Of a stretch of 64,000 nt of DNA, positions 1 through 64,000 are shown one piece after another. Both the position numbers and the translations under genes were made by a program. Numbering within the stretch: the first letter of the stretch is position 1; each line of letters begins with the position of its first letter. Under the pieces are notes generated by a model that saw only the letters and a list, made by a program, of their open reading frames with translations, ran no database searches and had not been told where the DNA came from. Location: assembly GCA_900095095.1 (NCBI GenBank), contig FMBT01000310.1, forward strand, positions 434,001 through 498,000. Direction: 5' to 3'. This DNA comes from Fragilariopsis cylindrus CCMP1102. Taxonomy: Eukaryota > Bacillariophyta > Bacillariophyceae > Bacillariales > Bacillariaceae.

Positions 1-560
1 ACACTGATCGTCAAGAATGAACAGGTCATAGAAACGAATCGAATGAGATCGATGTGACGACAAACAACCATTGCTCTGATTCTCGAATCGATTATCCTGT
101 GAGGGAATTGTGGGCGTTATGATTTTATGTCGGGAGTTGTATCGTACTTGCTAAAGTAATAATGATGATTAAAACCAATTCAACATTTTGCGCTACAGAC
201 AGACAATAACATTGAGCCAAGAAAGAATAATCTCTCGATTTTAATTCAAAATTGCTTGCTGATATTTTTTAATTTTAAAGTATCATTTCCTATATAAAGT
301 AGAGGTATAATACTGAATACTAGTACCATTTGTTTAATTTTATATATATTGTTGAATTAAGAAAAGCAGTAGTGAAGGAAGCCGTGCCCCCGGTGTTAAT
401 CAAACATGATTGATGGTTGTCATCAATATTATAGCACTCATTTATAATACAAATAGTGTATAAAGTACTTGGCGGCTTGGCGGGTGTTCCTTAGATGTAG
501 TGTGATTATGGTGTACACGAGTAGCCCCCCCCCCCCCCCCGTGCCGTCCTGTTGTGTTAT
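1..560. other. no gene recognised; poly-C run
   Basis: AT-rich sequence with no convincing coding region. A run of 16 C lies at 525-540, just beyond the 3' end of the small minus-strand gene that follows. Confidence 0.5.
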
Positions 561-1079
561 TCAACTACTCCAGCATTTAGTTTCATAATATGTTCTACTA
601 TTTTTGTTGTTGTTTCTTCTATCTCCATATCCACACATATTAGCGACGAAGGGTGGTTTTACTGTTGGAAAGAATGTTTCTGGTCGACGACATTTTGGAT
701 CAAAGACATGACAGTCACGAACAGAGGAAGATCCACAATATTCACATGCCAAAGGAAGACGGAAGGGTATATACGGACGTGTGATATCTTCTTCTTCCTG
801 AACTCTTTCATTTTCTTCACCACCTTGTTGATCATTAATATCGTTATCTGTTGTTGTTCTTGTTGTCGTCATTAATTCAATTGGAAGACAATGTATTGTG
901 GCTATTTCAAGTACCCGATCGAATGATTTCGAGATATTATTGATGGATGACGAAAGTAACGATGAAAATGATTCGTCTAATCCATTGCTATTGTTGTTGT
1001 TCTCGTCGTTGCTATCATAATCGCCGGCATTGTCATTGTCAACGTTGGAAATGACTACTGCGGGCGATAGTGACACCAT
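561..1079 (-). CDS. small hypothetical protein with a Cys-containing C-terminus
   Basis: I do not recognise this 172-aa protein. It opens at an ATG. The first 100 residues are low-complexity (Asn/Asp/Ser, then Thr and Glu). The C-terminal 65 residues look more like folded protein: CEYCGSS, a third Cys six residues on, a conserved-looking stretch around FDPKCRRPETFFP, and two more Cys near the end. That spacing could bind a metal, but it matches no zinc ribbon I know. It is divergently oriented to the acyltransferase gene that begins 510 bp away. The ordered end argues for a real gene. A chance ORF in biased sequence remains possible. Confidence 0.4.
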   Translation of the reverse strand: MVSLSPAVVISNVDNDNAGDYDSNDENNNNSNGLDESFSSLLSSSINNISKSFDRVLEIATIHCLPIELMTTTRTTTDNDINDQQGGEENERVQEEEDITRPYIPFRLPLACEYCGSSSVRDCHVFDPKCRRPETFFPTVKPPFVANMCGYGDRRNNNKNSRTYYETKCWSS

Positions 1080-1589
1080 TTTATTACTCGTTTCGTTGAT
1101 GTTAAGAATAAACGTTATTAGAATACGACGTCAATTATTTATACTATACTATACTATACTATACAATACAATACCAATGACGATGATGGCTGATAGCGAT
1201 TTGACGACACTACCGTATATCTTATATCGCAGTGATCGGTTGTGATCATAGCATTATTATTCAAGTAATCGATGAAGAACTGCTCCGACCGAAATACTAG
1301 TAGCTGCAAATGGTGTTGCCACTACAGTATTTGAAGGTTTGAAAATGGTACGGAGTCGTTGTCTATTATTTCTTTCTTTCCATTTGATAACTTATATTTT
1401 TTTTACTCTTATCTATGGTCCAAACGTGCAATGGCGTGGGATAGGACTCGACTCGACTAGGTCGATTAGATCAAACTTATTTCTTACAGTATCTTTTTGT
1501 TGTTTCTATGCAACAAACAAACAAACAAACAAACCAAACCTTGAACCTACAGTAGCTTTCAGATAGCATTAGTACCAACATTTATCATC
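1080..1589. other. divergent intergenic region
   Basis: It separates two divergent genes and presumably holds both promoters. I see a short TATAC tandem repeat near 1138-1162 and a CAAA tandem near 1510-1535, and no gene. Confidence 0.45.
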
Positions 1590-2738
1590 ATGGCTTTGAT
1601 GCTTCTCGCTGGTGCGGGCTACGCACTATACAAACAACAACAAGAGAAAGAACCAACTAAAGAATTTAAGGACTATGAGTTGGATCCAGCTGTGTTACGA
1701 TTTTTCAACGATGAAAAAGATGATGACGAGACGACCACAACAAGCAGCACGAAGATAGGATTCATAGAATTTCTACCATCGGAATTAGCGATGGGTCAGT
1801 ACTCGAATTCATTAACGACAATCACATTTTACGAAGGTGACTATTTACAAATAAAATTACAATTAGAATGTAGAATTAAGGAAGTATTAACAGTTAATCC
1901 ATGGCTGGGAGGACGATTGGTAGTAAACCGGGCGAAGAGGATCTCAAGTTATGGTACGACCCAGAATGCAATGACAGACCCTCCAATATCTATACGTGTC
2001 ACGAACCGGGTGTCATCCCACTCCAACGATCGACGAAGTATCGACAATACAAGGATTACCTTCCTGATTATTCAGTCTGTGTTCCTCCCTTACAGGGATT
2101 GATAGGAACGAATCATCCAGTGTTTAAGGTGACTGTCGTTCCGGACGTGATTGAACATCATGGACGATTTGCAGTCATTGTCAGTCAATCACATATGATT
2201 GGAGACGCTCACACCTATTATAAGATCTTTCATATGCTGTTTAACTCGAAGGAAAATAAAAATAATGACAGTAACAATAACAATAACAATAACAACAACA
2301 ACAATAACAATTGCCGACGAATGATTAACACGGCACCGGTGGAATATATGAATCCAATTCGCAGATCTGACGTGCAGTATCATATCGAAAAGCATATGGG
2401 TATTCAAGAGGCTTCATACATAGACAAAGCACATCCAAATATGGTGGACGAAATGGTCGTTATGGTGGCATCCAAGATAGATGCCGATAACGTTGTGAAT
2501 AATCAGAAAAAGAAAAAAAAACAATGTTATTTACCGTAAATGAGAAATGGTTGAAAGCGAAAACAAAGGAATGTATTGCAGCTAAAAAGGAGGAGTTTTT
2601 AGAAAAAATTGCAAACAGAAAAGAAGAATTGAAGGAAAAAATTGATACATTTAATAAGAACCTAGAGAATCAAAACACCAGCGGTGACTTATTTTTTCAA
2701 CAAGATGAATTGAATCGGCTTCATCACGGGACAACAGC

Positions 2739-2782
<44 letters not shown>

Positions 2783-3720
2783 CGAGAACTCAATCCAGTG
2801 GGTCAATGGATGGTACTAATAACAACATAAGTAGTAGCAGTATATCGTCATCATCCTTCAATGAGGACGACGAAATACATCCCACTGATGTCTTGTTGTC
2901 GTGGTGGTTTAATACATCCGACGCTGATATTGGATTGATTCCTCACCACTTACGAAAAGAATTAAACGTACTTTCTGAAATGAATGCTGGTAATTACAAC
3001 ACTCCAATTCCCTATACGAAGCCCGATTATAAGACACCATATCAGATACATGAATCTATCAAAAAAGGCAAACGCGTGTTTTCAAAGTACTTCGAAACAC
3101 CATTGCCGCGAATAACAACAGGTTATAGTTTTGCCATGGGCGTAGATTGGTGTAAACATTACTCCGGACGGTATTGGAACAATAACGATCATAGTAATAA
3201 CGAGAAGCATCAGGAGGATGGAAGCACCAACGAGAATAAGAATGACATCGTTGATGACGGCATCAAAAAAGACCTTCATGTCCCTTTTTTCACTGATTCC
3301 GATATTGCTGTGATACCTACCAAGATGGACGTTTGTTTACTATTTACAGCCAAAACGGGCCGACAACAACACCGACGACGTGACGAGCTAGACGACGACG
3401 ATGATGTAGGAAGCGATGACGACGCAAGAATCGGAGTCCTAATAGTTGCCACGGAAGCTATTTGTGACAAAATAGCCGAATGTGGGATTATCGATGAGGA
3501 CATAGACACAAACAAGACTGCAGAAATCACAAGCAACCGACGCAGTTCGTATATTGACTTCGAATCATTGAGTGTCGAAATGGTGTCGAGTGAAGAAGAG
3601 TTGGATGAAGAGGAAGAGGAAGGTGTTGTGAACACCATAGTTGGTATCGACAACGAAAACGGGAACATCGATATCGGCACACGTACACAGAATGGAGAAG
3701 CAGCAGCAGCAGTAGACTAA
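1590..3720 (+). CDS. HXXXD-type (BAHD/CAT-like) acyltransferase, two frame breaks
   Basis: This is probably an acyl-CoA-dependent acyltransferase of the chloramphenicol-acetyltransferase/BAHD fold. The substrate cannot be told. Three consecutive frames together make about 700 aa. Part 1 (1590 to about 1930) has a hydrophobic N-terminus and NPWLGGRL, typical of the start of the fold. Part 2 has SQSHMIGDAHTYYKI, which contains the catalytic HxxxD (H-MIG-D), then an Asn run. Part 3 (to 3720) carries a Thr run, a plausible second lobe (LRKELNVLSEMNAGNY, ITTGYSFAMGVDW) and an acidic tail. The frame moves once between about 1915 and 1950, and once at a run of nine A (2513-2521). Homology runs straight through both points and neither has room for a normal intron, so sequence error or a decaying gene are the options. 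The start is the ATG before MALMLLAG. Confidence 0.65.
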
Positions 3721-4531
3721 CAAAGGCGGTAAGAATCTCTGATACCAACTATGATCACGACATTTCCCTTACTAGCTCATCAATAATAACACTCTTCTCG
3801 AGTATCAGCAGGACGATATTCGATCTACGCACTTCACTCAACTAACTACTTAAAAAGTACATCTCAATCTATTTGTTACTAGTTGTTCATATTGTATTGA
3901 AAAAGTGATTTTATATATCAAAAGTTTTATTGGGTTATTATGGTGTTGTGTGGATGATTGAATCATAAAATTGTTAAGAAAGAAGTGTTTACTAACTGCT
4001 TCCAAATAGTATATAGCGCTATAAGAAGTCCTATATTCTCTACGTACGGTGTGTTGGAAGATGAACATTTGATGATGTACATGGAAGGATGGAGGATAAT
4101 ATCATTGTGTGTGTGTGTGTGTGTGTGTGTGTGGATGTGTGTACGAATGAACGAAATCGTAGGCGGACCGGACCGTACGATTTTTCATTCAAATTAGATT
4201 TCTTTCCATTCTTGATTTCTTGCATTCTCTTTGGCTGTGTGGTGGTCGTTAATACTGTGTGTGGTGATGGTTGTAAAATAAAGGCTCTGAGTTAGCTATA
4301 GCTAGACCAAATAGCTAGCTGTATCGACCTCCGTGTGTGCAGTAAGTTGTAGTGTTTTGTATTGCATCTCATCTGTCTACCAATAGATTAACAAAGATCA
4401 GTAGAACTAATCTCTAAGATCCATTTCTGTTGTATCCTTCACCGTGTTGCCGTATGCATCCTCGATTCAGTTCATTGCATCGCATTGCACGGTGTTCAAT
4501 CGATCTGAAACTGAAACTGAGATAATCGTAT
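3721..4531. other. convergent intergenic region with TG microsatellite
   Basis: It lies between two convergent 3' ends. A (TG)n microsatellite occupies about 4106-4133. No gene seen. Confidence 0.5.
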
Positions 4532-5623
4532 TCATCGTATACATCGCTTCACGTTCCTTTTACACAAGGAGGGACAATTTGTAGGTGAGTTACGTTTCAA
4601 TGAAGGAATCGTTGATGTTGATCCACCACGAGGTGTAACAATTGGACTTGAAAACGATATAGGCATCTTCAAGTTTGTTGATGATGGTGATGTAGGTACA
4701 TCATTCTGTTGTTGTCGTTGTTGCTGTTGTCCCATGCCCATGATCAACAAAAGAACGGACGCAACTTCTTCACGTTGTTTTCGTTCCATTTCTTGTTGTT
4801 CTTCTTCTTCAAGTTTCCTTGATAAGTCCAATTCATCTGCTGATTTCATTGCATAATATCGTGCAACTTCCTTGAAGGGTTCTGATAACATTCTTGATAC
4901 TAACGAAATATGAACATCTTTGTTGTTCAAAGATTGTTGTTGTAGAACAGACCTTACCAAACGTTTCTGACCAGTATACTTTGCAGCTGCATCGGCATAC
5001 TTTTCAATTCCTCTTAAACATACGATCTTTGTTTTATCTTGTGGACAGCGCAACACCCAACTACTGTTGTTATTGTTATTGTTATTGCTGTTTGTACTAC
5101 TTCCATCGAATGATGACGTACTTGAAGAATCATCTGAACCACAATCGGACGACGATGATGATGATGATGATGATGATTCGTCTTCTGTTTCAGATCCAGT
5201 TGTATAGTTGTAAGTTCCCGCTGCTGCTGCAGCAGCATCCATTTGCAATTGATGATGTAATGCTTGGATGGCCATACGTGCATCCTCTCTTGAAGCATTC
5301 AATTCTACTTCGGAATACCAACATTCATTCTTCCGTTCTTCCGTTGTCAATTGTTGTTCTGGTGTGAAATACGCATTTTGTTGAAAGCCAAACGATACCC
5401 GGCGGTTCCTTTTCGTGATATTGTTCCTACTGATGTTACTAAGCGCACCGCTAACACTAACGCTAACGCTGACACTGCTACTGTTGCTATTTTCGTTGGT
5501 ACTACTATTACTATACAAAACTGGTGGGACCCGCTGATGCTCCATCGCTTTTGTGTCATGACTGCTACTACAAGTAGTACTGGTTGTTGGTGTATCCGAA
5601 GGTGCCATCGTAATAATTATCAT
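4532..5623 (-). CDS. conserved low-complexity protein of unknown function
   Basis: This protein has 363 aa from the first ATG; a second ATG 15 nt downstream (MAPSDT) is equally plausible. Two ordered blocks stand out from Ser, Asn and Gln runs. One is RRVSFGFQQNAYFTPEQQ followed by EERKNECWYSEVEL. The other starts CLRGIEKYADAAAKYTGQ and continues to about YYAMKSADEL. A pairing of a VSF...EER..WYS block with an LRG.E...K block recurs, from memory, in many diatom hypothetical proteins. No catalytic motif is visible. The C-terminal part is basic and could be nuclear, but that is inference. Confidence 0.7.
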   Translation of the reverse strand: MIIITMAPSDTPTTSTTCSSSHDTKAMEHQRVPPVLYSNSSTNENSNSSSVSVSVSVSGALSNISRNNITKRNRRVSFGFQQNAYFTPEQQLTTEERKNECWYSEVELNASREDARMAIQALHHQLQMDAAAAAAGTYNYTTGSETEDESSSSSSSSSSDCGSDDSSSTSSFDGSSTNSNNNNNNNSSWVLRCPQDKTKIVCLRGIEKYADAAAKYTGQKRLVRSVLQQQSLNNKDVHISLVSRMLSEPFKEVARYYAMKSADELDLSRKLEEEEQQEMERKQREEVASVLLLIMGMGQQQQRQQQNDVPTSPSSTNLKMPISFSSPIVTPRGGSTSTIPSLKRNSPTNCPSLCKRNVKRCIR

Positions 5624-7010
5624 TGCTGCTATGATATGATATGATATAATATAATAATATGTGCACCAAGTATACTTTCACCGTTCAAGTTTTGTTACGT
5701 ATTTCCCAATGCAATCTTTTTGATTTATCCGCGTACGACTTCAAAGTTAGTTAGATTTACCGGTAATTATTAGCCTGTGAACTTTTAATAGAGGATGACG
5801 TCGATGATTGTAAATAACTTCAAAGAGTTTACTATGTTTGTTATTTTCGCGATTAGTAATGTCAGAGAAGTCACATCAACAGCAATAAGCAATCATGGCA
5901 AAACGCATCGAAGTAAAAATAATATTTCTTGACACGAGATTTGGGAGTAGCGAATAGAATGAAACCACACTTGATTGTGGTGGAGAAAACACATCAAGCA
6001 AAACGCGACGTGGTTTTTGTCCTTTAATCAGTCTTTCTTGCTACCGATGGGTTATTCGCCGAGTAATAGTTAACGTACTGTAATTGCACAACATCCAATC
6101 ATGTTTCACGCAATACGGCTGGGCCTGTGTCTGCCAGTGTCCTGAACACTGCTTTGCAAAAATCCTAAAAGTACTTCTTAGTAAATTAACGAAGTAAAAA
6201 AATTCATCGCGCGCGGTGTCACGTGACGCGTCAAGTCCAATCTTTTGACAATTGTCTCCGAACTTTACTTAATGAAAGATGATTGCTGTCATTCGCAGAC
6301 AGAGAAAAAACAAAAAATAAAGAACACAGAACATGCGTCATGAAAGGACATGTCGATAAAATGAGAGGATCTGACGTCACTACGTCATTAATATTCAAAA
6401 TACTGTCAATAGAGTAGGAATTTGCTCGTTGTCATTTTTAACCTCAAAGTTGCTTCGCGGTACGGTAGCAGCTTTCAGTCGTGTCACTTCTCTATCACTC
6501 AACCATTCGAGATAAATAAACCACCGTCATTTCTGACTGGTCAAAATAACATCAGCTTGATTTCTGTACAAGAAAATGGATGGTGGCCTGAACTATCCAT
6601 AAGAATATATTCAAAAATTACATGACTGACAGCAAACAGACAGGCGAAGGAATCTAACTACGAAGTAGCTAGTAGCTACAGTAACTTACTAGTAGTAGTA
6701 CATAAGATTCAAGATTCGTCTTTTATTCATACTAGTCGAACAAGAATTTAAAAGGGGTAGATGAGCAGAATGAATAAGCTAAGGGGTGAGCGAGTCCTCG
6801 AATAATCCCCCTGAAATGGCGGCTTTGCGTGTAACGTCGCTTAACGGTAGGATAGAACGCGACCAGTCAAAAAGGAATGCAAACATGCCAAAAAAAAACA
6901 ATTCTGAATTCGTCTTTCTTCATGCTTTCTTCTTCTATTATTAGACTACAGTAGAACAACAATAATACAAACTAGAGACAAGAAGAACAATAACAACAAC
7001 AACAACAAAA
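5624..7010. other. 1.4-kb intergenic region with palindromic bZIP/bHLH-type sites
   Basis: No coding region is supported. Two palindromes stand out: GTCACGTGAC at 6218-6227 (E-box/G-box core) and TGACGTCA at 6372-6379 (CRE), the latter followed at once by TACGTCAT. The CRE lies about 630 bp upstream of the FUN14 gene. Confidence 0.4.
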
Positions 7011-7597
7011 ATGGTTGAAAATAAAGAATTAGATGAATCATCGTCGTCATCGGATCCATCGTCATCGGATCCAATGGCGACTGCTCTTGAAGCAGCGAAA
7101 CCGATTATTGCAAAGATTTCGTTTGGTTCAATTATGGGTTACTGTAGTGGATACGCATTAAAAAAGATTGGAAAGGCTGCTGCTGTTATTTTAGGATGTG
7201 GATTTATTGCTGTACAAACATGTGTTTCATACGGATATTTAGAAGTGGATTGGAACAAAGTGAAAGATGATGCTGTTAAAAAGGTTGATACGGTGAGTTT
7301 TTTCTTCTTTTCGTTTTTTTTTCTGTTACAAGCAAATAAATCGAGAAAAATTTATCTAGGAAATAGTTTGTCATTGTCAACGTCCTCGTCATTTATGCAC
7401 GATACTCATTTCAATTTGATGCTGTTGATTTGCCTATTTTTTTGGTTCATTTTTCTTCTTCATAGGATGGTGATGGCAAGTTAGGCGCAGAAGACATTAA
7501 GGTATATTGGTTGAAACTTAAAGCTTTATTGACAACTAATTTGCCCGGTAGTGGAGGATTTTCGTTAGGTTTCCTATACGGTGTCAAACAAGGATAG
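7011..7597 (+). CDS. FUN14-domain membrane protein with EF-hand-like loop
   Basis: This is a FUN14-family protein of 137 aa in two exons, 7011-7292 and 7466-7597. The intron is GTGAGT...ATAG, 173 nt. FUN14 proteins are small, usually mitochondrial or plastid outer-membrane proteins; FUNDC1 is a mitophagy receptor. Seen here: an acidic Ser-rich N-terminus, the FUN14 core with GSIMGYCSGYALKKIGK, two hydrophobic helices, and the C-terminal GFSLGFLYGVKQG. The splice joins VDT to DGDGKLGAEDI. The result, DTDGDGKLGAED, is a textbook 12-residue EF-hand calcium loop (D1, D3, D5, G6, L8, D12). No LC3-interacting YxxL motif is obvious in the N-terminus. Confidence 0.8.
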
Positions 7598-8096
7598 GTT
7601 TAAACAACAACAACAACAACAACTTACAGTTCCATTCCATTCCATTCAAATTATACTATAAGTTACTACATTAGAATGCATAATTAAATGAATAATAAAA
7701 AACAATTTGTAGAGGGAATTCCAAAGCTGATCAATACGTACTATTATTATTTCTTCACGTAATGAAATATTGATTGTATCATATTGCCTATTTATATGCT
7801 TCGTAAATATGATAGCCAGCTTACGATACTCGCTTGCTGACAGTAAGAGAGTACTCTATATGTTAATAGTATTTACTTTGTACTATCTGTGTGCATCAGT
7901 AGATAACATCAACCTTGGGCCTATCTTGACCAATTTGTGATGTATTTTCCACTAAGCTTTTATACGTCTGTTTACTATACTTTCGATGGATGAACTTTTA
8001 TACAGAAAATACTGATTCAATGATCATTATTCTTTTCGTCATAGTGGTCATAATTAGAATTACCACTACATTTTTCCTTCTTCGTGTGTTTCATTT
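7598..8096. other. convergent intergenic region
   Basis: It lies between the 3' ends of the FUN14 and desaturase genes. AT-rich with a short CAA repeat after 7600. Nothing else recognised. Confidence 0.5.
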
Positions 8097-9805
8097 TTAG
8101 GCGTTCTTGTGGACGTCCATACAAGCATAAAAATCTGGATCCGTAAACGATTTTTTCATTACCTCTATTATATCATCATCTGAACCACTTCGATAAAACT
8201 CCGGTGCGATTTGTCTCAATTCGTGTAACTTGTTAAAGGGTATAGTTGGAAAGTCGTGATGTTCACAATGAAAATTCGTCCCTAATGTAAATAAAGAATA
8301 CCACCTACCAGCATATGTAGACATCGACGGAATACAATCACCAGTTCCTTCCTCGATCGAAGATGGATGATTACTTACCTTTACCATACGGATAGGGGGT
8401 AATTGAAAAGGAGGGGAGATATGCGGTGAGTAAAATAAGGAATTTTTAATCTGTAGAATATTACGATGACATACGTAATATTTTTATTCCACAGCATATG
8501 GAAATTCTCAATTAAACATAGGGAATAATTTTCTATACTTACAAACATTGCCGAAGATGGATGGGGTGGGATCGACCACAGTGTTTCTGACAGGAATAGA
8601 AACAGTAAAGATTTCCACCCTCCGAGTAATAAAAGAGTTCCACGAAGTAATGATGCCGCCCTTGCATACTCGGTACATTCCTCATGAAATGAATCTGGTT
8701 TGTTTGGAAAGAAAAAATTCCGTCCAACTATAGCAACGACGAAATCATTGAGCAAAAGCATAAATCGTTCGAAGAGGAATGACGAAGCGAACATAACTAC
8801 ATTCCAGGGAAGATTTCCTGGTTGTGCAGCAGTTAATGTCTTCCATTGACTGAATCCACTTTTACTGATACTCATTGTTATTTTATTCGGTAAAGGAGTT
8901 CCTTCGAAAAAAGGTAGTTGAAATGTCGGTCCTATTTCACCTTTTAATTTCATTCGATGGGATACGAATAAAACATCACCATCTTCAAAATTTGATTTAT
9001 CGGAATCAAATAGTTTTGCTAAACTAGCCTTATCAGGATCACCAACATTAGTATGATGCGTCAAATGACCATATCTAAGATATAGATAATATCCAAAAAT
9101 CGACGGCATACTTCCCCAAAATAAAACATTATCTTGTAATTGTTTTCGACTGTTGACACTGATATCTTTTTTGTCACTGCTACTGCTATTGGTGTCTGGT
9201 TGGTTCTGTTGGTGCTGTTTCGTTTTATTAACTGTTTGCGCAACTTTATTTTTTTTCTTTTTCTCAAACAACGATCCATGTAGACAATCATGTAAGATTT
9301 GAAGCTGCCACAATGATAACATCGATCCAGGAAAAATCGATAATACAAAAATTTCGGATACGGGTAAATCATTGATACCCGAAAACAAACTCAACGATAG
9401 CAATGAAAGATTCGTTACTGCTAACAATGGTAAACCAACATACTGGGATGATGATTCTCGTTCTAATGGTAATATCTTGTCACCATATTTATCAATCATT
9501 GCTTTCCTTCTTTCACGATGCCATTGTGCCGCAGTTGAAAACGTATTTGTAGAAGTAGTAGAAGTAGATGACGACGTCGAAACATCATTCTCGTCAGTTG
9601 CGACTGATGAGGCGGAAAGTGAAGTGGTTTTGATCATGACTGCCACATTATCCGTTTTAATATTTCTTCTTCTTATTCTCCGATCAGCGAAAATATCAGT
9701 GCGACGGGTTACTGGTACTTGTACGGTAGAAAAAGCATCGATCGTTGGATGAACGCGGCTTAGTAGTGCAATAGTAAGGACGTTGATGAGAAAAGTTGTA
9801 TTCAT
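8097..9805 (-). CDS. membrane fatty-acid desaturase, plastid-type presequence
   Basis: This is a di-iron membrane desaturase that inserts a double bond into a lipid acyl chain. It has 514 aa in two exons (8543-9805, 8097-8378); the 164-nt intron has donor GTAAGT and acceptor AAAG. All three His boxes are present: HDCLH near residue 172, HLTHH near 248 and HCEHH near 460. The C-terminal EHHDFPTIP...APEFY stretch is closest to sphingolipid delta-4 desaturases (DES1/DEGS type). I chose the ATG at 9805 because it gives a signal peptide ending in DA-FS, an A-F plastid motif. Reading further upstream would need a non-ATG start. Substrate and regiochemistry cannot be read from the sequence. A transposon sits about 155 bp upstream of the start. 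Confidence 0.82.
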
Positions 9806-9961
9806 GCTACTTTCTGTTGTTCTACTAGGATAGTGTGAGTGTGTTCTATATAGAGGTTTGTCAAAATCGTTATCTTTAGACCATAACGTTATTAATCCAT
9901 TCTTTCTCCTTTCTATTCTTTGTTTCAATGATGCATGTAATTCACCGGTAGCAAAGAACAG

Positions 9962-11039
9962 TGGATGATTCCCGAATTCAATTAATCCTACAATCCTACA
10001 ATCCTACACGCGCAGATTTTGGCGAAAAACACACAGAAACACAAAAAAACACGAAATTATGGCGATTTAGACATAAAAACACAGAAATCCTGGTAGACGT
10101 GGGGTCTCGTCTACCAGAAAATCCTACAGACACACATTTTAAATTATTTTGATGGAATCTTGAATTTTATTTTTTAGGGGGATATAATTTATTTTTTAAT
10201 AGGAATCTGATAATAATATTAAATATAATTAAGAATTGAAATGGAAAATTATCCATCATCACATCATGACAATGGGAATATAACGAATCGAAGCTCCATC
10301 AATATTGGTCTGTTTAATACAAACTTACAAGACGAAATATATATATCTGTTCTCTTAACAAGGACAAAAAGTTTCGGTTAGATTTGGTCAATTTGAAAAA
10401 TTTTATTAGGTCTCTTACTTCAAGTAGTAAAAGACGAAAAATATTTATTTTTTGAAAAAAACACGTCTAACATACTCGTTGATAATGGGTCCATTCTTGA
10501 TATACCAATAACAGTAAAAATTAGCGCATTGACTAATATAACAATAATAAAGACATCTGTAGTAGCACTTTATCTATTACTTCATTGCTTTATTTTAAAT
10601 TCTCCTCTCTTATGTACCTCTTCCTGGCGATTCGAAATTTGCCTGCCACCCATTAAATCCTCATAGAATCTTCCCCAAATGACCAAATTCAATTGAAACT
10701 TTTTGTCCTTATTAACGGTACGAATATTTATATTTCGTCCCGCAATATTGTAATGAATAGACCTATTTTGATGGATCTTTGATTCATTTAATTCCCATTG
10801 TATGTATCGTATGAAAATAATTTTTTATTTCAATTCTCTAAACTAAAAATGAAATGCGATGAATTGATGGGGGAGACAAAGGAGGGAGACAAAAATCTAG
10901 TAACTTATTTAAGAGGGGAAAAGTAAGATTCCATTCGGAAATAAAGCTAACATAGCACCTTTTATTTTATGTTTTTATTTTTTTTCTCTGCGTGTAGGAT
11001 TGTAGGATTGTAGGATTAATTGAATTCAGGAATCATCCA
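9962..11039. mobile_element. fold-back MITE (non-autonomous DNA transposon)
   Basis: A 1,078-bp element is bounded by 50-bp terminal inverted repeats (9962-10011 and 10990-11039) with one mismatch. Each end contains an 8-bp unit, TCCTACAA, in tandem. Inside, a second longer and less perfect inverted pair runs about 10233-10402 against 10671-10838; it includes the shared ACAAGGACAAAAAGTTTC block. The element could therefore fold into one long hairpin around a unique core of about 270 bp. There is no transposase. I find no clear target-site duplication: the flanks read AACAG on the left and GTAAT on the right. The superfamily is unknown. It lies between the divergent desaturase and 11.4-kb genes. 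Confidence 0.85.
10091..10118. repeat. perfect 10-bp hairpin inside the MITE
   Basis: CTGGTAGACG and its exact reverse complement CGTCTACCAG are separated by 8 nt, in the left subterminal region of the element. Confidence 0.7.
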
Positions 11040-11400
11040 GTAATCAAGTATCAGCTGTCAAAGTCGTGAAGAAAAGAAAAGAGATTTAAAGAAATCATAG
11101 ATGTCTTTCTTCTGACTTTAAATTAGTCCGTGATCAAATCTAGTCCCGTATAATCCGTGATCAAATCTAGCTAGTCCCGAATTGTATGGGAAGAAATTAG
11201 CGAAATTTATCTTTTTGCCGTTGGCTAATACAGGAATATTATAAAAACAAGAATGTCAAAGTTTACTTACAATAAACGAACACAACTCACAACACACAAC
11301 TTGCTCTGTTGACATTGTTGAATTAATCGATAAGATTATCTTCTAGCAATTGATTCGAATAGAAACAACAACAAGTAGAGAAGAACCAAACGATAAAATC

Positions 11401-13467
11401 ATGAGTAGCGGTACACGAACATCCTCATTCCGTACGGCTCGTATGGGTAGTCAAAGTAGTCACGCAACTGCTTCTGGTACAGCATCTCTATCGACTTCGT
11501 TACATCATCATCATCATCATCATCCACAACCACCGCATACTACAAGTAAAACCTCCTCCCAAACACCACCACTTTCACTCTCATTTTATAATAATTCTAA
11601 TAATTCTGTTATACATGGCGATGACGCAACTAAAAAGAAAAGGAATTTACTGAATCCAACCGCTGTACGAGAACGCTCGAAATCAATTCCGGGTTGTAAA
11701 GAAATCGGTGTAGTAGACACTACAACATTAATTTTCTTGGTTGCTGTTGCTTCCAGGCCCTCCTCCGATACGAAAAAGAATCAACAACCGGCACGTATTA
11801 CAATATTCTGTGACTCAGGAACAATCGGTACAGCTAGGGTACTAGATGGAACAGTACGACAAACTTTTCGACGGAATGTAAACTCTTTGGACGTTGTTGA
11901 AAGGCTACTAACATTCCCAGAGGGTCCAGTTGAGATCAATGATAATTTGATTGGTATTCACGATGAAGAAAATAATTCTAATGAAAACAAAAGTCCAAGT
12001 ACCATAAAGATTAACTATCAAAAGGAGGTCGAGCTTGCTGATGTTGGTTTGTGTATTTTAGAAGGTGAGCGTGAAAAGTTAACAAAACATTTACGACAAT
12101 TAGATGAAATGAAAGAAGAGGAGGAAGAGAAACAGCAACAGCAGTTATCGAAAAATCATAAAAAGCAACAGGCACAATTGCAGCAACAGCAACAGCAAGC
12201 ACCAAGTTCAGTTGCTTCCAGACGATTGCAATCACAATTATTAGAACAAGCTACGAATAAAAGCACTGGTAGTCCCAGTAAAAGTGCTTCCAATGACAGT
12301 AATAATAACAGCAATAGCAATAGCGATCGTACGGGTCGAAGACGAAATAAGTTGCTGAATCTTTCCTCAAGACAAAAAAGAAACACTAATAATGCTTGCG
12401 ATTATAACAGTAACAGCAAGAGTGCTAGTGCTGTTGTTATTAGTAAAACAAATGACCCACGTACAACAATTACGACCATCCCTATCAGTACCCCACCAAC
12501 TAAAAAGAAGTCCAACAAGAGCAAACATACCTCCGCCGACACTACTCAGAAGCTCGAAGAAAATGTTCTTTCGGCCTACGCATCTGCTCTGATAACGATC
12601 ACAAAACCTAACAACGACGGTATCGATGAGGATAACGGCGATGATAACGCATCTACGTCGTCTTCATCGAGTACTGGGTCTCATCATCGAAAACGTAGTT
12701 CAGGGGATGTAAACGAAGTTGCTGCATATGAATTTCATTTTAAATTACCAGCAGATGTAATGAAACAAGTTGATCAATGTTTACGCGATATAGCAAAAAT
12801 GAATAAGGTTGTTAAGGGTGTCGCCACAAATGGTCGTGGTACTGTATTTTTATATGGCAATGGTGGTGTTGCATACACACCATCAATACCAAAAGCATTG
12901 TATCATAAACTACGACAATTAAGAAGTAGCTCGTATAGTAGCAGACCATGCTTTGTTGCATTGGGTACACGTGATCGATATTATGTTGCATTTAATGATG
13001 GTACTGCTGCTTGGAAAGGATCAAATGTATTAGATAAATTGTTAAAAAAGATTATATTGAAAAACAATAATAATAATAGTGCCAATGAAAAGAAAAAGAG
13101 TGATGATGCATCGAAATCAAATAATTCGGCACTTTCATCAATGTTGCCTCGATCGGTTGGATTTGGATCAACGTATGACACATTTTTTACTATATTCTAT
13201 GATGGTTCATGGCAATATCAAGGACGTGGCATACCGAAGAGTCTAGAAAAGAAACTCATTGAAAGAAAAAATAGAGCTGATTTATTGTATTGCAACCTAG
13301 GACCGAATGGTGAATGGTTTTTAAAAGCAGAAAATGGTAAGATGTGGTGGTCTGGTATAACTCAAGAATTAGATTTGGTACTTAAAAAAATTATGTCCAC
13401 TGGATTTTTACATAATATGGATTTTGGTGAAAATGGATCCTATTTTATTAGTTATGATGAAGAGTAA
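11401..13467 (+). CDS. conserved hypothetical protein with Gln/Asn/Ser-rich middle
   Basis: This protein has 688 aa from the ATG at 11401. The reading frame is open further upstream but has no ATG there. Three parts are visible. First, an ordered N-terminal block with GCKEIGVVDTTTLIF and TVRQTFRRN.NSLDVVERLL, familiar from memory in other diatom hypotheticals. Second, a long disordered middle with a Glu/Gln coiled-coil stretch and poly-Gln, poly-Asn and His runs. Third, an ordered C-terminal 220 residues with repeated aromatic strands (DRYYVAFNDGTAAWKG, FFTIFYDGSWQYQGRGIP, EWFLKAENGKMWWSG), suggesting a beta-repeat domain with three or four related units. No catalytic motif is visible. The MITE ends 361 bp upstream. 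Confidence 0.7.
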   Translation: MSSGTRTSSFRTARMGSQSSHATASGTASLSTSLHHHHHHHPQPPHTTSKTSSQTPPLSLSFYNNSNNSVIHGDDATKKKRNLLNPTAVRERSKSIPGCKEIGVVDTTTLIFLVAVASRPSSDTKKNQQPARITIFCDSGTIGTARVLDGTVRQTFRRNVNSLDVVERLLTFPEGPVEINDNLIGIHDEENNSNENKSPSTIKINYQKEVELADVGLCILEGEREKLTKHLRQLDEMKEEEEEKQQQQLSKNHKKQQAQLQQQQQQAPSSVASRRLQSQLLEQATNKSTGSPSKSASNDSNNNSNSNSDRTGRRRNKLLNLSSRQKRNTNNACDYNSNSKSASAVVISKTNDPRTTITTIPISTPPTKKKSNKSKHTSADTTQKLEENVLSAYASALITITKPNNDGIDEDNGDDNASTSSSSSTGSHHRKRSSGDVNEVAAYEFHFKLPADVMKQVDQCLRDIAKMNKVVKGVATNGRGTVFLYGNGGVAYTPSIPKALYHKLRQLRSSSYSSRPCFVALGTRDRYYVAFNDGTAAWKGSNVLDKLLKKIILKNNNNNSANEKKKSDDASKSNNSALSSMLPRSVGFGSTYDTFFTIFYDGSWQYQGRGIPKSLEKKLIERKNRADLLYCNLGPNGEWFLKAENGKMWWSGITQELDLVLKKIMSTGFLHNMDFGENGSYFISYDEE

Positions 13468-13636
13468 TAAAAAATGATATAATAATTATGAAAATATTTA
13501 AAGTGATGCATATCAACAGTAATAATAATCAAACCTAAAAAGTGTAGCTCCAAGGCAGACGTACGCAGTATATAGAGAGTATTACTTACTACAATAGAAC
13601 GGTTATATATAATCCAAACTGCTAAGTTAGTCCTCT

Positions 13637-14001
13637 ATGCATATGCCATACTTTGTCAGTCGTGATCAAACCCCTTCAACTCTTTTCACGTCATTCGATG
13701 GTTTTGTCAAATGTTCCTTGCCATCAGAACTAGTTTCTTTTGCTAATCACGAAGTCAAATCGGTTCAAATGATCCATATAAATCTAATGCCCCAATTAGC
13801 ATTTTTGCCATTCAGGGGACGATATTTGGTTATGCCATCGTTGGGATCGACGACGACGACAACGAGAACAATCGTTGTCGTGAACGGCTTCCTCTCCACG
13901 TAAGCAATGTATTGATCTTGTTAGCGTCGAATCTCGAACTAAACGATGTTCCTGAATCGTTACGCGACCACGCTGCTCAGCTAATTGGTTCAAAACAGTA
14001 A
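13637..14001 (+). pseudogene. possible small coding remnant
   Basis: The C-terminal part reads as plausible protein (NAPISIFAIQGTIFGYAIVG ... LASNLELNDVPESLRDHAAQ) and ends at a TAA at 13999-14001. The upstream part lies in another frame from an ATG near 13637. No family recognised. It may be a short gene with one frame break, a remnant, or chance. Confidence 0.25.
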
Positions 14002-14174
14002 TGACAAAAAATCAAAATGAATGAATGTATAGATAATGGTTGTAAAGGTATATATTATAATACACACTGTACAAAGACAAATAATTATTATATATAATAA
14101 TACATTGCATAAGAATAGGCACCAAGGTTAAGTTTAATTTTAATCTTAAATCTATTCATCCGTCATTCCCCGTA

Positions 14175-15330
14175 TTATTGTCTCGCTTGATCTTCGATCA
14201 AAGGTGCAGGTTTGCCATCAAATACAGATCGGAAATGTTTTTCCATTCCTAAAACATGTGCTAAGCCGACCACTCCTACTACATTCTTATTTTCTTCAGG
14301 GGAACGTTCTAATTCACATATAATAGATTCGCACATCAAATAATCTCTTTCCTTAAGAAATGCTTGAGTAAATTCAGGAACGTTTTCTTCTAATTTAGAA
14401 AACAATCGTGTACGGAATTCTTTGTCTTCTTTCAGTTTTTCCATAACCGCCTTAGTAACCACAATTTCGTCCAAATCATCACTATCATCATTATCCTTTT
14501 CTTGAAGAAGTTCTTTTCGTACTTTTATTCCATTTTTTGCATTTCTTCTGCGTTTACATTCTGCAGCCGATTAGCAACGCCCATAAAGTCTCCACTTTCT
14601 AACGCTAACTCTGCTGCACGTTGAATAGTAACCATAGAATTTCGATCACCTAGTATAACTGTGTCACAGACTGTACAATTTTCAGCTGATTGGATTGCTC
14701 TTAAAAATCACCGCCACCCTTTCATTCATTTGTTCACCTATATTATCGTACATGTTAGTTAATAATGCACGTGCAATTTGTGTAAATATTTGGATGAATA
14801 CACCCTGAGCTATTCCAACTAATCCTTGAGGTCTATTGTTTGTTTGTACTATTGGAAGTTCTATATCATCCGAGGTGGTTACCCTATTAACATTGATATT
14901 ATTGATACTATCAATTCCAATCCGTTCTAATCGTGATTTGTCCATCTCAACCATAACAACATTTGGCTGTAATGCTTCGATCAACCGTTGGACTTGATCG
15001 TTGATTTTCTGAAAATGCGCTGTCCAATCAACGTAACGGTTTGACCTGTCTTTTCATTAGTTACACTCACTACAGTGTTTCCAATTTCATCTTCATCTTG
15101 ATTTCTTTGTAGTAGTCAACCTTCCTCCATTGATGATGCTGTTAGAGATGCACTACACACAAATACAGTAGGACGATTACTGCATGTATTGCTGCTGCCA
15201 CTACTACTGGCAATCGTTGGGAAGAATAAGAGTGGATCATGTCGCGCAGTGGTACTGAGAGAAATGCGTATGTTCCTACGCTCCACCAGTTGCTGATGGA
15301 GAGCAGAATAAGTGGTGAGTATTTCGGCAT
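14175..15330 (-). pseudogene. TraB-domain protein gene, disrupted
   Basis: Fragments in different frames together match a TraB/PrgY-type domain. They are: VVSVTNEKTGQTVTLIG; AHFQKINDQVQRLIEALQPN with VVMVEMDKSRL; VILGDRNSMVTIQRAAELAL; and KERDYLMCESI with VGVVGLAHVLGMEKHF. These are the usual blocks, in the usual order. Plant TraB proteins act at mitochondria-ER contacts; the role here is unknown. The frame changes near 15030, 14690 and 14560, and an in-frame TGA sits near 15115. Upstream, the ATG at 15330 gives a signal peptide ending TYA-FLSVP, an A-F plastid-type motif, but in yet another frame. The neighbouring rhodanese gene is broken in the same way. The locus is either a true pseudogene or suffers from poor consensus sequence. 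Confidence 0.6.
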
Positions 15331-15968
15331 CGTCGTCGGCACGTATTGTATTTCTTGTATTGTACAATTTTTATTATGATGGATGGATATTGATTATATA
15401 ATGGAGGATGTATTTTTTTTTTTTTTTTTATATAGGAGAGATGGTTTATCATACGAGGAGATTGAAGAGGGAAATGTGATTAATCTGACGTCCGCCTGTT
15501 GCTCAGTAAATCACAATTCCAATGAATGAATGAATGAATCAGTCTTGAACAAGATTTTACGCGCGAGTTTGACTATCTCTATTGGTATCTTATTTCTCCA
15601 TTTCTCCATACCGGTAGCTTTCATTCTTTTCGTCGCTCTTCGAAAGCTATAGCAACCAAGCTCCATTCCTACAGTAGATCTGATATTGGAAAAGAGAAAG
15701 AATTGTCATTGGTAAGCTTTGGTTTGCAATGATATTTCATGACTCTATATACATATGTGAAGTACTGTAACCAAAAACTAGTAGGATATCCTACTGCATG
15801 ACTATATACACGAAACAGTATAAGATAAAAACCACTTTTTAAATGACAACTAGTATATATATACAACCAATATCAAAGCAATGTAACGAGTAAAATATTC
15901 GAATATTGGTGTTTATGTGTTTATTATAGCCCGTATTAAATTTACCGACAACTTTTAAAATCAATCCG
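15331..15968. other. intergenic region
   Basis: Contains a run of T near 15412-15429. No gene, RNA or repeat recognised. Confidence 0.45.
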
Positions 15969-16466
15969 TCAAACCTTGAATTTCTCCGCAACAACATCAC
16001 ATATTTCAGCTGCTGCAAGTTCCTCAAAAGTCTCTTCTAGCGCAACTGCATTCTTATAACCCATCTGTTGGAGCAATTCAACCGCTTGTTTTGCTCTCCC
16101 TCCCATCTTGCAGTGCACAAAGATTTTGAGTTCAACACGATAGAAACACCGGTGAAACGATCAATGGGAAATGTACCTGGATAAAAGATCCCAGTTTTGT
16201 TATCCATCCATTTACCACTAGTCAACTTTGAAAGAGGAGTTGGGGTTGCCAAGGAAAGATGAGCCTCTGCCCATTCGTCAGGTTCACGAACGTCCAATAG
16301 AAATGTTTTGGGGTTCTGCTTAAAGGCGGCTTTGACATCGGCTACACTGAAAATTGCGGTGCTACTGGTGAGAGGATCTTGTTATTGTTGTGAGCGACAT
16401 TATGAGAGGGAGCAAAGGCAAAGACGGATGGTACGAGACTCAGAAGGAGGATTGTGAAAATCTTCA
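15969..16466 (-). CDS. plastid-targeted rhodanese-domain protein, two frame breaks
   Basis: This is a single-domain rhodanese (sulfurtransferase) of about 165 aa. The ATG at 16466 gives a clean signal peptide ending VFA-FAPSHN, the canonical ASAFAP-type plastid presequence. The body has FLLDVREPDEWAEAHL and, after a frame change, the active-site loop VHCKMGGRAK (C-x-x-G-x-R with the catalytic Cys), then NAVALEETFEELAAAE to the stop at 15969. The frame changes between presequence and domain (about 16370-16385) and just before the active-site strand (about 16135). One change needs an extra base skipped and the other a base restored. The conserved residues are intact, so sequence error is more likely than decay. 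Confidence 0.7.
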
Positions 16467-16809
16467 TTGTAGATGGATTACGCCGGTGTGTTTGTTTTGT
16501 GGAATTTGATTACAGTACGGCGGTAGTGTTTGTTTTGATTGTTGTTCCTCGTCGTTTGGTGAAGAAAGATGAAAAATTGTTGACGTCCGATTTTCCAGCT
16601 AGTTTTACGCGTAAAATTGCGCGATTGCTAAGTGGAAAGATTTTGCGCGCGCCAAACTGCCAACCATCACATCGCTAATAAAGATCCACTATAGCAGTAT
16701 TTTATCAGCGTTTATTACATAATTCTTCTTTACTACTGTAGTACATCTTTTGTTTGTTCATGATGAACCACAACATCCCAGAAAGCCTAGTCAAATACAT
16801 ATCTACTAC

Positions 16810-18443
16810 ATGTTATTGAAGCATCAAAGTCGACGCTGTTGTTCTTTGTGGAAGAAGCTTCTTTTGCTGGTATCAACTCATTCCCCATCGCGGTCATCGT
16901 CATCGTCGTCGTTCTTAGTCGTCGCCGAAACGAGAGCAGCCTTTTCCTACAATAAAAACAGCCTCAAATACTGTGACAATTATTCCAAGAATAATAATTA
17001 TAATAATTATCACAATAGTAACATAAACGTGAAGCGAAGAACTATCATGACTTTGTTTCCTGAATCGCCGTCACTTATTGAGAAATGTTCGACTCCCATA
17101 ACTGGTAGAAGAGGCAGAACCAATACAGGTACTAGTGAAATCGCAAGCATTGGAACGCAACCAAGACGAAGTGTCCGATTGTTCCAAGGAAGATCCTCCG
17201 ACAATTCCGACGCCGACGAATTCGTCCTCCCTTTAACGCCAACTACGAAAAAACAGACTGCTACCCGTCTTCGAGAAAGAACAATAGAAGAACAGCATCA
17301 GAAGAAGATAATACCATGGTAACACCGACGAAACGTAGCAGGAGGGGAGATTCTTCTACTTCAGATACCACGACAACGACACTAGCTACTAGCGATGGTG
17401 CAAGTAGCAATGCCATTCCAGTGACACCTGAATCATCTACATCGACGCCATCTGGAACGAGAAAGACAAAGTCAAAATCCACTACAAGGAAAACTAAAAC
17501 TAAAAAGGAAACAAAGACCAAAACATCGGCATCGTCGGCATCAGTATGGTCAGAACCTGATGGGTGGCGTGACACGTACGAATTGGTACGAGAATTACGA
17601 AAAGATAAAACGGCTCCATGTGACAGTGCGGGAGCTGAAGCTTTGGTGTTACCGCCAATCGAAAACGAAAACGATAATGAAATGTATGCGAAAACACGAC
17701 GTTTTCAAACACTCGTGGCCCTCATGTTATCTAGTCAAACAAAGGATGCGATGGTCGATCGTGCAATGGGAAATCTGAGGGCTACCGATGGTGATGATGG
17801 TGGGGATGGTTTAACCATCGCATCCATCAGAGCAATGGACCCAAAGGTATTAAACTCAAAAATAAATATGGTCGGATTTCATAATAATAAAACAAAGTAC
17901 ATCAAGCAGGTTGTAGAAATTCTACATGAAAAGTACGATGACGATATACCGTCAACAGCAGATGAGATGATTCGTGATTTACCAGGAATTGGTCCGAAAA
18001 TGGCATATATAATTGAACCCATATGCTGGGGTGTTAGCACGGGAATTGGTGTCGACACGCATATGCAACGGTTGTTTCCCAAAATAGGTTTTGTTTCACC
18101 GGACGTTAAAAATCCAGAACAAACAAGGAAGCAGTTACAATCATGGTTACCTCATGAATATTGGGGTGAAGTTAATCTATTATGGGTTGGATTTGGACAG
18201 GAAATTCAACAACAGAAACAAAAATCATTAAAAAAGGCTTTAAAATCCGATCGTTCTTTGGATGCATTGCGTTTATTACGACGTTGTGGTTTTGATGTCG
18301 TTAAGGAATTTGACAAACTACTAAAGTTATCGTCTGAGGAGATTGATGATCATGACAACGATGATGCTCCTTGGACAAACGACAATACCAGGGATGAGAT
18401 GAAAAAAATGATCAAAGAATTATCGCAAGAAAAAACAAAGTAG
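16810..18443 (+). CDS. NTH1: endonuclease III homologue (NTH1) without Fe-S cluster Cys
   Basis: This is a base-excision-repair DNA glycosylase/AP lyase. The ATG at 17316 gives 375 aa: a basic Ser/Thr-rich N-terminus, then LMLSSQTKDAMVDRAMGNL, the helix-hairpin-helix LPGIGPKMAYI with the catalytic Lys, and VDTHMQRLFPK with the catalytic Asp. The C-terminal segment, where most NTH proteins carry four Cys for a [4Fe-4S] cluster, reads LLWVGFGQEIQQQKQK and has no such set. Yeast Ntg1 is a precedent for a cluster-free enzyme. An open frame from the ATG at 16810 runs into this gene one frame off. It includes ETRAAFSYN and may be an organelle-targeting extension joined by a frameshift near 17270-17320. 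The core identification does not depend on it. Confidence 0.85.
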
Positions 18444-18705
18444 TATCAAATGAATAATAAAGACGACTTTTTAACTTTTCCAAACGCCATTAGTTTTTAC
18501 TTGCTTCTTACTACTCTAGATTGTTCAGAATGAACAGAATCGATCGAAACTTTCGAATTTGATACAAATAATCAATAGTATACATGCAATAGATCAAAAA
18601 GCAAGACTGATAGAAAGATATATCATTCATTCGCATTGATTTATTTCTTTGGTTGAATCCAATTTCAGATACGCCGTTTCTACATTCTTTATATTCCATT
18701 TCATT

Positions 18706-19907
18706 TTATTTACATGTCAAATGTGGTATCATTTGAGCCACCATGTCGATAAATCCAGAAACGATCCAACCACGTAGAAAATATCGTTCAGAGAGACCAG
18801 CAACGGCAAAGGCTATTCCTGAAGCAATCACAACAGAAGGGAGAGAGTTTATAACGGTTTGAATCCATTGGGGAACGCATCGATTCCACACCCATGATTC
18901 ACCGATCATAATGAGTCCCATCAGCAAGAAAAATACAGTTACCTCACCAGGATGATAGTTGATGTTGTTATGTATCGAGAAATTATATTCATGTAACAAT
19001 CCTGATCCAAAAATGTAAACACAGCGGAAATACTTTGATTGTATCCATTTTTTCGTGAAGGGATATATATTGTACGTTTTAGTAATTCATTGACTGGTTT
19101 ATTCCATCGACTACCCCAGCATTCCTTGTAGGATTGAGACTTTGATAATGGGTGACAAAAACCTAATTCCATTCGTATCCCACCAAAAGCAATAGAGTTT
19201 GTTATTGCAGAAAAATCCAAACAAAAAGAAACAAATAAATACAAAAGCCATAGGTGAAAGAATCCATCGATGTGGGTTATCAGCAACCACTGAGTATCAA
19301 TAACATCATCCCAATTATCATTACCAGGCGATGAAGAAGATACTTTCTCAATTATAGTAGAACCCGGTGACGGAAATTGTAACAATATTGATACAGTAAT
19401 AAACAATACCATTATCTTGATAATAAAATCAAGTATATTGTCTATAAATTCTTTTCGATTTATCTTGCCCAATTTCTCCTTATCGAATTTTGGTTCTGGT
19501 AATGAAATAAACCATATCAGCCAAGTTTTTAAATTGGTATCAGCTCCTGGTGGGTACGTATGGAATGCAACATTCAATGATTTAAAAAATGTTGCAAATC
19601 CAAATGTTGAAGCTAACCATGGTCCAGCAAATTTAATCTCACTACATGGAGCATAACTTTCAATAAATGATCGTCCTATATGTACCGATATTGCTGATAA
19701 AGTTCCTACCCCCAGTGCAATCCAGCACGTACTTTTTTTCTTCTCTGTTGTAGGCTTACTACTATAAAGTAAGATTCCTATAATCAAACCGATCAAAGAA
19801 CATACTCCGTGTACAGAAATAGCATAAATCCAAGAACGAAAGGAAGGAGGAACGATAGTACATTCTTCAAATAATGGCGAAGAGAATAATGCCGTTGTGT
19901 CAATCAT
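18706..19907 (-). CDS. wax-synthase-like membrane O-acyltransferase, one frame break
   Basis: This is a multi-span protein of about 400 aa in the MBOAT_2/wax-synthase family, which esterifies long-chain alcohols or related acceptors with acyl-CoA in the ER. Seen: several hydrophobic helices; the signature HPLSKSQSYKECWGSRWNKP followed by LLKRTIYIPSRK; and then GSGLLHEYNF, with the His that is catalytic in MBOATs. The signature and the catalytic block are in different frames. The break falls in a five-T run near 19010; one more T would restore FTFFGSGLLHEY. C-terminal helices follow to 18706. I regard it as one intact gene with a consensus error. Confidence 0.75.
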
Positions 19908-20587
19908 GATTATTGCAGAAGCAGAACCGTTTTAGTTGTTGCAAAAATAATGCAAATATACCATGGTTATGATGATGTGGATGATTGACATTTTTTTAAA
20001 CTTTTTGTTCTTGTTTGAAATTGTCACATACGTGCCGATAGTATTGATTGATTCTCGATAGATGATTGATTCTCGATTGACTCCGATGATTGATTCATTC
20101 ATTCATTCAAAGATCGAGAAGTTTGTAAGTTGTTTGATTTGATTCAATCGATTCGATTCAGTCGAATGAATCACACATAGTATGTATTCACATACAAAAA
20201 ATTCAGTAACAGCGTTAATCTGTGATTAAAAATACCGTACTGTACACGGGACCATACATTAAAAAATTCAAATCATGAATATTGCGAGCATGCGCACCTC
20301 TCCCGCCCACAAGACACACAGGGGGAGTTAACATGCTTTTTCGGACCAGGAGAGTATCAGTTTACATTGAACTTATTTTGCGGCTTCTCGCTTTTACAAT
20401 AATATAACTTTACAATCTACAATTTTCAACCTACAATTGTAACAATAACAAAAACAACAAACAACAAACAACAAACAACAAACAATAACAGGATAGACAA
20501 CTCACCTCTAGTCTAGAGTATTGAATAGTATACCTATACGTTCGAAAAATATTTTCCTCTATACCAGCGGCAGCGGCAGCAACGACG
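19908..20587. other. divergent intergenic region
   Basis: Holds short imperfect repeats of GATTGATTCTCGAT near 20045-20100 and an AACAACA tandem near 20453-20487, just upstream of the glycosyltransferase gene. No gene seen. Confidence 0.45.
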
Positions 20588-22075
20588 ATGTCGTCGTCTT
20601 CGTCTATTTCTACTCGTCAGTTCCAACAACCGCAACCTCAAGAACAGCAACAACAACAACAACAACAACAACGATCAAAAAGATCTATTCTGAATTTTGC
20701 CGTTTATTCCCTAATGGCTTGTAGTAGTGCGATATTACTTTTCCATAGCTATCAATTACAGAGTCATCGCTTTGATGCATTTATTAATAATTCTGTTCTT
20801 ACAAAAACTGCTGTTAGACGTGTACTTCCTGTCGACAATGAAGAACAACAAAATAACGAAATTAATGAAAATACGAATAGTAATAATAATAATAGTAACA
20901 GTGACAGTAACAACGAAGAGTTCAACAAAGGAGGATTTTATGTACCGTCATTAGATTATCGTATCAAAGGTATATCACAATACAACACACAGAATGGAAT
21001 GAATTTTCAGGCACATGTGTATTGTGAAGAATTTGAGAGGGGACTGAAATGGGATTGGTGGCGACCATCGCAATTGCAATCATCAGGGGATTCGAAACAA
21101 CAACAGCAGAAGCAACAACAACAACAACAACGGCTTTTGCGAAAAGAAGAAGTAGAAGATCAACGAACTATAACAACAAAACGTACAGGTACTCGAAAAC
21201 GATTGTTGATTGGGTTATCATCGGGATATAACGATAATGCAAAGTTTTTAGAACGTGCCGTTTGGAGTGCTCGAGTGTATGGAGCAGTATGGTCAAGAAA
21301 TAACAATAACAATAATAATGATAGCGATAATGATAGTGATGTAACGGTAGTAACCTTACAGGGAACAGCTTTTTCGCCTCATGGTTGTAAGGCCCCATCA
21401 AGCTATTCAAGTATCGATAAAATTAAATTATTGTTCAGAGCGTTGGATGTAAAAAGTCCACAAATATATGATCAATTATTGATATTAGATGCTGATACGA
21501 TGATGTATGATATGAACGTTGATGTGACTGCACTATCACTACCAGGCAATGGCAATGATATCGACAACGACGACAATGATGATAATGATGACTTTGTTGT
21601 AGCTGGAGCACCAATCGTAATGGAGAATGGCAAAAATGACAAATTACCTTGGATGATAGGTTCTAGTATGATGTTATGGAATTTGCAACATCCATTAACA
21701 CCTACTGTTGCATTGGATTGGTTCAATTATGCTAAAAATGCTATCATTCGTGGAACATATTTAAGTGATCAAAAATATTTACATAAAAGTTTACAAAAAC
21801 ATTGTACCAATCATGAGAATGACAAATTCACTATTGTTCGACAATTATCTCATCATAAATTTGGTGACGATACACGGGGGAAAATCATTAAACAATACAT
21901 TCCTCATACAAACAATAATAACACCACTGATGTTGTTGATGTTGATGAAAACGATAAAAAGCAAATAGTTGCTAGGTTGGCAAGGATGGAAGAAACCGCA
22001 AAAAGGATATGTTCTCGTCATCCTGATGCATGTGACGAAGTTGGAAAACCACCGCGATATGAAACATCCTCCTAA
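20588..22075 (+). CDS. type II membrane glycosyltransferase-like protein
   Basis: This is a 495-aa, probably Golgi-resident, nucleotide-sugar transferase. Order: a Ser/Gln-rich cytosolic tail, a signal anchor at about residues 35-55 (NFAVYSLMACSSAILLFH), an Asn/Gln-rich stem, then a GT-A-like domain. The domain begins RLLIGLSSGYNDNAKFLERA and continues through VTVVTLQGTAF to LILDADTMMYD, whose DAD is the metal-binding DxD motif. IGSSMMLWNLQHP and GTYLSDQKYLHKSL follow in the positions expected for GT8-like folds. Donor and acceptor sugars are unknown. The poly-Gln and poly-Asn runs fall in linkers and do not interrupt the fold. Confidence 0.65.
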   Translation: MSSSSSISTRQFQQPQPQEQQQQQQQQQRSKRSILNFAVYSLMACSSAILLFHSYQLQSHRFDAFINNSVLTKTAVRRVLPVDNEEQQNNEINENTNSNNNNSNSDSNNEEFNKGGFYVPSLDYRIKGISQYNTQNGMNFQAHVYCEEFERGLKWDWWRPSQLQSSGDSKQQQQKQQQQQQRLLRKEEVEDQRTITTKRTGTRKRLLIGLSSGYNDNAKFLERAVWSARVYGAVWSRNNNNNNNDSDNDSDVTVVTLQGTAFSPHGCKAPSSYSSIDKIKLLFRALDVKSPQIYDQLLILDADTMMYDMNVDVTALSLPGNGNDIDNDDNDDNDDFVVAGAPIVMENGKNDKLPWMIGSSMMLWNLQHPLTPTVALDWFNYAKNAIIRGTYLSDQKYLHKSLQKHCTNHENDKFTIVRQLSHHKFGDDTRGKIIKQYIPHTNNNNTTDVVDVDENDKKQIVARLARMEETAKRICSRHPDACDEVGKPPRYETSS

Positions 22076-22861
22076 CGTTAGTCAGTTGTACATTGATTTG
22101 ATTAGCTATCATCCTACAGTACTATTATTTGTACAGTACTGCACTGTACAAGTACTGAACACCAATACTATAGATACCGTCTACTGTATGCAGTATTATT
22201 ACTATAGTGTAATGTAGGACAACAGTGAGTGAATGTATGTCATACATGCTGTAATGCTCTGCAAGTGAACGAACGAGAAAGATAGAACGAAAAAATATAT
22301 TTCTATTCCATGACAAGGAGTATGGTATCATCGCACATCATACTGTATATATTTATTATGTATTATAATCGACTGCTATATAAAAAAGAAGAAGAAAAAA
22401 TATTGAAAGTAGAATTGTCAAGTTTCGAGGACGCTATCTCAAGAAGGAATTATATCTCTTCTTAGTAATGGCATTATCTGTAAAAAAATCAACACAATAT
22501 CATTATGTGCACTATTCAATCAAAGAAAAGTTTATCTTCAGCGTGCGCAATAATGAATGAATAGGCTGATGAGGAGGGGCTTGACGCATTTGAAAATAGT
22601 ATATATATAGTGGTATCACAAATATAAAACTGTCAAAATGTTATGTTAATAATTCCGAATTTTGATAGATTGTCTTTATTTACTTCTTTAATTAGCAAAG
22701 GAGATATTATTTCAAATTACATAATTATATATATAAACGCCAACGTCATAATGCTGTACTGTGGAGATGTGGTATTTATCTTTCGTCACGAGATACTTTA
22801 CTGCATGACATACAACAAGAGATAAAGGTTTCCTTTTGTCATTGAACTATGTTTGTTTGTG
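22076..22861. other. convergent intergenic region
   Basis: AT-rich. No gene, RNA or large repeat recognised. Confidence 0.45.
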
Positions 22862-24184
22862 TTACAACCGAAACCCCTTGACACCGGTAGTTAATGACAT
22901 CCAAGTCAATTGTTCCGATGTCGGTTGGAGGAGGGGATTTTGATGCTGCTGCTGCTGCTGCTGCTGCTGCTGTCGTCGTCGATGGAATCGAATGGTTACG
23001 AGTGATTGTTTTCGTGAAGATGTTTTCGATTGTACTATTTGTTTTGATAGACGGGGAAAACGAGTCCTTGGAATCCACGATATCGTAGATGATGAAGATA
23101 TGAAGGCAGCGTGATCATCATCACCAGCAGCAGTTGTGTCATTACTATACTTGTTCTCGTCTGCAGAATTAGCAATAGTAGTAGTAATCTTGAACCCCGC
23201 TGTAAACCACAACCGAAAACGTGGACTTGATTTACATGGTAATGAATTTGATAATGAATTTTCTCCCTCAGCATTCATCAATGCACCGACTAATTTCCTC
23301 ATCAACGTAGCCTCTAATTTTTGTTCCTTTGCGTAGCTGTTATTGTTACTGTTGTTTTCCTTATCGGTTTCATTGTTGTCGACAGCGACGGTATCGTCAT
23401 CGTCGTCGTAGATCAATGATTGAAAATCAAGGAGGTAGAGCTCACGACTTTGTCCGTAGGATGGTCCAAGTGAAATAAGTAGAAATAGCGGTAATTTCTG
23501 CTTTATTTTTTGCTGCTGTTGCTGATTAACCGTCAATGCCAAACGCCATTCATCGCACAGTCGTGTAATTTGATCCATTGCTTTCGTTTGCTTCCTTCGT
23601 AACGATGGATTGATTTTTGTTCTCTTCTTCTTGGTATTTGTGTTGTTCATCCGTCGTCGCTTATTCGCTGTTGTATCATTACCAGTACCCCCGTTGTTCC
23701 TATTATTATTTGTTTTATCATGATTGGAATCGCTATTATCGCCGCTATGAATAATGTTATCATTATTATCTTGTTGTTGTTGTAGTAGCAACAACAATTG
23801 CTGGACCGACATGGGCCACAATCCACGTACGTACATTAAATGCCGTGCTAATGCTATCGGTGCCGTTCGCAATAGCCAATCAGTAGAAACCATGGATGGA
23901 ATTGGAATCGATATAATCTCATTACTATTGTCGGACTTGATATTATTATTATCATTATTATTATTATTGCTGACGTTATTGTGGACATCATAGTTTTCCG
24001 ACGGCGGCTGTCGTCGTCTTTGGTACGCTCTTGTTTTACTTGCTGATCGAGTACGTCGATCGTACCCTCTTGTTTTGACAGAAGATGAAGAATTTTTGGA
24101 ATTCTCCATGCTTGTTCTTGCTGGTCGAGTACGGCGATTGTACCCTCTTGTTTTGACAGAAGATGAAGTATTTGACTTGTCCAT
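22862..24184 (-). CDS. MAD2L1BP: p31comet / MAD2L1-binding-protein-like
   Basis: This 440-aa protein resembles the HORMA-fold spindle-checkpoint silencer p31comet, which binds MAD2 and hands it to TRIP13. Blocks that line up, from memory, with the animal protein in order are ALARHLMYVRGLWPMSVQQL, LFLLISLGPSYGQSRELY followed by LLDFQSLI, LMRKLVGALMNAEG, and the extreme C-terminus WMSLTTGVKGFRL (animal proteins end in ...KGFR plus one residue). Long Asn, Asp and Gln insertions separate the blocks. The N-terminus carries a basic 26-residue tandem repeat built on KTRGYxRRTR, two full copies and a degenerate third. No frame break. The alternative is another HORMA-like protein, but the C-terminal match is specific. 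Confidence 0.65.
   Translation of the reverse strand: MDKSNTSSSVKTRGYNRRTRPARTSMENSKNSSSSVKTRGYDRRTRSASKTRAYQRRRQPPSENYDVHNNVSNNNNNDNNNIKSDNSNEIISIPIPSMVSTDWLLRTAPIALARHLMYVRGLWPMSVQQLLLLLQQQQDNNDNIIHSGDNSDSNHDKTNNNRNNGGTGNDTTANKRRRMNNTNTKKKRTKINPSLRRKQTKAMDQITRLCDEWRLALTVNQQQQQKIKQKLPLFLLISLGPSYGQSRELYLLDFQSLIYDDDDDTVAVDNNETDKENNSNNNSYAKEQKLEATLMRKLVGALMNAEGENSLSNSLPCKSSPRFRLWFTAGFKITTTIANSADENKYSNDTTAAGDDDHAAFISSSSTISWIPRTRFPRLSKQIVQSKTSSRKQSLVTIRFHRRRQQQQQQQQQHQNPLLQPTSEQLTWMSLTTGVKGFRL
24040..24184 (-). repeat. 78-bp coding tandem repeat in the p31comet-like gene
   Basis: The phrase TACCCTCTTGTTTTGACAGA recurs 78 bp apart (24063 and 24141 on the plus strand) and encodes the basic KTRGYxRRTR units. 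A third, degenerate unit reads KTRAYQRRR. Confidence 0.7.
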
Positions 24185-24595
24185 TGTGCAGCAGTGCCTA
24201 TAATACTAGTTGTGGTGCTGGTATGCGAGTATTGCAATGATTTGGTATTGAGAATAATGGCTGGGTGTGTTGCTGTGTTTGTTGTTTGTTGGGTTGTTTT
24301 CTTGTTTTGAGTTTGCAGTCAAAAGCTGCAATTATTATACGGGACTGGATTTGATTTGATCACGGGCTGAATTTAACACGAAAAAGCACGGTAAAGCTGA
24401 TATTATTTTTTCGCATATTACAGTAGCTGTATTTTCTAGCTAATAGTACCGGTACGAATAATATTGTGAGCATCCCTTAATACTAAGTAACTATACTATT
24501 ATTTAATCCCCCAGTCATACCCTCTTGATTATCATTCTATACTTTTCTGATATTACAATCTACAAGATAAATGCATCTATCGGCCTTAAAATGTT
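24185..24595. other. intergenic region
   Basis: Lies between the start of the p31comet-like gene and the 3' end of the next minus-strand gene. Nothing recognised. Confidence 0.5.
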
Positions 24596-27465
24596 TTATT
24601 TTATCTCTGGAGTAAACCAAACCAAACTAAATCTCTCACCAGAAAAGGGCTATATATAATGATGGTAAACAATGCAATTTCAAAAAGAAATTTATTGAAT
24701 ATGAATGTAAGAACAGGTTGACCATAAGACTCGTTTAATAAAAGCAACAACCGCATCTCTTTTAACACTTACTGCTGTCCAATGCCTATATATAGTGATG
24801 GTAAACAGTGCAATTTCAAAAAGAAATTTATTGAATATGAATGTAAGAACAAGTTGACCATAAGACTCGTTTAATAAAACAAACAACCGCATCTTCTTTT
24901 AACACTTTACCGTTCCTTCCAGCCGTCAAACTCTAAAGGATTGTAGAATATACTGTTAGATTCGCCCTCAACGAGTAATTCACCTCCCAAATAATTACCT
25001 AATCCAACAATCATGGATAAACTCTGACCCGATCCTCGACCTGAATCGACGTGAGGTGTGAATTGAGCATTCCTATTGACTGCACAGTGTGATGATGCCA
25101 ATCTCTTTTGTTGCTGGTGTTGACTAATATCGTTATTACTGGCAATTGTTGTCATTTCGATAGATAGAGTTTCTTCTAGTTCGAATATTGCATCAACAAG
25201 GTCTGGAAACAACTTATTTGCTCTTGGTAAATTGATCCCACCGCTTACATCTTCATCAATGAAAAGTCCGTTCTTAAACTTTGGATTGGTGATGGTAAAC
25301 GAACCAGACTGTTGTATTATTGACTCTTTAGATATGTTCATTGTAACATCACTTACTCCTCCGTTCCTGATTACTTTTGACCTGGCGATAGATGTCATCG
25401 GCCATTTACCACTTTCTGTTATATTACGCAGTATTGTCAAACTCTTCTTGTAAACGGCTGGTGTAACTTTGGGGGAAGAGATCTGAACATCGTCGACTCC
25501 TTCTCCGTACGACTCACTAAAATCCTGAATCTTATTCAGAGAAAATCGGATACGGGGACATACATTATCTCTCAAATCTACAAGCCACGCTTCTTCAGCT
25601 TTCAGCGTAGCTTCATCGAACGAACATCGATTGATAATAGATCTTTGAAAATGTGTTACGTTTGCTTGACCTATATCACCGATAGTCATCAGGTCCTTAA
25701 ATATCCTATTTCCGTTACTTGTCAATTCATCGAAATGAAATCGTGTTTCCGCCAGATACAGACGACTCGGGGGAGCAATAGGAGTTTCAATAAACACATC
25801 TAACCTGGTTGCCAATTCAAAGAAGTCTTGTGGCAACCATCCGTGGGTTATCGCTATCGAAGCACCGATGATTCGACGGACTTGCTCGTTTACAAAATCA
25901 TCTCCTCGACATTCCACAACGGCGACAATATTTTTATTCTTGTTGCTGCTGCTGCTGCTGTTGTTATGGTTGTTGTTATTGCTCGATTGAAATTGAACGA
26001 CCCTACATCTATCTAATACTTTCCAAACTGGTTTATTGTTGGGACTTGCAGATCCTTTCAAGCGAGGGTCTGCGAAGTTGTGCCAAGCACGTCGTTCTTT
26101 CCACGCAAGAAATCCGAACCGACCGGAGGCATCCTCTAACCTTTCGGTATTATAGTCCTTCCTTCCTCCCTGTATTGTAACACTCTCTGCATCTCGTAAA
26201 GTTGCTTTCAGCATTCGAAGGGAAGGAGGTTTCAAAGCTCCTCGAGAATTATGATTATTATTGTTATTATTGTTATAACGTTGCTTTTTTGGTCGTTGAA
26301 GTTCATCTTGCTGTTGCTGCCGCTCGTCATCCTTTGTTGTAGGATTGTCGTCGCTTCTACTACAATCTAACCACCAGTCTTCGATTTCCTTTCCATCCGG
26401 TAGCCATTGCAATGGTAACAGGTAATGATACGCTCGTTGTGTACAGTCCCCTTCCGCGTGAAATCGAGTCTTCGTCTTACCGCTAGACGATAATAATATC
26501 CCGGATAGTAAACGAACATCCAAATCTTGTTCCGAACTAGTCGAGGAATTATTTTCTGCTATTATTGTTGTTATTTTTTCTTCTAGATATTGTTTGGCTC
26601 GTAATAACAATTGATCGAGCAAACGAGACTGACTCCTTTGATCAACATCTCCTTCTTCATCTTCATCTTCATCCCGATCATCGTCGATATTATAATATTT
26701 TTCAATTGCTGAAACGGGGTATGAGTAACTTATTGTCATGACGTCCCCGAGTGCATCAATTCCAATTTCTTGAGACAAAGACTGATGTCTCATATTTGCT
26801 ACGGTTGATTGGGTGCTACCGGTTACGAATTGAAGATCTTTCCCCGATGCTCCATTACTGCTACTAATATTGATATTGCTGCTACTGTGAGAAACCTCGA
26901 TTTGAAGTGCATGTTCGAGAGCTTCCTTCATGAGTATCCCAGCTAATTTGGAAGAAGATATCGAGTCATAATTATTTCTATCGCCACCATTGTTTTCTTT
27001 GTCATATGTCATATTATTGACAGGAAGTCCCGTCCTATCATTAGCCTTCGATCTTGACTGATAGGATATCAAGATAATTGCGGTATCCTTTTTTATTATA
27101 TTGTTAGTTGAATTAGATGATTGGTTACTGTGGTCGTTTCGAATATGACGAAATAAAGAATTCCGAGTCGAAAATGTTGCCGAACATTCTCGACATTTAT
27201 TAGTAGTAACAACTTCTGTTGATGTTGATGTTGATGATTCCTCCTCATTTGAATTTGTTGTTGATGATGGGAAGGAGATAGCATGTTCGTTGTTATCGAG
27301 AGACGAAGACGACGACAAATAATAATTTCGCGTTGGATGATGCGTGCTTTGTTTTCTGTTATTCGTCTGCCTAGTATGGAAGGAGAATGCCGCCGTTTGG
27401 ATGTTGTTCAAACCAAGGAAAAGAAGGAATAACAAGATTACCATCCTCCATAAAATTCGCTGCAT
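24596..27465 (-). CDS. zinc finger / TruA-like / Tet-JBP-like oxygenase fusion
   Basis: About 873 aa in three exons: 24911-27465, a 13-nt exon 24773-24785, and 24596-24649. The N-terminus is a signal peptide with an A-F plastid-type motif (QTAAFSF). Then comes a C2H2 finger (CRECSATFSTRNSLFRHIRN, then DH). A pseudouridine-synthase (TruA/Pus1-like) fold follows, with RFHAEGDCTQRAYHYLLP and DDFVNEQVRRIIGASIA; the usual catalytic Asp block reads GSTQSTVANMRHQSL, with no Asp. The last domain resembles 2-oxoglutarate/Fe(II) oxygenases of the Tet/JBP group. It has FTPHVDSG (HxD), GLGNYLGGEL, HWTAPF (distal His) and GERFSLVWFTPE (Arg). The spliced end aligns residue for residue with the paralogue at 58 kb. 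The overall function is unknown. Confidence 0.7.
24650..24910 (-). repeat. twin near-identical introns around a 13-nt exon
   Basis: Intron 1 (24786-24910, 125 nt) and intron 2 (24650-24772, 123 nt) are about 94% identical by eye along their whole length. They begin GTAAAGTGTTAAAAG and GTAAGTGTTAAAAG, and both end in TATATATAG. Between them lies GCATTGGACAGCA. Splicing out both gives DGWKERHWTAPFSGERF, matching DGWKQIHSTSHFQGEQF in the paralogue. The phases differ: intron 1 is phase 2 and intron 2 is phase 0. Confidence 0.85.
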
Positions 27466-28034
27466 TATTTATTATTTGCATTGTGTTGTGCTTTTATCGA
27501 AAATTCAAATGATGCCACCGCCGCCCATCACATCACATCATTATTGTCTCAAATCCTTGTTTTTACAAAAATATGAAAAGAAAAATGGAAATTAATACTC
27601 CACGTGGAAGCAAATGGGATATATTCTTCGTTCGTCTGTCGACCGATTATTTCGTATGTGCTATCATTATTTTTACATTTTTACGTTTTACTTGGTACCG
27701 TCGGAACGTTACTTGGCGATCTTCGTGGCGTTTAACTTCCAGTAAACTATTCAAATAGAGATGGAGAGAAATAGCCACATGGAAAAAAAAACCATGACGA
27801 TAAAACGACGAGTCAACTTGACGACGAAACTAATAAAAGGAACCAACGAGCGACAACCAAAACAGAATGTAGAAGGGAAATTGTAAAATATATTTTTATG
27901 GACAAACTCTTGCTGAATCAAGTTGAGTTTTTGAACAAATTCATCTTCTCACAATTTTCTTTTGACAAGCTTTATCAAATCGAATCTTATCACTTCTTAT
28001 AACCTAAATTGTACTAACAGTATCCAAAATCAAC
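27466..28034. other. divergent intergenic region
   Basis: Shared upstream region of the oxygenase-fusion gene and the biosilica-type gene. No gene seen. Confidence 0.45.
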
Positions 28035-29741
28035 ATGAAAATCTTCTACTCGAGTGTCCTTATTGTGAGTCTTTCTGCCATGACTAGTACTACGGCTCGC
28101 AGTGGTGTCGCCGGTGTAAATGTTCATTCTTCTATCGTCGCTGGTAGCAGTACCACTTCTTCTGATATGCGCTATCTCAAAAGCAGCAAGAAAGACAATG
28201 ACGATGGTAAATCGTTGAAGAAAACTGACAAGAAAGAGGATAAGTCTGGAAAATCTCTCAAGGATGATGACAAGAAGAGCGAGAAGAAGTATTCTAAAAG
28301 CAAGTCAGAAAAGTTCACCCTTCCTCCTTCCGTCGAACCCGACAAAAAAGATGATGAGTCTGGAAATTTTCTCAAGAAAAGCGAGAAGAAGAAATCCAAA
28401 GGCAAGTCAGAAAATCCTTCCGTCGAACCCAAACAGAAAAGCGACAAGTCAGAGCCAAAGTTGGTGAAAAGTAAAAGCAAATCGAAATCAACTAAGAAGG
28501 ATACAGGTAACAACGAGCCCAAGTCGGTCAAGAACAAGAGCAACAAGTCAGTCAAAAATGAGAACGATAAGGAACCAAACTCAGATAAGAATGCATCGAA
28601 ATCGTTGAAAAAGGATGTAGACAACAACGAGTCCAAGTCAATCAAGAGTAAATCGAATAAATCTTCAAAAAAGGAACAGGACGAGGACGATGTTAAATCG
28701 TCGAAGAAATCCGACAAAGATGATAAATCCAATAAATCAGAAAAGGATGATAAGAAGAGCAAGAGCAAGAAGTCCAAAGTCAAATCAGACAAAAGCAAGG
28801 TACAAAAAAAGTCAGAAAAGTTTTCCAAAGAATCGGCTGCACCCAGTTCAATTCCTAGCTTGAGTCCTACGGACTCGCCAACTGATTCGCCGACCATACG
28901 TCCATCAGATTCACCAACGGATTTGCCTACGGTAGCACCGACCAACAGTCCTACAAATGTACCTACTGTATCTCCTACTTTTTCTCCCACTGTATCGCCT
29001 ACTGTATCGCCTACTGTGCCGCCTACTGTGCCACCTACTAATGGCCCTACAAAGTCTCCTACAGTCTCTCCAACAGATTCGCCTACTTTGTCGCCTACTA
29101 TATCTCCGACTAACAGTCCTACAAAATCTCCTACGGAATCTCCAACAAATTCGCCTATTGTATCGCCTACAGAATCACCAACAGATTCACCTACGTCATC
29201 CCCGTCGGACAGTCCATCTGCGGCACCAAGTGGAAGCCCATCTACGACCCCAACCTCCAGTCCATCGGACAGTCCATCTGTGGCACCAAGTGGAAGCCCA
29301 TCTATGACCCCAAGCTCAAGTCCGTCGATTAGTCCCTCTGTGGGTCCATCCTCTGGGCCAACCAGAAACCCATCAGATGTTCCTAGCTCAATTCCTAGTA
29401 TGATTCCCACACTATCGCCTACTATTCAGCCCAGTGAGATCCCATCTGCTAGTCCAACCGCCATTGTTATTCAAGGGGCTGCTGTTACGACGAGCGCAGT
29501 AATTGGAGCAATGGCCGTGTTGGCTCTTGTTATTGGAGGGGGCTTCGCGCTCCAATTTATGAGAAAGAAAAAGGATGATAATGACGAAGAAGATCTTGAA
29601 CGCGATCTTGAGACCGAATCTCCTCCCATGAATGAAAACAACTTAACTAATAAGCCATCATTGGGTGTCCCGTGTATCAATTGGGGTGGACTTGACAATG
29701 GCCATAGGATGAAGAGCGAAATCAGTAGTGGTAGATGTTGA
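28035..29741 (+). CDS. Lys/Ser- and PTS-rich type I membrane protein, biosilica-type
   Basis: This 568-aa protein has no enzymatic domain. Order: a signal peptide (MKIFYSSVLIVSLSAM); an R-Y-L motif near residue 46, which fits the RXL processing site of diatom silaffins and cingulins; a Lys/Ser/Asp region (about 50-270) full of KSxKK, KKSKSKK and SKKSDKDDK clusters; a Pro/Thr/Ser region (about 272-475) of SPTDSPT and PSDSPSxAPS repeats; one transmembrane helix (about 485-508, AVIGAMAVLALVIGGGFALQ); and a short acidic cytosolic tail. Polycationic Lys/Ser stretches that can be phosphorylated, together with a membrane anchor, resemble proteins of the silica deposition vesicle or cell wall. That role is inference from composition. 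Confidence 0.75.
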   Translation: MKIFYSSVLIVSLSAMTSTTARSGVAGVNVHSSIVAGSSTTSSDMRYLKSSKKDNDDGKSLKKTDKKEDKSGKSLKDDDKKSEKKYSKSKSEKFTLPPSVEPDKKDDESGNFLKKSEKKKSKGKSENPSVEPKQKSDKSEPKLVKSKSKSKSTKKDTGNNEPKSVKNKSNKSVKNENDKEPNSDKNASKSLKKDVDNNESKSIKSKSNKSSKKEQDEDDVKSSKKSDKDDKSNKSEKDDKKSKSKKSKVKSDKSKVQKKSEKFSKESAAPSSIPSLSPTDSPTDSPTIRPSDSPTDLPTVAPTNSPTNVPTVSPTFSPTVSPTVSPTVPPTVPPTNGPTKSPTVSPTDSPTLSPTISPTNSPTKSPTESPTNSPIVSPTESPTDSPTSSPSDSPSAAPSGSPSTTPTSSPSDSPSVAPSGSPSMTPSSSPSISPSVGPSSGPTRNPSDVPSSIPSMIPTLSPTIQPSEIPSASPTAIVIQGAAVTTSAVIGAMAVLALVIGGGFALQFMRKKKDDNDEEDLERDLETESPPMNENNLTNKPSLGVPCINWGGLDNGHRMKSEISSGRC

Positions 29742-30196
29742 ATAAGAAAACCTCCAGATCATTGTAAATCTTCAGAACAAGATAGATAAACATCATTTCA
29801 GTACATAAATAAATCAGGATCGACATAAATATAAAGATAAAAATAAAATACATTGTAAAATAGACAAATACGAATTAAATTTTATATAACATTCAGAGGA
29901 AGAGAAATAGCACAAAGTCGTTATGTTCAGTAGGCTTCAACCAATTAATTTTCTTTCTATACTTTGACCCTGTGGCGGAGCAGGCTAAATGGTTGGATTC
30001 GTTTTGTCCTTCGGATGTATATATATATATATATATATAGTCCTATGTGCGTATATATACATATACATATACATAATGTAGAGAGGTCCCTCAATCGAAG
30101 GTATGAGTAGAAATTTATCGTAGAGTTGTGTATATGCAGTGCTCACCACCACGCAATCCATAATCGCTATCGTATGTTACTACTACTGTATGATCA
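29742..30196. other. convergent intergenic region with TA microsatellite
   Basis: A (TA)n run lies near 30018-30040, followed by ATACAT repeats to about 30075. No gene seen. Confidence 0.5.
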
Positions 30197-30628
30197 TCAC
30201 CGTCCTCCTCGAATTTTCAATATTTTTCGTGCCAATGGAAGACAAATAGCTAACTTCAACGGTATGACCACAGAATCAAGTGCTCCCGCGATTGAAAAGT
30301 ATGTTCCTTCACGAACCCAATTGATTTGTTGTCCTGTATCATTATTATTGTTATTATTATTACTATTATTGTTGTCGTCGTGATTGGATGATATATTTGT
30401 TGATATTGCTCTTGCTGTTGATGATGATGTTGGTTCTGCTAATTTATTCCTCAGATTAATGACAAATTCAGAATCACTACCCAAAACTTTTTCAATTGGT
30501 ACTAAAATGTCTACACCCGACCTTAAACCAACATACATTGATGTAATCGAAACGAAAGTAACACAACCGTAACTTAGTATACCTATTGTACCGTATGTTT
30601 GCAAAAACTTTTTGGGAGAAAACGACAT
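30197..30628 (-). CDS. DUF1279 / FAM210-like membrane protein
   Basis: This is a 143-aa protein from an ATG. The DUF1279 signature is visible: TYGTIGILSYGCVTFVSITS, then SGVDILVPIEKVLG, and after an Asn-rich insertion a second helix, SVVIPLKLAICLPLARKILK. FAM210 proteins are mostly mitochondrial inner-membrane proteins linked to translation. Some algal members are plastidial. No presequence is obvious, so the compartment is unsettled. It converges on the biosilica-type gene. Confidence 0.65.
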   Translation of the reverse strand: MSFSPKKFLQTYGTIGILSYGCVTFVSITSMYVGLRSGVDILVPIEKVLGSDSEFVINLRNKLAEPTSSSTARAISTNISSNHDDNNNSNNNNNNNDTGQQINWVREGTYFSIAGALDSVVIPLKLAICLPLARKILKIRGGR

Positions 30629-31375
30629 GATCCGTAGGGTGGTTGTTTCAATACAATTGAATTGAATTAGATTAAATTAAATTAACCCTACTGTATGATA
30701 TGAATTCCTGTGCTTAAATATTTATATTATAGCTAAGAGAGTTGAGTATGATGTTCATGTTCAATAAGCAATGTGTGGTGTGTATCATAGGATTTGATTG
30801 TTAATTGTAATAACAATTTAAAACACCGTTGAGGCAAGATAAACAAAGACAGAACATTACTATGAATTGAAAATTGAACGGTAAGCAACGCGGAAAAATC
30901 GTAGCCCCCACAACGCATCATGACTCAAATCGACTCAATCGACTCAATCTACTTTCGATCACGCCCAAACGAATCGCCTTTGTGACTCGAAAAAAATCCT
31001 TTCACATCATTTTTTTCTTGCGATCTTCCTCTCGATATATCAGGAGTAAGAATCACGGAGACGTCAACCACGAGTAGCTTGTAAATCTTGATTGGGCCCT
31101 AAACAATCGCTTTCAGCATTTGGACTTTCTAGCTCTATCGGTTTGGTTGCTACTACACTAGTTGAGTACGAATTCTCCCACGATCCACGACGCAATGGGT
31201 CTGCGGTGGTGTAATAATGTGTTGTACATGAAGTATTATCTGTCTTCCTTTCTGCAAAACATCTGCTGTGTATTCTGCAAAAAATCTGCCGTAATAAGAT
31301 CTAACGCAATACAGTACGATAATCTCATTAAAAAGATCGAAGAAACTTATACATTAGAATATATATCACTCAACG
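30629..31375. other. divergent intergenic region
   Basis: Upstream of both the FAM210-like gene and the first Tudor-like gene. GACTCAAT-type short repeats occur near 30923-30950. No gene seen. Confidence 0.45.
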
Positions 31376-32659
31376 ATGGCCTCTACTACTAGTGGGAGTA
31401 TTACAATTAATGCAGATGCGATTCGTCGTTTTTTGCCGGTCTCTGTCGTTCTTGTTGTGATGGTCGTATTCGTCGCTTACGACAACTCGGCATCGTTACG
31501 GAACACCGTTCTTCGTCAACGTGAATTGCAGAATACGATTACTGCTGCAGATTACTTTGGATCATTTGACTCCGACTCCTCATCGTCATTCCAAGAGGTA
31601 GAAACGGAAGCACCTACTTTTAATAAAGTGCCACAATTTGAAGACGCCAGATCGGATTCAACAGAAAATAATTTTGGAGAAGTTCCCATGGACGGTGCAA
31701 CCCCTGATATGATTACACCAGCAGATGAGTATATGATGGAAGGCAGTGAGGTTCCATCGTTTGGACAACAGGCAACTGTTGAACCAATGTTCGGGAATAA
31801 AGTAGTGTCAGCAACCGCAGACCAGGTTGAGACTGACGCCCCAACCGTAGGACTATCGGCTGATGCTCAAGGGTTTGTAGTAGAAACAGGTTTGGAAACG
31901 ATTCCACCCACCGATGCACTTGGGTTTACGGCAGAAGAAGCTCAAGATAATGCTGTAGTAGTCCAAGAAACTACTGAAAATTTTGTACCAGATCCCGAAG
32001 ACGTATTTTCGGCAGCGTTACTCTTTACGGACGTGCCCACCACAGATTTTACATCAGGTGATTCTTCGTTCGTTCTTGAAACATACGAGGTCAATACAAA
32101 AGTCGTCATGGATATTGACATCGGATGGCAGTCTGGTATCATTGAATGGTACGACGCTGCAAGTGATAATTATGGTGTACTTTGGTCGACAACCGGGACA
32201 ACTCAAATCTTTGCCGCTGGAAGAACATTTGATGATATGGTTAATATGGGGAGAGATAGTGAACTATTCGCGTTAGGATCAAGTCTTGACGCAGCAGCCA
32301 TCGCCAAGAATCAAAACAAGAACAACGATGAAAGTGATAAGGGAACAATCATTGGTCTTAGTATTATGGGTGTTTCAATGATCGCACTTATGATGGTCGC
32401 CGCTGTCGTCCTACGACGTAGATCGTCGATAAAACGTGGAAAATCCGTTCCATTACGTAATCTGAATAATTCCTACAGAGATGACGATGAAGGATTCCAT
32501 GACGAACCATCGCAGCCACCAACTGGATTATTTCAAGACAATGAACCTGCTGGATTTTTAACGGTAGAAGGACAAATCATTCAAGAGGGCATTAGTGGAG
32601 CTCTTGGTGATCCAGATTTATTTCCAGATAATCCAGAATTATACAGAGAATCTATTTAA
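31376..32659 (+). CDS. membrane protein with one extracytoplasmic Tudor-like repeat
   Basis: This 427-aa protein is a single exon. An N-terminal hydrophobic helix (about residues 20-37, PVSVVLVVMVVFVAYDN) acts as signal or anchor. A long acidic, Thr/Pro-containing, presumably disordered region follows. Then comes one SH3-like unit (about 240-295: VVMDIDIGWQSGIIEWYD, then NYGVLWSTTGTTQIF and FDDMVNMG), which matches the repeats of the two neighbouring genes. After that lie a transmembrane helix (about 324-346, IIGLSIMGVSMIALMMVAAV) and a basic, then acidic cytosolic tail. I call the unit Tudor/agenet-like from its pattern of D-G-W, G-x-I and Y-x-V-x-W; no named family is recognised. Confidence 0.65.
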   Translation: MASTTSGSITINADAIRRFLPVSVVLVVMVVFVAYDNSASLRNTVLRQRELQNTITAADYFGSFDSDSSSSFQEVETEAPTFNKVPQFEDARSDSTENNFGEVPMDGATPDMITPADEYMMEGSEVPSFGQQATVEPMFGNKVVSATADQVETDAPTVGLSADAQGFVVETGLETIPPTDALGFTAEEAQDNAVVVQETTENFVPDPEDVFSAALLFTDVPTTDFTSGDSSFVLETYEVNTKVVMDIDIGWQSGIIEWYDAASDNYGVLWSTTGTTQIFAAGRTFDDMVNMGRDSELFALGSSLDAAAIAKNQNKNNDESDKGTIIGLSIMGVSMIALMMVAAVVLRRRSSIKRGKSVPLRNLNNSYRDDDEGFHDEPSQPPTGLFQDNEPAGFLTVEGQIIQEGISGALGDPDLFPDNPELYRESI

Positions 32660-33084
32660 ATCATTCTGAATTTTTATTGCGAAATCCGTCAACATGCATA
32701 CCTGCTTCCAGTTGTTTGAAACGAACAACTAATACATAAAAAATACATATAAATAAACATAAAAATACTACAAAATACAAAACATACTATATTCATTATT
32801 AATAGGGCTCCCAACATAGTAAAAAAGTAACTACTGTCTCGCTGCTATCTTACCTTACCTTTTTCGCTGAAGCGCAAGCTCCTTCAAGGGAGTGCATCTA
32901 AACCTTGCAGATGCCGTACCAGAAACATTCTCCACTACTGTATTAATTATGTAACCATGGACAATTATTGTCGAGACGAATAAATTAAAAAAAGTATCTA
33001 CGGTAATTTAACCTAAAAGTAAAATGTATTACATGCAAAAATTAAAAGTCAATGCGACATGATATTCGTCGTTTCGATTCGTGT
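32660..33084. other. convergent intergenic region
   Basis: AT-rich. Nothing recognised beyond short A runs. Confidence 0.5.
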
Positions 33085-34669
33085 CTAAACTACAGAAGAA
33101 ACCTTTTTGTCCAAGTATTCGGTCTGTTTGTCGGCGTATCCGTTGCCCTCAGTCAAAGCTAGCTCGGTTTCGTTCACTTGTTCCGTGACAACCGCTGACC
33201 GTTTTTTCTTTTCGCTTCTTCTAACAAAGAAAAATGCCACCCCTACAAAACTGCTCAACACAAACATGCTAAGGAACATTTTACCGGCAGTGCTCATACC
33301 TTGGTTCGCTGCTCTTGCCACCATACTGTCCATTTCCGCACCCGAAACGTAGTCGATTCTTTCTCCGTCTTCGAAAATAACGGTGTATAAACCCCCAGCA
33401 TTGTATTCGATAGAGCCCCAGTACCACTTATCTTCAAATTTTTCATAGACTGGCGTTCCGATAGGGAAAATACCACTTTCTTCGAATGAAAGATACTGAG
33501 TATTCTCAACCATCTCATCCATCTCCGGACCAGGAAGAAAATTGTCGTAGGTATCATCCATCCATAGAACAACATAATAGTCTTCTGCGTACGTTTCGAC
33601 GTGACCGGTCCACCAACCGTCGTCGAATTCTGCATAGACGATTGTTCCGATGGGATAATACTCGTATTCTCCCTGATCGTCGTCACCGTATCCATCGTCG
33701 TCACCGTATCCATCATCTCCCCCAAAATCATCTACTCCATCGTCTCCCATAGCGTATTGGACCATCTGATCTATCTTTTCTAGGTTACTATAAGTCTTGG
33801 TACTCAGGTCGCTCCATGTTACCTCGTAGGTACCATCTGTGAAGCCGGTAATGTTTCCATCCCACCATCCGTCATCGAAGTCCCACGAAACGCGCGTGTC
33901 AACTGGCCACGGTTCGTAATTGTCCATTAGAGTGGGGTCCTTATTCATCTCGGCGTTGTTCACGAGTTCGTCGATCATATCAAAATCGTTGTAAACGATC
34001 GATTCATCGTTCGACCATGTGATGGTATATGCACCGTTTCCGAATAACGTAATTTCACCACCGAGATAGGGTTCATCAGAACTAGCGTCTGGGTTTGGAT
34101 ATCCGTATGTTTGACTGAAAAGGAGGAAAAATGCGATGAGAATGGAATGGAATGGAACGGATCGATCTATATACATAGTATTACGATGATGAAAACAAAG
34201 AAGATATGTATTTGTGCATGCCCAAAATAATAACAACAACAACAACAACAACAACTCACGTCTTTAGCTCCCACGGTTCGTATTCTTTAGCGTTCTCCAC
34301 CATAAGATCCATCCATTCCAATTCATTAACGAATTCGTCGGTAGTATCATCACTCCAGATAACGACGTACGTTGCAGTTGATTTGTCCTCTGATAGGTCG
34401 AAGCTTTGGATTTTACCTTCATAGTACCCATCTTGGAATTCTAACAAAGTTAGGGTACCGACCGGCCAAGATTCGTAAGCGCCAAGATTCTCGTATTTGT
34501 ACGTATACCCAAAGTCGAAGTCTTCTGGAACTGATCCTTGTAAGTATCGTCCCGCTGATGTAATAGTAGATGAAGAAGGAACGAGAACTTTTGCCTGGAC
34601 AGCGATTGTAGCTGTTTGTACCAGCAATAGGAATGACAACAATACAGCGATAGGGATATATGGTGCCAT
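33085..34669 (-). CDS. secreted-type membrane protein with about five Tudor-like repeats
   Basis: This protein has 479 aa in two exons (34260-34669 and 33085-34114). The 145-nt intron has donor GTGAGT and acceptor TTTTCAG, and phases agree. A signal peptide (MAPYIPIAVLLSFLLLVQTA) is followed by units of about 55-60 residues. Clear ones include VGTLTLLEFQDGYYEGKI, VDTRVSWDFDDGWWDGNITG and IGTIVYAEFDDGWWTGHVE; each continues with Y-x-V-x-W and ends in a (D/E)x(M/L)V helix. Acidic linkers separate them. Near the C-terminus AGKMFLSMFVLSSFVGVAFF is a transmembrane helix, followed by a basic stop-transfer (RRSEKKKR) and a cytosolic tail. The repeats therefore face the lumen or exterior, unusual for Tudor-like folds. 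Ligand unknown. Confidence 0.7.
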
Positions 34670-35168
34670 TCTTCTCGGTCGGTCTTCTAGTAATGCTACT
34701 GTAATGGTGTGTGTCTTTTTATTCTAGACGTCTACTTGGGTTACTTGTACTCTTCAAAAGTTACAGTTCCTTGATTGAATAGGTGCGGGTTATCTAAATT
34801 AATGTCACATATGTTGAATACTGTTTTGAACTAAATTATTGACGTACAGTAACTGCACTCTAAGCTACAAAGAATAAGTAGTCGTACTTTAAACTTGTGT
34901 ACCAGTGTACAAGAAGTAGTACTGTACTTTAAACGAATTAATTGCGCGCCCGTCCTCCCTCATAAGGTTGGATTTTGATTGGATCAAAAATAAGGAAACT
35001 TTTCATCGTGGTTCTACTCAACATTGAACATACTGTAGTGGATGGCGCGAAAACTTTTCAAATTTTTTAACACAACGGAAACACTATATTCGAGGAAAAT
35101 CTCATTATTATGATGATGTCTTTTGTTTCTAAATACTCTCTTTACACAATGACAAGGACAACAATAAT
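34670..35168. other. divergent intergenic region
   Basis: Upstream of the Tudor-like gene and the first carbonic-anhydrase-like gene. Short GTACTTTAAAC repeats occur near 34883 and 34923. No gene seen. Confidence 0.45.
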
Positions 35169-37007
35169 ATGATCTGTTCAATATACAATGAAACCATAAT
35201 CATAACGCTCCTCCTCCACTTCATTAGCGTCGGGGCACAAAACTATTATCTTGATCGTTTCAATTATGATATCACAGTCCAACGGAGTGACGGGTTCACA
35301 GATTATCAACCAGAGGATTGGGAACAAATTCAATGTGATGAAAAATCTTCATTAGAGTCATGTTTAGCTTATACTGATAAGTGGGAAACGGGCCGTGATT
35401 GGGCTATCAAAACTAACTACTGTCAATGGTGTCCAGAAGGAGGTGATCCCTCTCTGTGCAATAAAAATCGACATCATCAATCTCCAATCAACCTAGAACG
35501 TGTCGTAGGCTATGAACCTGACACACATTATTTAACAAACGAGTGCATCGTGAGTATCATTAGGACAATCATGGATGTTTGATTACGTATCAATAATATC
35601 ATAATGCAAAATAAATGATGCACGACGAACCTATCACGTGCTTGTATCCTTCCAACAAACTAACTTCTTATACTTATTTCTCAACAGGACATACATTGGA
35701 TGAAATATGAAGATTCAGTTTGTTCTTTGGAACAACTAATTGACGCAGACGCATTTAGTATCGAACGGCATAGTTTGAGGATATCCCAGCCGGTTGCCAT
35801 TTATGACGACATCAACCAAGACATCGATGGTGTCCCTGATGGTGTACGGCTGCAATGTCGAGAGAAAGGAATAGGCAGTCGCTTCGGTAGAATTGATTTC
35901 TCGAAGGGATTTAGTCAATGGTGGTACTTAAGTCATACTGATATCAAAACTCCATCGGAGCACACCCAAGATGGGAAACGATACGATGCAGAAATCCAGC
36001 TCCATCATTTTTATAGTGTCACAGCCGAGGAAGCTGGTACCAACAACGAGGTCGCGACTGTTTCGATCTTCGCTCAGGCCTACGATGATGCAGTCCCATA
36101 CCCATTCCTTGACAAGGTAATTTGTCAATGGAGACGAAAGGAATATGATGTACGAAAAGAATGCGGACTAGATCCGGTGCAATCGACGTATCCAGGTTGC
36201 TTTCCACTCAAACGAAGTAAACGAAATCTTCGTAATGAACAACAGCAACGATCGATCTCTTCTCCCACTAATTCCAAAAAGGATATGGACTTCCTAACAG
36301 CACAAGATGTCATTCTCTATAACGATCAACATAGAAATAATCCCAATCATACCAACGTGAAAATTCACATGGATGAAGGTAATTGGGCACCGGTAGAAGA
36401 AAAGGATTGGGATACCTGGATCAAGGAACAGTCAAATGAGATGACTGAAAAGGAAGATATATATCATAGAATGAGAAATGAATATCATGGAGGCAATCAT
36501 ACGGAGGAACTGCATCGTGAATTCCGTAAACTTTACCAGTATGAGGAACTAGAATGGTTCAATTATTGGCCAATGTTAGGAGTTCGGACTGAATATTATT
36601 TTCGTTATTCTGGCTCACAGACCATACCTCCGTGTTATGGAAACTTCATCGATATGAGCCGCGTCGGCACAAATCATTGGAGGGTGATGAAGGATCCCAT
36701 CCGAATCCATAGTCGTCAACTGCTCGAACTTCAACGATTAAGTGCTGAAAGGATCGCTCCAATTGGTAGTACCGTTAACGCATGTCAATCTGATACAGCA
36801 GCAAAGGTCACAAGAGACCCAATGGATCCTGGTAAGATTGTAGACGTAAACAACGCTCGACCGCTCATGTCTTGGGCAAAGCCACATTTCAAAACCTTTT
36901 GTGAATGTAAAGATTGGGAAAGTAAGTGGCCCGAAGATAGAAATTGGTGTGCCATTGAAGATATAAACGAACGTTTCTACGATAAGCCTTACAATTACGG
37001 CTGGTAA
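35169..37007 (+). CDS. secreted alpha-carbonic-anhydrase-like protein A
   Basis: This protein has 566 aa in two exons (35169-35549, 35688-37007). The 138-nt intron has donor GTGAGT and acceptor CAACAG. A signal peptide ends near VGAQ. Alpha-CA landmarks in order are HHQSPINL, PSEHTQDGKRYDAEIQLHHF (holding the E106 and H119 equivalents) and SGSQTIPPCYG (T199 equivalent). Where human CA II has FHFHWG with two zinc ligands, this protein reads WWYLSHTD, so the canonical H94-x-H96 pair is not seen. Paired Cys (CQWCPEGG, CECKDW) are conserved in the paralogues. It may be a weak or dead carbonic anhydrase, a binding protein, or use another metal geometry. The frame is intact, making it the best reference copy of the family. 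Confidence 0.75.
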
Positions 37008-37600
37008 CATAATACAAGTAAATCTTAATCAAAGGTATAATCTATTTTTGAAACGTTTACTCCATAATTAATTAATATATTGGTCAAATAATTAAATAAT
37101 CATTCAACTACTTTTTAACTTCATATGGAAGTATTGTTTACCAACCAAGGGGCAGAAAATAACCCCTGATCGAACGTATACATGATCATCTAGCTAGAGT
37201 ATAGATAAGCAAGACGGACGACTCTGTCCACTGTAGTGCTGATGAAGTCAAACGGAAAAATGGTATATCCGCATGTAATGACTCTGTGAAGTTGGTGTCT
37301 TGTAATGAAGTTTTGATAGCATAAATTGGATTTATACACTTTTTTGCAGTTTAATAATGCATGCATACGATAGACATATCTCCCTCCTGCTGGTAAATTG
37401 TACCTACTAGTATGCAAGTTTATATATCTGTAAAATAAATTCTAAGATAGTATTGTGTAGTAAGATTGAATGATAAGTTATTTCTAAAAATTCGTGATTT
37501 ATAATGTATTAAAATATATATATAGTGTCATATGTAATGTTTAGTAATATGCGTATGAGTAAAAAGGTTGTTTTTTATCGACGGAAGAACACTTTCTTAC
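37008..37600. other. convergent intergenic region
   Basis: AT-rich, with short TATATA runs near 37515. No gene seen. Confidence 0.5.
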
Positions 37601-39131
37601 TTAGATGATCTTTGGTAATTCTGATGGTTCATCTCTATAAGTAGGTGTACCATCATCGTCGTATCTTTCTTCTCGTGCTAATTGGATTTGTCTTCTTTCA
37701 TATAATTTGTATCCAAAAAATGAACCAACCAGACAAAGAGCAATGACAAATATACTCAAAGCAGCCTTACCGGCAGCGGATATACCTCTTGTTTTAAGTG
37801 GTGATTGTGTTACACCATCCGCGACCATTTGATTTACAAAATCAAAATCATCTTCCAATTCAGTTTCACCATCATCCCATGAAATCCTGTAATTGCTATT
37901 GGTGAAACCTGTAATACTACCCAAGTACCAGACATCGTCTTCGAGAAAAGCAACACGTGTTCCTGTTTTCCACAAATCTTGACCTGCTCCATCATCAGAA
38001 GGTGCACCATCATCATCATTCAGTGCATCCTGTGACATGTTTGTCAATTGTTGCATATCTTCAGCATTGGACGATGCGTAGTATTCCACATCATCTTCAT
38101 CGTTCCATTCAACAATGTAGTTACCATCTTGGAATGCAACAACTTCACCATCAATCCAATCACCATCTTCAAAGTCACTCACGGGTGTACCATTAGCAAA
38201 ACGTGGTCCACTTTCTGGTGCGTTTGCATTTCCCATTGGTGGGGCATCATCATCACCATATGCATCTTCCACGGCCTCTTTCAATTCGTTTAGGTCATCA
38301 CCGGAATCATCATAGTCATCGGTAGATCCATCTTGCCACATAACAGAGTACGTACTATCCGAATAACGAGTGATAGTACCATCTTGCCATTCACCATCTT
38401 CGTCGTAATAAGAAACGGGTGTTCCAATAGGGAAACCGGTGGCTCCGACAGTTGGTGCACTACCAGTAACACTTGCAGGTCCACCTTCATAACCAGCAGG
38501 TGCTGCATCATCATCACCTTGTCCATCGATGATCATAGTATCCATCACTACACCTGCTTGAATTTCTTCCACTTCACTATCATCCCATTCGATAGTGTAG
38601 GTATCGACATCACTTCCGTATTGGACAATAAGACCATCACACCATTCACCTTCTTCGAATACAGAAACTTTACTTCCAACAGAGTACTGACCAGCAACAG
38701 CAGTTCTTGCAGGCAGACCCTGCTGCTGCATTGTTTAATGTTGGATCATTCTGTGCGTAGGCCACCATTTGATCAATCTTATCATCGTCGTCATAATAAT
38801 CAGTAGAACCATCCTCCCATGTTACCGTATACATTTCAGAAGTAGGATTGTAGGATGTGATAGTACCAGACCACCAACCATCATTAGGGAATTCGGTGTA
38901 CACTTTAGTACCATTATCCCATTCTTTATCCTCGTCAAGTCGTCGGGCTGATGTGGTTGTGGTAGAAGTAGCAGTAGTAGTAGTAGTAGCGACAGAAGAA
39001 GAAGAAGAAGATGGGATTATTTCAGCACCAAATTCTGTAGTTGTTTTGATACTACTAGTATCAACTGCTGCCACTACCGATAGAATGGCAGCGATAGTAA
39101 CAAGGATCGTAGAAGAGGAAAAAGATTTCAT
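37601..39131 (-). CDS. membrane protein with five Tudor-like repeats, one frame break
   Basis: This is the paralogue of the 33-kb gene, about 510 aa. It has a signal peptide (MKSFSSSTILVTIAAILSVV), a Ser/Thr-rich stretch and an RRLDE element. Five units follow: GTKVYTEFPNDGWWSGTIT; GSKVSVFEEGEWCDGLIV; GTPVSYYDEDGEWQDGTIT; GTPVSDFEDGDWIDGEVV; GTRVAFLEDDVWYLGSIT. Each has a Y-x-V/I-x-W strand and acidic turns. The end is AGKAALSIFVIALCLVGSFF (transmembrane) and a short tail. The frame shifts once after unit 1, near 38715, in a GCA repeat region next to GGG. Both sides belong to the same protein, so a sequence error is the simplest reading. Confidence 0.7.
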
Positions 39132-39899
39132 CGTGGAATATACTGTACTATAACGTTACTTGACTTCTAATTTGAATGCTTCCGAGAAATGAAAACGAAA
39201 GTTTAATAATAAAAATGAACACACAACAATATTTTTTGATCTATATATTTTGCCAGTAAATCGTATCGTGAAGAAATCAAAAATTTCTATCGTAACGCTA
39301 ACGTTGTTAACGTTCTTAACAATGTACGTTTTTCCATACACACGCAAAATAAAAAAATTATACTACAGTACAGAATTCACGTGTTACCAACAGTAGAAAC
39401 GAAAGCCATCCTTTTCGCCGCAATGACACAAGTAGAGTCGTGCCAATATATTTTCACGTTCAAAAAACTGAACGGGTGGCCAATAAAAGTTGGGCGTGCT
39501 CTTCATTGATTCAAATAGTCGCGCACGGGATTTGATACAGTATCGAAATATTAAACAATGTGTAGGTAGCGTCACGTAACGTATGAGTATAGCTAAGGTA
39601 GGTCCTAAAAGCAAACTACATACCTATGTCTACATACCTTACTCCACATTTTTCCAGATCTTGTTATTCGTCTCAAGCAAGTCTCAAGAACTTTGTGAAA
39701 AGATCAGAAACTAAATCATTCTACTAATATAGTACCTGGTACCTGGTACCTAGTAGCAGAAGAAATATGTTGTATAGCATAGATTCTATAATAGTATAAT
39801 TTTCGTAGTAAAACCCTATAAATTAATTATTTACTTAAAATTGTGTTATCTGTTGGACCCCCTCCTCCCTGTATTTCCCTTTTTTATTAATATTATTTT
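39132..39899. other. intergenic region
   Basis: Lies between the start of the Tudor-like gene and the 3' end of the UIM gene. A short GGTACCTGGTACCT repeat occurs near 39735-39752. No gene seen. Confidence 0.45.
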
Positions 39900-42196
39900 T
39901 CAAGCTGGAGAAACTGTTTGACATTTAGGACAAAATACTAAAGAATAATGAACAGGAGCTGTTAGTCTTCCTTTACAACCCTGACACCTCACAGCGTGTG
40001 TATTACCTTTAGATATAGCATCCCGAGTCTCCGTAGCTCCACGTGTTTCTAGTAGACTTCGTCTTCGTGGTAATTTTGTGTGACAGTGTCGTCTTTGTCT
40101 TACATCTCTTTCCCCTAAAAGTGACGACGACGGCGACGACGGAATAGCAACTGTAGCATCCGACGACGACGGTAGCAGTGGCATACTCGTTGACGACGAG
40201 ATGGACGGTGCTGATAAGCGTCGGGGCATCATGGTAGAATGACCCGTAGTGGTACATAGCCGGTATTATTATTACTATTATTATTAGTATTGTTCTTCTG
40301 GTATTCTTCCATTGCCTTGGAATTGACTGGTTAAAAATGCGTCATTGTTGTCATCACTTTTATCCAATGTTTCTTTAACTGTTCTCTTCCCCGACCAAAC
40401 AACTTCTTTCTACATCAGTTGTAGATAACGAACATGCGGGAGAAATCTTGTCCGAGTATGAGTGCGATGATGATGATGATGACGATGCCGCTGCCGTGAT
40501 TTCTTCCATTGCCTTGAATTGACTGATTAAAAATTCGTCATTGTTGTCATCACTTTTATTCAATGTTTCTTTAGAGCTGTTCTCTTCCTCTACCAAAAAC
40601 TTCTGTTTACATCAGTTGTAGATAACGAATACGTCGAGGAAATCTCGTCCGAGTATGAATATGAGTGCGATGAGTAATGATGATGATACTGCCGCCGTGA
40701 TTTCCGCTTCGTGAAGGGATAGTTCCAATGCTAATTGTAGGTCTTCGTCATCATCGTCATCCTGATTTTCTTCCTCATGCAAGTCTTCCGTAAATGGGAT
40801 ATGATGAGCTGTAGGAAGAAAAGAAGGAACAACGGTTTTTGATGATCGAGTTACCGGAAAAGAAATGTGATCATAATCATCTAATGATCGATAACATCGT
40901 ACCATCGGAGTCGGAGTGGTATCCAACAATGATGATGATAATACTACGCCGTAGTGTGACGATAAAGATGATAATGACGATGATGTCGAACTACTTCGTA
41001 TAGCAGGTTCGGGAATCATAACAGCACCAGGTCGTTCTTGTTCTTGTTCTTCGCTGCTCAGCTCTTGTAGTGCTTCTGCAGATGCAGCTTCTTCTAATGC
41101 TGATAGATAAAACGAGCTTTTCGTTGTTGTAGTAGTAGCAGTAGTAGAAGTAGTAGAAGTAGCAACCACAGTATCAGTATCGTTAATATCTCCAGATACG
41201 TATACGCTGTTGGTAGTATGAGGAGCATAGTTGTCCTCATCATCATTAGCAGCCTGATGTTGATGCTGATACTGATTCCTTATTCTTCGTTGATCTTGAT
41301 GATCTTGTTTTTGTTGTAACGATAACTCTTCTTCTTCTTCGTCAGTTAATGCAGCTTCTTCGATTGCCGATCGATAAAATGAACTTATCGTCATCACAGT
41401 AGTAGCATTAGTAGTAGTCGCTTCTTCTTCTTGTTGTTTTTTCCGATTGTAAAACAGACTACTGTTACTGTTGGTGTTGGTGTTGTATCCGTCGCTGTGA
41501 CGCCGTTTTATGTGTTCATCTTCTTCTTCTTCTTCCCCCACTTCTTCTTCTTCTTCTTCTAAAAGATTTGGATATAAAAAAATCCTTTTTCTTCCTTCAC
41601 GAATGGTACTACTAGAGGTAGTAGCACTGCTCGGTTGCCATAGATTCAGATTCAGATTCAGATTCGCATTGGCATCAGCAGTAGCAGCAGTCTCCCCTTT
41701 ATTGTTGCTACTATTCTCTTGATCTTGATCTTGACTGTGATGACTATAACTATGACTACTTTCGATTCTCCATTCATCGATTTCATCTTCTTCTTCTTCT
41801 TCTTCTTCTTGGTCTTTATCATTCGATACTATCATAATTGCATCATGATATCGTAACGAAGCTTGATAAACTGAAATTCCTCTAGTAGTTGTCGAGGAGG
41901 TGCTACTGCTACTGCTACTGCTGCTGCTGTTGCTACATCCAAGGATACACGATCGCATCTCTTCAGCGTTTAAGCTCGTACCCACAGGAGATGACCATCG
42001 TCTACTGCTGCGATTATTAGAGCCTATTTCGTTTTTTTCTGGTCCTCCTCTGCCCACCACCACTACCACCTTCTTTATCTTCCTTGCAACAGATATTCGT
42101 TAGTAATTTTTCTGATGTTGTTGTTGTTGACGAAGAAGGAGAGGAAGAAGGAGGAGGGTTGTGTTTGTGATGCAATGAAAATGTCGTCATTGTCAT
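39900..42196 (-). CDS. UIM plus zinc-ribbon protein, several frame breaks
   Basis: One gene spread over several frames, roughly 700+ aa. The likely start is the ATG at 42196 (MTMTTFSLHH), and a break follows in a run of seven A near 42030. The long middle is acidic and Ser/Thr-rich, with two related units, SSFYRSAIEEAALTDEEEEE and SSFYLSALEEAASAEALQEL. It ends in DEDLQLALELSLHEAE, a good ubiquitin-interacting motif (acidic-x-x-A-x-x-x-S-x-x-E). After a duplicated segment, the C-terminus has VRCQGCKGRLTAPVHYSLVF plus CPKCQTVSPA, two CxxC knuckles like an LSD1-type zinc ribbon. A ubiquitin-linked role is inferred from the UIM alone. At least three frame changes separate the parts. Whether the zinc-ribbon piece belongs to the same protein is likely but not proven. 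Confidence 0.5.
40303..40700. repeat. about 198-bp tandem duplication at the 3' end of the UIM gene
   Basis: The block starting TTCTTCCATTGCCTTG recurs 198 bp later (about 40303-40500 and 40501-40700). Shared phrases include CATCAGTTGTAGATAACGAA. The copies differ by several substitutions and small indels. Both translate to similar Ser-rich segments such as SLSTTDVxRS. Confidence 0.75.
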
Positions 42197-43305
42197 CGAA
42201 TAATAATGCAGTATTATTGAGTATTGATTTCTTTAGATGGAAAGAATTGATAGTTCAGACACTGCTGTGTGTGTAGATAGATGATCGATCTACAGTACTA
42301 GTACAGCAGATTTCCAGAACCGATTTCGGAACTGAGACTAAAAAAAGTCTTCTACGGTATATCCAAGTCGGTGGTGTGTGTGCAACAATAATGAAGCGTA
42401 TTGTTGATTTGATACAGTATTTCAAGTCCATATTATTATATATCTTAACTGAATAACGTGTTATCGGCACGTGGAGCGTATGGAAGGAGCGTAGAAAAAA
42501 AATGTACTGTAGGACTACAACGTATTAAAACTTTGCTGCTGTAGACACAAGGAGAAGAAGAAAGAGAAGCGATGAAGAAAAAAAAAGATATATAGAATAC
42601 TTCGTATATATATTAAATATTTAGAAAAAAATCCATTTAGTTACAGATATAAAAAGTTTAAAATTGTATGTGTATTGTAGATATTTATTTTTGATCTTTA
42701 GATATTTTTGAAAGCCTATCAAAAACCTCGAAGCAGACATTTTTAAATTTACGCGTCGTCACCCCCAATGCACATTCCCGCCCTGTTTCATAGGCGCGGA
42801 ACTTGCATGCCCTTACCGCATTTGTATCAATATTTTTATCGTCATTGGTTGATTTTTGTCAAGCTTTTTTACGCTGTTGTTATTATTTATGTTTCGACTC
42901 GACTCATTCGAATACAGTGACTGTGTTATCTTTCGTGTTTGGACTTGATTTCTAGATGTCAGTCACGATGCGATTTTAGGATTGTTCTTTATTTGAAGAA
43001 AATGAAAGTAAAGTTTTGCTTTGATTGTCACTTTCACATCGAGAAGTCGCAGACAAAGCATGCATGATGGGTTCGGGTTCTCATCCATCCAAGGAGAGCG
43101 AACATTCATGAGATAGCTACACCAAGTGACAGTGAGGAGTGTCAAGTCGAAATCAAATGTCACCTCCATCATCTCATACTAAAACAGTGAAACAAAAATT
43201 AAAAATTTGACAATCAAAAAGAAGAAAAGCATAACAGAAGCAAAAAAAGCAAGACAAAAGCAAGACCGCACATCAAGACCAACAAATAACGAGTCAACAA
43301 TCATA
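42197..43305. other. divergent intergenic region, 1.1 kb
   Basis: No supported gene. Contains purine-rich stretches near 42550-42590 and AT-rich sequence. Confidence 0.45.
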
Positions 43306-43493
43306 ATGTCTACCTTATTTCAAGCAGCATCCAATCGCGTCTTTGTTCCTGCACTTCACCGATACACAATCGTGAATAGTATCAGCCGACGTTCCATGAT
43401 GATGTCATTCGAAGAAAAAGTTCGTCTCAAGGTACGTTACGAATGTTGATATAATAAGTCTGATAAGTCGTTGCATTGTTCGTAGGAAATCAA

Positions 43494-43530
<37 letters not shown>

Positions 43531-44353
43531 TACACGTGTTCTATTTTGTTATATTTCAATCCCTCAAACTGATTCGTCTATAGAATGAATTAAGAATATG
43601 ATGTACTTGCTGCGCAGGTGTCATTCATTCGCATTAACGTGTGATAATCGAATCAACAGGACCGTATTGTATTATTATCGAATTGGAAGCCCTTCTATAG
43701 TACCGTTGTGCGTGTCCTTGTGCTTTACCGTCGTCGTATATTATTGAGATCATCTTTATATTCCACGCAACGTAACAACATGACTTTTCTCGACAGGTAG
43801 GAATCTATTTGTACAATCTTATCAAAAATTAGGTTCATTGTCACTTAACCTTTCTTTTCTTCTCCCGTTATTCGATTTACCTTTTTGGAAAACAATGGTT
43901 CGTTTATTCTTCTTCGCTTATTTATGCTCTCCTTTTCTCCCTCTCCTACACGCTTACTCACTCAAATCACACACCACACAACGCCGACAATCGATACCCA
44001 ATTACTTACATATTTTATGTGGTCATCTCACGAAACATTGGCATTTTTATGTGCTCGCTTGGTGCTGCATCGATTGTTTGATTGTACAATTTTCGTTATT
44101 ATTAAACATACACATACATACATACATACAGGGAAAGGTCGAAGAAGATCGATACTTGAAAGTACAAGAAAACCAATGGTTGGAAAAATTACGTACTTTA
44201 AAAGCTCAAGAAGAAAAGGATCGTCATCAGAAGCATCAAGATGAAGTCGTTGGTCCTGTGAAAAAAGATCTTTTTGATTTATTATCCAAAACAGGTGATA
44301 CAATTTCCGACGAAGGATTAGAAAATCTTGCCAAGTTCCGACTTGATCTTTAA
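43306..44353 (+). CDS. IF1-like small mitochondrial protein (tentative)
   Basis: This is a 115-aa protein from the ATG at 43306, in two exons (43306-43431, 44132-44353). The 700-nt intron has donor GTACGT and acceptor ATACAG. The basic N-terminus (NRVFVPALHRYTI...SRR) looks like a mitochondrial presequence. The joined exons read SFEEKVRLKGKVEEDRYLKV, then a charged coiled-coil helix (LEKLRTLKAQEEKDRHQKHQ) and FDLLSKTGDTISDEGLENL. A G-x-x-x-EEDRY core followed by a His-rich helix resembles the ATP-synthase inhibitor IF1. The match is short, so I hold it loosely. The intron is long for this window and contains a CA microsatellite. Confidence 0.55.
43492..43529. repeat. CA microsatellite inside the intron
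   Basis: A run of CA dinucleotides lies about 60 nt downstream of the 5' splice site of the IF1-like gene. Confidence 0.8.
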
Positions 44354-44462
44354 AACAAGATAATAACAGTAGCAATAATAATGATAATGATAGCACTATT
44401 CGTGTTATATACTGTACTTTCCAAAAATTATCTCAAGAATATCTTCGAGGGTTAAGAAAGAT

Positions 44463-44494
<32 letters not shown>

Positions 44495-44811
44495 AAACGT
44501 AAGACGAACAACAAAAATACCATCTGAAATAGCATCAAGCTCAATATTATAACAATAGCGATCCGTTTCACGTTGAGAAATTTAAAAGAAGAAGAATATA
44601 AATTATAATTGATGATTGTATAGTATTATGAGTGTGTGTAAGTGTGTGTGTGTGTGTCTTAAATTATATATGTATTATATGTAGGAGTATGGATTAGAAT
44701 AGTATTCTCCGGATCAATCAGATTCTTGTTCTCATTTACATATGAGTAGACAAAATGTTGTAGCAAGATTAGTAGAAAATAAAATGGTGGACCATCATTG
44801 GTCTCTTAGTT
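44354..44811. other. convergent intergenic region with GAAA microsatellite
   Basis: A (GAAA)n tract lies near 44463-44496 and a short TG tract near 44634-44658. No gene seen. Confidence 0.5.
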
Positions 44812-47228
44812 TTAACAATCTTCGATTTTAGTAGAAGTCGGAATTTCGCTCACCGTTCCCGCCATGCTGGACGACACGGCAATAGGTTCAATCGATTCCG
44901 ATTTCTCGTGGTTCCTGTCCGTACTATCAGCCTCGTCATCCTCGTTGTCATTGACCACCTCCTCTAATCCCTTGTTGTTAGTCGGCTTCGCTACTTCGTC
45001 ACTCCAGGGCCCTTTCATTCCGTTCTGCATACGCTTGAGGTTGAAGTGAATCCTTGGTAATGATGTGAGAATAAGAATCATTTGAGGAATGTTCATTGCG
45101 ATGTAGTAAGAAATTGCTTGGTCTTTGAAGTCTGTAGGGGCTAACGTGACAACAAGTATTGCTGGTATATACATAAAACCGGCCGCAAGAGTACTGTATA
45201 GCAAATAATCAAAATCCTTCATAGAAATAAGCACTGCCCTCAAGACAATAAAGATCGAATCTGTTGATTGTGAAAATGCAAGAGCATTAAAGGTAAATGG
45301 TAAAGTGAATTTTCCTCCTAAAGCATTTGTTCCGAAAACTTTCGAGAAGAAGGGGACACATTGAGTATCGTAGGCGAATTCGCAAGAGTTTGTACCAGCA
45401 TCGTATGCAATCGGAAACACGAAAGGGACGATAGATACTATAATGACTGGAATGAAAACCAGCACACAAATTACAGTAATACGTGTGAATGCGATGTATC
45501 TCTTGAATCTTCCCCTTGCTATCATGAATGACCCTGCAAGCGTCGTAACGATACCCATAGTGTATGCATATGCAACTCCGAATGCGGGCTCTTCGGATTG
45601 CAATGCAGTGATTCTGTTAAAGAAGGATAAGTAGAAGAGAAGAGTTTCACGCCATTGATAATGCATGAGCAAAACATAATGTGAGGTGAATGCGGTCCTA
45701 CGCCAAAATCGGAACCGCTCTTACATTGACAGGAACATAATAACTTACTGGTATCCGATTGCCTGGTCTTTCAATAGGGCTAAATAAATCGTAACCAAAG
45801 TTGCACCCTCAAGGACAAGATCTATTACCATTATCTTCAAGCCATCCATCAATAATGCTCTGGAATAATTTTCAGAATCTGATTTTCCAGTGTCATTTTC
45901 AACTTGGCTATGTTCCTCTGTGGCGTCACTTTCACGACCGAAAAGTTCCTTCATAGAAACAATAAGCTTGGAAAAAGATAGAGAGACACCAGTATCTTCA
46001 CGAATGGTGGAACCAATTGGAGTCATCAAATAGATGATGCTAAAGATAGGGATACCAGCTGCTTGGCAAAACTCTGACAAACCCATCAAAGTCAACGTAT
46101 TGGGAAAAGTAGATACTTGCGTGTACTGAAATAAAAAGAAGTTGAGCTTAGTCATAATTATACATCCCCAACACAGTATATGAAATTCGAATACAAAACG
46201 TTTTTTCGTATTGAATAGATTAAAATCGTACTTACCCAAACGATTCCTTGAATTGCGAATGCGCAAAATGCAGTCCAACCGTACGCATTAATGTTTCTTG
46301 ATCCAAACATTAATCCACTCATTACCATACCAATTTGTACAAAAATTACTTTCCAGGATTTCAACAACCATAGCGGAATAATATTATCAGAGTCATAGTT
46401 TCCAATGAACTCGCAGTCTGGATATAATAACATCGAGTTTTCCAAGCCAGGACTCGCAAAAAAATCTCTTGCTGGTTGGATAAAAACAATAATCGTACCA
46501 ATTATACCAGCAATAATTCCAGCTAGGATACTACCAACTAACCCTGTATGGACCAATTTATCAGTGATTTTCTTATCGCCACGTCCTAGAGCGTACATCA
46601 TTCTAACCATAACGATATCTTCGATGAACTGGAAAATCTGGTCGAAGGGCGCCATAAAGACCTGAACAGACATCAACCTGTTGTTGTTTTGAATAGAGTA
46701 CAAGGTTTAGTTTATCAAAAGTGAGAGGGAGAATAGTATTGGTATGAGTGGTTCTAATCGTGCTGTCGAAATAGAAAGATGATCGATCACAAGAGAACAG
46801 CAAAATAACGAAACTGCTTACGCGTTACGCTCGTTTACTGCCATAGTTGCCTGGTAGGATCTGTTCAGCGTGATAGAAAGACCAATTAATACACCAATGT
46901 AGGCGATCAGTCCTAAGTTAAAGAGTTTTGTCAAGGGGTATTCTAGTCGTCCCATATTGGCTAGAAACTTAGGTTCTTTTCTATGTTTATCTTTCTCGTA
47001 TTCTTCCTTTTCTTCTACAGTTTTAGACAATTTCACATAAATTAATGGAATGAACTGAACAATGGCCAAGACGAGATAAATTTGTGGGTAGGAAATTTCG
47101 CTTTTATTTGCGTCGCAACAATCCTTTGTCGGTAAATCGGGACCGCAATTGGCATCAGGAAATATACACTCTCCGTTGTTGTCAAGAGTCCCATTGACAT
47201 AACTATGATCGGTATCATCTGTGCCCAT
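44812..47228 (-). CDS. multi-span membrane transporter, MATE-like
   Basis: This protein has 703 aa in four exons: 46822-47228, 46236-46677, 45749-46125 and 44812-45697. The three introns are GT-AG and the summed exon length is divisible by three. It has about twelve hydrophobic helices in two halves, separated by a charged loop (KSDSEN and neighbours), with a long acidic C-terminal tail. The stretch VFMAPFDQIFQFIEDIVMVR then MMYALGRGDKKITDKLVHTG, followed by a long GxxxG-rich helix, resembles the helix 2-3 region of MATE-family exporters. A Cys-containing N-terminal loop (CIFPDANCGPDLPTKDCC) precedes the first helix. Assignment to MATE is by overall look and that one block. Substrate unknown. 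Confidence 0.6.
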
Positions 47229-47635
47229 TTTATATAGTTTATTACAACAACAACAACAACAATAGTAATAGTAACAGTAACAGTAACATAACAACAACAA
47301 CAACAACAACAACAAAAGGGGGGAGTAAGAAAGAAAGGATATGGATACAGTTAGATATTAAGTTTAAATATATAAATCAATTACATTCTCTTGATGCTGT
47401 TGTCTCTACCAACTTCAGTTCTTACAATAATAGAATGGGAATGTTCCCGCATCACAAATTCTTGGGTCTGCCATTGTCCACTAAATCCTTGGTTTCGTAG
47501 TTCTAGTTCGACGTTTCTTTCTTTCTTTCTTTCCGTGTCGATTCTTGATCGTACGATACAGTTTTTATGACGAATGAATCAATCAATCAAATTAGAATAA
47601 ACACAAAGAAGATTACTTCAAGTAGTGTGTGATAA

Positions 47636-48060
47636 GAACAGATTAGATCACTTCACGTACCTCTACTCTAATTCACGCAACATTATATCTTGCATGCCGA
47701 ATAAGTCCTAATAAGTCGAACAGATTAGATCACTTCACGTATCTCTACTCCAGTTCGCGCAACAGGGTGTCAGTTATTTAAGGTAGCGCGAAACGCTACC
47801 TAAGTTTCAATGTGTTCTTTGTTGTTCTATGTTGAAACATTCACATTAAGTAGTGAACTATATATTTTTGTACGTAAAGAACAAGATAACAATGAGTAAT
47901 ACCGTAGAATCTAATTAACATTCCAAGCATAAATTCACTTCACGTCACCTCTAGTTCACGCAACATTATAACATCTTTCAATCAAAAATTGACCCTGCCT
48001 GGCATGGCGCTACCTAAGTTTCATGTTGTTTTATGTTGAGCATTGAAACATTCTAATCGT
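47636..48060. repeat. cluster of diverged direct repeats
   Basis: Three copies of a unit of about 45 bp (CACTTCACGT..CTCTA..TTCACGCAACA) start near 47650, 47730 and 47938. The last two are each followed by a shared block, GCTACCTAAGTTTCA..., then GAAACATTC (near 47795 and 48009). It looks like a decayed repeat array or element remnant; no coding sequence. Confidence 0.65.
47781..47801. repeat. 8-bp perfect hairpin
   Basis: AGGTAGCG and CGCTACCT flank a 5-nt loop, CGAAA, inside the repeat cluster. Confidence 0.7.
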
Positions 48061-49056
48061 GTATCATCTTAAACCGACACGTGCAACTTTTTTCATACTT
48101 TCGGTACTTATAAAAACTAATACGTCTGGTGCTTGACTATTTTGATTTGTTATTGATATATTGATGTGCCTGTTATTGATATCATTATTGTCAATTCTAT
48201 TATTATTGATAGTAGTTGTTAGTAAAATTTTGCTACTACTTCTTGTTGTGAGTGAATCTTAAAAGTAACTAAACAAAAGAGAGAGAAGAAAAAGAGAGAG
48301 AGGCCTGAGCCCAGCTCGCTCCTAGCAGCCAATTTCAAGGTTTGGGTGGAATGTATGTGTATTCACGGCAAGCTTTAGCTTTTTTTTAGTGCAATAGCTC
48401 CCTTTTTCTAGTTCTATTTTTACTCCTAGCATCCAATCATTCAATCTGTCTATTATAAAGTCTAAGCTGTACATGAGCGTAACACTCAAGTTAGGGCTAA
48501 TGATGAGTTGATTGTTGTGTTACTGAGTTGACCTACCTCTAGCCAAGTGAATGGATAGTTAGAAATGCTCCTATAGGACCTCTGTAACCTCATCAACAGT
48601 AGCTTCTTCAGCTATCTTCCTGTTCTAAATTCCAGTGCTTGATGGAATATGTAGCAATTTCCAGGTTTCTTCTCTCTTACTCGTCATCTGAGATGTGATG
48701 ATGATCTGATGGACTTTATCATCATATTATAATTATATATACTGTGATTCCTACTATCCATTCCTCTCCTCCTACTTCTAAAATCAAAGCTAACTACAAT
48801 ATCTGTGTGTACAGTAGCCTTGGGTACTTTATTCTTTATCCTGAAATTTATATATACATAATGCTGTTTGCTTTTTTTCTTGTGTGTGTGTGTGTGTGTG
48901 TTTTTAAGTTGGAAAGCCAAAAGACATACAGTGTATTTGCTGGTAGTACGTACTGGTACATCCTTGATTTGAAAAAAATCATAAAGATCAGCAAAACTCA
49001 CATTGCGTGCGCGATGATTATTGTCACAGCTACAATTGAATCAAATGAGTCAAAAG

Positions 49057-49089
49057 ATTCAGCTCAAATATTTGATTTGTGAGCTGAAT
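49057..49089. repeat. 10-bp inverted repeat
   Basis: ATTCAGCTCA and its exact reverse complement TGAGCTGAAT are separated by 13 nt. A third partial copy, TTTCAGCTCAT, follows at once. Confidence 0.7.
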
Positions 49090-49689
49090 GATTTTCAGCT
49101 CATGGGACTCAAATATGACTCAATTTTTTACCTGGCCCTGTGGTTAAGCCGCGTGTAGGGTTTTCACTTATTAAAAAAACATTTACGCGCGATAAGCAGC
49201 GAGGCATGGATAGAGAGAGAAAAATGAGGAGGAGGAGAGAAAAAAATTGGCTTGCGCAAAAAGTTCGTTGCTTAAATCGCAGGGTGAGACTTAACTTCAA
49301 AACACACTTATGCAACGAAGTGAAATCGTCGCCAAAATTTATTTTTGTGATGTCGAAAGACAAAAATGTTAACATACCGCTAAGCATACTTACTATTATT
49401 GAAACATAGATGATACGGTAGACGAAACATAGTTAGTTATAAGCTCCATCTGCTCACTCACTCATCGATCGTATACGGAAATTATAAATGATACTCTCTT
49501 TGGTACTGCTGTGAAACAAGTCTAAAAGAACACAAATACTGATCTAGAAAAAAATTCATTCGTTCATTCCGACTAGCAAGACCTTTTCCCCAGCCAGACT
49601 AGAACTGATACGATTTTGACATCACTTTCAAGTAAAAAATCCTGCCTCAATCTGGTTAAATTTGTGTAGCCAAGACAAAATTATCAACA

Positions 49690-51457
49690 ATGCCGCGAAT
49701 GCGAAATGTTTTGCAGCAGAGAGCTGAACGGAAACGGAAACAAGAAGAGAATAAAAAAGTGTTATTAGAAGTAGAAAAATATCCTCCTCAATGTGATCCC
49801 AAAGACAATGAGATAGAATTTAGTGGTTTGTATGTCAAGGCGCAGGTCGAACCGGATGGAATAAGTGCTGGTTCAATATACTCACTAGAGGCGAAGCCCA
49901 CCAGAGCAACTATGGCAGAAACATTTTCCTCCGGAGAAGAAAATACCGCATATTCGGAAGATGATGACCACATTATCTTCACGGAACCTAAGAAAAATCT
50001 CACCTTTTCACAACATGATCGGAATCGTCTTGATGATAAAGGAGAATTTACTGATCTTGCCTATCAATCGTCGAGAGGAAATATGTTTATCGACTTGGTT
50101 CAGGAAGATGAAAGAAACAAGAATGTTGGGATCGACAGCTCCCAATACAGTAGTTATGACGAGGAAGAATGTGATATCGTCGCTGGTAGAGCAACGACGA
50201 CTCAGATGGATCAGCCCGAAACTATCCAATTTGTCGATAGCGAGGATGGAAAGGTCTTCGCTATTACACCACGAGTTGGTAAGAAAGTTTACGCTACAGA
50301 AGAAGAGAGTATCGAAAATGAAGAATGCTCGAAAACATTGAATACAAATCTTGATTCACTCAATTATCTTCCTAGTTTGAGCGAAGATGATAGTGCTCAG
50401 ATGGATCAACGGGATCTAACTCAAAACAATACAACCATAACCACAACCGTTTTCACCGTTTACAAGTAGACATCAGAGAGGGGAATCGTATGAAGAAGAT
50501 GATCAATGCGGCGGAGTTTATGACAATGGTGATATTCACGAGGCAGAAGAAGCTTCTATTCCCCAAGGCAACTCCGAATTGTCCGAATTGTATGACTGTG
50601 ATGATGGAGAGCTGTATTTTCCTGATAATAATTTAGAAGATCACCAGCAAGGAGAGGCGTTTGATCCTAATAACCAAGTTCGATCGTACGATTTTGAAGA
50701 AGACGGAACCTTTTTCGAACAGTTACGTTCCGAACATACTCAGCCCGTAAATGATGGGCCATCTCAGTCCGAACATTGGCGGTCAATAAAGGAGGAAATC
50801 CACTCTGGACATCCACAGTCAACGCATCAAAATGGTGCGTATCTTGATACGGCCAACGGCGAACAATACTTACCGAATGCATTGTCAGATCCTGATAGTA
50901 ACTCTTCGTGGGAAGAAGGCAGTTTTGGTACCGGTGCATCAAGAACTATGAGTCGTATTGATACTACTTACGATGATGATGATGGTACTTACGCTGAGAC
51001 CCTCGATGGAACCGAGAACTACTCCGATGACGATAATACATTCGCAGAGTATGATGGCGATCGACCATTTGTCCGAATCTTAAAGAAATTCCGTGACATG
51101 AACGTCGGAGGTCAGAAATTGGGTAGTGAGGAAGTTGAGGAAGAATAGAGGAAACCATAGAAGAGCAAAAGATGGACAGACACGACGGGGCAGGCCTTCC
51201 AGGAGTCAGACAATGTAAATGTATTTGAACGCCTTGGTGAGATTGGAATAGACATCTTGAACGAAACCATTGAGCATGCTGAAAAAGCAAATATGTCACC
51301 TCGTAAAGAGGCAGAAATCAGGGTGGAACTATTATCAATACCTTCGCCGATCTATTTTCATGTGGTGCTCCTTCTCGATATTAGTGCTAATGGCATGGCA
51401 TGCATTTAATAAAGCATGCATTAAAAAGCAGAAGCTCCTCATAATATTTTGCCGATG
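49690..51457 (+). CDS. acidic protein with possible C-terminal tail anchor, frame breaks
   Basis: No family recognised. From the ATG at 49690 the first part (259 aa) starts basic (MPRMRNVLQQRAERKRKQ) and is then acidic. A frame change near 50462 joins it to a second acidic part (SELYDCDDGELYFPDNN ... RPFVRILKKFRDMNVGG). A further change after about 51148 leads to plausible coding sequence (QAFQESDNVNVFERLGEIGI) and then, in another frame, a hydrophobic stretch (FMWCSFSILVLMAWHAF) near the end. This is consistent with a tail-anchored protein with a long disordered cytosolic region. Composition is even across the breaks, so one gene is likely. The exact C-terminus is uncertain. Confidence 0.5.
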
Positions 51458-51584
51458 ATCCTTGAGACTGCTCTATAATAACTTAATTTATAATTGTATT
51501 CAATATATTATGATGTTAAATGCCGTCCTTATTTCTTTATTATTCTATTCCTTTTAGTTGTGCAGGTATGAGTTTCGACCATAG

Positions 51585-53562
51585 CTAAAAGCCATCGCTT
51601 TCAAAGTTATACGGCGTCAAGTACAAACGTTCTTCGAGATCCTCTGTCTCACACCAAGCTTGGTCTTCCGGCCACTTGCTCACCCAATCTTTACATTCAC
51701 AAAAGGTTGGATCGTGGGCCTCCTCGTCCGTGGACATCAAAGGGCGTGCAACGTTGACCCTTCCATCATCTGATACTTTTGCTGCAGTGTCAGGCTGACA
51801 GGGCATGACGGGGTCGTCTGGTGGTGCAATGCGATCACGGATCAGACGTTCCAGTTCTTTTAGTTGTGTCGACTGTATTCGAATGGGATCCTTCAATACA
51901 CGCCAGTGATTTACCCCTCGCTTGCTTGCCCTGGTGTCGCTCCCGTAACAGGGAGGAATCGTTGCCGTTCCTTGGCTACATTGATACATCACATTTCAAG
52001 GGGGAATGTAAGACAACGAAGAAAAGCTGTTAGTTCGTGCTGCATATTATCTAACCTTAGTAAAAAAAAGTCTAAAGAAATTATTAACTTACTATCGGTA
52101 GTAGTACTCCGTACGGGCTCCCAACATCGGCCAATAATTGAACCATTCCGTTTCATCTCCTCGATTAACCTTCGATGAAGATCGTCCGTATGAACGCCGT
52201 TGTATTCCTCCTGTAGGAGTTCACGATAAAGACTCTCGTCATCATCCATTTTTTCACTTTGCTCGGAAATCCAGATATCCCAGTCCTTTTCTTCGGCGGG
52301 AGACAAATTCACCTCATCCATATGTATATTCAACAACTGATTGTTATAGGGATCGTCACGGTGTAATTCGTTATGGTAAATAGCATCCGCAACAGTCCGA
52401 ACAGGATGCTTTTTTACTTGTGGAATACCTTCTGTGGAATTGGAATTGAAAATTCTCGTTTTCAAGTTCCAAACAGGGGGTGTCAACGGAAAACAACCTG
52501 GATATGAGAATTCGATTGGATCTAATCCACATTGTTTGCGTGTACTGAACTCCTTTTCTCGCCACCGGCATATGACTTTATCTAAATAGCGGTAGGGTGG
52601 CGCATCGTCGTACGCGTTCATAAATACAGATATAGCAGCCATTTCGTTATCGTAATCTATTGAATAAAAATGATACATCTGTATCTCAGCATCATAGCGT
52701 TTCCCTTCTTGGGTATGTTCGGATGGAACGTGTAAATCTGTATGACTTAAATACCACCAATCACTAAAGCCCTTACTAAAATCAATGCGTCCAAATTTTG
52801 ATCCACGTCCCTTCACCCGACATTCGAGTTTCACTCCATCGGCTACACCATCCGTGTCGTTGACCATGTCTTTGTATACAGTAATGGGTTGACCGATCCG
52901 TAATCCATGCCTTTCGATTGTAAATTGATCTTGTTTTACTAATTCTTCCATAGAACAAAAACTATCTTCATATTTCATCCAGTGAAGATCCTACATTAAA
53001 GTATAATACAAAAAAGAAAAATTGAATGCATATATACCTGAGTAAGTCAGCCAGTCGATATATTATTATTAGTATTATAGAGATGACAAGGATAAGGCAT
53101 AGGCACTAAGCACAAACTTACGATACATTCGTTGGCAACAAATGAAGTGTTCGGATCTAATCCAACCTCACGCAATAAGTTGATCGGAGATTGATGGTGT
53201 CTACCACATTCATCCGATCCAACCGGACACCAACGACAATAGTTATCTGTAACAGTAAAATTTATACCCTCGTGCCATTTGTGTGGGTATCCCTCACATT
53301 GGTCAAGAGATTCTGTAGTTCGTTCATCACATTTTATCTTCCCCCAATCCTTTGGACCGTAGTCGATAAATCCATCTTCTCGATTGGTAGTTGTTGTGTC
53401 GTAATTAAATCTATCCAAGAAATGTGTGCTATTGTTTTTGGCAGAAACGATGCGACTTGTATGCGAAGAAACGAAGAAGAAGAAGAAGAGTAGGAAAACC
53501 TTGACGATCGACGACAACAAGCCGAAGACGGGATTTTTTCCTGTGGTCAACATCGACGTCAT
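51585..53562 (-). CDS. secreted alpha-carbonic-anhydrase-like protein B
   Basis: Paralogue of protein A in three exons: 53122-53562, 52094-52990 and 51585-51975. Intron 1 (NECI|DLHW) sits exactly where protein A has its only intron. Intron 2 (118 nt) interrupts YYYRY|QGTATIPPC and is absent from A. It has a hydrophobic signal segment (VFLLFFFFFV), then RHHQSPINL, WWYLSHTDLHVPSEHTQEG, YDAEIQMYHFYS, TIPPCYG and CECKDW. As in A, the two-His FHFHWG motif is missing while the Glu and third His are kept. One single-base frame break lies near 52155, just before WFNYWPMLGARTEYYY. It points away from copy C, sharing a 755-bp upstream region. Confidence 0.72.
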
Positions 53563-54317
53563 CCTTGTTCTAATTCCTGCTGCTCGACTGGATAGACAGG
53601 GTTGTTTTTACTATGTATGTAGTAAATCTCAATGCAAATTATCTGGCTAATAGCGGAAGCGGTAGAGTTATTCGTGCTTAATAGTACTGTTATGCTAAAA
53701 ATGTATATAAAGTGACGACGAGTGCATGAGAAGAAGGATTTTTTAGAGAGATAATGGCGAATGGCTGATTTCGATTTTAGATCGAGAAAAACACAGTATT
53801 TACGATTGTAGATTGACGAGAAGAGTAGATTTTTCATAACACTGCTACTAAATAGCTAATTCAATCGTGCATACTTCGATACTGTCAAATAATTTGGCCG
53901 CCTACAGTATCTAAACTAAGCAAGAATTCGCCGAAAAGTTGACGCGAAGTGTACTCTGTAGCTAGGGTTTGGAAACTTCAATATATCCATGTCTCAATAT
54001 TTTTGCGGTACACTCAAAACTTAAAAAATCATTTTGAGAGCTCAAGCCACGGACGCTTTTTTATCGTGAACAACAAAACATCACATACCGTATGTACTTG
54101 AAGTAGCTACTATAGTAGCGTGGAGACTCTCAACTTCACAAATTTGTTTGAAAAAGAATCGTTTGAACCACTTCGCACGAAAAACAAGAGAAATCAACAA
54201 TCGAGAAAGAGAGAAAGGTTTTCTGTCGTCATAAAAAGGAAAACAATAGACTGTACAAACATTAATCTAATCAATCATTTTCTATACATTTAAGTAGTAG
54301 AAGAGGAATAGCATAAA
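53563..54317. other. divergent region between carbonic-anhydrase-like genes B and C
   Basis: A candidate bidirectional promoter. A TATATAAAGTGACGACG stretch lies near 53702-53717. No gene seen. Confidence 0.4.
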
Positions 54318-56883
54318 ATGATCATCAACAAGAGCAACATCAACGGTAACAGCAAAGGTCTTTGTATCTTTCTGTTGCTTTCTTCTTTCCTACTATTCAT
54401 GTCAATCATTGAAGTTCGTGGCCAGAACAACGATAATCGTGGACTATACCTCGATCGGTTTACGTATAAGAACGAGGACGTCAGTCGCAAAGAAAATGGT
54501 CAAACATTCATCGATTATTCACCTCAGAATTGGGATGACATTAAATGCAACGAAGGTTCAAAACTTGACGAATGCGTCGGATATGTTGATAAGTGGACAA
54601 CTGGTAGAGACTGGGGAATTACAAAAAATAATTGTCGTTGGTGTCCAGCGTCGAAGGATGGATCTGGATCTGATAATAACTGTGGAGTTCACCATCAATC
54701 GCCTGTGAATTTACAACGTGAGGTTGGTTATGACTTCAATACTTCCTCTCCGTATTATTCTGATATTGCCAACGAATGTATCGACCTTCATTGGATGAAA
54801 TATGAAGATTCGGTACGTTTATGTCATATCATATCGTATATCATATACGAATCGAATTTAATCGAATCGAATCGAATTTGATCAAAGCATCCCATCGTCG
54901 TATCTACCCATCTCACATAATAACAAAAACATTTTCCCTTCCTTACTCTATTTTTCTCCTCACTTTCTTCTTCGACTTCTTCTTCTTTTGCTTCACTTTA
55001 CCAATACAATTAAAGTTTTGTACGTTAGATCAATTGGAAGATGCTGATGCTTTTACCATCGAACGACACGCTCTACGTATCGCCCAACCAATTTCGGTGT
55101 ATGATAATTTTGACGACGATAAGGATGGTGTTCGAGACGGCGTTCGTTTGAATTGTCGTATTGATGGAAAAGGTTCAAGATTTGGTCGTATCGATTATTC
55201 AAAGGTTTCAGCCAGTGGTGGCATTTATCACAATTGATATACACACACCCTCAGAACACACCCAAGATGGACAACGTTACGACGGTGAAATCCAATTGCA
55301 ACATTTTTACAGTGTCACTGGAAGCGAAGCGGGGTAGGTTAAAATAAAATACAGCAAACAGCAACAGCTAGCACTGCTTGAAATGGTAGTAGCGGAAGCG
55401 TAGTACTACGTGATATTTCATTAACTAACTAACTACTGACTAACTAACTAACCAACTAACTCGTTTGCTTGCTATTTGTATCCACTCTATTTTATTCTAC
55501 TCAGTGTCGACAACGAAATGGGTACAGTTTCTGTTTTTTTACAGGCCTACGACGACGCACCACCATACCGGTATTTAGATAAAGTTATCTGCCAATGGAG
55601 ACGAAATGAATACAATGTACGAAAAGAATGTGGATTAGATCCCGTGCAATCGACCTATCCAGGTTGTTTCCCGCTCAAACGAAGGAAACGAAATCTCGTA
55701 ATCACGAAGACATGGCACTGCGTTGATACTGATACGGATGCTCTCACTCCCACTAATGTTACCAAGTTGATGAACGACAACAGGCCCAAACGCCATCCGA
55801 AAGGATTCCGTACAATTCATGATGTTTTACTCTATAACAATCAACATAGAAACAATCCCAACCACTCCGATGTAAAGATTCATATGGAAGAAGGTAATTT
55901 TGGTCCAGCAGATGAAACTATAGACTGGGATAGCTTTGTGGCGGAACAAAGCAAAATAATGGGAGATGAAGAAAAACTGTACCAAAAGATGATTGCAATT
56001 GAGAATGATGCCAATGAAGAACTCGTCCACGAGCGATACTTACGTGAATTAATTTCCTATGACGAGATTCCATGGTTCAATTATTGGCCAATGTTAGGAG
56101 CTCGGACTGAATATTACTTTCGTTATTCTGGCTCACAAACGATTCCTCCCGTAAGTTTTATTTATTACGACTACGTTACAGTACGTCATCGTGCATATGC
56201 GATGACCAGGGAAATTTTCATCCACCCAATCAACCCACCTTCTTACTCAACCAATTCATTCTTCTTTGCCCCTCCAATTTATTTTACTGAAACAAATAAC
56301 GTAATATCCAGTGTTATGGAAATTTCGATGGCGGTTCAAGAAAAGGTACGTTACGTTGATATACATATACATATACATATACATTACATACCTACCTAAA
56401 TACTAAATAAGAATGTTTGTTTGAGATCGACTGTAATAATGTAAAGTATATTTTGAAATCACCTCTTTTCTTATCGTAAAATACTGATATAAATATTTTC
56501 TTAATTTCCCATGGTATATGATGAAAACATAAGGCACAAATCATTGGCGTGTATTGAAGGATCCTATTCGTATCCACCGACGTCAATTGGCTGAGCTCCA
56601 TCGACTCATCGCGGAACGGATCGCTCCTAATGATGATCCAGTAAAATCTTTGAGGTGTAAACCCGATACCGCAGCCAAGGTCAAACGTGATCCAGTGAAT
56701 CCTAATAAGTTTGTAGAAGTCGATGTGGCACGACCATTACAATCATGGGAAAGAACCCACTTCAAGACCTTCTGCGAATGCAAGGATTGGGTTTCAAAGT
56801 GGCCAGAAGATAGAAACTGGTGCACCATTGAAAATATGCAGGAACGTTTCTATGATAAGCCTTACAATTACGATGCATCCTAA
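54318..56883 (+). CDS. secreted alpha-carbonic-anhydrase-like protein C, five exons
   Basis: Paralogue of A and B. Exons: 54318-54812, 55016-55333, 55505-56150, 56312-56345 (34 nt) and 56534-56883; all introns are GT-AG and phases fit. It lacks the intron shared by A and B (NECIDLHWMK is continuous) and has four of its own, at EDS|F, G|V, IPP|C and K|G. A signal peptide (GLCIFLLLSSFLLFM) precedes CGVHHQSPVNL. The metal-site region reads WWHLSH..IDIHTPSEHTQDG, then IQLQHFYS, SGSQTIPPCYG and CECKDW. Two single-base deletions close together in exon 2 (near 55203 and 55230) break the frame around WWHLSH. This may be error or an early step of decay. The rest is well conserved. Confidence 0.68.
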
Positions 56884-57406
56884 TCCTAATCAAGAAAAGA
56901 AGAAATCGAAGTGCGATACATGCTTATGTTCATTCCATGTATGCACCCAATAGAAAACAATGAGAAGATGAACGAATTTCGACCCCAATTCGTTTGCGGG
57001 GAGAGAGCCAACTAAAAATGCAGGAGGGTTCAATCCTGCGAAGTGGTCTATCCAAATTGCTATTTATATTTATAGATGGTAGCAACGACTTTTACAGAAA
57101 ATAGATATGTATTCAGAGTGGGACACTTCTATATAGAAAAACTAACAAGATTAGATAGTGTCTTTTTATGAATCATATTTTTCTACAATTAAGTTCTATG
57201 TTATTTTGATTTGTACTATGATGGGTCGTCAAGTTGACGATACACAATACCTACTGGAAGTACTCTACTACTAGCATTACTTTTGGTCAACTATGACAGC
57301 ATGCTTTTTCTAGCTAGTGTAATGTACTCTATATTATTAATGTTTAACTTTCTTCTTCGCTTTCTATCTACCTCAACTAATTGTATAGCGATAGGCGACA
57401 TTACCA
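56884..57406. other. convergent intergenic region
   Basis: Nothing coding. GCAGGAGGGTTCAATCCTGC near 57021 is a small hairpin, not a tRNA arm. Confidence 0.5.
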
Positions 57407-57835
57407 CTAAAATCCATTCGTCGTGAAGTTATAGGGTCTATCATAAAGTCGTTCGTTGATATCTTCTATGTGGCACCAATCCTGGTCTTCCTTTCACTTA
57501 CTGCCCCAATCTTTGCATTCGCAGAATGTTTCGTAATGTGCCTTGGTTGTAGATTGAACTGGTCGTGCGGTAGTGACCTCCAAGATTTGTCGAGGATCGT
57601 TTGGATCTCGGCTCACTTTGGCCGCAGTGTCAGCCTGACAAGGTACGATAGGATCATCTGAAGGCGCAATCCGATCTGCCATCAGACGTTGAAGTTCCCC
57701 TAATTGACGAGGATGGATTCGGATGGGATCCTTCATTACACGCCAGTGATTTGAATTGCGCCTCGAATTTTCGATCCACTTTCCGTGACAAGGCGTGAAC
57801 GGGACTGTTCGATAATAGTAATATTACTATCATTT
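57407..57835 (-). pseudogene. 3' fragment of a carbonic-anhydrase-like gene (D)
   Basis: Only the last 130 or so residues of the family are present: TVPFTPCHGKW, NHWRVMKDPIRIHPRQLGEL, DTAAKVSRDPNDP, CECKDWGSK and LYDRPYNFTTNGF. An in-frame stop replaces the Trp of CKDWxSKWPED. Sequence upstream of about 57835 shows no match, so the copy is truncated at its 5' side. It is a host-gene remnant at the edge of the B/C/D cluster. Confidence 0.75.
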
Positions 57836-57964
57836 TTTAAGTCACACCCTTTCTATCTCTTGTTCGGTAATATTATGTGCAATATAAGCTTACTGTACTG
57901 CAAATACTGTAGGTGACTTATTTCATTGATAGTACGGCTAATTTTCTATGCGACTCTAAAACCT

Positions 57965-60900
57965 CTACGATTTTCCGCGTATTCTTGCAAACACGATTAG
58001 ATCAGTATGATATGGCCACATACAATTTGCTCCGGTGTCCCACCAAGAACCTTGGCCTTCATACGTAACATTGAATCCAGAAGATTCTAAATTCTTCACT
58101 GCTCTATGGAACTCTGTGACACGACGCTCTTTCGTAAATGACCACTCAAACACAAGATTTGTGACATCCAGCCAGTTTGAACGATGGGAAGACTCTGGTG
58201 ATAAAAGAATACCAATCTCTCCTCCTTCTGAATCTATTTTTACAAATGTAATTCCGGGACGTAAAGCGCCATTATCTCCGAAAAAAGGAATAGTTTGCAC
58301 TTGGAAACGAGTCAGAAGTTCATCCTGGTCCTTCGATATCGATTTATCTCCTTTTTTATCGACATAGCTGCTGTACTTCTCTAAAGAATGTCTCCACGTG
58401 TTTAAGGTTCCGTCGGTTCTATTTCTAGCGCACACAAAGTTCTGTAGACTGGCTTCTCCATGAGCAACAGCATACTTGTAGATATCAATCGTCTCTCTAG
58501 CTTCGTAATCGGACGATATTTCTAAACATTTTAGATTACATTCAAGAAGTTTCAAATTCTCTACTTCTGGTTCGTATGCAATAATTTTCCTGCAACCAAC
58601 ACTCAACGCATATCTACAAAATACACCAATATGAGCACCAATATCCAAAACAGTATCGTGTGCTTTCAAAGAAAATCCATTTTCAAACCATGACATTTTA
58701 GGTAATTCATACGCACATCCTCCATCTGTGTCAAGTATCTCGTTTATTACCAACGCATCTGTTGACTTCTTCCGAAAACTAAGGCGAGGATAAGATGGTA
58801 GTGAAAGGGAATGTTTGTCGATCAGTATCATAGCGTTCGAATCTTCGAAGCTCGTATCTTCCTTAATAGAGGCTGCTAAATCTTCTCTCATTTCTGGAGT
58901 AAACCAAATCAATGAAAACTGTTCTCCTTGGAAATGACTTGTAGAATGAATCTGTTTCCATCCATCGTACTGTAGGGCTTCGTATCGTATATTGTAAGAT
59001 CTGCCGTCAACATTAAATTCTCCGTCTATATAATCACCAAGACCAACAATAGTCATGGCGTCATATTTCCCTTCCCCATTCAGAAAGTGCGGAGTAAACT
59101 CTACATTTCGATTAACCATACAGTGTGTTGATGCAACTGATCGTTCTGGGTTATCATTCAAGTAGCACCTTTGATTTAAGGAGCTACGTACACCTTTTGG
59201 ACAAATGTGTGACTCAAGCTCAAATATAGCTTTGACGAGTTCTGGGAATTGTTTATTGGTCGTAGGGAGTTTCCCTTTAAACATTCTTGGATTGACAATA
59301 GTAAATGATCCGCACTGAAAAAAGTGTCCTTGGAACTTAGATAACACGGTTCTACTTTTCAAGATTGATAAAAGATTGGGATCGCCTTCTTTAAGCGTTC
59401 CACCATGTGATCGGAGTACTCGCGATATTGAATCTGATGTCTTTGGCCACTCTTTATTTTCCCCGCAAATATCGTGTAGCAGAGATAGGGTCTTGCGATA
59501 AGGATTCGGAGCAACCGAAAATGTAAATTCCCTCGTGTTCGAATCATCATCACTTTCGTGTTCTTCCTTTTTAGGTTGACTTTGCCCTATTATTGACGGA
59601 TTATCAAGAAGTTTGATTTGTTCGAGTGTTGAAAGTATACGGGGACTCGTATCGTCCCTTAGCTTGTTGAGCCACTCATCTTCCTTCTCTAGATTTTGTG
59701 CCGATTCTTTTAACATTGTAGCCTGCAATGAGCTTAACCACGATGCATTGGAATCATTTCCATGCTGTGTTTCGAACAGAGATAATCCTTGTCGTGACAG
59801 ATCGACAAAATGAAATCGAGCTTCGCTAAAGTAAAGTAAACTAGACGGAGCGATAGGAGTTTCGATGGAAATATTCATATTAGTGGCTAATTGAACGAAT
59901 TCTTCAGGTAGCCAACCATTTGATATTGCAATTACTGCTGCAACCATACGTCGTACTTGTTGTTGAAGGAACCCATCTCCTCGAAATTCAGTCACAACAT
60001 ATGCATCATTCTTATTTTTGCTATCGATGATGAAACCATCATAACAAGCTTTGTCCACGCTTCGCCATACATTCTCATTGCTAGGACTTGCTATGCCTCC
60101 CGATCCTAATAAAGGATCGCAGAAATTATGGAATGGTCGTCTTTCTTTCTTCCAAAAATCCCCGAAACGACCAGTCGATGATACAGCAACGACTGACGAC
60201 GAAATCTTAGTTACGTCACGACTCTCTAGAAGTTTCAATATTTCTTAAATCTAGTGAGAGACGGTGGTGTAGTCGTGTGTGTTCGACTTTCGTGTGAAGT
60301 ACTTGTATCATCTTTTGCAGTAGCTTTATCGATAACCCATTCTAAAGTTTCAGTGCTATTATCAATCCAATACAGAGGAATCAAATACTGATAACTCCTT
60401 TGAGTACAACTTTGTTCGGCGTGGAATTTGGTTGATAGCATAACAGTTTGTATATTGAGCACTTTCACAAACAACAAAAGTCCGATATTATTCTTTTCGG
60501 CAACTGTCACACTGATAACTTCTTGCATGTGACATACAACTCTTTTGAAGTCAATATCCCGTAGCTGTGGGCCACCAATTTTATAATTTATCCCTATAAC
60601 ATCACCCCACCCACTACACGTGTTCTCTTGCATCAACGAAGGGTGACGTAGCTTAGCAGCTGTGGCCAAAGAAAAAGTAGTTTCTCCTTCGTCACCTTCC
60701 TCTACACTCAATGATGGATATAAATCTCTCAAAGCACGAAAAAAGGTTTCAACGACAATCTCTGCTGCTACATCGTTTCCACAACAAGCTGTTGTTGTAT
60801 CATTATTAAGATTATCAGAAATGTGATACCCAAACTGAATAGCTACTTTCCTTTTTTCCAATCTAAGAAAATCAATGACACTATTATTGTCGTTGCCATT

Positions 60901-61023
60901 ATTATTTTGTTTAACTTCTGCTGACTTAATAGCGAGATCATAACAGCTTATACTTGACCGAAGATGCCGAAAAACAGCATTTCGCGACTCAAATACTTCG
61001 TTGCAATACTTACAACTTGCCAT
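57965..61023 (-). CDS. zinc finger / TruA-like / degenerate Tet-JBP-like / FkbM methyltransferase fusion
   Basis: About 1,019 aa from the ATG at 61023 (MASCKYCNEVF). It is the paralogue of the 24.6-kb gene without its signal peptide and with a methyltransferase added. Order: finger (CKYCNEVFESRNAVFRHLRS); TruA/Pus1-like fold (TKFHAEQSCTQRSYQYLIPL, DGFLQQQVRRMVAAVIA), with no catalytic Asp in the equivalent TFSLATAAKLRHPSL; oxygenase-like domain (VNRNVEFTPHFLNGEG, GLGDYIDGEFNVDG, GEQFSLIWFTPEM), in which the HxD Asp and the 2-oxoglutarate Arg are replaced; and a C-terminal FkbM-type SAM methyltransferase (DTVLDIGAHIGVFCRYAL, ITFVKIDSEGGEIGILL). One frame break near 60237 in an A run separates KFKK-type sequence from LKLLESRDV. 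No introns occur in the oxygenase region. Confidence 0.72.
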
Positions 61024-61554
61024 ATCGCTTTTTTGTGTATTTGTTTTCGTTCGGGGGGCGGATTTGATAACGATAATACGGTACAATTTGAAATTGTACT
61101 AGATGAAAATAAATAGGCAGCTCAATTTTTAATTTCACTTTTTTGATGGCTGAAAATTGAGCGAAGATGCATATTCCCCCCCCCCCCCCCAGAAAATCTC
61201 ATCACAAAATAAATAATAAGTTGGAATCTATAGAGCATAGGGTGCTAATAAGTATGAGTTCAAAGTTCAGATGAGACAAAAAAAATTAGAATTATTCCTC
61301 AACTTAAATTACCTTGAGCTAAATGGATGATTGCGGGTAAAGAGATTGGTACATGTTAATCGGCGAAATCAATCTCCTTTCTTTTTTGGTAGAAAATTAA
61401 TACAATCTGAATTTAACTTGAATATTTTAGATTATAGATTAGTTGAATGATATGTACATTATCGAATAGAAAAGAATCAATCGTGAATGAATGAACGAAT
61501 GAATCAGCGTTTTGCACGGCCAATAGTCGAAAAAGCAGTTGCGTTGAGAGAGAG
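61024..61554. other. intergenic region with poly-C run
   Basis: A run of about 14 C lies near 61177-61190. Nothing else recognised. Confidence 0.5.
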
Positions 61555-63620
61555 TTACTGGCTCGTCGTTATCGGCACATTCAGTTCAGTTGTATTGCTA
61601 GGATTGATGGCATCTAGTAGCTCTCTTAGGTTTTCATAGGACGGTTTGTCTGGTGTAATGGCACTTTCCAGTACAAGAATAGTTGCTGAGGCACATTGGC
61701 ATGTCACTGAGTGTCTTTCTCCTTCTTGTGAATCGTCATTGTTGTTATCATCTTCCAATAAAACATTTTTAAGAGCTAAAACTAAGGCCGGACGGTCAAC
61801 GATTGCTTCAGCTGTTTCTTCAATCGCTAAGTTGTGAATAGCAGAAAAAGACAGATCAACAACGTATTGATCTGTCTCATTCAACGCCACATCTGTTAGG
61901 ACATCGAGTAGTTTCCCGCTGTTATAGCTACAGAGGGAAATTTTGGAGCGGCGTGGCGCGGCACTTATGTTTCGAAGTGAAGCGATAGAGTGCCGACGGG
62001 CTTGCACTAGAACATTTTGCATAGTTTTGCTGCTTTTGTAGGGAGCTTGTCGTTCCATTACCAGTCGAGATAATGCTAGAACTACCGCAACATTTTCAGA
62101 CATAAGAATTTTGTTTTCTGGTGACCAACTTAGATTTAGAAAACTTCTTGACGCAATCGATTTAGCCCTCAAGATCTCCATTATTGTTTCAATTGAATCA
62201 CCAGAATTTGGACGTCGATTGGTGATGGTAACAAGTGAGTCGATGAGGTTTGGAGTGGACATCATCATTGCCATATTGTCTGTATTACAGGCAAGATTTG
62301 CAATCGTCCACAAACAACTAAGTCGTGCTTCAAATGGGATTGAAGAATAGGGACGCATATTGATCAAGTTGAGAACAGAACCAAGAAAACCTGGGAAACG
62401 TGCCATAGGCCTTGTTGCCATTCCAACTCTTGCAAAATGACCAATGATTTTAGTAGCCTTGCGAAGAACTAAGTCGTGTACATAACTGTATGTATCCTCC
62501 AAAGATCCGCCGTTCTTCTTCTCGTTCTTCCTAGCTGAATCATTGATCTCGTCATCAATCAGAACCACTAGAATCTGGAGCAAGTCTGTTCCAACTCTGT
62601 TGAAAGATTTACCAACAGCATCCGATGAAGCCCTGAGGTAATAAATTAGGGATACAAATTCAATTTATGAGCGATGGAATGATTATAATCCTCTGCTTTG
62701 CTGCTGCTGCTGCTGCTGCTGCTACTGCTACTACTGCTATTAAATTTCATACGATACTGATTATTTCACGACACAGCTCACTCACCTATAGACACATTCT
62801 AATGTCTTCAATACCGTACCAATCTCCAATGTGATTTCTTCCCTATTAGCCTTTATCGGTTCTCTGCGAAAATTAGCTTTGAATTCAAGGAACACTAAAG
62901 TTTTGACAAGTGCAATATCAGCCCCGGCCTCGATCTCATTGTCATGGATATCCCGTTCATTATGATCAAATGTCCCCCTGATGATCCGATCATTTGTTTT
63001 GGTAAAATTCGTTTACATAAATAGAAGGAAAAAGAGTAGAAAAAAATATACTGATGAGTTTTCCAATTTATATTATTTGATAGGTTTGATATACCGCATG
63101 ATAATGAAAATTAAAAAGTACACTCATAGTCTCGACTATTTAATACTTACATTGCATTTTCTAATGCTTCCTTTCGTTCCTTTGGAGACATAGCACAATT
63201 CAATTCTTGAACGATATCGGTTGCTGAATAATTTCCTGCTGTCATTCTTTGTCGTTTCGGGGGCATTTTAAAATCAACACTTCTTCTTCTTTCACTCTTT
63301 TTATTATTATTATCAGGACTAGGACTAGGACTGTCGATAAAAGGTCGAGCATTATCTTGTGGTGGATTTGATTTACTATTGCCACTACACGTACTGATGG
63401 TAGATGTATCGTTGTTGGTAATTGATGGTTTCTCTTTCAACATAGAAGATAGTGCTCGTTTCTTTCCCGCCTCACCGTCATCAGAATTGCATCTGTCATT
63501 GGCATTAAGTTCAGAAGACGATGACTTCAAGATATTACAGGATGAAGATCTGGTGTACGACGACGACTTTCCTAGCATTGCTTCGGCCATGTCTAAAAAC
63601 GATCTTCCAAAATCTGCCAT
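61555..63620 (-). CDS. ARM-repeat protein
   Basis: This protein has 579 aa in three exons: 63151-63620, 62786-62977 and 61555-62632. Introns are GT-AG and the summed length is a multiple of three. The N-terminus is disordered and basic, with a likely nuclear signal (KMPPKRQRM). From about residue 145 it is all-helical, with armadillo-type repeats, for example FEARLSCLWTIANLACNTD, AKSIASRSFLNLSWSPENK, ARRHSIASLRNISAAPRR and DLSFSAIHNLAIEETAEAI. The Leu-x-Asn-Leu/Ile-Ser/Ala pattern recurs every 40-45 residues. Such proteins are scaffolds; no partner can be named. No frame break. Confidence 0.75.
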
Positions 63621-64000
63621 TGCCGTTCAATTATACACTGATATGAACTGAATAAACAAGAGTAATTTTTATATGTTATTTCTTTTTGGTGTCGTCGCCC
63701 TCTCTCTCTCTCTCGCTACCGCAATTATTTATGAGGCAGAGCCAAATTGATGAGCTCTGATTGATTAGTGGCTGTTATGTTATTATATTGGGTTAATGTT
63801 GTTTTATGTGAAGAGTGGTCGACATATAGTGGTGGTAATAATAACTTCGAATTCGTTTTTGTGAGGAAGACTCTCTTTGTTGACACCATCTTTCCATGTC
63901 ATCGAAATGTTCGCTCAATGTCAAGAATACGATCAAGCATTCGTGCATGCTTCGTCGCCGCTTTTAGAAAGAAAGTAATTAATTTTCAGTCATGGATAAA
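63621..64000. other. upstream region of the ARM-repeat gene
   Basis: Contains a CT-rich tract near 63698-63714. No gene recognised before the window ends. Confidence 0.45.

Follow-up and report, generated by a model that had tools for sequence, protein, structure and literature searches.

How new introns originate has long been unsettled, and few cases allow both the source and the copy to be recognised. Drosophila Xdh is reportedly a case of intron duplication, and intron gain by reverse splicing is said to have been demonstrated later in yeast. The relevant part of a 2012 review (PMC3443670) counts 14 unambiguous events of intron transposition, which have indirect support, and lists no demonstration in vivo. 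The Drosophila data treated in the sections of PMC3296678 on this subject include no case of intron transposition. Introns less than 32 nt apart are deemed very unlikely to coexist in one gene in the passages of PMC2891723 on near positions, where genes with both were removed, and tandem duplication with sliding is preferred there over reverse splicing for the cases of that study. In the survey portion of PMC9860276, introners are present in 175 of 3,325 genomes, with families kept at 4 introns or more. Near-identical, seamless introns and stwintrons with long inverted repeats have been described in fungi, according to the summary parts of PMC8469720. Among the matches listed by a search of the open-licence literature, none dealt with near-identical introns next to each other in a diatom or another stramenopile.

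Here we analyse an intron pair in a window of 64,000 nucleotides, the whole stretch of DNA that was studied. The two introns sit at the 3' end of a gene's coding region, of which the other ~2.5 kb form one open frame. The parts of this host gene and of a paralogue in the window are as follows.

24911..27465, (-) strand: first coding exon of the host gene, its start assumed to be the first ATG of the open frame
24786..24910, (-) strand: intron 1, 125 nt, GTAAAG...TATATATAG, phase 2
24773..24785, (-) strand: micro-exon GCATTGGACAGCA, 13 nt, holding the last base of an Arg codon and then His-Trp-Thr-Ala
24650..24772, (-) strand: intron 2, 123 nt, GTAAGT...TATATATAG, phase 0
24596..24649, (-) strand: last coding exon PFSGERFSLVWFTPEIK and stop codon
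57965..60244, (-) strand: open frame of the paralogue, without either intron in the C-terminal region (~58.87-59.5 kb) and running on into an FkbM methyltransferase domain

The first coding exon, which appears to have no intron within it, encodes a C2H2-like finger, a TruA-like region and a C-terminal domain; Pfam matches to C2H2 fingers and to PF01416 fell short of the curated cut-offs. Its open frame, 27468-24907 (-), terminates within intron 1 sequence. The 58.9-kb paralogue is split over two overlapping open frames, 57965-60244 and 60235-61098 (-). The former has TruA-like and FkbM methyltransferase matches and the latter, by eye, a finger-like stretch. By its apparent HxD...H...R motif, of which the micro-exon would supply the second His, the C-terminal domain may be a 2-oxoglutarate/Fe(II) dioxygenase. 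Searches of Pfam, PHROGs and NCBIfam with three proteins returned no family at E up to 10, PDB sequence searches gave weak, seemingly unrelated matches only, and a structure model built on an alignment of two rows was of no use, with a mean pLDDT of 29.9. In the 58.9-kb paralogue the putative motif is without its Asp, and Gln takes the place of Arg; this copy of the domain may be inactive. Among viral contigs, 9 stretches matched a pattern of the domain, none of which was confirmed by tblastn.

Are both introns needed for a full protein? Left unspliced at intron 1, the frame reads DGWKER*, which is an immediate stop. Retention of intron 2 preserves the frame but encounters stop codons, and skipping of the 13-nt exon results in a frameshift. 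A single longer intron was also considered; of the GT-AG pairs tested between the DGW and the GER codons, for introns of at least 30 nt, none gives back the C-terminus in frame. Removal of both introns yields DGWKERHWTAPFSGERFSLVWFTPEIK. Splicing of both, with inclusion of the 13-nt exon, is the predicted outcome, and to judge from the reading frames the full protein must today require the removal of both introns around a 13-nt internal exon. Such an exon between near-identical introns places a recognition demand on the spliceosome.

Two intron-free paralogues serve as references. The first is on contig C384, is uninterrupted at both intron sites (DGWKQRHWTMPFNGERYSLVWFTP) and has RHWTMPF without interruption at the position of the micro-exon. 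It is closer to the host gene than the 58.9-kb paralogue, which is likewise without introns at both sites (DGWKQIHSTSHFQGEQFSLIWFTP). The host C-terminus and the C384 paralogue are 73% identical over 73 codons with no gap. Of the 24 codons across the two junctions, 8 are the same in both genes, 12 show synonymous differences and 4 nonsynonymous ones; for the first 14 codons compared in the last exon the corresponding numbers are 5, 7 and 2. The synonymous excess over the 24 junction codons indicates that the coding parts of the host gene were selected in the past. As far as such a comparison of sequences goes, the codon differences show past selection and not present-day working splicing.

The two introns are identical in 118 of 125 alignment columns (94.4%), with 5 substitutions and 2 single-base gaps. 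This likeness spans their full length and reaches the splice borders at both ends. A sensitive BLAST search with intron 2 matched intron 1 at E = 4.7e-51, which excludes chance likeness. The first-pass annotation had described near-identical GT-AG introns of 125 and 123 nt in differing phases around a 13-nt exon, and this was borne out (118/125 columns; phases 2 and 0). Its gap-free alignment of the spliced product to the intron-less 58.9-kb paralogue holds at the site, and the second, closer paralogue on C384 aligns likewise. We also agree with its proposals that one intron sequence recently came to occupy a second site, and that the exon was not duplicated along with the intron, the coding length being unchanged relative to the paralogues.

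The sequences that flank the two introns differ on either side, and homology therefore halts at the splice borders. No base matches across the borders of intron 2; at intron 1 one base matches on each side, giving at most 2 bases. Border comparison thus found no target-site duplication of more than 2 bases at either intron, and at intron 2 there is none, given that nothing matches across its borders and that coding length is unchanged relative to both paralogues. An ungapped comparison of the outer 25 bases of the introns showed no terminal inverted repeat, and an inverted-repeat search gave 3 inverted pairs, each with at least one arm outside the introns. The 13-nt exon does not recur before intron 1 or after intron 2. 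A structured element was rejected, as the introns fold no better than shuffled sequences (z-scores of 0.72 for intron 2 and 0.18 for intron 1). Fungal introner-like elements are, by the account in PMC8469720, symmetrical, strongly folding introns, and these z-scores show no such folding. In a stwintron one intron interrupts the splicing signal of another; here the 13 nt in between are coding and are matched in the C384 paralogue.

Elsewhere in the window, inverted repeats lie at 9962-10011/10990-11039 (98%) and 10232-10410/10659-10837 (76%) and might mark a DNA transposon or fold-back element. The frame at 28008-29741 encodes a large protein with SPT/SPS repeats, presumably resembling a diatom cell-surface protein. 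A cluster of related genes, which we read from sequence as carbonic-anhydrase-like, occupies 35.3-37.0 kb (+), 51.6-53.6 kb (-) and 54.3-56.9 kb (+), and a 3' fragment containing a stop codon is present at 57.4-57.8 kb (-). Window introns of similar size to the pair, identified by eye from related exons and frames, measure 138 nt (35550-35687) and 117 nt (51976-52092), and a further one starting at 46235 is ~110 nt, counted by eye.

Does the pair belong to a larger family? The assembly that was searched comprises 67.9 Mb in 818 contigs and, to judge from the proteins, is probably that of a diatom. BLAST-type searches of it with the pair and with a single intron found no copy outside the pair, and four pattern searches allowing up to 3 mismatches matched only this locus in the 67.9 Mb. 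One pattern matched intron 2 only, as expected from an extra base at that place in intron 1. In such DNA searches very common words are skipped, repeat counts are lower bounds and a missing match does not prove rarity. As a gauge of sensitivity, the DNA search with the first exon gave 26 further matches (35-67 query bases, 80-94% identity), all from one low-complexity stretch; these short matches aside, the exon is single copy at the DNA level in the assembly, as is the flank downstream of the gene apart from short matches. A protein search of the assembly found no second copy of the host gene besides the paralogues. A viral or prokaryotic source was rejected, with no match to an exact 25-base pattern in viral contigs or to an exact 39-base pattern in genome contigs. 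An introner family was rejected on copy number, since at least 4 introns are needed for a family and two copies were found. The first-pass annotation had called the gain introner-like and proposed a genome search with the 123-nt intron for further copies. That search of the 67.9-Mb assembly returned the pair only, and the label is not supported, an introner being a dispersed family.

How old is the pair? The introns differ at 5 of 123 aligned bases, or 4.1% (95% interval 1.3-9.2%). For comparison, contig C328 (19.8 kb; L017, L018) is a second haplotype of window positions 48780-64000, from which it differs at 100 of 14,948 aligned bases overall and by 0 to 5.3% per 500-base bin. Two stretches judged mostly intronic differ by 2.6% (5/193) and 0.9% (3/330), and one intron by 0/117. 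The intron copy is young, of about the local allele divergence or somewhat older. That the pair is young, as had been remarked of it, therefore stands; with 5 of 123 bases different, extreme youth is improbable. The divergence between C328 and the window is itself patchy: the 500-base bins between 56.5 and 64 kb are free of substitutions and others differ by 4-5%, a pattern that resembles the aftermath of recent mitotic recombination or inbreeding.

A recent and precise local copy of an intron is well supported by these sequence comparisons. We put at about 0.58 the probability that an ordinary spliceosomal intron was copied border-to-border to a second position in its gene, 13 nt from the first, probably via reverse splicing. 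As in intron transposition, the source intron is recognisable and has a seamless copy in a new place; either of the two may be the source. In favour of this reading, no other copy was found in the assembly. A route through RNA is favoured in two ways. The homology ends exactly at the splice borders, and coding length is unchanged relative to two paralogues, as seamless insertion of spliced RNA predicts and blind copying of DNA does not. Copying would then have used the spliced intron RNA ("intron transposition"). The lariat would have been reinserted by the spliceosome near its own junction, the product reverse transcribed, and the locus would by recombination have regained this product beside the original intron, so that the stretch between the two intron copies became a 13-nt micro-exon. 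The position of the pair at the 3' end appears to fit where a cDNA-mediated change would be expected. Counting against reverse splicing, neither site has a strong AG|G proto-splice sequence, the borders of the exons being ACG|G and GCA|C. On the same side stand the literature statements given above from PMC3443670, PMC3296678 and PMC2891723. Exact borders are also no proof of an RNA route, since seamless insertions could be favoured by selection itself. Reverse splicing seems the best-fitting route of copying, though it is unproven.

More tentatively, the whole change might have been made in a single event. A spliceosome still holding the mRNA and the lariat would have reinserted the intron a few bases off. 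Its product, once reverse transcribed, would have paired with the locus, and both offset loops would have been kept, with the micro-exon between them. If such a self-templated hop were general, near pairs would be direct snapshots of reverse splicing giving rise to intron gain.

Could the second intron instead have been made at the DNA level? The intron and the 13-nt exon may have been duplicated in tandem and one exon copy lost, or a nearby break may have been filled with a copy of the intron. No reverse transcriptase would be necessary, and local near-tandem repeats are not uncommon in the region, at 40304-40704, at 24030-24184 (~470 nt off) and at L015 3759-4084; these are duplications of ~200, 80 and 160 nt, respectively, at 83-85% identity. 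The simple one-step form is ruled out by the lack of any repeat of the 13-nt exon to the left or right. For the two-step form, the sequence flanking the pair likewise shows nothing left of a second such exon, and two exact events at the splice borders would be required; the filling of a break requires exact ends with no more than 2 bases of microhomology at the joins. A DNA route would thus need two exact events, or selection picking out an exact one, and we think it unlikely.

Less likely again is a joining of two alleles that carried the same intron, shifted or independently reinserted, at positions 13 nt apart. The 4.1% difference between the introns does fall inside the 0-5.3% range of alleles per 500-base bin, and sliding of introns, with similar ones at neighbouring positions, is known from Drosophila in the cases presented in PMC2891723. 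Recombination between alleles would still call for a move of the whole intron by 13 nt, and for a crossover confined to those 13 nt. The assembly holds no second allele of the host gene that we could find; this may be a matter of assembly, as C328 carries the other allele of ~48.8-64 kb.

We regard as improbable, to a slightly greater degree, a low-copy introner that inserted twice here and whose other copies are missing from the assembly, lost or diverged beyond recognition. In its favour, aquatic species are over-represented among those with introners, and some families are without target-site duplications and inverted repeats, as given in the portions of PMC9860276 on these features. No other copy was found in the assembly, however, nor any in viral contigs by exact matching of one 25-base pattern; two insertions 13 nt apart with none elsewhere would be unlikely. 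An artefact of assembly, or an intron pair that does not work in an already decaying gene, is very improbable: both haplotypes are partly present in the assembly (C328) and unspliced intron 1 stops the frame at once, but a simple repeat error would not give introns that differ at 7 columns and sit at two sites, and 12 synonymous against 4 nonsynonymous differences over 24 codons relative to C384 speak of past selection.

Set against known systems, the intron pair has several partial likenesses. The stwintrons and sister introns of the Hypoxylaceae, as portrayed in the parts of PMC8469720 on them, are also near-identical and seamless, with no target-site duplication. Those introns are nested and have long terminal inverted repeats (PMC8469720, same parts), whereas here separate introns flank coding sequence and no such repeat was seen. 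Introners and introner-like elements share the intron-to-intron similarity up to both splice borders, but here there are two copies only, in one gene, and no dispersed family was found. Introners of the DNA-transposon type have a target-site duplication, a terminal inverted repeat or both; here no target-site duplication exceeds 2 bases and no inverted repeat was seen, although not all introner families have these features. The near intron pairs and sliding cases of Drosophila, in the sections of PMC2891723 that set them out, resemble this locus in positions less than 32 nt apart and in introns that are sometimes similar. There the positions are in orthologous genes (PMC2891723, same sections) and here both are in one gene. 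Closest are the intron transpositions of Oikopleura and Mycosphaerella, which, as outlined in parts of the reviews PMC3443670 and PMC4122922, likewise have a source intron that can be recognised and a copy of it seamlessly placed elsewhere. Relative to the cases outlined there, source and copy here coexist 13 nt apart in one gene with a micro-exon between them, and no further copies were found. Source and copy are thus available within ~260 bases, with two intron-free paralogues as references and no other copies found to confuse the comparison. The intron pair is a new example of a rare, already known kind, and its coexistence 13 nt apart is unusual.
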